Both the position numbers and the translations under genes were made by a program. 39,289 bases of DNA, from positions 1-39,289 of the forward strand of contig JAGWTZ010000030.1 in assembly GCA_028868695.1 (NCBI GenBank), in the 5' to 3' direction. The stretch comes from Alphaproteobacteria bacterium (lineage in GTDB: Bacteria; Pseudomonadota; Alphaproteobacteria; Rhizobiales; Aestuariivirgaceae). The notes beneath the pieces are model-generated. The model ran no database searches and was not told the DNA's origin. It saw nothing but the letters and a program-made list of their open reading frames with translations. How positions within the stretch are numbered: the stretch's first letter is position 1; each line of letters starts with the position of its first letter. This document shows, one piece after another, positions 1 through 39,289 of this stretch.

Positions 1-282
1 GGTGGCATAGGCCTCAAGGCCGCCAATGCGCACGCAGTTCATGATGTATTTGGCGCCGTCAAAGGCCTTGCGCCGGTCTGTCGTGGCCGTCACCTTGGTG
101 GGCAGCTTGTTGGCCGCCACCAGCTTCTCGATGATCTGCCTGATCATGTCGAGGTTGTGCGGGCTGCTGTCGGTCAACGCGATTTCAATATCGGCAAACT
201 CCGGCACGCAGAGAATGTCGCTCACCAGTTTCTTGGTGAAGCCGATGGAGCCTGCGCCAATGATGGCAATCTTGAATGACAT
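1..282 (-). CDS. Glycoside hydrolase family 4 enzyme, N-terminal part (cut by window edge)
   Basis: Only the first 94 codons are present; the gene continues past the left edge. The product begins MSFKIAIIGAGSIGF, the GxGS nucleotide-binding start typical of GH4 enzymes, which use NAD+ and a divalent metal to cleave glycosides by an oxidation/elimination route. The later Cys and His metal ligands would lie outside the window. The ATG at 282 has an AGGAG ribosome site 8-9 nt upstream (within 283-300). It starts 10 bp after the stop of the halogenase-type gene, so it is the last visible gene of the alpha-galactoside operon. It differs clearly in sequence from the MelA at 1822-3198, so it probably acts on a different glycoside or linkage. 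GH4 membership is firm; the substrate (alpha-galactoside, alpha-glucoside or uronide) cannot be told from this piece. Confidence 0.85.
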   Translation of the reverse strand, partial: MSFKIAIIGAGSIGFTKKLVSDILCVPEFADIEIALTDSSPHNLDMIRQIIEKLVAANKLPTKVTATTDRRKAFDGAKYIMNCVRIGGLEAYAT

Positions 283-292
283 GGGTGATCTC

Positions 293-1825
293 CTAAAGTG
301 ATTTCAAAAATTCGCGGTGGCCCATCGCGCGTGGCGCCGCCGCACGGTATTCCGCGGTCAGGCTGTCCGCCGCCGCTTTGGCCTTGGCCCTGAGCGTGGG
401 ATTGGCATCCATGAACTGTTGTGCAAGCGGCCGGTTAAGTAGGCCAAGGCCATCCAGAACGGGGTAATAAAGCTGCTGCTCGGTGTGGGCGAAGTGGCCA
501 GGCAGCGGCGTGAAATCCTCATGGCCTGGCATCTTTCTCTGCCACAGCGCCAGCCGCTCCCGCGTTGCCGGAGAACGGAAATCCGAGGCCACATGCTCCC
601 AGAACGGCGTGTCGCGCCGTTCGCTGACGTAATGCAGATTGATGAAATCCCGGAAGTCATCCACCTGGCGGCCAGCAAAGGCGTTATAGGCGTCGCGGTC
701 CTTGGCGTTGAAATCAACGCCATCTTTCATGTGAAAAGTGGTGAACACCAGCAGTTGCACAATTGTGCCATGGATGGAGGTAGCTTCCAAAGGCTCAAGG
801 AAGCTGGAAGCAAGCCCCAGCGCCAGGCAGTTGCCTATCCACGGTGTTTCCTGGCGGCCAATGTCGAACTTCAAGTCATTGCGGGGCTCAATGCTGCGGC
901 CCAGCGTGGCTTCAATCTCAGCCTTCGCCTCCTCTGGCGTGATGAATGCGTCAGAATAAACATAGCCGCAGCCCATGCGCGCCTGTGTGGGGATCATCCA
1001 CATCCAGCCGGCACCTTGCGCCCAGGCCGTGGTGAATGGTGTGAACTCCGCACCCTCCTCATGCTCCAGCCAAAAGGGCATTGCGCGATTGACGGGCAAA
1101 TGCTCCTTGAAGGACTTCCATTTGCCGCCCATCACCTTGGAAATCAGGCTGCGCCGGAAGCCCGTGCAATCAATGAAGAAATCCCCCGCCACTTCGCCAA
1201 CATCGGTGATCAGCGCGGTGATGTTGCCGCTCGCCGGGTCCCGCCTTGCGCCGCTCACCTCTGCATCTATCATTTCCACGCTGCTGGACTTGCGCCGCAG
1301 ATATTTGCCCACCAGCGCTTGGTCAAAATGATAGGCGTGGTGAAAGGGGCCAAGTGGCACAAGCCCGCCATCTGCCTTGCGCGCGAATGGAGCCTTCTGC
1401 TGGTCCAGCAAATAGGCGAACAGATGCGTGTCGGCCAGCCGCCGCCCCGCAGCGCAGGAGAAGATGTCGATATAGCTTTGCGGGCGCGTGCCCGGCGGCT
1501 CCATCACCAGATGTGGGTCGTCGATCGGGCCATCATAGCTGTGCCCCTTGCGCCGCCAGTCCTTGTGACGGATGCCAAATTTGATTGTGGCCTCGGTTTC
1601 ACGCAAAAACTCAAACTCATCGAAGCCGAAATGCTTCAGCATCTGCCGGAACACGGCCGTGCTGCCCTCGCCCACCCCAATGACCGGGATGCGCGAGGAT
1701 TCCACCACCGTCACGATGGCGTTCATGTTTCTTTTGGCAATCGCCTCCTGCAGCATCAGTGCCGCAAGCCAGCCCGCCGTTCCGCCCCCAACAATCACGA
1801 AATTGTATGGCGCGGCCTCGCTCAT
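293..1825 (-). CDS. Flavin-dependent tryptophan-halogenase family protein
   Basis: The 510-residue product matches the length and motifs of the PF04820 halogenases (PrnA/RebH type), which use FADH2, O2 and halide to chlorinate or brominate electron-rich substrates. The FAD motif GGGTAG is at residues 13-18. The GWMWMIP segment at 273-279 carries the family WxWxIP signature. Lys82, within TIKFG, aligns by context with the catalytic Lys79 of PrnA. Glu347, in EPLEATS, aligns with PrnA Glu346. The active site therefore looks intact. The start overlaps the melA stop by 4 bp (ATGA), which suggests translational coupling. No flavin reductase gene is visible nearby. The setting is unusual, between two GH4 glycosidases in a sugar-uptake operon. 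Related halogenase-like genes are known beside carbohydrate and TonB-receptor genes in other Proteobacteria. The substrate is unknown and might not be tryptophan. Confidence 0.88.
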   Translation of the reverse strand: MSEAAPYNFVIVGGGTAGWLAALMLQEAIAKRNMNAIVTVVESSRIPVIGVGEGSTAVFRQMLKHFGFDEFEFLRETEATIKFGIRHKDWRRKGHSYDGPIDDPHLVMEPPGTRPQSYIDIFSCAAGRRLADTHLFAYLLDQQKAPFARKADGGLVPLGPFHHAYHFDQALVGKYLRRKSSSVEMIDAEVSGARRDPASGNITALITDVGEVAGDFFIDCTGFRRSLISKVMGGKWKSFKEHLPVNRAMPFWLEHEEGAEFTPFTTAWAQGAGWMWMIPTQARMGCGYVYSDAFITPEEAKAEIEATLGRSIEPRNDLKFDIGRQETPWIGNCLALGLASSFLEPLEATSIHGTIVQLLVFTTFHMKDGVDFNAKDRDAYNAFAGRQVDDFRDFINLHYVSERRDTPFWEHVASDFRSPATRERLALWQRKMPGHEDFTPLPGHFAHTEQQLYYPVLDGLGLLNRPLAQQFMDANPTLRAKAKAAADSLTAEYRAAAPRAMGHREFLKSL

Positions 1826-3198
1826 TCGGCTGCTTTCATGCCCTTGGAACCGCGGGCAAACTCCGGCAGCCAGGTGCCATGGGCGGCCAGCAGGTCATCC
1901 ACCAGGTCCCATATCTGCTGCAGGTCCAGCTCTGCGGCCGTATGCGGGTCCATCATCGCGGCGTGATAGATATGCTCGCGCTTTTCCTCGACCAGGGCCC
2001 GGACCGTGAGCTCCTGAACATTGATGTTGGTGCGGATCAGCGCGGTGAGCTGCGGCGGCAAATCGCCCACGAATGTGGGCTGAATGCCCCTGTCATCCAC
2101 CAGACAGGGCACCTCGGCGGCGCATGCCTCAGGAAGCGACGTGATGCAGCCATTGTTGCGCTGGTTGCCATAGATCACGCTGGGCTCACCCGTCCACACC
2201 GAGTTGATGATCGACGAGGCATATTCCTTGGAGGCCTTCACCTCGATCTTCTCGGCGGCCTTGAAGGCATCGGAATCCTTCTTCCAGCGGGCGATCTGCT
2301 CCACGCAGCGCTTGGGATATTCATCCAGCGGAATGCCGAATTTCTCGATCAGGTCTTCCCTGCCCTCCTTGATGAAATAGGGCGTGTACTCCGCAAAATG
2401 CTCCGAGCTTTCGGTGACGAAATAGCCAAGCCGCGCCAGCATTTCATAGCGCACCTTGTTGGGGCAGCGCGGGTTCCAGTGCGATGGCTTGGGGAAACGC
2501 CCCTCACGGTATCCCTTCACCAGGTCGGGATAAAGGCTGCGGTAGCTGCCATCCTTCTGGCGGTGCTCGAACTGCAAGTAGAACGCCATGTGATTGATGC
2601 CGGCCGCACGGTAGCGGATGTCATCCAGCGGAATGTCGAGGTCGCGCGCCAATTCATAGGCCGTGCCCTGCACCGAATGGCACAGGCCAACCTGCCTGAT
2701 CTTCGGGAACTTCTCTGAAATGGCCCAGGTGTTGATGGCCATCGGGTTCACATATTGCAGGAGAATGGCATTCGGGCACACCTCCATCATGTCAGCACAG
2801 ATGTTCCACAAGTGCGGCACGGTGCGAAGCCCGCGCATGATGCCGCCAACGCCCAGCGTGTCGGCGATGGTTTGGCGCAGCTTGTATTTCTTCGGCACCT
2901 CGAAATCGGTCACCGTGCAAGGCTCATAGCCGCCGATCTGGAAGGCCACGACCACGAAATCCGCCTTGTCCAGCGCCTTGCGCTGGTTGGAGTGGGTTTC
3001 CAGCTTGGCCGGGACGCCCAGTGTGGCAATGATCTTGCCAGCAACAATCTCGCTTTCCTTCAGCCGTTCGGCGTTGATGTCCATCAGCGCAATGGTGGCG
3101 CCGCTGGTGGCCTTGCGTTGCAGGATGTCACCAATAATGTTCTTCATGAAAACAGTGGAACCGGCGCCAATAAAGGCAATGCGGGGGTTGGCGGTCAT
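1822..3198 (-). CDS. melA: Alpha-galactosidase, GH4 family (MelA)
   Basis: This 458-residue protein follows E. coli MelA closely along its whole length. Visible segments are FIGAGSTVFMKNI near the N-terminus, FQIGGYEPCTVTDFE at about 86-100, and the metal-binding Cys173-His174 in GLCHSVQGTA. His203 lies in GINHMAFYL, and MMDPHTAAELD is near the C-terminus. Enzymes of this type hydrolyse melibiose and related alpha-galactosides in the cytoplasm using NAD+ and Mn2+. The ATG at 3198 has AGGAG about 7 nt upstream. It lies 9 bp after the transporter ATPase stop and overlaps the halogenase-type gene by 4 bp. A MelR-like regulator and an oligopeptide-type transporter in the same locus fit alpha-galactoside use. 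Family assignment is firm; activity on melibiose versus raffinose-type sugars is inference. Confidence 0.93.
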   Translation of the reverse strand: MTANPRIAFIGAGSTVFMKNIIGDILQRKATSGATIALMDINAERLKESEIVAGKIIATLGVPAKLETHSNQRKALDKADFVVVAFQIGGYEPCTVTDFEVPKKYKLRQTIADTLGVGGIMRGLRTVPHLWNICADMMEVCPNAILLQYVNPMAINTWAISEKFPKIRQVGLCHSVQGTAYELARDLDIPLDDIRYRAAGINHMAFYLQFEHRQKDGSYRSLYPDLVKGYREGRFPKPSHWNPRCPNKVRYEMLARLGYFVTESSEHFAEYTPYFIKEGREDLIEKFGIPLDEYPKRCVEQIARWKKDSDAFKAAEKIEVKASKEYASSIINSVWTGEPSVIYGNQRNNGCITSLPEACAAEVPCLVDDRGIQPTFVGDLPPQLTALIRTNINVQELTVRALVEEKREHIYHAAMMDPHTAAELDLQQIWDLVDDLLAAHGTWLPEFARGSKGMKAAE

Positions 3199-3207
3199 GT
3201 GTTTCTC

Positions 3208-4830
3208 CTATGCGGCGATGTCAAAGGCGGCGCGCACCAGGCGCCGCGTGTAGTCGGTCTTTGGGCTCTCAAGCACGTCGGCCACTGGCCCCTGCTCGAC
3301 GATCTTGCCATGCTGCATGACGATGACGCGGTGGCAGAGTGCACGCACCACTTTCAGGTCATGGCTGATGAACAGGTATGAAAGCCCGCGCTCGCGCTGC
3401 AGCTTGCGCAACAGCTCGATGATTTGGGCCTGCACCGAAAGATCAAGCGCCGAGGTTGGTTCATCCAGCAGGATGAACTCCGGCTCCAGCGCGATCGCCC
3501 GGGCAATGGCCAGGCGCTGGCGCTGCCCACCAGAGAATTCATGTGGAAAGCGTGTGAGAATGCTGGTGGGCATACCGGAATCTTCCAGCGCCTTCTGCAC
3601 GCGTTGCAAGCGTTCGGCAGCGCCGCCGCCCAGGCCATTGACGATCATGCCTTCTTCGATGATTTGCCGCACATTCATGCGCGGGTTCATCGACGAAAAC
3701 GGGTCCTGGAACACGATCTGCATGCGGCAGCGGAAGGGCCGAAGCTCCTGCCGCGAAAGCCCGTCGATGCGCGCGCCGGCAAAAGTGATGGTGCCTTCCT
3801 GCGGGTTCAGCAGGCGGATCAGCGCCTGGCCGAATGTTGTTTTGCCAGAACCTGACTCACCCACCAGACCCAGCGTTTCGCCGCGCTTGAGCGCGAGACT
3901 AAGGCCATCCACAGCGTGCAGGTCGGAATAGGTGGCATTGAAGAAGCCGCCCTTGCGCAAGGTGTAGGTGACGCGAACCTTGTCACCGGAAAGGATGACC
4001 GGGTGCTCGCCTTCCAGCGGCTTGGCCACGCCCTTGGGGTCAGAAGCCAGCAGGCGCTTGGTGTAGGCATGTTGCGGGTTGGCAAACAAGGTGGCCGTGG
4101 CGTTGTGCTCTTTCACTTCGCCATGTTGCATCACATAAACGCGGTCGGCGAATTGGCGCACCACGGTGAGGTCGTGGGTGATGAGGATCACCGCCATGCC
4201 ATATTTGGCCTTGAGATCCTTGATCAGGTTCAGGATTTGCGCCTGAACTGTCACGTCCAGCGCCGTGGTCGGCTCATCGGCGATCAGTATGTCCGGCCGG
4301 TTGGCCAAGGCCATGGCGATCATCACGCGCTGCCGCTGGCCGCCGGAAAGCTGGTGCGGATATTGCTTGAGGCGCGCCTCCGGCTCGGGAATTTGCACCT
4401 CTTCCAAAAGCGCCTTGGCGCGGGCCAAGGCCTCGGCGCGCGACACTTTGTTGTGGATGCGGATCACCTCTGAAATCTGCGCTCCAACCGTGTAGAGAGG
4501 GTTGAGCGAGGTCATCGGCTCCTGGAAAATCATCGACACGCGGCTGCCGCGCAGCTTGCGCATTTCATGCTCGGTGAGCGCCAGGACATCCTGCCCGCCC
4601 ATGGTGATGCTTGAACCCTTGCCTATGCTGGCGCGGCGCGACAGCAGGCGCATCACTGCCCGCGCCGTGACCGATTTGCCGGAGCCGGATTCGCCAACGA
4701 TGGCAATTGTCTCACCCTTGCACAGCGCGAAGGAAACATCACGCACCGCCTTCACCTCCCCGCCTTCCACCTTGAAGGTGACGGCGAGGTTGCGGGCCTC
4801 AAGGATGATGTTGCTCTGGGTTTCTGCCAT
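3208..4830 (-). CDS. Fused double-ATPase subunit of an oligopeptide/alpha-galactoside-type ABC transporter
   Basis: About 540 residues carry two complete nucleotide-binding domains in one chain, as in YejF or GsiA. Walker A motifs GESGSGKS (46-53) and GESGSGKT (324-331) and signatures LSGGQ (161-165) and FSGGQ (432-436) are visible. Walker B with DEPTTALD and DEPTSALD is present in both halves. Each half ends in the short extension typical of Opp/Dpp ATPases. It should energise the two permeases encoded just upstream. An in-frame TTG at 4842 would overlap the permease stop, but the ATG at 4830 is preferred because GAGG lies about 7 nt before it. The family is known for peptides, yet in rhizobia the AgpA-type systems of this family import alpha-galactosides. 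The neighbouring melA favours that substrate. Confidence 0.92.
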
Positions 4831-4838
4831 CACGCGCC

Positions 4839-5990
4839 TCAATAGGGATCAATGGCATCGCGCAGGCCATCACCCAGCGCGTTGAATGCAAACACCGCCA
4901 GCAGCACAAAGCCCACCGGCGAGAGAATCCATGGGTAAGACCCCAAAACCGAGAAGTTGCCGCAATCCTGAAGCATCATGCCCCATGAAATCAGCGGCGG
5001 CTTCACGGCAAAGCCCAGGAAGCCAAGGAAGGATTCAATCAGGATGATGGCGGGAATCCAGATCGTCACCGCAACAATCACATGGCTGAGCACATTGGGC
5101 AGGATGTGCCGGAATATGATGCGGCCATCCCCAGCCCCCACAGCCTGCGCCGCGCGGACATATTCAATGCGCGCCAGAGCCAGAGTCTTGCCGCGCACCT
5201 CGCGCGACAGCTGCGCCCAGCTCACGGTGGTGAGCACCGCGATGAGAAATGTGAAGAACACCCAGTTTGGCGCGGTGACGGGAATGACGCTGGCCAAGGC
5301 CAGGTAAAGCGGCAATTGCGGGAAGGCCAACACGATTTCCACAAAGCGCTGCACCCAGGAATCGAACCTGCCGCCGACATAGCCTGAGATCAGGCCCACG
5401 CTGGTGCCGATCAGTGTGAGCAGCGCCACGGTGGTGAGCGAAATGAACAAGGTGATGCGCGAGCCCGACACGCCGCGCGAGAAGATGTCACGGCCAAACT
5501 TGTCAGTGCCAAGAATGTGAAAATGCGAGCCATCATCAGTGCCAAACAAGTGAACACTGGCGGGGATGAGGCCTAGCAGCTTGTAGGGATAGCCCTGCAC
5601 GAGAAACTTGATTGGGTGGGGGTGGTCATAGTCCGGGCCTGTGAGCGGCTGGAAGGTGATCGGGTCAAGTTCGCCGCCCTCGACGATCTGATAGGCGTTG
5701 AGCCGCAGGCCATAGCCTTCCTTGGTTGCAAAGCTCATCGGGTCCGGCGGCGCAAAGGCGAGGTAAGGTTCCTTGGGGTCAAGCGGCGACACAAAATCGG
5801 CAAACAAGGCCATCAGCAGCAGCAAAACAACAAGCGAGAGCCCGATCATGCCGGTGACAGAGCGGCGGAACTTCCGCCACACCAACGTGACATAGGCCTC
5901 GCTCTTGGCAAAACGCGCCGCACCCGGCGTGCTGTCGAGATAGCCAGCGTCCTCGGCCTTCACAAAGGGAGCGAACAGGTCCGCGCTCAT
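4839..5990 (-). CDS. DppC/OppC-type ABC permease
   Basis: The protein has 383 residues, longer than the roughly 300 of E. coli DppC. Extra length lies in an N-terminal cytoplasmic stretch of about 40 residues and in an extracytoplasmic loop of about 90 residues between the first and second membrane spans. That loop is rich in Pro, Asp and Gly. The ATPase-docking EAA region is seen as [17 protein letters not shown] followed by [12 protein letters not shown]. About six membrane spans are expected. The start overlaps the stop of the DppB-type permease by ATGA at 5987-5990, and GAGG precedes the ATG. It forms the transmembrane pore with that partner. The substrate is inferred as alpha-galactosides from the operon. 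Confidence 0.92.
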
Positions 5991-6991
5991 GCCTCGCCCC
6001 CCAGACGGATGCGCGGGTCAAGCCAGGCCAGCAGCATGTCCGAAATGATGCCGCCCACAATCAGCGTGGCACCCAAAATCAGAAGGAAAGTTGCAGTCAC
6101 CAGCACGTCACCGATGCTCATCGAGCCGACAATGGCCGGGCCAACGGTGGGGATGCCGAAAATGATCGCCGTCTCGATTTCGCCTTGCATCATGTAAGGC
6201 AGGATCACGCCCTGATAGGCCACCAGCGGATGCAGTGCATTGGGCACCGCGTGCTTCATGATGGTGGCCGAACTGGAAAGGCCCTTGGCGCGCGCTGTTT
6301 CGACATATTGCGCGTTCAGCGTGTCCAGCAGGTTGCCGCGCATCACGCGCATGTTGTAGGCCAGACCGCCAATGGTGGCCACCGCGATGATCGGCCAGAC
6401 ATGCTGCACCAGGTTCCAGAACTTGGCGAAGCTCATCGGCTGATAGGTGTAGTAGCTTGAATAGAACGAGCCAAGCTCCTGCACATTCAGCTTGAAGGCC
6501 AGAATGTAAATGATGATCAGTGCCATCAGGAAGCGCGGAATGGTCATGCCGAGGAAAGTGAACACCGACAGCAGCGTATCCACCCAGCTGTATTGCCGCG
6601 TGGCCGCAAGAATGCCGAGGCTGATGCCAATCATTGACGCGAAGAAGTGGCACGTGAGAGCGATGGCGAGCGTGATGGGCAGCCGCTGCCACACCACCTC
6701 GGAAATCGGCCGGTTGTAGTAATAGCTCGTGCCGAAATCCCCCACCAGAAAGCCTTTGATCCAGCGGAAATATTGGATGACGAGCGGGTCATTAAGCCCA
6801 TGTTCAATGCGGAACTGCTCAGCCGCGGCCAGCGCCACGTCATTGGACGCATGGCCCTGCACGCGAAGCTGCTGCGCAAAATAGTCGGCATAGTCACCCG
6901 GCGTGGCGTGAATGATGGCGAAGGTCACCACACTCATCACAAACAGCACGGGGATGGCCGCCAATATGCGATAGGCCAGATAGCGCAGCAT
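5987..6991 (-). CDS. DppB/OppB-type ABC permease
   Basis: This 334-residue inner-membrane protein starts MLRYLAYRILAAIPVLF, a first span typical of DppB permeases. It keeps the family segment IHATPGD after the first span. The EAA loop for the ATPase reads YVETARAKGLSSSATIMKHA. About six spans are visible. The ATG at 6991 has a GAGGA ribosome site about 5 nt upstream. It follows the solute-binding-protein gene after a 94-bp gap that contains a stem-loop, and it overlaps the next permease by 4 bp. Its role is half of the import channel of the alpha-galactoside-type transporter. Confidence 0.93.
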   Translation of the reverse strand: MLRYLAYRILAAIPVLFVMSVVTFAIIHATPGDYADYFAQQLRVQGHASNDVALAAAEQFRIEHGLNDPLVIQYFRWIKGFLVGDFGTSYYYNRPISEVVWQRLPITLAIALTCHFFASMIGISLGILAATRQYSWVDTLLSVFTFLGMTIPRFLMALIIIYILAFKLNVQELGSFYSSYYTYQPMSFAKFWNLVQHVWPIIAVATIGGLAYNMRVMRGNLLDTLNAQYVETARAKGLSSSATIMKHAVPNALHPLVAYQGVILPYMMQGEIETAIIFGIPTVGPAIVGSMSIGDVLVTATFLLILGATLIVGGIISDMLLAWLDPRIRLGGEA

Positions 6992-7012
6992 GGGTCCTCA
7001 GGGGATGGGAAC

Positions 7013-7074
7013 GCCGCCCCCGGTTCCACCATGCCTCCAGGGAGAAGAAGGCACGGCAGCCGGCCGGGGGCGGC
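7013..7074 (-). other. Stem-loop between binding-protein and permease genes
   Basis: A perfect 11-bp inverted repeat (GCCGCCCCCGG at 7013-7023, complement at 7064-7074) encloses a loop. Inside it, TGCCT (7032-7036) and AGGCA (7049-7053) can form an inner stem. There is no T-run after it on the minus strand, so it is not a classical intrinsic terminator. Its place right after the binding-protein stop suggests an mRNA-stabilising or partly terminating element that keeps the binding protein more abundant than the permeases. Confidence 0.6.
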
Positions 7075-7085
7075 CAAGGGTGGTT

Positions 7086-9173
7086 TTACTTCACGAGGCC
7101 TTCACCAGGCGCGGAGCCCGGCTTGCCAGGCAACGTGTCGGGGAACAGCTCATATTTCTGCTGCTTGTCGGCCGCCACATACACACGCTCGCGGATGATG
7201 TTGTCTTCCGCCCAGTTGTACATGAAGATCGGGGCACCCGGCGCCACGTTGGAGAAGCGCTTGTTGATGATGAGAGCACCCGGATAAACCGTGAGACCCG
7301 CCGTATAAACGTTCTCGGTTGCGGTCTTCTGGAATTGCTTCATCAACTCAATGCGGTCCTTGGCTTCCTTGGCACCGATGAACTTGTTGACGGTGTCCAC
7401 AAGCTGCTGCTCGAAGTCCATCAGGTCCACCTTGCCGTCCGCGCCTGCCTTGTGGAAGTCAGTCGTGTTCGGGCCAATCGGCGCCAGATGGTCGGTGTTC
7501 TGCACCGCGGTGATCACTTCCGAGCCTTGGCGCAGCACCGACCAGTCGAACTTGCCCGCATCGCGGGCAGCGTCATGGTCCTTGCCAGAAAGCAGCTTGG
7601 GGATGACCTTCAGGCCAACCTTTTCGCCCATGGCCACAATGCCTTCCACCAGAGACTTGTCGGACTGGTAGTCAGCATTGCCCAGAACCGTGATCTCGAC
7701 GTTCTTGCCGCCATTCACATCCTTCGGGAAGTTCAGGATGCCATCCCCATCCGTGTCCTTGAGCCCGGCAGCAGCAAGTTCTGCCTTGGCCGCTTCGACA
7801 TTGTAGGGATAGTAGACGGTGGAGGCCTTGTCATAGAAGCTGGTGCCCGGATAGATGCCGCCGGGATAGATGGCCGTGAACGGCCCCTTCACCAGCGATT
7901 CACCCAAGCGCTGACGATCGAGCATCGACGTCACGGCCTTGCGGAAGTGCAGATCGCGGTTCAACTTGTGAACGCCAACGCTGCGGTCATCCGTGTCGCC
8001 CCAGCCATTGGCGGAATAGTTGAACTGCAAGGCATAGCCGATGGTGCGCTGGCCGAATTCGAGGCGGGCCGGAGCGGCGGCGTCAGCCGACTTCTTCAGG
8101 CTTTCCACATAGTTTTCAGCCTGTTCAAGGTTGGAGAAGTCGCCCGTGCCGGCCACCGCCTGCACGTCGCGGTCCGCCCAGGTCGAGAGGCGATACTGCA
8201 ATTCGTTCAGGTAAGGCAGCTGGTTGCCCTTCTCATCCACCTTCCAATAATAGGGGTTGCGGCGCAGCACCACGATGTTGTCCGGCTTGTGGTCAACCAC
8301 AACCCAGCCGCCCATGGTGGGCATCGCCATATAGCTCGGCGGGAAGGCATTCTTGTATTGGTCGTAGGTGTTCTTGGAATTTGCCGGATGCTGCGGCGCC
8401 AGGATATGCGCCGGGCCGGGGCAGAACGTGCCATAGGCCATGGCATAGAGCACCTGTGTGGGGAAGGCGTTCTTGAACGTCCACTTGATGGTGTTGGCAT
8501 CCACCTTTTCCAGCGTGGTGCCTTCGCCGAAGGTGCCGGGGTTGGCGCCGTTCAGCGGATGCACATTGGTGTCGAGAACGTTCTTTTCCCAATAGAACAT
8601 CACGTCATCGGCCGAGAAGGGCTCGCCGTCTGACCACTTGGCGCCCTCAATCAGGTGCATGGTGAGCTGCTTGCCATCAGCAGACCAATCCCAGCTCTTG
8701 GCCAGGTTCGGCAACGGCTGCAGCTCTTCGGCCTTCACCTGGAACAGCGGGCCAGTGCGCGTCAGGCATTCCTGCAGGCCGATGTCGATGCCGCCCCAGC
8801 CCTGGCTTTGGCCAGCCCAATAATTCCAGCCCTCCGGCCGGCCGCCGATCACATGGCGCATCACGTCACCATAGACGCCAATGCCGTCTTTCATGTTGCC
8901 GGTCTTGTAGATCATCGGCTCTTTCGGCAGGCGGTCTTTCAGGGCCGGCAGCTTGCCAGCCTTTTCCAGCGCCTTCACGAAGTCCGGCTCGTTATAGGCG
9001 GGCAGCGCGCCATAGGTGAGAATGTCACCCACGCCCACCAGCGTTACCTTGCCTTGCGCATCGAACTTTGGCGGATCGGGCAATTGGCCGGGGGCAGCCC
9101 CATCAGCCAAGGCAGCCGAGGCCGAAACCCCAAGCGCCAGCATTGCGGCCATAAGGCCTGTGATTGTCTTCAT
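7086..9173 (-). CDS. Family-5 (oligopeptide-type) periplasmic solute-binding protein, likely for alpha-galactosides
   Basis: The product has 695 residues. A signal peptide is clear: MKTITGLMAAMLALGVSASA, with likely cleavage after ALA before DGAAPGQ. The mature protein has features of SBP_bac_5, such as LAKSWDWSADGKQLTMHLI, GAKWSDGEPFSADDVMFYW and DLHFRKAVTSMLDRQRL. At about 695 residues it belongs to the longer members of the family. The ATG at 9173 is chosen because GGGAGGAA lies just upstream and the signal peptide begins there; the open frame runs further upstream without a ribosome site. It is the first gene of the operon and divergent from the MelR-like regulator. Rhizobial AgpA, which binds melibiose and raffinose, belongs to this family, so alpha-galactoside binding is inferred from context. 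Confidence 0.92.
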   Translation of the reverse strand: MKTITGLMAAMLALGVSASAALADGAAPGQLPDPPKFDAQGKVTLVGVGDILTYGALPAYNEPDFVKALEKAGKLPALKDRLPKEPMIYKTGNMKDGIGVYGDVMRHVIGGRPEGWNYWAGQSQGWGGIDIGLQECLTRTGPLFQVKAEELQPLPNLAKSWDWSADGKQLTMHLIEGAKWSDGEPFSADDVMFYWEKNVLDTNVHPLNGANPGTFGEGTTLEKVDANTIKWTFKNAFPTQVLYAMAYGTFCPGPAHILAPQHPANSKNTYDQYKNAFPPSYMAMPTMGGWVVVDHKPDNIVVLRRNPYYWKVDEKGNQLPYLNELQYRLSTWADRDVQAVAGTGDFSNLEQAENYVESLKKSADAAAPARLEFGQRTIGYALQFNYSANGWGDTDDRSVGVHKLNRDLHFRKAVTSMLDRQRLGESLVKGPFTAIYPGGIYPGTSFYDKASTVYYPYNVEAAKAELAAAGLKDTDGDGILNFPKDVNGGKNVEITVLGNADYQSDKSLVEGIVAMGEKVGLKVIPKLLSGKDHDAARDAGKFDWSVLRQGSEVITAVQNTDHLAPIGPNTTDFHKAGADGKVDLMDFEQQLVDTVNKFIGAKEAKDRIELMKQFQKTATENVYTAGLTVYPGALIINKRFSNVAPGAPIFMYNWAEDNIIRERVYVAADKQQKYELFPDTLPGKPGSAPGEGLVK

Positions 9174-9308
9174 CGAATTCCTCCCAGAATCTGTTGTGCG
9201 GAGTTCTTTGTGGCTCCGGAGATTCAAGTTCGTGCAAATCCCCGCTTGCGGCAATCCCGTTTCCCAAATAAGAATTCCGGGTTTTTAAGATTGCTGGCAA
9301 AGCTCCTC
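9174..9308. promoter_or_regulatory. Divergent control region of the alpha-galactoside operon and its AraC-type regulator
   Basis: This 135-bp gap separates the two divergent starts. It contains a direct repeat, GCAAATCCCCG (9234-9244) and GCAATCCCG (9251-9259), spaced 17 bp start to start. That spacing would suit tandem half-sites for an AraC-family dimer. No confident -35/-10 pair was picked out for either strand. Assignment of the repeat as the regulator site is inference. Confidence 0.4.
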
Positions 9309-10208
9309 ATGGCGACGAAATCCGACAAGACTGGCGCGAGCGCCCTTACGGAGCGGCCCTTCTACCGCCGCAGCAAAGCCTTCGGCCGTTTCGGCATGCG
9401 CATTTTCAAGCCGCAAATCATGGCGGATCCTCACTGGCACGGGCACATCGAGGCGAATTTCGTGCGCCACGCCAGTCTGCTCTACAATGTTGATGGCACG
9501 CCAGTGACTGTGCAACCCGGCCAATTGGTCATCTTCTGGGCCAATGTTCCGCACCAGTTGCTGGAGATTCCACAAATAGGCGAACAGGACGCCGAACTCT
9601 GCAACATCTACATTCCGCTCGATGCCTTCCTGATGATGCCGCATCTGGCCGAATTCCAGATTGCCCTGCTCAATGGCGCGATGATCGCCTGCCCGCCGGA
9701 ACTGTGCAGCCGCGAACAGATCCAGCGTTGGTACCAGGACTATCGCTCTGCCGATGCAGCACGCCTCGATCTGATGAAGATGGAGTTGAACGCCTTGTTC
9801 CGCCGCCTGTCGCTGGAGCCGCCAAACTACCTGCGCGCACCATGGCTGGCCAACAAGCGCAAGCACGATCTCTCCTCCTCCCACATCCGCCATGTGGTGG
9901 CCATGGTTCAGCACATATTGGAGAACATCAGTGGCGCGCTGCGCAACGCCGATGTGACGGCCAAGACCGGCCTTCACCCCAACTATGCACTGGCCATCTT
10001 CACCAAGGTGATGAACATTCCGCTGAAACAGTTCATTCTGCGCATGCGCCTGCTGCGCGCCCGCGGGCTGCTGCTTGAGAGCGACCTGGCCATTTCCAAA
10101 GTTGCGGAAGAAAGCGGCTTTGGCTCCACCAGCCAGTTCTATTCGCATTTCTCCTCGGCCTATGGTGTCTCGCCCAGCAAGCTGCGCGAGAAATATCTGG
10201 CGTCCTGA
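9309..10208 (+). CDS. MelR-like AraC-family transcriptional regulator
   Basis: The 299-residue protein resembles E. coli MelR (302 residues) from end to end. The N-terminal cupin-like sensor has DPHWHGHIEANF and LVIFWANVPHQL, close to MelR's HWHGQVEVN and ITLFWACTPHQL. The C-terminal double helix-turn-helix has LHPNYALAIFTKVM and a second helix pair ending GFGSTSQFYSHFSSAYGVSP. MelR activates melibiose genes when the sugar is bound. The ATG at 9309 is preferred because the MelR-like region begins soon after it; the longer open frame upstream runs over the divergent binding-protein gene. Divergent placement beside the transporter and melA operon fits a local activator. No strong ribosome site is visible. 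Confidence 0.88.
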   Translation: MATKSDKTGASALTERPFYRRSKAFGRFGMRIFKPQIMADPHWHGHIEANFVRHASLLYNVDGTPVTVQPGQLVIFWANVPHQLLEIPQIGEQDAELCNIYIPLDAFLMMPHLAEFQIALLNGAMIACPPELCSREQIQRWYQDYRSADAARLDLMKMELNALFRRLSLEPPNYLRAPWLANKRKHDLSSSHIRHVVAMVQHILENISGALRNADVTAKTGLHPNYALAIFTKVMNIPLKQFILRMRLLRARGLLLESDLAISKVAEESGFGSTSQFYSHFSSAYGVSPSKLREKYLAS

Positions 10209-10261
10209 TTTGCTGGGGCGGAATGGGCAGATGAGGCATCCAATGAAAGGCCGAATGGCAC

Positions 10262-11401
10262 ATGGCTGAGATTGAATTAAAAACCCGGGATTTTCTCAGC
10301 GCTGCACAGGCAGAAGCCCTCTTTGATTTTGAACCGGTCGGCGCTTCGCTGCATGAGTTGGAAACACCCGTCCCCATCATTGATTTCGACGTGATGCTGG
10401 CCAATCTCATCCGCTGGCAAATGCATTGCGACCGGCTGGGCATTGCCAACTGGCCGCACATCAAAACCCACAAGCTGGTGCCCATGGCCAAGCTGCAGAT
10501 TGCCCTCGGCGCTGCGGGCCTTTGCGTGCAAAAACTGGGCGAGGCGGAGGTGATGGCCGCAGCCGGCCTGCATGATATGCTGCTCACTTTCAATGTGGTG
10601 GGCGAAAGCAAGGTCAGGCGCCTTGCGGCAGTGATGCGCAATACAAATATCGCGGTGGTGGCTGACAACGAGACAATGTTGGCTGGGCTCGCCGATGCCG
10701 CCAAGAGCGCTGGGCGCAAGCTTGAGGTGCTGGTGGAGTGTGACACTGGCCTTGGCCGCAACGGCGTACAAACACCCGCTGCAGCTCTGGCCCTTGCGCA
10801 AGCCATCGCCAGTTCTTCCCACCTCACATTTGGCGGGCTGATGACCTATCCGCCGGCCTTCAAGCGCCAACAGGTGGCAAGCTTCATCGCAAGCGCCAAG
10901 GAACTTTTGCAAAAGGCGGGCGTTCCTTGCCCGCGCGTCAGTTCCGGCGGCTCCAAGGATTTGTGGGACGACGCTGGTCTCGCGGATGTCACGGAATACC
11001 GCGCCGGTACCTACATCTACAATGACCGCCAGATGGTGGCGGCGAAATCCTGCACTTTCGCGCAATGCGCTGAGCATGTTCTGGCCACCGTTGTCAGTGT
11101 GCCCACGGCGGGCCGCGCCATCATCGACGCAGGCTCAAAGGCTCTCACCAGTGATCTGGGCGGCGTTGATGGCTATGGCGTGGTGCCAGAGCTTGGGTTC
11201 GCCAAAATCTATGCGGTGAATGAAGAGCACGGCTATCTCGACATCAGCGCCGCGCCACGCCGGCCCAAGGTGGGCGAGCGCGTCAAAATCGTCATGAACC
11301 ACACCTGCCCGGTCAACAATCTGTTCGACAAGGTGGTGTTTGGGCGCGGCGATCGCGTGCTGGGCGCCATCAAGATCGATGCGCGTGGCAAGGTGCAGTG
11401 A
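10262..11401 (+). CDS. PLP-dependent fold-III enzyme of the D-serine dehydratase / D-threonine aldolase type
   Basis: The 379-residue product has the alanine-racemase-type barrel start: TPVPIIDFDVMLANL, then HIKTHK at 66-71, with Lys68 the likely PLP lysine. Later come ECDTGLGRNGV and EYRAGTYIYND. A C-terminal metal site reads MNHTCPVNN, giving His347 and Cys349. His-x-Cys is the zinc ligand pair of eukaryotic-type D-serine dehydratases, whereas characterised D-threonine aldolases have His-x-Asp. Both families share the rest of the fold, so the reaction (D-serine deamination or beta-hydroxy-D-amino-acid cleavage) is open. It starts 53 bp after the MelR-like gene on the same strand and converges on the serine hydrolase. 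The ribosome site is weak. A link to alpha-galactosides is not evident. Confidence 0.82.
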   Translation: MAEIELKTRDFLSAAQAEALFDFEPVGASLHELETPVPIIDFDVMLANLIRWQMHCDRLGIANWPHIKTHKLVPMAKLQIALGAAGLCVQKLGEAEVMAAAGLHDMLLTFNVVGESKVRRLAAVMRNTNIAVVADNETMLAGLADAAKSAGRKLEVLVECDTGLGRNGVQTPAAALALAQAIASSSHLTFGGLMTYPPAFKRQQVASFIASAKELLQKAGVPCPRVSSGGSKDLWDDAGLADVTEYRAGTYIYNDRQMVAAKSCTFAQCAEHVLATVVSVPTAGRAIIDAGSKALTSDLGGVDGYGVVPELGFAKIYAVNEEHGYLDISAAPRRPKVGERVKIVMNHTCPVNNLFDKVVFGRGDRVLGAIKIDARGKVQ

Positions 11402-11422
11402 CCCGGCCGATTGGCCCGTGCC

Positions 11423-12628
11423 TTAGGCTGCCCCCAGCGCAGTGGCGATCACTTTGACAGCATCAAATGTTGCCACAGCCATCTTCACGTTCAGAAAATC
11501 CGGCCAGCTCGACAGCTTCACCACCACCATGTCATTGCTGAAATCGATATAGATCAGCTGCCCGAAAACGCCACGGCACAGAAGGTTGCGGTTGTCAGGG
11601 TCTGAGACCCAGAACTGGTTGTGATACCCACCCTTGGGCAGGGCCAGGATATAGGGCTCTCCGAACAGCGCGTGATCGGCGCGCCTTGTCTCCTCAATCC
11701 ATGAGGCTGGAACAACGCCCTGCCCGCCGGAAAGCACCAGTTGCCCGAAGCGGCCATAATCCCTCAGTGTGGCATTGAAGCCGCCATCGGCAAGGGCATA
11801 GCCAGCGCGGTCCACCGTGAAGCAGGCGCTTTCTTCCGCGCCAAGCTTCTGCCAAAGCTCTTCCGAAACAATTTGCGCCAGCCTTTTGCCGGTCACGCGC
11901 TCCATGCAGAAGGCGAGGATATCAGTTTCGATGGAGCGGTATTCGAAGGTCGCGCCATGCGGGCGCACCTTGGCCTTGATGCCAAGGATCTGCTCCCACA
12001 CATGCGAGGGCCAGTTGAGCGAAGGATCAGAGCCCGGAGACACCGGCTTCCAGCCTGCTGCCACATCAAGCTGGCCCATGTCGGAATGCGGGTCTGTGTA
12101 GGTCTCGTCAAAACGCTCACCCGTCGTCATGTCCAGCACTTGCTGCAACGTGGCGCCCTGCCAGCCTGTGTTCTCCAGTTCCGGCAAATAATGCGTGACA
12201 AGCTTGCTTGGCTCCAGCAGCCCACGGCCGACCAGCACGCCTGACGTCATCCCCACCACCGACTTGGCGACTGATTGCGAGAGATGCAGGCTGCGCTCAT
12301 TCATCCCGTTCAGGTAGCGCTCAAAAACAATCTGGCCATGATGCAGGACAAGAAAACCGTCCGCATAAGTTTCAGCCAGGAATTCATCCAGCGAACAGGC
12401 GGCGCCAGACAGCGATTTGACCGGCAAACCGCCAAGCGGCTTTTCCGCCCGCTCAAACTGGCGCGCCGGGCCCGCGCCGCGCCACACTTCAACAGTGGGC
12501 AGCACTTCCCTGATGTTTTGGAATGACCAGCGGTTCCAAGGCGCCCTGTCCCAATCCATGGCAGGAATGGGCCGGTTGGGCCCCGGCCCAGGGTGTGTAG
12601 GCTGCCCGCCAGTGCTTGCCTTGCTCAT
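11423..12628 (-). CDS. Beta-lactamase-fold serine hydrolase (6-aminohexanoate-dimer hydrolase / NylB-like)
   Basis: The product has about 401 residues. The serine-hydrolase motif Ser119-Val-Ala-Lys122 lies in LSQSVAKSVVG, and the second motif Tyr230-Arg-Ser232 in FEYRSIETDIL. Both fit PF00144, and the sequence style (WNRWSFQNIREVLPT near the start) is like NylB-type amide hydrolases. There is no signal peptide, so it should act in the cytoplasm. The ATG at 12628 follows a GGAGGAG site with a spacing of about 10 nt; an upstream in-frame start would run through the terminator hairpin. It is the last gene of the polyamine cluster, beyond a terminator, and converges on the PLP enzyme. Hydrolysis of an amide or ester of a polyamine is an attractive but unproven role. 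Confidence 0.8.
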   Translation of the reverse strand: MSKASTGGQPTHPGPGPNRPIPAMDWDRAPWNRWSFQNIREVLPTVEVWRGAGPARQFERAEKPLGGLPVKSLSGAACSLDEFLAETYADGFLVLHHGQIVFERYLNGMNERSLHLSQSVAKSVVGMTSGVLVGRGLLEPSKLVTHYLPELENTGWQGATLQQVLDMTTGERFDETYTDPHSDMGQLDVAAGWKPVSPGSDPSLNWPSHVWEQILGIKAKVRPHGATFEYRSIETDILAFCMERVTGKRLAQIVSEELWQKLGAEESACFTVDRAGYALADGGFNATLRDYGRFGQLVLSGGQGVVPASWIEETRRADHALFGEPYILALPKGGYHNQFWVSDPDNRNLLCRGVFGQLIYIDFSNDMVVVKLSSWPDFLNVKMAVATFDAVKVIATALGAA

Positions 12629-12649
12629 GATCAGCCTGCTCCTCCCATG

Positions 12650-12676
12650 AAAAACCCCGGCCATCTGCGGCCGGGG
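12650..12676 (-). terminator. Intrinsic terminator after potD
   Basis: CCCCGGCC (12655-12662) and GGCCGGGG (12669-12676) form an 8-bp GC-only stem with a 6-nt loop. On the minus strand a run of five T follows (12654-12650). It lies 23 bp past the potD stop. The next gene on the same strand starts only 21 nt beyond it, so termination is probably partial. Confidence 0.85.
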
Positions 12677-12699
12677 TCCCATTGCGTTTAGGCTTCGCC

Positions 12700-13734
12700 T
12701 CAGCCCTTCAGCTTGGTCCAGATCTTGTTGTAGATCTCAATCACCGCCGGGTCGCAGGGCGGCACGAACTCAGGCGTCGGCGCGCCCTTCGGCAGGTGCA
12801 GTTCCGGCGCATCGGCAAAGTCCTTCGGCAGCGCCGCAAGGCCATTGGTGATGCCGTTGTCATAGCCGGCGAATTCCGAAATCAGCGCGGCGTTCTCCGG
12901 GTCCATCACGAAGTTCTGGAAGGCCTTGGCATTGTCCATGTTCTTGGCGCCCTTCAGCACGGCGACATTGTCCATCCAGCCTTCGATGCCCTCCTTCGGG
13001 AAGGCGAATTTCACGGTGGGCATCTTCTGGCGCATGCGGTAGGCCGCACCATTCCAGGTCTGTGTGACGATCACGTCGCCGGATGTCATCTTGGTGATGG
13101 TGTCATAGCTGAAAGTCTTCCAATTGGGCTTGGCGGCCATCAGCGCATCGCTCACCTTCTTCAGGTTTTCCTTGTCAGCGCCGCAGCGCGGCACGCCAAC
13201 ATAACGCTCAGCGGCATGGGTGAGCGAGTTCGAGTCATCAAGCACATTGATCTGCCCCTTCAATTCCGCGGGTGGGTTGAAGAGAATGGCCAGCGTGTCA
13301 ATGTCGCCCTTGTACTTGGCCGTATCCACCGCGAAGTTGGTCATGCCATATTGCCAGGGAACGGAATAATGCCGGCCCGAATCCCAATACACATCCACAA
13401 ATTCCGGGCGCATGTTCTTGAAGTTGGCCATGGTGTTGGGCTCGGTCTTCTCGAGCAGGCCATCGGCAACCATGATCTTCACGGTGTAGTCAGACGGAAC
13501 CACAATGTCATAGCCGGAATTGCCGGCCCGCACCTTCGACAGCATGGTCTCGTTGGAATCATAGGAATCCAATGTGACTTTCACGTTGAATTGCTTTTCA
13601 AACTTTTCGATCAGCTTGGGGTTGGTGTAGTCACCCCAGTTGTAGATGTGCAGTTCGCCGTCGGCCAGCGCGTGCCCGGCGGCAAACATCAGCGCCGTTC
13701 CCGCGGCTGCCAATTTCAAGATGGTCTTCAACAT
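12700..13734 (-). CDS. potD: Polyamine-binding periplasmic protein (PotD/PotF type)
   Basis: This 344-residue exported protein has a signal peptide (MLKTILKLAAAGTALMFAAG, cleavage after ALA before DGEL). The mature start is typical of polyamine binders: LHIYNWGDYTNP, then DSYDSNETMLSKV, then YDIVVPSDY. Later PWQYGMTNFAVD and WNGAAYRMRQ also fit. It should bind putrescine or spermidine in the periplasm and hand it to PotB and PotC. The ATG at 13734 has CAGGAGAG upstream; an in-frame start 33 bp earlier would overlap potC but lacks the signal-peptide context. It is the last transporter gene, followed by a terminator. Which polyamine is bound cannot be read from the sequence. Confidence 0.92.
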   Translation of the reverse strand: MLKTILKLAAAGTALMFAAGHALADGELHIYNWGDYTNPKLIEKFEKQFNVKVTLDSYDSNETMLSKVRAGNSGYDIVVPSDYTVKIMVADGLLEKTEPNTMANFKNMRPEFVDVYWDSGRHYSVPWQYGMTNFAVDTAKYKGDIDTLAILFNPPAELKGQINVLDDSNSLTHAAERYVGVPRCGADKENLKKVSDALMAAKPNWKTFSYDTITKMTSGDVIVTQTWNGAAYRMRQKMPTVKFAFPKEGIEGWMDNVAVLKGAKNMDNAKAFQNFVMDPENAALISEFAGYDNGITNGLAALPKDFADAPELHLPKGAPTPEFVPPCDPAVIEIYNKIWTKLKG

Positions 13735-13763
13735 GGTCGTCTCTCCTGGTTGTGGTTTTAGTT

Positions 13764-14576
13764 TCATTTGCGCTTGCGTGCGATCAGGAACGAAATGATG
13801 ATGAAGCTGATCGAAAACAGCAGCAAAACAGCAGATATGGCGTTGATTTCCGGCGTCATCGGCCGGCGCGTCTGGTCCCAGATGTAAAGGGGCAGCGTGG
13901 TCTGCCCCGGCCCGGCCACAAGCTGGGTGATGGTGAAATCATCGAAGGACACGATGAAGGCCAGCGCGGCACCTGAGGCAATGCCCGGCACAAGCAGCGG
14001 AAACGTCACGCGCCTGAATGCCTGCCAAGGCGTGGCATAGAGATCAGCGGCGGCGTTCTCCAAGGTGAGGTCCATGTCCTCAAGCCTGGCCCGGATGGGC
14101 ATGAAGGCGAAGGGAATGCAGAATACACAATGCGCGAGCATGATGTTGCCAATGCCAAAGTTCAGCCCAAGCCCCTTGGCCAGCAAGGCAAAGAACGAAA
14201 GCGTGGCCACGGCGGTGATGATCTCCGGCACCATCAAGGGCAAGTTGATGATCATGAACGCCATCCGCATGCCCGGCCAGGCCTTCACCCGCGTCATGCC
14301 GATGGCCGCCAGCGTGGCCGTGACGGTTGAAACCAGTGTGGCCACAATCGAAATCATGAAGGTGTTGCGCGCCGCGGATTGGAAATCCTGGTTGGCCAGC
14401 GCAACGCCAAACCAGCGCAGGCTCACGCCCTCCCAATGCATCATCAGGTTTCCGGCATTGAATGCAAAAATGATCAAGACCAGAATGGGGGTATAAAGCA
14501 TCGCCAGGCACAAGATCGCCACGGCCTTGAAGCCGGGCTGCGTCTTGATATCAACTGACGCATTCACCTTATTCAT
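13764..14576 (-). CDS. potC: Polyamine ABC permease PotC/PotI type
   Basis: This 270-residue inner-membrane protein has about six spans. The cytoplasmic EAA loop reads LENAAADLYATPWQAF followed by RRVTFPLLVPGIASG. The segment SFDDFTITQLVAGPG is typical of PotC/PotI permeases. It overlaps the end of potB by 8 bp (14569-14576), consistent with coupled translation. It forms the polyamine channel with PotB and is energised by PotA. Confidence 0.92.
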   Translation of the reverse strand: MNKVNASVDIKTQPGFKAVAILCLAMLYTPILVLIIFAFNAGNLMMHWEGVSLRWFGVALANQDFQSAARNTFMISIVATLVSTVTATLAAIGMTRVKAWPGMRMAFMIINLPLMVPEIITAVATLSFFALLAKGLGLNFGIGNIMLAHCVFCIPFAFMPIRARLEDMDLTLENAAADLYATPWQAFRRVTFPLLVPGIASGAALAFIVSFDDFTITQLVAGPGQTTLPLYIWDQTRRPMTPEINAISAVLLLFSISFIIISFLIARKRK

Positions 14577-15498
14577 GATGCATCTTGCCCGAGGAGTTGC
14601 GCACGTAGAAGAACAGCGCCACCATCACCGCCGCCATCAGGATCAAGGCTTGCGCGGCACCCAGCGGCCAATTCCGGCCGGAGCCGAATTGCTGCGCGAT
14701 AAGGTCGCCGATCATCAGGTGCAGGCCACCGCCAAGAATGAGTGGCGTGACATAGGCGCCAATGGCGGGGATCAAAACCAGCAGGCAGCCCGCAACGATG
14801 CCGGGCTTTGCCAGCGGGATGATGATGCGCCACAGCACGCGGCGCTTGTCGGCATAAAGATCAAAGCCCGCCTCCACCAGCCGGAAGTCAAGCTTTTCAA
14901 GGCTTGAATACAGCGGCAGGACCATGAATGGCAGGTAGGAATAGAGCAGCCCCAGCACGATGGCAAAATTTGTGTAAAGCATGGTGATGGGCTTGTCGAT
15001 CACATGCCAGTTCATCAAGACTGTGTTGATCACCCCTTCATCGCGGATGATAAACATGATGGCCAGCGTGCGCACCAGAAGGTTGGACCAGAATGGGATC
15101 GTGATCAGCAAAACCCACCAGCTGCGCTGCTCCGGCGGCCGCGTGGCCATGAAATAGGCCGTGGGAAAACCGATGATCAGGCAAACGGCTGTGGTCACCA
15201 CTGCAAAGATCACCGAGCGCAAGTAGATGAAGAGATAGTCTGGCGAGAACTGCAGCGTGTCATCGAAGATGTCCCGCTGGAAGAGGAAGTTCAGATAGGC
15301 GTCGGTGGAGAATTTCCACTCCACGCCGCCATAGGGCGCCGCCTTCAGGAACGAATAGACCAGGATGACCAGCAATGGCCCGATGCCAAACAGCGTGATG
15401 ATCAGCAGTGAGGGCATGGCCAGCAACTGGTGGCGCCGCGCCGCATTTTTCTGGGAGGCCAGGGCGATCTCTGCAGCTTTGCTCACCGGCTCCGCCAT
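14569..15498 (-). CDS. potB: Polyamine ABC permease PotB/PotH type
   Basis: The product has about 309 residues with six likely spans. The EAA loop is seen as LVEAGFDLYADKRRVLWRII, and the family segment LVRTLAIMFIIRDEGVIN precedes it. The ATG at 15498 is preferred over a TTG at 15504, because AAGGA lies 7-8 nt before the ATG. The start sits 2 bp after the potA stop. Its partner is PotC, with which it overlaps by 8 bp. Confidence 0.92.
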   Translation of the reverse strand: MAEPVSKAAEIALASQKNAARRHQLLAMPSLLIITLFGIGPLLVILVYSFLKAAPYGGVEWKFSTDAYLNFLFQRDIFDDTLQFSPDYLFIYLRSVIFAVVTTAVCLIIGFPTAYFMATRPPEQRSWWVLLITIPFWSNLLVRTLAIMFIIRDEGVINTVLMNWHVIDKPITMLYTNFAIVLGLLYSYLPFMVLPLYSSLEKLDFRLVEAGFDLYADKRRVLWRIIIPLAKPGIVAGCLLVLIPAIGAYVTPLILGGGLHLMIGDLIAQQFGSGRNWPLGAAQALILMAAVMVALFFYVRNSSGKMHHE

Positions 15499-15500
15499 CT

Positions 15501-16601
<1,101 letters not shown>

Positions 16602-16692
16602 CACCCCTCAACCCGGCACATTCATCCTAGATCGGCAAAACAAAAATCCACAAGCCGAAAACGATTGGTCCAGATGTCCAAATCGGGCATCA

Positions 16693-17577
16693 TCAACCAT
16701 CGCGCCGCGTTCTGCCGTCCAAAGTCATCAACGCTCCATAGATTTCCGGCCGCCTGTCCCGGAACAGGCCCCAACTGCGCCGCAGCGCGCCAATTTCATC
16801 AAGGTCGAAACTTTGCAGGCGATAGCCTTCCTCAGCGCGGTCCATCTCCTGCAGCTTCTCGCCCTGAAAATCCGCAATGAAGGAACGGCCATAGAATATG
16901 TCGCTGCGGCCATCAGGCGCAGTCTCACGTCCCACGCGGTTTGAGGCCAAAACCGGCATGATATTTGCCGCCGCATGCCCCCGCATGACATTTTGCCAGT
17001 GGCTGCTGGAATCATAGGCAGGGTTCGGCGGCTCCGAGCCGATGGCCGTGGGATAGAGCAAGAATTCCGCCCCCATCAGCGCCATGGCGCGGGCGCATTC
17101 AGGAAACCATTGGTCCCAGCAGATGCCGAGGCCCAATGTGCCAACCGCGGTCTCCCACACCTTGAAGCCAGTATCGCCCGGCGAGAAATAGAACTTCTCC
17201 TGATAGCCGCGCCCATCAGGAATGTGTGATTTGCGGTAAAACCCAAGCTGCCGGCCGTCGGCATCGGCAATCACCGTGGTATTGTAATGCGCCTGCCCCG
17301 CCCTCTCAAAAACGCTGATGGGCAGAACCACGCCAATCTCTTTGGCGAGTGCGGCAAAGCGCTTCACCGTTGGGTGCCGGTCCAGCTCCACGGCCTGCGA
17401 AAGAAACCGCGCGTGCTGCTCGATGCAGAAATAATCGGCATCGAAAAGCTCTTGCAGCAACACCAGCTGTGCACCCTCAGCCACCGCAGCGCGCACCAGG
17501 CTTTCAGCCTTGTCGCAATTCTTCTTCCAGTCATTCTGGGAAGCCATCTGGGTGATGGCGAGCGTCACCCGCCGCAC
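16693..17577 (-). CDS. aguB: N-carbamoylputrescine amidase (AguB), nitrilase superfamily
   Basis: This 294-residue cytoplasmic enzyme has the nitrilase Glu-Lys-Cys triad: Glu43 in LLQELFDADYF, Lys116 in FYRKSHIPDG and Cys153 in GICWDQWFPE. These segments and the full length fit AguB, which releases putrescine, CO2 and ammonia from N-carbamoylputrescine. In the usual arginine-decarboxylase route AguB works after agmatine deiminase (AguA), which is not in the window. Here AguB sits between an acetylpolyamine deacetylase (29 bp upstream) and the Pot importer. It therefore probably serves salvage of modified putrescine. Confidence 0.92.
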   Translation of the reverse strand: MRRVTLAITQMASQNDWKKNCDKAESLVRAAVAEGAQLVLLQELFDADYFCIEQHARFLSQAVELDRHPTVKRFAALAKEIGVVLPISVFERAGQAHYNTTVIADADGRQLGFYRKSHIPDGRGYQEKFYFSPGDTGFKVWETAVGTLGLGICWDQWFPECARAMALMGAEFLLYPTAIGSEPPNPAYDSSSHWQNVMRGHAAANIMPVLASNRVGRETAPDGRSDIFYGRSFIADFQGEKLQEMDRAEEGYRLQSFDLDEIGALRRSWGLFRDRRPEIYGALMTLDGRTRRDG

Positions 17578-17606
17578 TTCAAACTCCTCCCGGCAAGAAG
17601 CGGCGT

Positions 17607-18635
17607 TCAGCCATTCTCGAAGCCCTCAATCACGTTGACGGTGTTGATGCCGATGGCGTCGATGGCATAACCGCCTTCCATCACGAACAGCGTGGGCAGC
17701 TTCAGCTTGGCAATCCGCGCGCCATAGGTCATGAAATCCGGCGACGTGAGCTTGAAGGACGAGATCGGGTCGTCCTTGTAGGTGTCAACCCCAAGCGAAA
17801 CCAGCAGCACATCAGGCTTGTAGGCCTTGATCTTGCGGCAGGCGGATTCAAGTGCTGCGCCCCATACATCATATTTGGTGCCGGGCGGCATGGGATAGTT
17901 CACATTGAAGCCCTCGCCCTTGCCGCGGCCTGTTTCATCCTTGAAGCCGAGGAAATAGGGGAAAGTGTCTTCCGGCGCGCCATGCAGCGAGCAGAACAAC
18001 ACGTCATCCCGGTCATAGAAAATGTCCTGCGTGCCGTTGCCGTGATGAAAATCAACGTCAAGGATGGCCACACGGCTGGCGCCGGCATCGCGGAACCCCT
18101 GCGCCGCGATGGCCACATTGTTGAGGAAGCAATAGCCGCCATAAAGATCATGGTGGGCATGATGGCCCGGCGGCCGGCAAAGGGCAAAGGCCGCCCTTTC
18201 ACCCCCTGAAACCAGCGCCTGCCCCTTTTGCGCAACCGCTGCAGACGCTGAGGCCGCCTTCCAGGTTCCCGCGGTGATCATTGTCTCGGTGCCAAAGGCG
18301 TAGTACCCCACTTTGCCGTCAATGGCGCGCATCGGCTTCTTGCGCAGGCCCGGAACTGGAAACATGGTGGGCAGGATTTCACCGCGATAGCCGGCCTTTT
18401 GCCAATCGCTCCATGCATTCTCCAGAAATTCAACAAATCCCTTGTCATGGACCTTGCGCACCGTGGCCATGTTGAGCTTTCCCGGCGCCATAAAGTCATT
18501 CATCTTGCGGGCCTTCAACTCCCGCAGGATATATTCCATGCGCGAAGGCCGCTCGAAGGGCGTGACCAGTTCTCCGCCATAAACCTCACCTTGTGGAAAG
18601 TGGGAACGGTGGTCATCGGTATAAATGATCTTCAT
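17607..18635 (-). CDS. Acetylpolyamine amidohydrolase (histone-deacetylase fold)
   Basis: At 342 residues it has the length and numbering of Mycoplana ramosa acetylpolyamine amidohydrolase. The active-site His158-His159 pair lies in RPPGHHAHHDLYGGYCF. Zinc ligands are Asp195 and His197 in LDVDFHHGNG and Asp284 in LGVDTYKDDP. The catalytic Tyr323 is in MEGGYAID. It removes acetyl groups from acetylputrescine, acetylspermidine and similar compounds, and is cytoplasmic. The ATG at 18635 has GGAGAG just upstream, and the family start MKIIYTDDH begins there. An upstream extension of the frame enters the divergent promoter region. It heads the polyamine operon, 29 bp before aguB. Confidence 0.92.
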   Translation of the reverse strand: MKIIYTDDHRSHFPQGEVYGGELVTPFERPSRMEYILRELKARKMNDFMAPGKLNMATVRKVHDKGFVEFLENAWSDWQKAGYRGEILPTMFPVPGLRKKPMRAIDGKVGYYAFGTETMITAGTWKAASASAAVAQKGQALVSGGERAAFALCRPPGHHAHHDLYGGYCFLNNVAIAAQGFRDAGASRVAILDVDFHHGNGTQDIFYDRDDVLFCSLHGAPEDTFPYFLGFKDETGRGKGEGFNVNYPMPPGTKYDVWGAALESACRKIKAYKPDVLLVSLGVDTYKDDPISSFKLTSPDFMTYGARIAKLKLPTLFVMEGGYAIDAIGINTVNVIEGFENG

Positions 18636-18808
18636 GCTTCTCTCCGCTGCGTGGCTGAAACTATGCCCAAGGCAATTTCCGCCAGCAAGGGCAGTCACCC
18701 GCAATTTGTGCAGCCAGTTATGCGGATTTGATTTGTCCTGCACCCATTCGGCCTTGCGGCGCCTTGCACCAAGCGACTAGGTTTTCAGGATTGCTGCAGG
18801 AAAATCTC
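18636..18808. promoter_or_regulatory. Divergent promoter region between polyamine operon and YtcJ-type gene
   Basis: A 173-bp non-coding gap lies between two divergent starts, so it must hold promoters for both transcription units. I saw ribosome sites at both ends (GGAGAG for the minus gene, AGGAAA for the plus gene). I found no convincing palindrome or -35/-10 pair. Confidence 0.45.
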
Positions 18809-20479
18809 ATGCCCGGATACGCCGACCACATCATTGCCAACGCCAAAGTGCTGACCATGGACAGGCATCGGCCCATCGCGGAGGCGGTGGCGATTTCCGA
18901 TGGGAAGGTCCTGGCCGTGGGCGCTTGGGCGGAACTGCGCAGCTTGGCAGGCCCGGAAACCAATGAGATTGACGCGCGCGGCAACACCGTCATGCCCGGC
19001 ATCAATGAAAGCCATCTCCACATCTTCGGCGGCTCGGCAGAGCTTGGCCATCTGTCCCTGTTCAAGATGCAGGGGCTTGAAGCGATCACCACTGCCATCC
19101 GCACCTATGCGGCATCGCGCAAATCCGAGCCCTTGTTGATCGCCAATGCGGCCGATTACACTGTACTGGGTGAAGGCCGCAGCGTGGACCGGCATGTGTT
19201 GGATCAAATCTTGCCCGGCCAGCCCTTGATGCTGGTTTCGCCCGACCATCATACCGTTTGGGCCAACACCATCGCCCTGGAGAAGGCATCACTTCTGCAA
19301 GGCCGCGCCCTGCCCCCGGGCAACGAGATTGTCATGGGCGCGGACGGCCTCGCCACTGGTGAGCTGCACGAAAGCCATGCCTTCAATGATGTTGTGGCGC
19401 TCAACACAAATGGAGGGCGCGAGCGGCTGGGGCTTTCCACTGGTGGCGAACCGCCCGGCGGGGTGAGCAGCGCCGAATTCGACTATGACAAGGCCATCTT
19501 GCGCAACGGCCTGAAACATCTGGCGCGCCATGGCATCACCAGCTTCCAGAACATGGATGGCAATCTCTATACCTTGCAATTGCTGGCGGCGATTGAGAAG
19601 GAAGGCGGCCTGCTGTGCAGGGCGCGCATTCCCGCGCATTATGTGGCAGGCGATGTCACCGCACAGATGGACAAGGCTGCCCAGATGAAACGCGATTTCA
19701 ATTCGCAGTGGCTGAGTTCCGGCACCATCAAGTTCTTCATGGATGGCGTGATCGACAGCCACACGGCCCTGATGGCCGAAGACTATGCCGACAAGCCAGG
19801 CTGGCGTGGCGAGGCACGCTTTGAATACGGACAATTCAAGTTGCTCTGCATTGAGGCTGACAAGCGCGGGCTGCAGATCGCAGTGCATTCCATTGGTGAT
19901 GGGTCAACCCAGCGCGTGCTTGATGCCTATGCCGCGGTGCGCGCCGCCAATGGCCAGCGCGACAGCCGCCACCGCATTGAGCATTTGGAATTGGTGCATG
20001 AGGCGGATTTTCAGCGCCTCAAGGATCTTGATGTGATCGCCGCCATGCAGCCGCCGCACCCGCCCGGCCAATGCGGCCTGCCGTTGCAACCCACCCTTGG
20101 CCGCATGGGCCGCGCGGCCTGGCCCCGTGCCTATGCCTGGCGGCGCATCCGGGATCTTGGAATTCCATTGGCCTTCTCATCGGATTGGCCGGTGTCGTCA
20201 GTCAATCCGTGGGAATCCATCCACTCCGCCGTGACGCGGCAGCCTTGGGAAACCGGCCTTCCAGACAATCGCCAGACACTGATGGAAGCACTCGAATCCT
20301 ACACCCTCACCGGCGCCTATGCGGAATTTGCCGAGGCGTGGAAAGGAACGCTGAAACCGGGCTTCGCGGCCGATCTCGTCATCCTCGACCGGGACATCGC
20401 GGCCTGCGATCCGGCAGACTTGGCGGCCGTAATGCCGGATTTGACCATGTGCGGCGGCCGCATCACCTTCAGCAAATAG
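18809..20479 (+). CDS. YtcJ-type metal-dependent amidohydrolase (amidohydrolase 3 family)
   Basis: The 556-residue product begins with the beta-sandwich strand typical of the superfamily (YADHIIANAKVLTMD). The metal motif His69-x-His71 follows in MPGINESHLHIFGG; the usual Asp before the motif is replaced by Glu67-Ser68. Further conserved segments are FFMDGVIDSHTALM, AVHSIGDGSTQR, RHRIEHLELV and AFSSDWPVSSVNPW, then a C-terminal LKPGFAADLVILDRD strand. Members hydrolyse C-N bonds of varied amides and formamides, and specificity is not predictable. No signal peptide is seen. The ATG at 18809 has AGGAA upstream; an earlier in-frame start lies in the divergent region. Divergence from the polyamine operon makes an amide linked to that pathway plausible but unproven. 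Confidence 0.85.
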   Translation: MPGYADHIIANAKVLTMDRHRPIAEAVAISDGKVLAVGAWAELRSLAGPETNEIDARGNTVMPGINESHLHIFGGSAELGHLSLFKMQGLEAITTAIRTYAASRKSEPLLIANAADYTVLGEGRSVDRHVLDQILPGQPLMLVSPDHHTVWANTIALEKASLLQGRALPPGNEIVMGADGLATGELHESHAFNDVVALNTNGGRERLGLSTGGEPPGGVSSAEFDYDKAILRNGLKHLARHGITSFQNMDGNLYTLQLLAAIEKEGGLLCRARIPAHYVAGDVTAQMDKAAQMKRDFNSQWLSSGTIKFFMDGVIDSHTALMAEDYADKPGWRGEARFEYGQFKLLCIEADKRGLQIAVHSIGDGSTQRVLDAYAAVRAANGQRDSRHRIEHLELVHEADFQRLKDLDVIAAMQPPHPPGQCGLPLQPTLGRMGRAAWPRAYAWRRIRDLGIPLAFSSDWPVSSVNPWESIHSAVTRQPWETGLPDNRQTLMEALESYTLTGAYAEFAEAWKGTLKPGFAADLVILDRDIAACDPADLAAVMPDLTMCGGRITFSK

Positions 20480-20660
20480 TCAACTGCTGAACCTGCGTTC
20501 GGGGCTCACGTTGCCTCGCTTGAAGTCCGTGTGGCACCGTCACTCGCGCGGCCGTAACCTGCGCGTCGCGCTGCAAACCTGGAAGCTGCGGGGCCACCTT
20601 TTCAATTGATCTGAGCCGCCACCCATAGATTGGGCTTGACTCCCACCTCACCCACATGCA

Positions 20661-20684
20661 ATTTGGGTAAACGTTAACCCAAAT
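20661..20684. promoter_or_regulatory. LacI-family operator overlapping the repressor start
   Basis: A 24-bp palindrome has half-sites ATTTGGGT (20661-20668) and ACCCAAAT (20677-20684) around the centre AAACGTTA, with one mismatched position. The central CG within AACGTT is typical of LacI/GalR operators. It lies directly before and against the first ATG of the LacI-type gene. A TTGACT at 20636-20641 could be the -35 of a promoter whose -10 region the operator covers, but no good -10 was found. Autoregulation of the whole operon is the likely role. Nothing else stands out in the 180 bp between the YtcJ stop and this site. Confidence 0.8.
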
Positions 20685-20686
20685 GG

Positions 20687-21712
20687 ATGCGTGGCGCTGC
20701 AGTGAAGAAGAAAGTCCATCTTCGCGATATTGCGGACAAGCTGGGAGTTTCGGTGAAAACCGTCTCCGGCGCGCTGCACGGTGATTCTATCCGCATGGCG
20801 GAAAAAACCCGCCAGCGCATCCGCGCCTTGGCGGATGAGTTGGGTTACCAGCCCAACATCGTGGCGCGCGGCATGCGCCAAGGCGTAATGCCATTGATCG
20901 GCCTCGTCGCCGAAGGCCTGATCACCCTGCCCTTCGCCACGGAAATCGTCCGCAGCCTTGATAACGCCGGCCGCAGCTATGGCCTCTCCGTGGTGGCAAC
21001 CAACGTCGGTGCCACGCGAAGCGCCGAGGCCGGTGTCGCCGAAGCCCGGCGTTTCATGCCAAAGGCCATTGCCTTCGCCACCATGTTCCACAAGGCAGTC
21101 ACCCTTCCCGCTGAGGCCTTGCGGTCAATCAATCTGACCATCAATTGCTTCGACACATCGCTGAGCGTGCCGGCTATCGTTCCCGATGAAGTGCAGGCGG
21201 CGCGGGAGATTGTGGAGTTCTGCTTTGCCCGTGGCCGCCGCCGCATCGCCTTTCTCAACCTGCCTGGAATATTGGCGGGAAGCTTGCGTGAACAAGGCTT
21301 TCACGAGGCGCATAAGGTCAAAGGCATTGCAGTGTCTGGAGGCTGGGTTCTGCCCGCCACGCGCGGCGCTCACTACACCGAGTTCTCAAGCAGCCTCGTG
21401 CCTGCACACATCGAATCTCTGATGCGCCAGAACCCGCGGCCAGACACCATTCTTTGCGGCAATGACCGCGTCGCGCTGGAGGTCTATGGCGTGCTGAACC
21501 GCTTGGGCGTGAAAATACCGGCTGATGTTGCCGTGGCCAGCTTCGACAACCAAAGTGAAATTGCCCGCCGCCTGGACCCGCCATTGACCACCATGGCCCT
21601 GCCGCACCGCGCCATGGGCCGCCGCGCCGCTGAGATTCTTGCCGGCATTCACCCGGCCACACAACAAATTGAAAGGATTCCGTTCCGTTTGGTTGAACGC
21701 GCTTCGCTGTGA
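20687..21712 (+). CDS. LacI/GalR-family transcriptional repressor
   Basis: The product has about 341 residues. The DNA-binding domain is at the N-terminus: VHLRDIADKLGVSVKTVSGAL is the helix-turn-helix, and LADELGYQPNIVARGMRQG the hinge-helix region. A periplasmic-binding-protein-like sensor domain follows, ending with DTILCGNDRVALEVYGVL and a C-terminal stretch from DVAVASFDNQSEIARRLDPP. The ATG at 20687 lacks a clear ribosome site and abuts the operator; a GTG at 20702 (giving VKKKVHL) is a reasonable alternative. It precedes the sugar-binding-protein gene by only 33 bp, so it is likely co-transcribed with the GH32/ABC genes and controls them and itself. The effector is probably a beta-fructoside or its breakdown product. 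Confidence 0.9.
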   Translation: MRGAAVKKKVHLRDIADKLGVSVKTVSGALHGDSIRMAEKTRQRIRALADELGYQPNIVARGMRQGVMPLIGLVAEGLITLPFATEIVRSLDNAGRSYGLSVVATNVGATRSAEAGVAEARRFMPKAIAFATMFHKAVTLPAEALRSINLTINCFDTSLSVPAIVPDEVQAAREIVEFCFARGRRRIAFLNLPGILAGSLREQGFHEAHKVKGIAVSGGWVLPATRGAHYTEFSSSLVPAHIESLMRQNPRPDTILCGNDRVALEVYGVLNRLGVKIPADVAVASFDNQSEIARRLDPPLTTMALPHRAMGRRAAEILAGIHPATQQIERIPFRLVERASL

Positions 21713-21745
21713 GGCGCCCCGGAACGGTGCATTGGGAGGTAAGAC

Positions 21746-23056
21746 ATGACTAAGATGAAAACCAAATTGAAGCTGGGGCTCAGCGCCGCGGCTTTTGCGA
21801 TGGTTGTTTCAGTGGCGGGTTTCACTGCACCGGCAGGTGCGGCAGCCTTGAAGATGATGTTCCAGGGCGACCCCTACGAAATCGACGCCATCAGCGATGC
21901 CGCCAAGCGTTTCGAAGCCGCCAACCCCGGCACCACCATTGAGCTGATCCACACGCCACATGATTCCTACAACGAAAAGGTCGGCGCTGCGGTTTCAGCC
22001 AAGCAGCTGCCCGACATTCTGGAACTGGATGCGCCCTTCCTTTCCAACTATGTGTGGTCTGGCTTCCTGCAGCCCATCGACAGCCTGATCGACAAGAAGC
22101 TCCTGGATGACATGACGCCATCCAACGTTGCCCAAGGCACTTATCCGCCGGACAAGAAGCTCTATGCCACCGCGCTGATCGACAGCACCGTTCTGATCTA
22201 TGCCAGCAAGAAGCAGCTTGAGGCCGCCAAGATCCGCATTCCCAAGGGCGTTGACGACGCTTGGACGGGCGAAGAATTCCAGGCCGCCCTCAAGACGCTG
22301 TCCACTCAGCCCGGCGTGAAATGGCCGATCGACCTGTTCCGCGCCTATGGCACCAAGACGGAATGGATTCCCTATGGCTATGAACCCCTGCTGGTTTCCG
22401 CCGGCTGCGACTTGATCAACCGTGACACGTGGAAAGCCACCGGCACGTTTGACAGCAAGGCCTGCGTTGACGCCACCACCATGATGGCAAGCTGGGTCAA
22501 GAACGGCTGGGTCGTGCCGCAATCTGCTGGCGCCAACCAGTTCTACGCCGACGGGCGCCCCGCCGCGCTGGCCTGGGGTGGCTTCTGGTTCTACAGCGAA
22601 GCCGCCAAGGCCCTGGGCGATGATCTCCTTGCCCTGCCGCTGCCCAAGTTCGGCCCGAAGGGTGCAAGCCCGAACGGCACCTGGATCTACGCCATCAGCA
22701 AGACATCGTCTGACCCGCAGATGGCTGGCAAGTTCTTGAGCTTCATGATCGAAGACCAGAAATACCAGGAAGCCTACAAGGCCCACTCGGCCTATCCCGG
22801 GCTGAAGTCATTCGGCGCTGCCTCACCGCTTTATGCGCCGGGCGGCCCGATGGCCGTTGCCTTCGAACAGGCCGCGAAAACGGCTGTGCCGCGCCCGCCG
22901 CACCCGGCCTATCCGGCCATCACCCTGGCGGCCCAGGTTGCGCTCAACAACATCCTCGATGGTGCTGATCCGCAAACCGAGTTGACCAAGGCGGCCAAGG
23001 CCATCGACGCTGACATCGCCGACAACGACGGCTATCCGCCGTTCGGCAAAAAATAG
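21746..23056 (+). CDS. Family-1 sugar-binding periplasmic protein of an ABC importer
   Basis: The 436-residue protein has a signal peptide of about 33 residues (KLGLSAAAFAMVVSVAGF, cleavage near PAGAAA). The mature part has the SBP_bac_1 pattern: DAAKRFEAANPGTTIELIH, LPDILELDAPFLSNYVW, and GRPAALAWGGFWFYSEAAK late in the chain. The ATG has a GGGAGG site 7 nt upstream. It should deliver an oligosaccharide to the permeases encoded at 23138-24930. The GH32 enzyme in the operon points to sucrose or a fructo-oligosaccharide, by inference. Downstream of the stop lies a strong hairpin. Confidence 0.92.
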   Translation: MTKMKTKLKLGLSAAAFAMVVSVAGFTAPAGAAALKMMFQGDPYEIDAISDAAKRFEAANPGTTIELIHTPHDSYNEKVGAAVSAKQLPDILELDAPFLSNYVWSGFLQPIDSLIDKKLLDDMTPSNVAQGTYPPDKKLYATALIDSTVLIYASKKQLEAAKIRIPKGVDDAWTGEEFQAALKTLSTQPGVKWPIDLFRAYGTKTEWIPYGYEPLLVSAGCDLINRDTWKATGTFDSKACVDATTMMASWVKNGWVVPQSAGANQFYADGRPAALAWGGFWFYSEAAKALGDDLLALPLPKFGPKGASPNGTWIYAISKTSSDPQMAGKFLSFMIEDQKYQEAYKAHSAYPGLKSFGAASPLYAPGGPMAVAFEQAAKTAVPRPPHPAYPAITLAAQVALNNILDGADPQTELTKAAKAIDADIADNDGYPPFGKK

Positions 23057-23065
23057 TCTGGCGCC

Positions 23066-23119
23066 AGTTCACGCCGCACCGCGGGGAGCCTATGCTGCCC
23101 GCGGTGCATGGACTGAACT
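23066..23119 (+). other. Stem-loop between binding-protein and permease genes
   Basis: A perfect 10-bp stem GCACCGCGGG (23076-23085) and CCCGCGGTGC (23098-23107) has a 12-nt loop. An outer pairing AGTTCA (23066-23071) with TGAACT (23114-23119) extends it. No T-run follows, so it is more likely an mRNA-stabilising or attenuating element than a full terminator. It matches the position of the hairpin at 7013-7074. Confidence 0.65.
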
Positions 23120-23137
23120 TTCGGGAACGGTGGGAAA

Positions 23138-24064
23138 ATGACAACGCAGACCCTTTCCAAATCAGCACATTCAGACACGGGGCGCCCCAAGCGGCTCTTG
23201 CCCGCCAGATACCAGGAGCTGGTGATGTTGCTGCCCGCCTGCATCATCATCTCGGCCTTCCTGCTGGTGCCGTTTGTGATGTCATTCCCGATTTCGCTTA
23301 CCAACCAGCGCCTCATTCCGCGGCCCTACCGCTTCGTTGGCCTCGACAACTATGTTCAGGTTCTCACTGACCCGGTGTTTTGGCAGGCCTTGTGGAATGT
23401 CACCCGCTTCACCGCCATGGTTGTTCCAGTGCAATGCGGCTTCGCCCTTGCCATGGCCCTGCTGATCAATCAGAAAATTCCGGGCCGGAACTTCTTTCGC
23501 GGTGCGCTCTTCCTGCCGGCCATCACCTCAATGACGGTTGTTTGCGTCATCTGGGGAACCCTGTTTCAGTTCCCGACTGGCCCGCTGAACCAGATCGTGG
23601 GCTTCCTCACGCTTGGCATGGCCGGGCCAATTGACTGGCTGGGCGATCCGCGCTCATCGATGCCTGCCATTGTGCTGTTGTCAGCCTGGCAGGCCTATGG
23701 CTTTCAGATGGTGGTGTATCTCGCCGGCCTGCAGAACATTCCAGCCGATCTCTATGAGGCCGCACGCCTTGATGGCGCGTCCACCTGGCAGCGCTTCCGC
23801 TTCGTCACTTTGCCCGGCCTGCGCCAAACCAACATCTTCGTGTTGATCATCACCACAATCCAGGCCTTCAAGCTCTTCACCCAGATCAACATCCTTACGC
23901 AAGGCGGCCCGCGTGATTCCACCAACACCGTAGTGCAATACATGTACACCGTTGGCTTTGTTGGCCAGAAGCTCGGCCTCGCCTCCGCCGTGGCCATCAT
24001 CCTCTTCGTCATCGTCCTGTTGATTTCACTCGTGCAACGCTATGTCTTGAGGGACCGCAAATGA
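23138..24064 (+). CDS. Sugar ABC permease, MalF/UgpA type
   Basis: This 308-residue inner-membrane protein has about six spans. The ATPase-docking EAA loop reads LYEAARLDGASTWQRF then RFVTLPGLRQTN. Downstream, QINILTQGGPRDSTNTVV is typical of carbohydrate permeases of this type. The ATG at 23138 has a weak GGGAAA ribosome site. Its end overlaps the next permease by ATGA (24061-24064). It pairs with that protein to form the sugar channel. Confidence 0.93.
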   Translation: MTTQTLSKSAHSDTGRPKRLLPARYQELVMLLPACIIISAFLLVPFVMSFPISLTNQRLIPRPYRFVGLDNYVQVLTDPVFWQALWNVTRFTAMVVPVQCGFALAMALLINQKIPGRNFFRGALFLPAITSMTVVCVIWGTLFQFPTGPLNQIVGFLTLGMAGPIDWLGDPRSSMPAIVLLSAWQAYGFQMVVYLAGLQNIPADLYEAARLDGASTWQRFRFVTLPGLRQTNIFVLIITTIQAFKLFTQINILTQGGPRDSTNTVVQYMYTVGFVGQKLGLASAVAIILFVIVLLISLVQRYVLRDRK

Positions 24065-24930
24065 GTTCCGCCACGCAAGGCCAATCCGGGCCAACCGACA
24101 AGTTCCCGGTCATCAAATTCGTTTCCATTGCCATCATCTCGCTGGTGATTGTGTCGCCGCTGTTCCTGCTGATCGTGGCCAGCCTGAAGCCGGACCGCTT
24201 CCAGATTCTGGCTGAAATGGGCAGCTTCAAGGCCTTCATCGTCACCAACCCGACGCTGAAAAACTATGGTGACATTCTCACCTTCTCCGGCAACCAGCCA
24301 TTTGCGCGCTATCTGGTGAACTCCGTCATCGTGCTCACTTTCACGTTGCTGGGCGGCATGCTGTTCAATTCCATGGCCGCCTTTGTGCTGGCCTGGGGCC
24401 GCCTGCCGGGGCGGGCCATCATTCTCACCCTCATGATCGGCCTCTATATCGTTCCGCAGGAATCCATCGTCTTGCCGCTGCTCAACATCATGAACAACCT
24501 GGGCCTCGCGGATTCATTTGCGGCGCAAATCCTGCCCTTCTGGGCCAGCCCGCTCTATGTGTTCCTGCTCTACCAGTTCTTCTCGCAGATCCCGCGCGAT
24601 CTCTATGATGCCGCCGTGGTGGATGGCGCCTCGCCATTTGAAATCTACTGGAAGGTGTTCCTGCCCATCAGCCTGCCGGCGCTCGCCACCGTGGCGATCC
24701 TGCTGGGCATCGAGACGTGGAACCAATATCTCTGGCCGCTGCTTGTCACCCAATCCAACTACGCGCGGCCCATCTCCGTCGGCATTGCCGGCTTCTTCGG
24801 CGCGGATAGCATCTATTGGAACCTCGCCATGTCAGCATCCGTTGTGATGATGGCCCCCGTGCTCGCCTTCTATCTTATGTTCCAGAAGTGGTTTGTGAGC
24901 TCGGTCATCAGCTCTGGTGTCAAGGGATGA
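24061..24930 (+). CDS. Sugar ABC permease, MalG/UgpE type
   Basis: The protein has 289 residues with about six spans. The EAA loop is LYDAAVVDGASPFEIYWKV, followed by FLPISLPALATVAIL. The C-terminal stretch ending FYLMFQKWFVSSVISSGVKG is the standard MalG-type end. It overlaps the upstream permease by 4 bp and the GH32 gene by 4 bp (ATGA at 24927-24930). All three are therefore probably translated in a coupled way. Confidence 0.93.
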   Translation: MSSATQGQSGPTDKFPVIKFVSIAIISLVIVSPLFLLIVASLKPDRFQILAEMGSFKAFIVTNPTLKNYGDILTFSGNQPFARYLVNSVIVLTFTLLGGMLFNSMAAFVLAWGRLPGRAIILTLMIGLYIVPQESIVLPLLNIMNNLGLADSFAAQILPFWASPLYVFLLYQFFSQIPRDLYDAAVVDGASPFEIYWKVFLPISLPALATVAILLGIETWNQYLWPLLVTQSNYARPISVGIAGFFGADSIYWNLAMSASVVMMAPVLAFYLMFQKWFVSSVISSGVKG

Positions 24931-26642
24931 GCGCCACCATGCCAGTAACCCTATCCATGCCGGGCAAGGCTGGTTTCAACGGCCATGTCCAGGCAGGTGA
25001 GATCCTGCACATCTGGATGAAACCTGCGACGCGATCCTCGCCATCGCATCTTTGGCTGGCAGGCACGGCCAGCGGGAAAAAGCAGCTTTCTGGCCCGCCC
25101 GGCGATGATTTCCAGATGTTTTCCCACCGCGCAGACCATTCGGAAGACATCACCGTCGACTGGAACCCGCAAGACAGCCTCGTTTCGCTTTGTTATGCCT
25201 TTGATCCTGAAAGTGTCGCGGCCGCTGGCATCCGCCTGCTCTGGGCCAGCCCACAGACCTTGGCCAGCCCAGCGCGCTACCAGCTGCATTTTGCGCCGCT
25301 CTTCGGCTGGATGAATGACCCCAACGGCCTGATCCAGATTGATGGCCGCACCCATCTGTTCTACCAGCACTATCCCCACGCCCAACGCTGGAACAACATG
25401 CATTGGGGCCATGCTGTCACCGGCAACCTTGTGGATTGGGTGCACCAGCCCATTTTCCTTCACCCGCGTGCCGAGATGCTGGCCGATGCTGGCAAGACAG
25501 GCGGCGCATTTTCTGGATCGGCAATCCCTGCCGCTGGCGGCGGCCTGCGCGTCTTCCACACTGACCGCCAGGATGGGCGGCTGCCCGAACAGGAATGGCA
25601 GATGACAGCCACTTCCGCCGACATGATCAGCGTCAGCCCATCAGTGCCCGTCATTGACGATCGCCCGCCCGTGCCCGGTTTTGGCCGCGACTTGCGTGAT
25701 CCCTACGTCTTCAAGGGTCCTGACGGGCTTTGGAAGATGGTGCTTGGCGGCGTTGACGAAACCGCCGCACTAGTGGTGCTTTACGAAACCAGCGATCCAT
25801 CAGGGGCAACGGGCTGGCATTATTCCGGAATTTTACACCGCGAAGCCATGGCCCGCCCTGTTCCGGCTGAATGCCCTTGCGTGTTGCCGCTTGATGGCGA
25901 AGGCCAAGGCCTCTTCGTGCTCATCTTCGGCCTGATTGGCCACCAAACACCTGTGTTTGGCCGCCTCAACCCAAGCTTTGCGTTGGTGGGCCGCTTTGAC
26001 GGTCACCGCTTTGAGGAGATTGCCCGCCGCGAACTGGATTTCATTGGTGACTGTTACGCATTCCAGGGCTTTCTGCATGATACACGGCCAGTTGGCTTCG
26101 CTTGGGCCGCCAACTGGGCCAGTGTTGGCCGCGGCCGTGATTTCCAAAGCAGCATGACTTTCGCGCGCCGCGTGGTTTGGCAGCAGGGCCAGCTTCTGAT
26201 GCCGCCCATTGAAACGGTGCAGGAGCTTCGGCTGTCGAAGCTCAGCACTTCGCCCGAAGAACTTATGAAGGGCATTATTTTGCCCGGCGGGCTCGCGGAA
26301 ATCCAAATCCGCTTCGCAAATGAAGGTCCATTCCAGATCACATTCAATCACCCGGATGGCCCGCTGCATCTGATATTCGACGGCAGCCAATTGGAATTTT
26401 CCGTGCCTCAAGCCAAGTCGCGGCCACGCAACCTCCAACAGGGCGTGGCCACGGCGATGCCAAGGCAGTTGTCAATCTATGCCGATGTTGGCCTGATTGA
26501 AATTTATGCTGATGGCGGCCGTCTCGTTGGCACCAAGCGTATCGATAGCGACGCAGCCATCGCCTCCCTGCAACTTTCGGCGCCTGCCGGCCTGGTCGCA
26601 ACGGCTGAAATTTGGCGGCTGCGCCCAAGGGCTGGAATGTAA
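24927..26642 (+). CDS. Glycoside hydrolase family 32 enzyme (sucrose/beta-fructoside hydrolase type)
   Basis: The product has 571 residues. The catalytic GH32 module starts near residue 118 (YQLHFAPLFGWMNDPNG). WMNDPNG is at 128-134, with the nucleophile Asp131; the RDP motif is at 257-259 (transition-state Asp258); the EC motif has Glu315-Cys316 (acid/base). All three key residues are present. About 115 residues before the module look like an extra small domain of unclear role. A C-terminal beta-sandwich region contains LIEIYADGG, as usual for GH32. No signal peptide is present, so it should act in the cytoplasm on imported sugar such as sucrose or short fructans. The ATG at 24927 overlaps the permease stop. 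An ABC-type rather than PTS-type importer suggests an unphosphorylated substrate. Confidence 0.9.
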   Translation: MSATMPVTLSMPGKAGFNGHVQAGEILHIWMKPATRSSPSHLWLAGTASGKKQLSGPPGDDFQMFSHRADHSEDITVDWNPQDSLVSLCYAFDPESVAAAGIRLLWASPQTLASPARYQLHFAPLFGWMNDPNGLIQIDGRTHLFYQHYPHAQRWNNMHWGHAVTGNLVDWVHQPIFLHPRAEMLADAGKTGGAFSGSAIPAAGGGLRVFHTDRQDGRLPEQEWQMTATSADMISVSPSVPVIDDRPPVPGFGRDLRDPYVFKGPDGLWKMVLGGVDETAALVVLYETSDPSGATGWHYSGILHREAMARPVPAECPCVLPLDGEGQGLFVLIFGLIGHQTPVFGRLNPSFALVGRFDGHRFEEIARRELDFIGDCYAFQGFLHDTRPVGFAWAANWASVGRGRDFQSSMTFARRVVWQQGQLLMPPIETVQELRLSKLSTSPEELMKGIILPGGLAEIQIRFANEGPFQITFNHPDGPLHLIFDGSQLEFSVPQAKSRPRNLQQGVATAMPRQLSIYADVGLIEIYADGGRLVGTKRIDSDAAIASLQLSAPAGLVATAEIWRLRPRAGM

Positions 26643-26698
26643 TTTGAATGAAGCCGCGTGCCGGCGGTTCCGGCACGATTTTGAAATGGACACTGGCC

Positions 26699-27766
26699 AT
26701 GGCTGTTGTTGAACTGAAAAAAGCAAAGAAGTCCTTTGGATCGGTGGACATCATCCAGAATGTCGATCTGCGGATCGAGGATGGCGAATTCGCGGTCTTC
26801 GTCGGTCCTTCCGGCTGCGGCAAGTCCACGCTGCTGCGCATGATCGCGGGGCTGGAAAGCGTCACTGCAGGTGAAATCTGCATTGATGGCGAGCAAGTCA
26901 ATGGCCTTGACCCGTCGGAACGCGGTGTGGCGATGGTTTTTCAAAGCTATGCGCTTTATCCGCACATGACGGTGAAGGAGAACATGGGCTTCAGCCTGCG
27001 CATCGCCAAGCGGCCAAAGGCCGAGATTGAAGAGCGTGTGGCTGAGGCCAGCAAGATCCTCCAGCTTGACGCATTGCAGGAGCGCCGCCCCAGCCAGCTT
27101 TCTGGCGGCCAGCGCCAGCGTGTTGCCATTGGGCGCGCCATTGTGCGCAACCCCAAGGTCTTCCTTTTTGATGAGCCGCTTTCAAATCTCGATGCCGAGC
27201 TGCGCGTTGCCACCCGTGTGGAAATCGCCAAGCTGCATGAGAGCCTGGGCAACACCATGATTTACGTGACCCATGACCAGACCGAGGCCATGACCCTCGC
27301 TGACAAGATCGTGGTGTTGCGAAAAGGCCAGGTGGAACAGGTTGGCCCGCCACTTGAACTCTATGAAAACCCCAATAACATCTTTGTTGCGGGCTTCATT
27401 GGTTCACCCAAGATGAATTTCTTCGAGGCGGAAATGGCCAAGGGCAACAAGCTCACTTTCGCGGGCGCAAGTGTTGTGGCACCAACGGCCAAGGGCGCGG
27501 TGCCTGAAGGCGCGGCCCTCACCGTTGGCATCCGGCCCGAACATTTTGACCGCGATGAAAAGCCAGATGGCAAAATTGATGTTGCAGTGGACTTCGTCGA
27601 ACACCTGGGCGGCACATCCTTCGTGCATGGCTTCCTTTCGACGGGGGAGAAAGTCATTGTCGAACACCGCGATGCAGGCAGCGTCAAATCGGGGCAATCA
27701 GTCAGCGTCGGCTTCAGCGCCAAGGATATCCGCCTGTTTGACAGCGAAGGGCGCCGGATCCGGTGA
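26699..27766 (+). CDS. Sugar ABC transporter ATPase, UgpC/MsmK/MalK type
   Basis: The product has 355 residues. Walker A GPSGCGKST is at 36-44, signature LSGGQ at 134-138, and Walker B with FLFDEPLSNLD at about 155-165. The C-terminal third is the MalK-type regulatory domain (VGIRPEHFD, SVGFSAKDIRLFD). The start at 26699 gives the family-typical MAVVELKKAKKSFG; an ATG at 26648, 5 bp after the GH32 stop, would add 17 unconserved residues and cannot be excluded. It energises the MalF/MalG-type permeases upstream. ATPases of this type may serve several sugar importers. Confidence 0.92.
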   Translation: MAVVELKKAKKSFGSVDIIQNVDLRIEDGEFAVFVGPSGCGKSTLLRMIAGLESVTAGEICIDGEQVNGLDPSERGVAMVFQSYALYPHMTVKENMGFSLRIAKRPKAEIEERVAEASKILQLDALQERRPSQLSGGQRQRVAIGRAIVRNPKVFLFDEPLSNLDAELRVATRVEIAKLHESLGNTMIYVTHDQTEAMTLADKIVVLRKGQVEQVGPPLELYENPNNIFVAGFIGSPKMNFFEAEMAKGNKLTFAGASVVAPTAKGAVPEGAALTVGIRPEHFDRDEKPDGKIDVAVDFVEHLGGTSFVHGFLSTGEKVIVEHRDAGSVKSGQSVSVGFSAKDIRLFDSEGRRIR

Positions 27767-27805
27767 TTGCCGGGCCGCCGCTAACCAATTGAAATACAGG
27801 GAAAA

Positions 27806-27868
27806 TGGTGGGTGGTACAGGGATCGAACCTGTGACCCTTACCATGTCAACGTTAAGAGCAACCACCC
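27806..27868 (-). pseudogene. tRNA-Val(GAC) remnant, possible integration (att) half-site
   Basis: Read on the minus strand, positions 27850-27806 match the 3' part of a tRNA. The anticodon loop TTGACAT (anticodon GAC) is followed by GGTAAG, variable GGGTC, T-arm ACAGG-TTCGATC-CCTGT (27833-27817), acceptor strand ACCACCC, discriminator A and an encoded CCA. Upstream of the loop the anticodon stem no longer pairs properly and no D-arm exists. A GGGTGGT at 27868-27862 could still pair with the acceptor strand, giving a 63-nt molecule without a D-arm. It is either a displaced 3' end left by a tRNA-targeting integrase, since the conserved block begins at the anticodon loop, or a tRNA gene with its D-arm deleted. 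It is unlikely to be a functional tRNA. Confidence 0.75.
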
Positions 27869-28203
27869 CGTTCAAGCAATTTCAGACACTTAGAGGAACG
27901 CTAGAGGACCATAAAGCATGAACAAGGACAGAACAGAACAATAGTTTCCGCCACATTCCGCCACACGAAAGATGACCACTTGTGAAACCCAAAAGCAGGG
28001 CGTGCAAGTGCCCTCCTAAGCACCAGTTCAAAATGAACCCACGGAATTCCACAACACCCATACTCAGAACTGAAACTGTAGAACCTCATTAGAATTTGTA
28101 AACCCTCACATTAATTTCATTTAACGCTGTTGTTGCCAGCCTGTCATGTGGCAGACCGATTCACGGGCCTCCGCAATCCTGCGGCAAGATTTTGGAGTCC
28201 CCG
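27869..28203. other. Non-coding, AT-richer stretch beside the tRNA remnant
   Basis: I see no credible gene in these 335 bp. The base composition is visibly richer in A and T than the sugar operon to the left. It contains the tandem repeat at 27946-27965 and, at its right end, a GGAG ribosome site (28194-28197) for the phosphodiesterase gene. The promoter of that gene presumably lies in the last 100 bp. A short 62-codon frame on the minus strand has no recognisable features. Confidence 0.5.
27946..27965. repeat. Perfect tandem 10-bp repeat (2 copies)
   Basis: TTCCGCCACA occurs twice head to tail (27946-27955 and 27956-27965). It lies about 80 bp from the tRNA remnant. Short direct repeats at this distance are typical of integrase arm-type sites or excisionase sites next to a tRNA att core. 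That link is inference; a chance repeat is possible. Confidence 0.7.
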
Positions 28204-29667
28204 ATGATTTCTCGCAAAACGCTGCTGGGCCTGGGCTTGGCCTTCAGCCTCGCCACCAGCCTCACCCCGGCTTCGGCCGCTTCGGTCAAGCATGTGCTGC
28301 TGCTCAGCGTGGATGGCTTGCATGAGCAGGATTTGAGCCTCTTCGCCAAGGCCAACCCGGATTCCGCCTTCGCCAAGCTGATGGCCCATGGCGTGCATTT
28401 CTCCAACGCATCTACGGCCAAGCCTTCCGATTCCTTCCCCGGCCTTCTGGCCATGGTCACCGGCGGCTCACCCAAATCCACCGGCGTTTACTACGATGAC
28501 TCCTATGACCGCGCCCTTTCCGAGCCGGGCAGCGATTGCTCCAAGAAGGGCACCGAAGTTGTCTATGACGAATCCATCGACAAGAAGACCGAAGCCATGG
28601 ATGGCGGCGGCGGGCTCGATGAGGCCAAGCTGCCGCGCGATGGCGCCAATGGCTGCAAGCCCGTTTACCCGCACAGCTTCCTGCGCGTGAACACCATTTT
28701 TGAAGTGGCCAAGGCCGCCGGTCTCAAAACCGCATGGAGCGACAAGCACCTCGCCTATGATCTGGTGAACGGCCCATCGGGCAAGGGTGTAGATGATCTC
28801 TACACCCAGGAAATCAATTCCAGCGATGACATCACTGCCAAGGCCGCCAACACTGCCGCCTATGACGACACCAAGGTGGCCGCCATCATCAATCAAATTG
28901 ATGGCAAGAGCAGCGACGGCAAGGATGGCGCTGGCGTGCCGGCCATTTTCGGCATGAATTTTCAGGCCGTCTCGGTGGGCCAGAAAACCGGTGGCTATGC
29001 CGATGGCAATGCCACGTCGAAGCCTGATCTTGCTGAAGCGCTGAAACACACCGATGCTTCGGTGGGCAAGATGCTCGCCGAACTCGCCGCCAAGGGCCTC
29101 GACAAGGAAACCCTGGTGATCCTGTCGGCCAAGCATGGCCAATCCCCCATCGATCCGGCCCAATGGCAAATCACCGACAAGAAGATCATCCCGGATGCCA
29201 TCAACGGCGTGGCCAAGGATTTGGCCGCGCAGGTGACCATGGATTCGGTGGCGCTTGTCTGGCTGTCGGATCAATCCAGGACCGCCGATGCCATCAAGGC
29301 GCTGGAAGCGGTGAAGGACAAGGCGAAGATTGACCAGATCCTTGGCCCCGACAAGATCAAGGACATGTTCGGCGATGCCAGCAAGGATAGCCGCGTGCCC
29401 GACATCGTGGTGATGCCCAAGAACGGCGTGATCTATACCAAGCCCACCGGCAAGAAGACCGGTGAACACGGCGGCTTTGGCCCGGATGACACCCATGTGC
29501 CGCTGGTGGTTTCAAACCCCGCACTCGCTGCCTCTGAGAACAAGGATGCCGTCACTACCCTGCAAGTGGCCCCCACGATCCTCACCGCTTTGGGCCTCGA
29601 TCCCAACGCCCTGCAAGCCGTGAAGGCCGAGGGCACTAAAGCGTTGCCGGGTGTGGATGTGAAATAA
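28204..29667 (+). CDS. Exported type I phosphodiesterase / nucleotide pyrophosphatase (alkaline phosphatase superfamily)
   Basis: The 487-residue product has a signal peptide (MISRKTLLGLGLAFSLATSL, cleavage after ASA). The mature chain opens with a metal-binding strand HVLLLSVDGLHEQDL. The nucleophile loop reads AKPSDSFPGLLAMVTGG, with Ser in the position of the usual Thr or Ser. GVYYDDSYDRAL, ILSAKHGQSPID and GEHGGFGPDDTHVPLVV follow, giving the expected His and Asp metal ligands. It should hydrolyse a phosphodiester or phosphomonoester in the periplasm or outside the cell. The ATG at 28204 has GGAG 6 nt upstream; a TTG 12 bp earlier is less likely. It stands alone on the plus strand. The substrate is unknown. 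Confidence 0.88.
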   Translation: MISRKTLLGLGLAFSLATSLTPASAASVKHVLLLSVDGLHEQDLSLFAKANPDSAFAKLMAHGVHFSNASTAKPSDSFPGLLAMVTGGSPKSTGVYYDDSYDRALSEPGSDCSKKGTEVVYDESIDKKTEAMDGGGGLDEAKLPRDGANGCKPVYPHSFLRVNTIFEVAKAAGLKTAWSDKHLAYDLVNGPSGKGVDDLYTQEINSSDDITAKAANTAAYDDTKVAAIINQIDGKSSDGKDGAGVPAIFGMNFQAVSVGQKTGGYADGNATSKPDLAEALKHTDASVGKMLAELAAKGLDKETLVILSAKHGQSPIDPAQWQITDKKIIPDAINGVAKDLAAQVTMDSVALVWLSDQSRTADAIKALEAVKDKAKIDQILGPDKIKDMFGDASKDSRVPDIVVMPKNGVIYTKPTGKKTGEHGGFGPDDTHVPLVVSNPALAASENKDAVTTLQVAPTILTALGLDPNALQAVKAEGTKALPGVDVK

Positions 29668-29691
29668 CCATTTTTCTTCTCTGAAAAAATT

Positions 29692-29719
29692 CGGCCCGTG
29701 CAACTACCAGCGCGGGCCG
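29692..29719. other. Hairpin after the phosphodiesterase gene
   Basis: CGGCCCGTG (29692-29700) pairs with CGCGGGCCG (29711-29719), nine pairs with one G-T wobble and a 10-nt loop. An A-run lies before it on the plus strand, so the U-tract would serve transcripts from the minus strand. On the plus strand only a weak TCTCCCAGTTT follows. It may still end the phosphodiesterase transcript 24 bp after its stop. The rest of the gap up to 29940 holds no evident gene. Confidence 0.55.
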
Positions 29720-29898
29720 TCTCCCAGTTTGACGATACCGTTGAGCCCATCCTGTCTTCGACATCAGACACCCAAAATCAAAGTGAACGTCAATACGGTA
29801 TCATCTGCTGCGGGCGATATGCTCGATGGATTCAACTGAGTGAGCTGATTAACAGTTCAAATTTTCTCTGCTACACAACGAAAAGATCATTATGTCTT

Positions 29899-29916
29899 AA
29901 TGGTCTGAATGGTCTG
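29899..29916. repeat. Tandem 9-bp repeat upstream of the DUF2127 gene
   Basis: AATGGTCTG is repeated twice without a gap (29899-29907, 29908-29916), 24 bp before the ATG at 29941. It lies close to the expected promoter or leader. It could be a regulator site or a slippage product. Confidence 0.55.
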
Positions 29917-29940
29917 ACTTTATGCAGGGAAAACTTAGCG

Positions 29941-30444
29941 ATGACGGCGAATAGAGCTGCAAAGCCAGAGAGCGGCCTTTTGCACGGCGCCTTCGATATT
30001 GTGGTTGTTTTAAAGGGTTTCAATGGCCTTTTCGAACTTGTTTGCGGTGGGGCTCTCTTCTTCATTCCCGCGGGCCTCATTGCCAAATGGGTAGATATTT
30101 TGATCCGTGCCGAAATCATCGAGGATCCGAATGATCTAGTGGCCGGCACGCTTGCGCACTGGGCCGAGGGCTTCGGTCAAGCCACACAGCATTTCGCCGC
30201 CGTATATCTTCTCGTCCATGGAATTACAAAAATCACACTCGCCATCTTACTGTTTTTAGAAAAACGCTTGGCATTTCCGATTTCCATCGCATTATTTTCG
30301 GCGCTCGTTCTTTACGCACTCTACCGGCTTTCACTTAGCTGGTCAGAAGCTCTTTTTGCCTTTATCGCTCTGGACATGATCACGATCGCAATCATCGCGC
30401 GCGAATGGAAGGCGGTGAAGGCGGCAGACGCGTTGGGTGCCTGA
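29941..30444 (+). CDS. DUF2127-type small membrane protein
   Basis: This 167-residue protein has four likely membrane spans. It shows the DUF2127 pattern: LLHGAFDIVVVLKGFNGLFE at the start, then HFAAVYLLVHGITKITLA in the middle. Near the end come YALYRLSLSWSEALFAF and LDMITIAIIAREW. The function of the family is not known. The ATG at 29941 has AGGGAAA about 10 nt upstream. The frame is open further upstream, but that part has no membrane character or ribosome site and covers the tandem repeat. It converges on the double FtsX-type permease gene. Confidence 0.8.
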   Translation: MTANRAAKPESGLLHGAFDIVVVLKGFNGLFELVCGGALFFIPAGLIAKWVDILIRAEIIEDPNDLVAGTLAHWAEGFGQATQHFAAVYLLVHGITKITLAILLFLEKRLAFPISIALFSALVLYALYRLSLSWSEALFAFIALDMITIAIIAREWKAVKAADALGA

Positions 30445-30476
30445 AACCTCGAACAATGGAAGCGTAACTGGCGTTG

Positions 30477-30520
30477 TCCTGCGTTGAACAAAAGCAAGGG
30501 TGCTTTCATTCAACGCGGGA
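30477..30520. other. Long interrupted hairpin between convergent genes
   Basis: TCCTGCGTTGAA (30477-30488) pairs with TTCAACGCGGGA (30509-30520), 12 pairs with one G-T wobble. An internal CA/CA loop follows, then AAAGCA (30491-30496) pairs with TGCTTT (30501-30506) around an AGGG tetraloop. It lies 32 bp after the DUF2127 stop and 122 bp before the stop of the convergent gene. No T-run flanks it. A bidirectional terminator or RNA-stabilising element is likely. Confidence 0.65.
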
Positions 30521-30642
30521 TGCCAAAACATCAACAAGAAGATTCACCTGGGCACACTCTCTCTACGAACCGTCAATTGTTCAAGACATCGCAGTGCTCG
30601 AATTTTAAGCGCAAATTTTCTGTGCAACGCTCTGGGTGAAAA

Positions 30643-33297
30643 TCAGACGCGTCTCATCGCAAATGACAGTGGCTGGCTTGGTTTGCGTAGTTGCAACAAG
30701 ACAGCCCCGCACATGGCGCCAAACCCTGCAATTGCCAGAATGACAAGATAGGCCCAAGGCACCGCGAGCGCGTCTGGCGGCGGATCAAAGACATGGGTCA
30801 TCAGTTTAACCAATACCCAGGCCAAAACCCAGCCGATGGCAAGGCCTGAAGTCATCCCAAGGCTGAAGACAACCAGAGCTTCACTCCACAAGAACGAACC
30901 CAATTGCTTGCCCTTGGCACCCAAAGCGAGCAGCACGGCAAAGCTCCGTCTGCGCTCGGACAGGCCGAGGGCAAAGACAAGTCCTAAGGCCCCAGCTACA
31001 AGCGGCACAGCAAAGGCCAGTTCCAGGGCAGTGAGACCGTGGAGATCGACTGCTGTGAGCGACGAACCAATGCGGTGTGCCGCTTCGCTTACATCAGATA
31101 CCTTGAGTGGTGATTCAGGAGGTAGCACCTTCCCGATATCTTGTGTCAAATCATGTGGGTTGCCAGACGCTTTGATCAAGAGGGTTTCGGCGCTGGCGAT
31201 GCCCGTCTGTTGCGCAACGTAACCAAAATTGGCAACGAGGAAAGAATCCGTGGGCGCCGTCGGAAACTCACGGACCACTCCAACAAATGTGAAGGGGACC
31301 ACATGATAGGTGCCATCACTGGAATTTCGGAGGCGCAAATTCAACTTGTCCCCTGGCTTCAACTGGAAATCCGTCACGGTTTCATCTGACACAAGGATGC
31401 CATCCGGAACCGACTGGAGCTGCGCAAGGGTCTTGGCGGCGCTGCCATTTTGGAAATAGGCGTCAGACATAGGCGTTGCTTCGCCGATATGAGCAGAATC
31501 AATGCCGTATAGATCCTGCAAATCGGTGCCGACATAAGCCAAGCGGTGCTGCATGGGTTGGATCGCGGCAACCCCAGAACGTGCTTGAACCTTGGTCAAG
31601 ACCTGGGATGCCGGTTGATCGATCGTGCCAACGATAGCAACATCGGCGCCATTTGTGAGCGTGGCATCAACAAGCGCCTGTTGCTGATAGGTACTGTTGA
31701 AAATGGCCGTTGAAGTTGCAAAAGACATGGCCAAGGCAACGAGTACAATGCCTTTGACGATGCGTCCCCGCTCATGAACCATGCTGGCTGCAACAAGGCC
31801 GGAAAAGCGCTTGGCGACTGGCCGAAGCAATGTTGTGAGCGAGCTTTGACCGTGCCGGAGATAAAACCCGGCGAGCCGCATGAGAAGCAAAGCAGAACCA
31901 ATCCACATGAGCCCAGGCGCCAGATAGGCTTTGTAGTCAACAGTGGCGGTGGCAACACCTTCCGGAGCGGTCACGACCCTGTAACCCGTTGTAGAAGATT
32001 GCCACAAAATCAGTGTTGCGATGAGCAAGAACACCACATCAAGCCAGAGGCGTTTCCAAGCCGGGTCGGCATTCTGAGTCAGCCCGGCCGGAGCCAGATT
32101 CTCACTCACGCCGCGCCGCGTCACCAAGAGCGCGGGAATTGAGGCCACAAACACAGAAGCAATGAGCCCGGCAGCACCCGCAAGTAAGAACCAAGACAGC
32201 CCTGCACTGCTTTGAGGCACCGCAAGCCAGAACTTGGAGATGACTTGGGCCATTGCCAGACCAATCACCGCGCCCAATATTCCGATCATGATCCCTTCAA
32301 TTGAACTGAAGTTCAGGATTTTGCCGTTACTAAACCCGCGCAACTGCAGCAGCCCGATCTCGAGGCGGCGGCGCTCAGCACCAGCCTGCAAGAGGACAAC
32401 GGTCAGGAAAAGTGCGACGAGCGCCCCGGGTATGCCCAAGAAGAGGAAGAGCACCTTGGCGAAAAGGGAATCCTGACGCACACCGTCCAGTCGCGCGGCC
32501 AAGTTGTTCGTAACCACTCCCTCGCCGGCCAGCTTGGCCAGGAGATTGTTGGATTGGCCAGTGGCCCCAACATAGGCCGCTACAGGATCAGGGGGCAGGT
32601 TCTGGGCGTTGAAACTCAAATGAATCTGGCGCTGAGCAGTCTGCGGCATTGTCTCCAGCTGCTGTTGGAACAGCGTTTCCCACTGGCTGGCTGGCAACAG
32701 AAGGACATTGTCAGGCGGGGCGTTCCGTGACGCCTGCGCCGTGCCGTTCACCACCTGAAAGAATTGGTCGGCGCTGGGCATTTCGATGACACCCGAAATT
32801 GTCACTTCGGTTTGTGGCTGGCCAAGTCTTGAAATGGTGATCTTGTCGCCGGGGCTTGCGTGTAGATTGGCTGCCGTTTGTTGAATCAGCAGCGGACCGT
32901 CCCAGGAACCGGCCAGCAAGCGCCCTTGGTTTGCAAAGGTCCGGAAATAGGACGGCGAAACACCGACAACCTTGCCCACCCCGGTGCTTTGAACTGTCCC
33001 CCCTGAATTCGATGAAAACCCCGAGACATCAGCAAAATTAACCTGTTCCGTCTTGGGATGATCGGTCACGGCCGCAATCGCCGCCAGCGCATTGGCGGGG
33101 TCAGCGGTCCCTACCAATTGAACTTGCCAATAGGGGCTGACATTGGTCAAGGCACGCGCAGTCATCGACCCGGAGCTTTGGGTGACAAACAGGCCGAGAA
33201 CTGCCAGCAGGCAAACCGCCAAGGCAACACCCAAGGAAGCAGCCACAATTGAATTGCCACGCTGCCTAACGAGGCCAGCGGTCCAAGCTTTGATCAT
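30643..33297 (-). CDS. Double FtsX/MacB-type ABC permease (10 membrane spans)
   Basis: The product has 884 residues. Membrane spans are visible at about 16-38, 280-303, 334-355, 367-393, 418-433, 460-475, 513-533, 757-778, 807-833 and 848-870. Two large extracytoplasmic domains fall at about 40-275 and 540-750. This is two FtsX units fused in one chain, each with a periplasmic domain, as in LolC/LolE-like or AttFG-type transporters that move lipoproteins, lipids or peptides rather than import nutrients. The ATG at 33297 overlaps the ATPase stop by one base (TGATG). Upstream in-frame codons lie inside that ATPase and are unlikely. It is the last gene of the minus-strand cluster. The substrate is unknown. 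Confidence 0.88.
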   Translation of the reverse strand: MIKAWTAGLVRQRGNSIVAASLGVALAVCLLAVLGLFVTQSSGSMTARALTNVSPYWQVQLVGTADPANALAAIAAVTDHPKTEQVNFADVSGFSSNSGGTVQSTGVGKVVGVSPSYFRTFANQGRLLAGSWDGPLLIQQTAANLHASPGDKITISRLGQPQTEVTISGVIEMPSADQFFQVVNGTAQASRNAPPDNVLLLPASQWETLFQQQLETMPQTAQRQIHLSFNAQNLPPDPVAAYVGATGQSNNLLAKLAGEGVVTNNLAARLDGVRQDSLFAKVLFLFLGIPGALVALFLTVVLLQAGAERRRLEIGLLQLRGFSNGKILNFSSIEGIMIGILGAVIGLAMAQVISKFWLAVPQSSAGLSWFLLAGAAGLIASVFVASIPALLVTRRGVSENLAPAGLTQNADPAWKRLWLDVVFLLIATLILWQSSTTGYRVVTAPEGVATATVDYKAYLAPGLMWIGSALLLMRLAGFYLRHGQSSLTTLLRPVAKRFSGLVAASMVHERGRIVKGIVLVALAMSFATSTAIFNSTYQQQALVDATLTNGADVAIVGTIDQPASQVLTKVQARSGVAAIQPMQHRLAYVGTDLQDLYGIDSAHIGEATPMSDAYFQNGSAAKTLAQLQSVPDGILVSDETVTDFQLKPGDKLNLRLRNSSDGTYHVVPFTFVGVVREFPTAPTDSFLVANFGYVAQQTGIASAETLLIKASGNPHDLTQDIGKVLPPESPLKVSDVSEAAHRIGSSLTAVDLHGLTALELAFAVPLVAGALGLVFALGLSERRRSFAVLLALGAKGKQLGSFLWSEALVVFSLGMTSGLAIGWVLAWVLVKLMTHVFDPPPDALAVPWAYLVILAIAGFGAMCGAVLLQLRKPSQPLSFAMRRV

Positions 33298-33956
33298 CAA
33301 AGCACTCCTGTCTTGAGGTCGCCAAAACTCATGCGCCATTGATTGGGAAATTTGCTTGCAACTTGCGGGTCGTGAGTTGCGACCACCAGCGTTGACCCCG
33401 CCTCTGCGGCCCATTCGATCAAGTTCTTGATCACGCCTTGTCCGGTTTCCTGGTCAAGCTGTCCGGTGGGCTCATCCGCTAGCAACAAAGTTGGCTTTGC
33501 CACCATCGCCCGCGCCAAAGCTGCTCGTTGCGCTTGACCACCAGAGATTTGTTCGGGGTATCGGTCTCTCAGATGCGCAATGCCCAGTCGGTCAAGGGCG
33601 CGGAGGGATGAGTTTCCAACCCGATCTTCGCCCAGCACCAAGAGAGGAACTTCCACATTCTGTTGAATGGTCAACGATGGCAGCAGGCTGGGAGCCTGGA
33701 ATGACACACTCACATGTTTGGGTCTCAACGAGGTTTTCTCGCCTATGCCAGGCCAGATCACGGTGCCAAAATCAGGAACATCTAGGTCCGCCATGAGCGC
33801 CAAGAGTGTAGACTTGCCGCTGCCGGAGGCACCCATGACAGCGACATGCTGCCGCTCCGTGACAGAGCAGGAAACTTCTTTCAGCGCGAAGGCCACGTCA
33901 TTTCCGACAATGTAGTGCCGGGTCACATCATTAAACTGAACGAGAGCATCAGACAT
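33297..33956 (-). CDS. LolD/MacB-type ABC ATPase, first of a pair
   Basis: The product has 219 residues. Walker A GASGSGKST is at 42-50. The signature is ISGGQ (in PEQISGGQAQRAALARAM), and Walker B reads LLLADEPTGQLD. The ATG at 33956 overlaps the preceding ATPase stop by 8 bp; an ATG at 33971 is also possible but would overlap by 23 bp. All catalytic motifs are present. It is clearly different in sequence from the neighbouring ATPase, so the two may form a heterodimer on the double permease. Confidence 0.9.
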   Translation of the reverse strand: MSDALVQFNDVTRHYIVGNDVAFALKEVSCSVTERQHVAVMGASGSGKSTLLALMADLDVPDFGTVIWPGIGEKTSLRPKHVSVSFQAPSLLPSLTIQQNVEVPLLVLGEDRVGNSSLRALDRLGIAHLRDRYPEQISGGQAQRAALARAMVAKPTLLLADEPTGQLDQETGQGVIKNLIEWAAEAGSTLVVATHDPQVASKFPNQWRMSFGDLKTGVL

Positions 33957-34611
33957 CGAGAACTTTCCCATCCCTCATTTTGACAACACGTTTTGCGGCA
34001 TTGGCCACAGCTGGATTGTGAGTGGCCACAACAATGCCTACCCCTTCGGCGGTCAAACCACTTAGCAAGGCAAGAATTGAAGCCTCCGTGGCGGCGTCCA
34101 CCTCTCCGGTGGGTTCATCGAGGAGAAGTATTCTTGGTCTATTGGCGAGGGCTACCGCGAGCCCGGCCCGCGCCCGTTCACCGCCTGAAAGTGCCGCTGG
34201 CAGCGATTCTGCGCGTTGTTTCAAACCAACGCGGGAAACCAGTTCTTCGGCTGGGACTGGTGACTGCGTCACTGACATTTTTTGTGCAAGTTGAACATTC
34301 TCAAGCACGTTGAGATGGGAAATGAGATTAGTTTTTTGCAACAAGGCTCCGATATGGGCTGCACGCAATTTTGTCTTTTCGGCTTCTGGCCGGCGTGACA
34401 CGGGCAGCGAGAGGAGATGCACCATGCCACCATCGGGCTCGTCCAAGCCGGCCAGACAGGCAAGCAGGGTTGACTTGCCGCTGCCCGACGGGCCCATCAA
34501 AGCCACAAATTCACCTTGGGCCAGTGTGAAGGTGACACCACGCAAGGCTTTGACCTCTTCGTCATCATTGTGGAAAAAGCGGTAAAGTTCCTGGGCTTCG
34601 AGAAGCAGCAT
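33949..34611 (-). CDS. LolD/MacB-type ABC ATPase, second of a pair
   Basis: This 220-residue protein has Walker A GPSGSGKST at 40-48, signature LSGGE (in AALSGGERARAGLAVALA) and Walker B with LLLDEPTGEVD. The start MLLLEAQELYRFF at 34611 is preferred, with GGAAA a short way upstream; the longer frame would run back into the exported-protein gene, whose stop is only 5 bp away. LSGGE instead of LSGGQ is a common variant. It should work with the next ATPase and the double permease. Confidence 0.9.
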   Translation of the reverse strand: MLLLEAQELYRFFHNDDEEVKALRGVTFTLAQGEFVALMGPSGSGKSTLLACLAGLDEPDGGMVHLLSLPVSRRPEAEKTKLRAAHIGALLQKTNLISHLNVLENVQLAQKMSVTQSPVPAEELVSRVGLKQRAESLPAALSGGERARAGLAVALANRPRILLLDEPTGEVDAATEASILALLSGLTAEGVGIVVATHNPAVANAAKRVVKMRDGKVLDV

Positions 34612-34616
34612 GACGC

Positions 34617-35177
34617 TTATTTCCAGCGGAAGCTGTTGGCCATAAACAGCCATTGATCAACATTGTCGGCGCCCACGGGCGCGGAGAGAGTCATCATCAT
34701 CATCTGCTTGTCCTTGACAAAGTAAATGCGCTCATTCTCTTCCCGAACCTGCTTATTGGTGACAGCATTGGGCTCGGAGTTAGAGGCATATTCGATGGCA
34801 ATCACCGGCCCGGACTTCAGTTTCAGGGTCTTGACGGAAAGCCCATCGACGGCCCGGCCAGAGGTTTGAATGTCGGGAACCAGACTCGCCTTGGCATAGG
34901 CTTCATCAATCGCATGCGGGACATCCGTGAGCTGCAACGCAACATGATTGTATTTGTCGCTAAAGGTGGTTTTCGTGCCATCATCTTTACGGGACCAGCC
35001 CTCCGGTATTTTGACGGCATATCCAGTTGGCGAGGTGAACATGACAAAAGCTTGATTGTCGGGAATGTCACCGGGAGGTGAAACCTCCGCTGCCACAGGG
35101 GCCTCGGCCCATGCGCTGGAGGCGATTGGCACCGCAATGAGGGCGGCGAAGAGTATTGTGTTCAAGGTGCTTTTCAT
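34617..35177 (-). CDS. Exported protein of unknown function
   Basis: This 186-residue protein has a signal peptide (MKSTLNTILFAALIAVPIAS, cleavage after AWA before EAPVAA). The mature part contains VMFTSPTGYAVKIPEGWSRK and ends DNVDQWLFMANSFRWK. That resembles small periplasmic proteins with a PsbP/Mog1-like fold, but I do not recognise the family firmly. There is no lipobox cysteine. The ribosome site ACAGGAG precedes the ATG. It sits 5 bp before the ATPase pair, so it may be a periplasmic partner or cargo-handling protein of the transporter. Confidence 0.8.
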   Translation of the reverse strand: MKSTLNTILFAALIAVPIASSAWAEAPVAAEVSPPGDIPDNQAFVMFTSPTGYAVKIPEGWSRKDDGTKTTFSDKYNHVALQLTDVPHAIDEAYAKASLVPDIQTSGRAVDGLSVKTLKLKSGPVIAIEYASNSEPNAVTNKQVREENERIYFVKDKQMMMMTLSAPVGADNVDQWLFMANSFRWK

Positions 35178-35214
35178 GTCGGTCTCCTGTCGAATCCGTC
35201 CCGTTGTCTTAAGT

Positions 35215-35246
35215 GGCGGCGCGCCACTGGGGGAGTGCGCGCCGCC
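35215..35246 (-). other. GC-rich hairpin between the two exported-protein genes
   Basis: GGCGGCGCGC (35215-35224) and GCGCGCCGCC (35237-35246) are perfectly complementary over 10 bp. An alternative inner pairing CACT/AGTG is possible in the loop. No T-run follows on the minus strand. It lies 6 bp beyond the stop of the 35253-35828 gene and may trim or stabilise the transcript between that gene and the transporter genes. Confidence 0.6.
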
Positions 35247-35252
35247 GGGAAG

Positions 35253-35828
35253 TCACTTGGTTTTGTCGAACTGCGCCAGCAGCGCGCTGAGGGCGTCGGC
35301 ACTGCCTTTGACATCGGGCTTGTCGGCGCGCAGTTGCTTCAAGGAAGCATCAATCAACTTATCAAGCGCTTCCCAGGCACCCTGATTTTTGGACCGCATG
35401 TCATTGCGGGCCTTGTCCCAAGCTGTCTCAAGATCCTTGATCCGGGTCTTGGCGGCAGCGAGATCACCCTTCTGGACAATCTTCAGGGTGTCGTCGGTGA
35501 TTGCTCTCATGGGCTGCAAATCACCCATGGGCGTGGTTGTGGCGGCGGCTGGGCTAGCTGGGGCAGTGCCGGCAGCGCCAGCTCCCGTGACCTTCAGCGC
35601 GTCCAGCACGAACTGATTGCAAGTCTTGTCATCGTCCTTGCGAAGGGCTTCCGAAGCCTTGGCTCCTGCATCTTTCATGAATGCGAGATTCGCTGCCGAA
35701 ACACCGGGAGCCTTCATCGCTGCTTCGAGTTGAAGCAGATCAGCTTCGCAGTCGGCACGGGCCGCGGGCGCTGCTGCAGCGAGCAAGCCAAGTGCCAGAA
35801 TTGAAACGGTTGTGATTTTTCGAACCAT
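35253..35828 (-). CDS. Exported helical protein of unknown function
   Basis: The product has 191 residues with a signal peptide (MVRKITTVSILALGLLAAAA, cleavage after ARA before DCEADL). The mature part has an N-terminal helical region with two Cys residues (Cys27 and one in DKTCNQF), then an Ala/Pro/Thr-rich linker (GAGAAGTAPASPAAATTT). A C-terminal helical region follows (LKIVQKGDLAAAKTRIKDLE). I do not recognise a named family. The AAAGGAG site precedes the ATG. It is co-oriented with the DUF347 gene (43 bp upstream) and presumably shares its transcript. Confidence 0.78.
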   Translation of the reverse strand: MVRKITTVSILALGLLAAAAPAARADCEADLLQLEAAMKAPGVSAANLAFMKDAGAKASEALRKDDDKTCNQFVLDALKVTGAGAAGTAPASPAAATTTPMGDLQPMRAITDDTLKIVQKGDLAAAKTRIKDLETAWDKARNDMRSKNQGAWEALDKLIDASLKQLRADKPDVKGSADALSALLAQFDKTK

Positions 35829-35871
35829 GGTGACTCCTTTGGTGTTTGAGAAAGGGAATGAGGGGGCCGCT

Positions 35872-36666
35872 TCAATCGTTGCCGGTCACGGCTTCGCTGT
35901 CCGTGCGTGTGGCGGTGAGATAGAGAACCAGGCCAGAAATAATGGTGAGGAAGATGACGCTCGTGGCAACCGTGCCGAGACCAAAACCCCCTGCAATATT
36001 GGGCTTGGCCAGAAGATCACCAACCGAAGCCCCGAAGGGGCGCGTCAACACATAGGCAATCCAGAAGCATGCGACCGCGTTTTGATTAAAGAGGTAATAG
36101 GCAGCGGCGGTGAGCAGAATGAGAAGAAGGAACAGATTGGCGGCCCAGAGATAGCCAAGGTCAAAGCCTTCCGCGACCAGATCACCGGCCGAAGTGCCAA
36201 GTGCAAAGGTAAACAGAATGGCCGCCCAGTAGAAGCCTTCACGGCGCGTGGTGACGATGCTGTGGATGGAGAGCGTACCCTCAACCTTGTACCAAGTGGC
36301 AAAGACCAGCGCCAATATGGCTGAGAAGACAATAGTCGTTGTTTTCAAACTGATGCCAAACCCGTCGACGAGGTTGTCGGAGATGAGCGTACCCACCACA
36401 CTGATGAGAACAACAGTCATCCAATAGAGGGCCGGAACATAGGTCTTGGCCCGCATCTGCAGCGCCAGAAAAACGATGAAGACGCCAGTCATGATCCAGG
36501 AGGTAATGGAGAGACCAAGACCCAGTCTGGTGGCCAGCAGATCTGCCCCCGTCTCACCCACTGTGGTGGACATGATCTTGATCATCCAAAACGCCGCCGT
36601 TACGAGCGGCACTTTGCTCCAGAGGCGTTGGGCATAGTCTTCCTGGGGCAAGGCAAGTTCTGTCAT
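35872..36666 (-). CDS. DUF347-repeat integral membrane protein (COG4705-like)
   Basis: The 264-residue protein has four repeated units, each with a pair of spans and a Gly/Thr-x-x-x-Asp signature: TTVGETGADLLA, GTLISDNLVDGF, GTSAGDLVAEGF and GASVGDLLAK. The first unit has the family opening KVPLVTAAFWMIKIMSTT. These are DUF347 repeats; the cellular function is not established. The ATG has a GGGAGA site upstream. It follows the sensor-kinase stop by 53 bp, and a direct-repeat candidate regulator site lies in that gap. It could be a target of the adjacent two-component system. Confidence 0.85.
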   Translation of the reverse strand: MTELALPQEDYAQRLWSKVPLVTAAFWMIKIMSTTVGETGADLLATRLGLGLSITSWIMTGVFIVFLALQMRAKTYVPALYWMTVVLISVVGTLISDNLVDGFGISLKTTTIVFSAILALVFATWYKVEGTLSIHSIVTTRREGFYWAAILFTFALGTSAGDLVAEGFDLGYLWAANLFLLLILLTAAAYYLFNQNAVACFWIAYVLTRPFGASVGDLLAKPNIAGGFGLGTVATSVIFLTIISGLVLYLTATRTDSEAVTGND

Positions 36667-36707
36667 GTGAGTCTCCCGAGTTGCAGCCTTGCAAATGCCA
36701 CAGCAGA

Positions 36708-36724
36708 CTTAGGACAGACTTAGG
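36708..36724. promoter_or_regulatory. Direct repeat CTTAGG-N5-CTTAGG, candidate OmpR-type regulator box
   Basis: CTTAGG occurs at 36708-36713 and again at 36719-36724, an 11-bp period. The longer repeat CAGACTTAGG is present twice. An 11-bp tandem arrangement is what OmpR/PmrA-type dimers bind; the PmrA box has the form YTTAAK-N5-YTTAAK. It overlaps the sensor-kinase stop and lies about 42 bp upstream of the DUF347 start. A promoter under control of the adjacent regulator is inferred. Confidence 0.5.
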
Positions 36725-38033
36725 TCATCGCCGTCTTACCAGAAATTATGGCTTCAAGGCCCGGGAACGCGTTTCGGTTGTTCAGTGAAATTGCCCAGCC
36801 ATGCCTCTCACATATGGATTTCGCTATCGAAAGGCCAAGGCCTGTCCCTGGCGAGGTGTGAGGCTCGGCCCGGTAAAAGCGGTCAAAAACCAGGGGCAGT
36901 TTGTCAGGAGCAATTCCTGGCCCGCCATCCAGGACTTTGATTTCAAAACTCTCCGAAGTGACATTAGCAGCCATGTGAACTGTGCTGTGCGCCGGTGAAT
37001 AGCGAATGGCATTGTCCAAGAGAATTTCGCATATTTGTGAAAGATCGTCAGCTGGCAGAAGCGGATCGATTTTAGACGAAAACCCCACCTGAAGTTTGAT
37101 CTTCTTTTGTTGCGCCTGTGGTTCTATGGCCGCCACACCATTGGCAAGAAGGATTGAAAGGCGTTTCGACTTAAGATTTGCTGGGGTAAGATTCGCGTCG
37201 TGACGCGCCAATTGTAAAAGACGGTTTACGAGATGGGCGGCGCGCTTAGAGCCGCCTTCGAGGGCCGCCAACCGCGTCCGCTGTTCTTTTGTTGTCAACA
37301 CTGACTTCAGATTGCTGATCTGTATTGAAAGTGCCGTCAGTGGCGTACGCAACTCATGCGCCGCATCGGAAACAAAGCGCTTGTGCTTCTCAGCCTGGGC
37401 CTGAACCTGCACGACATAGGCATTAATGCTTTCGACAAAAGGCATGATCTCAGACGGAACCGATGACGGCGCTATAGGTGAGCGATTGCCGGCACCGCCC
37501 GTTGTAACTTGTTCGGCAGCCCGATCGAGACTGCGCAAAATTCGGTCAATGAGTAAGCTTAAGAGCAGCCAGGATAGCGGGATGATGAAAGCAATTGGTA
37601 TGGCAATCTGGAGTGCGGCAGTAGAGGCCTGTTCGTTTCTTTCATCCAGTGGCAAGCTCACCCGAATGGTCTGTGAGGGGCCAATGAGGCTATAGCTACG
37701 CCAACTGACAAGGCCGAGATTGGGACTTGAATAGCCTTGTTCATTCGGCGCTGCAGCCGAAGCGGTCTTATCGGTCGTTCTGACAAGTTGTCCTTGTGCA
37801 TTCCAAACCTGGATCAGAAAGATGTTGTCAGGATCGGGCATGCCAAATTGGACCGGAGATGGGTTGGCCACAGTCTCGTTTTGCAGAAACTGGGCTATTT
37901 GCCTGATTTCGATGTCAAATGAAGTTTGGGCCTCGTCTTTGACATATTCGTAAGTGACCAAAGCAGAAAGTGTGCCCACGCCAAACAGCAACAAGGCCAT
38001 CCAAAACAAAATTGCGCGGCGCAAGGATTTCAT
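36720..38033 (-). CDS. Sensor histidine kinase (QseC/PmrB-like)
   Basis: This 437-residue inner-membrane kinase has spans at about 8-28 and 142-163 flanking a periplasmic sensor of about 110 residues. An H-box follows (VSDAAHELRTPLTALSIQI, phospho-accepting His226). The N-box ILLDNAIRYSP and the G-boxes DGGPGIAPDKLPLVFDRFY and GTGLGLSIAKSICERHGW complete the ATP-binding domain. The ATG at 38033 overlaps the response-regulator stop by ATGA, so an upstream in-frame start is not needed. It should phosphorylate the adjacent OmpR-type regulator. The signal is unknown. Confidence 0.92.
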   Translation of the reverse strand: MKSLRRAILFWMALLLFGVGTLSALVTYEYVKDEAQTSFDIEIRQIAQFLQNETVANPSPVQFGMPDPDNIFLIQVWNAQGQLVRTTDKTASAAAPNEQGYSSPNLGLVSWRSYSLIGPSQTIRVSLPLDERNEQASTAALQIAIPIAFIIPLSWLLLSLLIDRILRSLDRAAEQVTTGGAGNRSPIAPSSVPSEIMPFVESINAYVVQVQAQAEKHKRFVSDAAHELRTPLTALSIQISNLKSVLTTKEQRTRLAALEGGSKRAAHLVNRLLQLARHDANLTPANLKSKRLSILLANGVAAIEPQAQQKKIKLQVGFSSKIDPLLPADDLSQICEILLDNAIRYSPAHSTVHMAANVTSESFEIKVLDGGPGIAPDKLPLVFDRFYRAEPHTSPGTGLGLSIAKSICERHGWAISLNNRNAFPGLEAIISGKTAMT

Positions 38034-38695
38034 GGAGGCGGTATCTCCACTTTCCACCCGACTCCCCTTACATTGGTGATGATGTCCCGACCAAGGCGCT
38101 TGCGAACGTAGTGGATCAATACTTCTACCGCATTGCTGGCAACTTCTTGATTCCAGCCATAGATGCGATCTTCAAGTCGCTCCTTGGACCAGATTTTGCC
38201 CGGGGTCTCGACGAGCGCATGCAACAACGAAAATGCCTTAGGTGGCAGAACTTGGCTTGCACCCCGGAAAGAAGCGAGATGACTTTCAAGATCAAGCTCA
38301 ATCTCACCGCAGATCAAACGGGAAGACGCTTGTCCCGCGCGCCGCCGCACAACGGCGCGCAGACGGGAAATAAGCTCTCGCGTGTCGAATGGCTTCACGA
38401 GGTAGTCGTCTGCACCCTCGTCAAGACCTTCAAGGCGGCTTTCGACACCAACTTTGGCGGAAATGATTATGACAGGAAGCTGCGCCTGCTTCGCACGCAG
38501 CCTCTTCAACAGATCCATTCCCGAAAGGCCGGGCAACATCAAATCTAAAAGTGCGACCGCATAGCCAGCACTTTCTATGATCATCTCGGCATCCGAACCT
38601 GTTTTCACCCAATCAAGTGAAATTCCAGCGTCCTTCATCGCAAGAACGAGAGCCTGACCGATCATCTCATCATCTTCCACGAGCAGCGCGCGCAT
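38030..38695 (-). CDS. OmpR-family response regulator
   Basis: The product has 221 residues. The receiver domain has acidic residues in LLVEDDE, phospho-acceptor Asp51 in ALLDLMLPGLSG, and the conserved Lys in DDYLVKPFD. The C-terminal winged helix is seen in FSLLHALVETPGKIWSKE and ends VLIHYVRKRLGRDIITNVRG. The ATG at 38695 begins right at the receiver core; a TTG at 38731 would add 12 residues without support. It is co-transcribed with the kinase. Likely targets are its own promoter and the cluster downstream. Confidence 0.92.
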   Translation of the reverse strand: MRALLVEDDEMIGQALVLAMKDAGISLDWVKTGSDAEMIIESAGYAVALLDLMLPGLSGMDLLKRLRAKQAQLPVIIISAKVGVESRLEGLDEGADDYLVKPFDTRELISRLRAVVRRRAGQASSRLICGEIELDLESHLASFRGASQVLPPKAFSLLHALVETPGKIWSKERLEDRIYGWNQEVASNAVEVLIHYVRKRLGRDIITNVRGVGWKVEIPPP

Positions 38696-38899
38696 GGGAG
38701 ACGCACATACAAGATTTTCCAAGAATTTCAAACCTGCAGGCCGATGCGGTCTGCGGACTGATGATTACGAGTTTAGGAAACTGGCACCCAGTATCTGTGA
38801 AATCGCTCTCAAAAAATCATTCAGTTTACTTCGATGTAAGAATTTGGAAAACAGAAAGGAACCAGATTTCTGTCAAACCGATCTCGTAAGGGAAGGCAG
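38696..38899. promoter_or_regulatory. Divergent promoter region between two response-regulator genes
   Basis: This AT-richer 204-bp gap separates two divergent OmpR-type regulator genes and must contain promoters for both. A ribosome site AAGGGAAGG precedes the plus-strand ATG. I noted TTAC-N6-GTAA at about 38826-38840 but no repeat matching the CTTAGG box. No confident -35/-10 pair was assigned. Confidence 0.45.
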
Positions 38900-39289
38900 A
38901 TGAAGATCCTTTTGATTGAAGACGACACTCGCATGGCAGACTTTGTCATACGTGGTTTGCGTGAAGCCGGGCATGTCGTCGACCATTTAATATCAGGCAA
39001 GGACGGGCTCTTTGCTGCGGCGACTGAGGCTTATGATATTCTGATCATCGATCGCATGCTTCCGGGTATGGACGGGATCAACATCGTCAGAATGTTGCGC
39101 CAGACCGATAACAAGGCGCCCATAATGTTCTTGACTACTTTGGGTGAAACCAACAACAGGGTTGAAGGCCTTGAAGCCGGGGCCGATGACTACCTGGTCA
39201 AACCTTTTGCTTTTGCGGAATTGCTGGCAAGGCTTAATGCCTTGTTTCGCCGTCCTCCGATTGTGGAACGCAAAACAGTCTTGAAAGTC
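38900..39289 (+). CDS. OmpR-family response regulator, N-terminal part (cut by window edge)
   Basis: The first 130 codons are present: a complete receiver domain with ILLIEDDTRM, phospho-acceptor Asp51 in LIIDRMLPGMDG, a switch Thr in MFLTTLGE, and the conserved Lys in ADDYLVKPFAF. The DNA-binding domain lies beyond the right edge. The wording GLEAGADDYLVKPF is typical of CusR/QseB/TctD-type regulators. The ATG at 38900 has a good ribosome site (AAGGGAAGG). It is divergent from, and clearly different in sequence from, the regulator at 38030-38695. A kinase gene probably follows outside the window. Confidence 0.9.
   Translation, partial: MKILLIEDDTRMADFVIRGLREAGHVVDHLISGKDGLFAAATEAYDILIIDRMLPGMDGINIVRMLRQTDNKAPIMFLTTLGETNNRVEGLEAGADDYLVKPFAFAELLARLNALFRRPPIVERKTVLKV

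Follow-up and report, generated by a model that had tools for sequence, protein, structure and literature searches.

The window, by which we denote the whole stretch of 39,289 nucleotides of alphaproteobacterial DNA analyzed here, carries close to its first base a gene for a flavin-dependent halogenase family protein (PF04820; 293..1825, minus strand). The gene encodes 510 amino acids from an ATG start without an internal stop, and its product scores 352 bits against the Pfam model (E=5e-105; cut-off 21). Its start overlaps by 4 bp a gene for a GH4 alpha-galactosidase (GH4a; 1822..3198, minus strand), which scores 676 against the cut-off of 486 for the NCBIfam alpha-galactosidase PRK15076, and its stop (293) is separated by 10 bases from the ATG (282) of a second GH4 gene (GH4b; 1..282, minus strand). 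GH4b is cut by the contig edge after its first 94 codons because the window starts at base 1 of contig C92, and longer relatives of it are present at other loci (L005 and L095-L098). Beyond GH4a, and on the same strand, Pfam matches identify the double ATPase of a peptide/oligosaccharide-type ABC importer (ABC_tran; 3208..4842), inner-membrane permeases of the OppC (4839..5990) and OppB (5987..6991) types (both BPD_transp_1) and an AgpA-like periplasmic binding protein (SBP_bac_5; 7086..9173), followed by a divergent AraC-type regulator (cupin and HTH_18; 9300..10208, plus strand, start approximate). A signal peptide was recognized by eye in the binding protein and none was seen in the halogenase. 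The arrangement put forward in a preliminary description of this DNA, an intact halogenase gene coupled to one GH4 gene and lying 10 bp from another within an ABC sugar operon, is hence confirmed.

A consensus scan of positions 1-10300 returned no excess of promoter-like sites (1 vs 2.7 expected from shuffles) or of terminator-like sites (9 vs 8.5). Elsewhere in the same genome, two partial PF04820 matches of 22 bits and of 19 bits (25 with its neighbours), both flagged over the cut-off of 21, are presumably other FAD proteins.

Relationship to the agp operon of S. meliloti

The alpha-galactoside genes of the S. meliloti pSymB replicon, where agpT, melA and the genes downstream are described as needed for the use of sugars such as melibiose and raffinose (PMC4254191), run in the order AraC regulator, GH4, binding protein, two permeases, ATPase and GH4. 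The window presents an AraC gene, an AgpA-like SBP_bac_5 protein, two permeases, a double ATPase and GH4 in the S. meliloti order, and the proteins common to both systems (the AgpA-like protein, 66% identical, the two permeases, the double ATPase and the two GH4 enzymes) share 65-85% identity. Judged by these sequences, the ABC sugar operon of the window is of the agp (melibiose/raffinose) type and, by analogy, would take up melibiose or raffinose.

The two operons differ in several respects. The S. meliloti agp/mel operon has no halogenase and places its second GH4 gene upstream of the binding protein, whereas in the window the halogenase lies between the two GH4 genes. Both have a divergent AraC gene, but that of S. 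meliloti is of another type, its best match (44%, L102) being the second AraC type of these loci, which adjoins GH4b in Devosia. The GH4 gene coupled to the halogenase had been named melA in the preliminary description; its identity as a GH4 gene stands and the name does not, for it is closest to the S. meliloti GH4 downstream of the importer genes (85%), and the melA of PMC4254191 corresponds by gene order to the second, truncated GH4 (74% for the full-length relative in L005). Eight rhizobial-type operons (L101, L102, L104 and L121-L125) showed no halogenase in the stretch read. In S. meliloti (L102), phenylacetate-degradation (paa) genes at 13047-15631 start about 1 kb after the agp operon, which is without a halogenase.

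Two more uptake clusters lie farther along the window. Positions 12700-18743 hold an ABC importer (SBP_bac_8, two permeases and an ATPase), then a carbon-nitrogen hydrolase and a histone-deacetylase-fold gene, a cluster that we would guess to serve polyamine use. Positions 20687-29667 hold a LacI regulator, an SBP_bac_8 binding protein, two permeases, a MalK-type ATPase and a phosphodiesterase/sulfatase-fold gene; this second uptake cluster is unrelated to the agp-type one.

Conservation of the halogenase locus

A pattern-seeded scan of one genome per species, covering 84,980 species, yielded 53 loci. The halogenases of 51 of them are 50-77% identical to that of the window, and the remaining two (Rugamonas and Duganella, 31-35%) belong to another group. 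Together with loci from the window's own genus, from its order and from one plasmid, and with same-genome repeats removed, a set of 67 loci was obtained, the window included. Within the stretch read, a GH4 gene is present in 57/67 of these loci and an AgpA-like protein in 50/67. A same-strand GH4 gene lies within 150 bp of the halogenase in 31 loci and within 1,600 bp in 48, and the order GH4-halogenase-GH4 seen in the window (where the second GH4 is cut) recurs in 12 other loci, and is therefore far from chance. Neither GH4 nor an AgpA-like protein appears in the stretch read of ten loci, nine of which (all but L053) have an AgpA-like protein elsewhere in the genome. The preliminary description would have been refuted by an arrangement unique to this strain; the arrangement is instead widely conserved, and a strain-specific accident is ruled out by its recurrence across the scanned species, the family and the order.

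The hosts comprise Devosiaceae and other Hyphomicrobiales, Rhodobacterales, a Robiginitomaculum MAG, a MAG labelled Oceanospirillaceae and two Trueperaceae (Deinococcota). In the tree, the latter fall among the Rhodobacterales, a placement suggestive of gene transfer.

The genes next to the halogenase vary among hosts. In several Rhodobacterales loci (L033, L035, L037, L042, L045 and L046), the genes after the halogenase encode a dehydratase, an SDR, 2-keto-3-deoxygalactonokinase (DGOK) and its (KDPGal) aldolase, or a subset of these; GH42 follows in L027, L033, L034, L042 and L052, and GH36 lies between the ATPase and GH4 in L035, L037 and L048. In L049, galT, galK and galE (GalT/GalK/GalE) adjoin the halogenase instead. 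That two different galactose pathways occur beside one gene speaks for a galactoside rather than an aromatic ring. In Devosia, the majority of the loci with linked genes have GH4b and then the halogenase, with the second AraC gene divergent. Among about 50 annotated neighbour proteins, a set that leaves aside most single-locus ORFs, there is no aromatic-degradation gene and, in the relatives of a window whose own contig ends beside the halogenase locus, no biosynthetic partner set; nor is there a flavin reductase among the annotated neighbours. In several Devosiaceae, small ribbon-helix-helix, ParE-type or HTH genes occur between the second GH4 and the halogenase (L009-L012 and L054 at ~9.3-9.9 kb; L010, L013, L018 and L047 at ~8.9-9.9 kb), as if toxin-antitoxin-like pairs inserted there.

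Co-occurrence with the AgpA-like importer

Within the window's own family (69 genomes), the halogenase was found in six genomes and the AgpA-like protein (E<=1e-100) in seven, the halogenase going with the importer in six of the seven importer genomes; in the seventh (G020), the operon runs off the end of its 8.2-kb contig. GH4a (E<=1e-60) is more widespread, occurring in 15 genomes, nine of which have neither halogenase nor AgpA-like protein (G011 with a fragment only). Four loci of the window's genus (L092, L093, L094 and L099, from G001, G034, G036 and G028) hold a GH4a about 80% identical to that of the window, with no AgpA-like protein and no halogenase.

Across the order (397 genomes), the halogenase (E<1e-190) is present in 24 genomes, all of them within the 58 that carry an AgpA-like protein (E<=1e-150), and the remaining 34 have the AgpA-like protein without the halogenase (Fisher p=7e-23, a value that ignores kinship). 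Nine more genomes hold distant halogenases of 29-34% identity. In three members of the family of the Devosia matches (f6; G355, G225 and G388), a distance of 350-450 kb separates the halogenase gene from the AgpA-like gene. Twenty loci had no AgpA-like protein in the stretch read; for 14 of them the genome was searched, together with G559, and the protein was found in 13 of these 15 genomes, while the remaining six loci belong to genomes that carry it according to the order sample. The two without it are G834 (Trueperaceae), which has neither AgpA-like protein nor GH4a despite its halogenase, and G831 (Limimaricola sp., L046), whose only GH4a match is truncated, starting at residue 116, and where the halogenase and galactose genes remain in what looks like a decaying operon. 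In a class sample (389 genomes, 255 genera), only the window's own genome and G559 reached E<=1e-100, and in the latter (L154) GH4b, binding protein, permeases, ATPase and halogenase stand in a row. In this 1.6-Mb alphaproteobacterial genome, PhyH-type dioxygenase genes (4341-5168 and 16533-17264) flank the agp-halogenase operon, and a PhyH gene is also found near the halogenase locus of L012.

On a binding-protein tree of 73 labelled rows, built by a quick method without bootstrap, halogenase presence changes nine times, seven of them forced by starred branches. Binding proteins with and without the halogenase are interleaved, and sister pairs such as G428/G294 differ; there is therefore no obvious change of importer specificity where the halogenase is present, and the idea of a changed specificity in halogenase strains finds no support. 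In these data, the halogenase is an accessory that goes with agp, and not the reverse.

Catalytic residues and putative substrate pocket

Family residues were read from an alignment of 71 rows (68 distinct) against 17 outgroup rows. The window protein has the flavin-dependent halogenase fold over its whole length, with the FAD motif GxGxxG at residues 13-18. The halogenase motif WxWxIP, Lys82 and Glu347 are found at the positions given in the preliminary description: W274, W276 and I278 are present in 71/71 family rows and P279 in 70/71, Lys82 in 70/70 readable rows and Glu347 in 71/71. In PrnA, the catalytic Lys and Glu are K79 and E346 (residue roles as given in PMC5945002). Ser350, after the catalytic Glu, is found in 9/17 outgroup rows as well.

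The residues that grip the substrate in tryptophan halogenases, whose groups A and B and Trp motifs are defined in PMC8269204, present a different picture. At the Trp2 site, the window reads GPIDD (99-103) in place of the H-x-F clamp, and G99-P100-I/L101-D102 is found in 71/71 family rows, against His in 17/17 and Phe in 16/17 outgroup rows; the Phe is present in all 34 characterized enzymes of Table 1, section 8, of PMC8269204. Loss of the clamp Phe is not unique to the agp-associated family, because outgroup row L145 is also without it. At Trp1 (AT[IVF][PS]) the window reads STAV and the eight family rows displayed read [ST]T[ASG], with Thr56 in 64/65 family rows vs the I/V of Trp1 in all seven outgroup rows. 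Comparison of eight family rows reveals PLGP in the window where group B has the Q-x-x-Q of Trp3, and no Trp4 string of group A or B. Eleven residues invariant in 65 rows (His87, Gly99, Asp102, Gly127, His134, His162, Gln169, Trp236, Phe251, Trp252 and Arg315; Asp102 in 71/71) are changed or gapped in all seven outgroup rows, and L154 (46% identity) deviates from the family at the putative pocket-side positions 162, 163 and 169. With pocket positions taken from the motifs in the literature rather than from model geometry, the putative pocket is without the aromatic-gripping residues of studied relatives, and the enzyme therefore probably acts on something quite different from their substrates.

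The dN/dS of the halogenase is 0.04-0.08 in two close pairs. Within the window's genus, where dS is saturated or nearly so, the dN of the halogenase is about 1.7-2.5 times that of GH4a. The view that the gene is no decayed bystander holds up: decay is ruled out by the open frame, the conserved residues and the dN/dS of the two close pairs.

A separate family among halogenases

The 70 family rows in the tree form one clade (100/100 support, stem of 2.12 changes per column) apart from 17 outgroup rows, four actinobacterial and 13 proteobacterial. We know of no activity for any member of this family. Its nearest solved relatives are the tryptophan 5-halogenases PyrH and AbeH of group B, 32% identical to the window protein, which has lost their Trp1, Trp2 and Trp3 motifs and resides in a catabolic sugar operon, whereas the PyrH/AbeH type resides in a biosynthetic cluster. 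The group C enzymes BrvH (HPFGL) and Xcc4156 (HSFGH) retain H-x-F; the window protein falls outside the BrvH type by its loss of H-x-F and by its own clade, in a tree that leaves BrvH out. BrvH and Xcc4156 have open active sites, for which their authors suggest larger substrates, possibly peptides in the case of Xcc4156 (PMC5945002, PMC7336383). The relatives that were opened adjoin TonB receptors, whereas the window family goes with an ABC importer.

All seven annotated proteobacterial loci of distant halogenases that were opened (L055, L056, L105 and L143-L146), chosen as high-scoring matches and not at random, adjoin TonB receptors and glycosidases; L149 lacks annotation, and the assignment of L056 relied on the gene clusters it has in common with L055. 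The glycosidase families involved presumably indicate starch, beta-glucan, xylan or sucrose-type glycans. The distant halogenase genes of L143 and L144 each share 4 bp with the glycosidase gene that comes next, and L105 has four halogenase genes in a row. Three actinobacterial distant halogenases (L142, L147 and L148) do not lie with TonB receptors or glycosidases, and L148 adjoins an NRPS-type gene. The link of distant halogenases to quite different glycans is a hint that the role may not depend on one particular sugar, and glycan loci may be a common home of the halogenase fold in Proteobacteria.

Among the literature matches listed, with preprints and most subscription journals outside the scope, no paper describes a halogenase encoded within an operon for alpha-galactosides or for ABC-type sugar uptake. 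An entry labelled 'TH' from Devosia psychrophila, the species in which family member L022 occurs, appears in the available part of PMC6644159 as a 36% database match given without context; PMC11337851, as far as its text was available, deals with phage and Colwellia transcripts, and the word halogenase is absent from the available text of PMC1790865.

Discussion

The evidence supports the view that an intact, selected halogenase-fold gene belongs to the alpha-galactoside operon, and this halogenase-like enzyme, whose kind is usually associated with the synthesis of chlorinated or brominated aromatics, is a recurring extra part of bacterial alpha-galactoside gene sets. As read from sequence and model, the fold, the catalytic residues, the single clade, the operon, the co-occurrence and the loss of the indole clamp can be regarded as established. 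Beyond them, we give about even chances to the proposal that the gene encodes a catalytically complete halogenase-fold enzyme of a separate family, acting as an optional part of agp-type alpha-galactoside use on a polar, non-indole substrate of the importer or the GH4 enzymes. Its site of action would be the cytosol, where reduced FAD from a general flavin reductase would react with O2 and the resulting flavin hydroperoxide would either make HOX or transfer oxygen directly. Lys82 and Glu347 would then deliver HOX or oxygen to the substrate, bound by the conserved GPIDD/His-rich putative pocket. This substrate would enter by the agp-type importer or be made by the GH4 alpha-galactosidases, the candidates being an alpha-galactoside, its keto intermediate or a polar aglycone, and its modification would let the cell use, or detoxify, a minor alpha-galactoside beyond the reach of plain hydrolysis. 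A role in minor alpha-galactosides would explain why the halogenase needs agp while agp does without the halogenase. The enzyme retains its catalytic residues and has lost the aromatic clamp, and its gene goes along with a single uptake system. The simplest account is a polar substrate supplied by that system, and the alternatives of a modified protein, a signal compound or an aromatic aglycone appear less likely. A more specific version, which we consider less likely than not, has a carbohydrate-directed flavin halogenase or oxygenase bring HOX or flavin-peroxide chemistry to an alpha-galactoside, a GH4 keto-sugar or a polar aglycone in a catabolic pathway. To our knowledge, it would be the first enzyme of the halogenase fold with a non-aromatic natural substrate and a sugar-eating role.

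The preliminary description had offered two possible roles, the modification of an aromatic aglycone and another flavin oxidation, the latter of which may still apply. An ordinary aromatic halogenase, its target a phenol- or indole-type aglycone freed from an imported alpha-galactoside or still attached to it, would be in keeping with the retained catalytic motifs, with tryptophan 5-halogenases as nearest solved relatives and with the open sites for larger substrates in BrvH and Xcc4156 (PMC5945002, PMC7336383). Nonetheless, the His and Phe of Trp2 (the clamp in all 71 rows), the last two positions of Trp1 and the Q-x-x-Q of Trp3 are all gone, galactose catabolism adjoins the gene in several loci and no aromatic-degradation gene figures among the annotated neighbours of the halogenase loci, all of which count against this role and make it unlikely. 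The same open sites, and the peptides suggested for Xcc4156 (PMC5945002, PMC7336383), would also suit an enzyme that acts on a protein or peptide component of the uptake machinery, such as an aromatic residue of the binding protein, a permease or a glycosidase, much as MibH does with a peptide. The related enzymes beside TonB receptors at loci for different glycans, where such machinery, rather than the sugar, may be the common partner, and the fact that the halogenase was never found without an AgpA-like protein in the 397 genomes of the order sample argue in the same direction. However, closely related importers do without the halogenase in sister strains, and the association persists across a change to an importer type of 41-47% identity, so that we consider protein modification rather improbable.

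Equally doubtful is the production, off the catabolic route, of a halogenated signal or growth inhibitor co-induced with sugar use, as in competition on a shared sugar. The gain and loss of the gene between sister strains suits such an accessory trait, and a gene for a LysE-type exporter lies downstream of the halogenase, at most 120 bp away and on the same strand, in 9/67 loci (L009, L011, L012, L016, L039, L054, L109, L110 and L120). However, LysE was not found beside the halogenase at this distance in the other 58 loci, and it also lies between GH4a and GH4b in two agp loci with no halogenase nearby (L137 and L138), which weakens the case for LysE as a dedicated product exporter; likewise, no other biosynthetic gene is conserved beside the halogenase among the annotated clusters.

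For flavin-dependent halogenases of this type, the reported activities are on aromatic rings, and BrvH and Xcc4156, which are relatives from outside biosynthetic clusters, have no known natural substrate. In the present case, operon structure and co-occurrence across genomes link one clade to a single type of uptake system whose biochemistry is known. The hosts of this clade include Devosia and roseobacters that can be cultured, and sister strains with and without the halogenase gene exist. The candidate substrates are thereby few, and the function of a catabolic 'halogenase' becomes accessible to direct genetic testing. If the substrate does prove to be a sugar derivative, the chemistry of the halogenase fold would be wider than thought.
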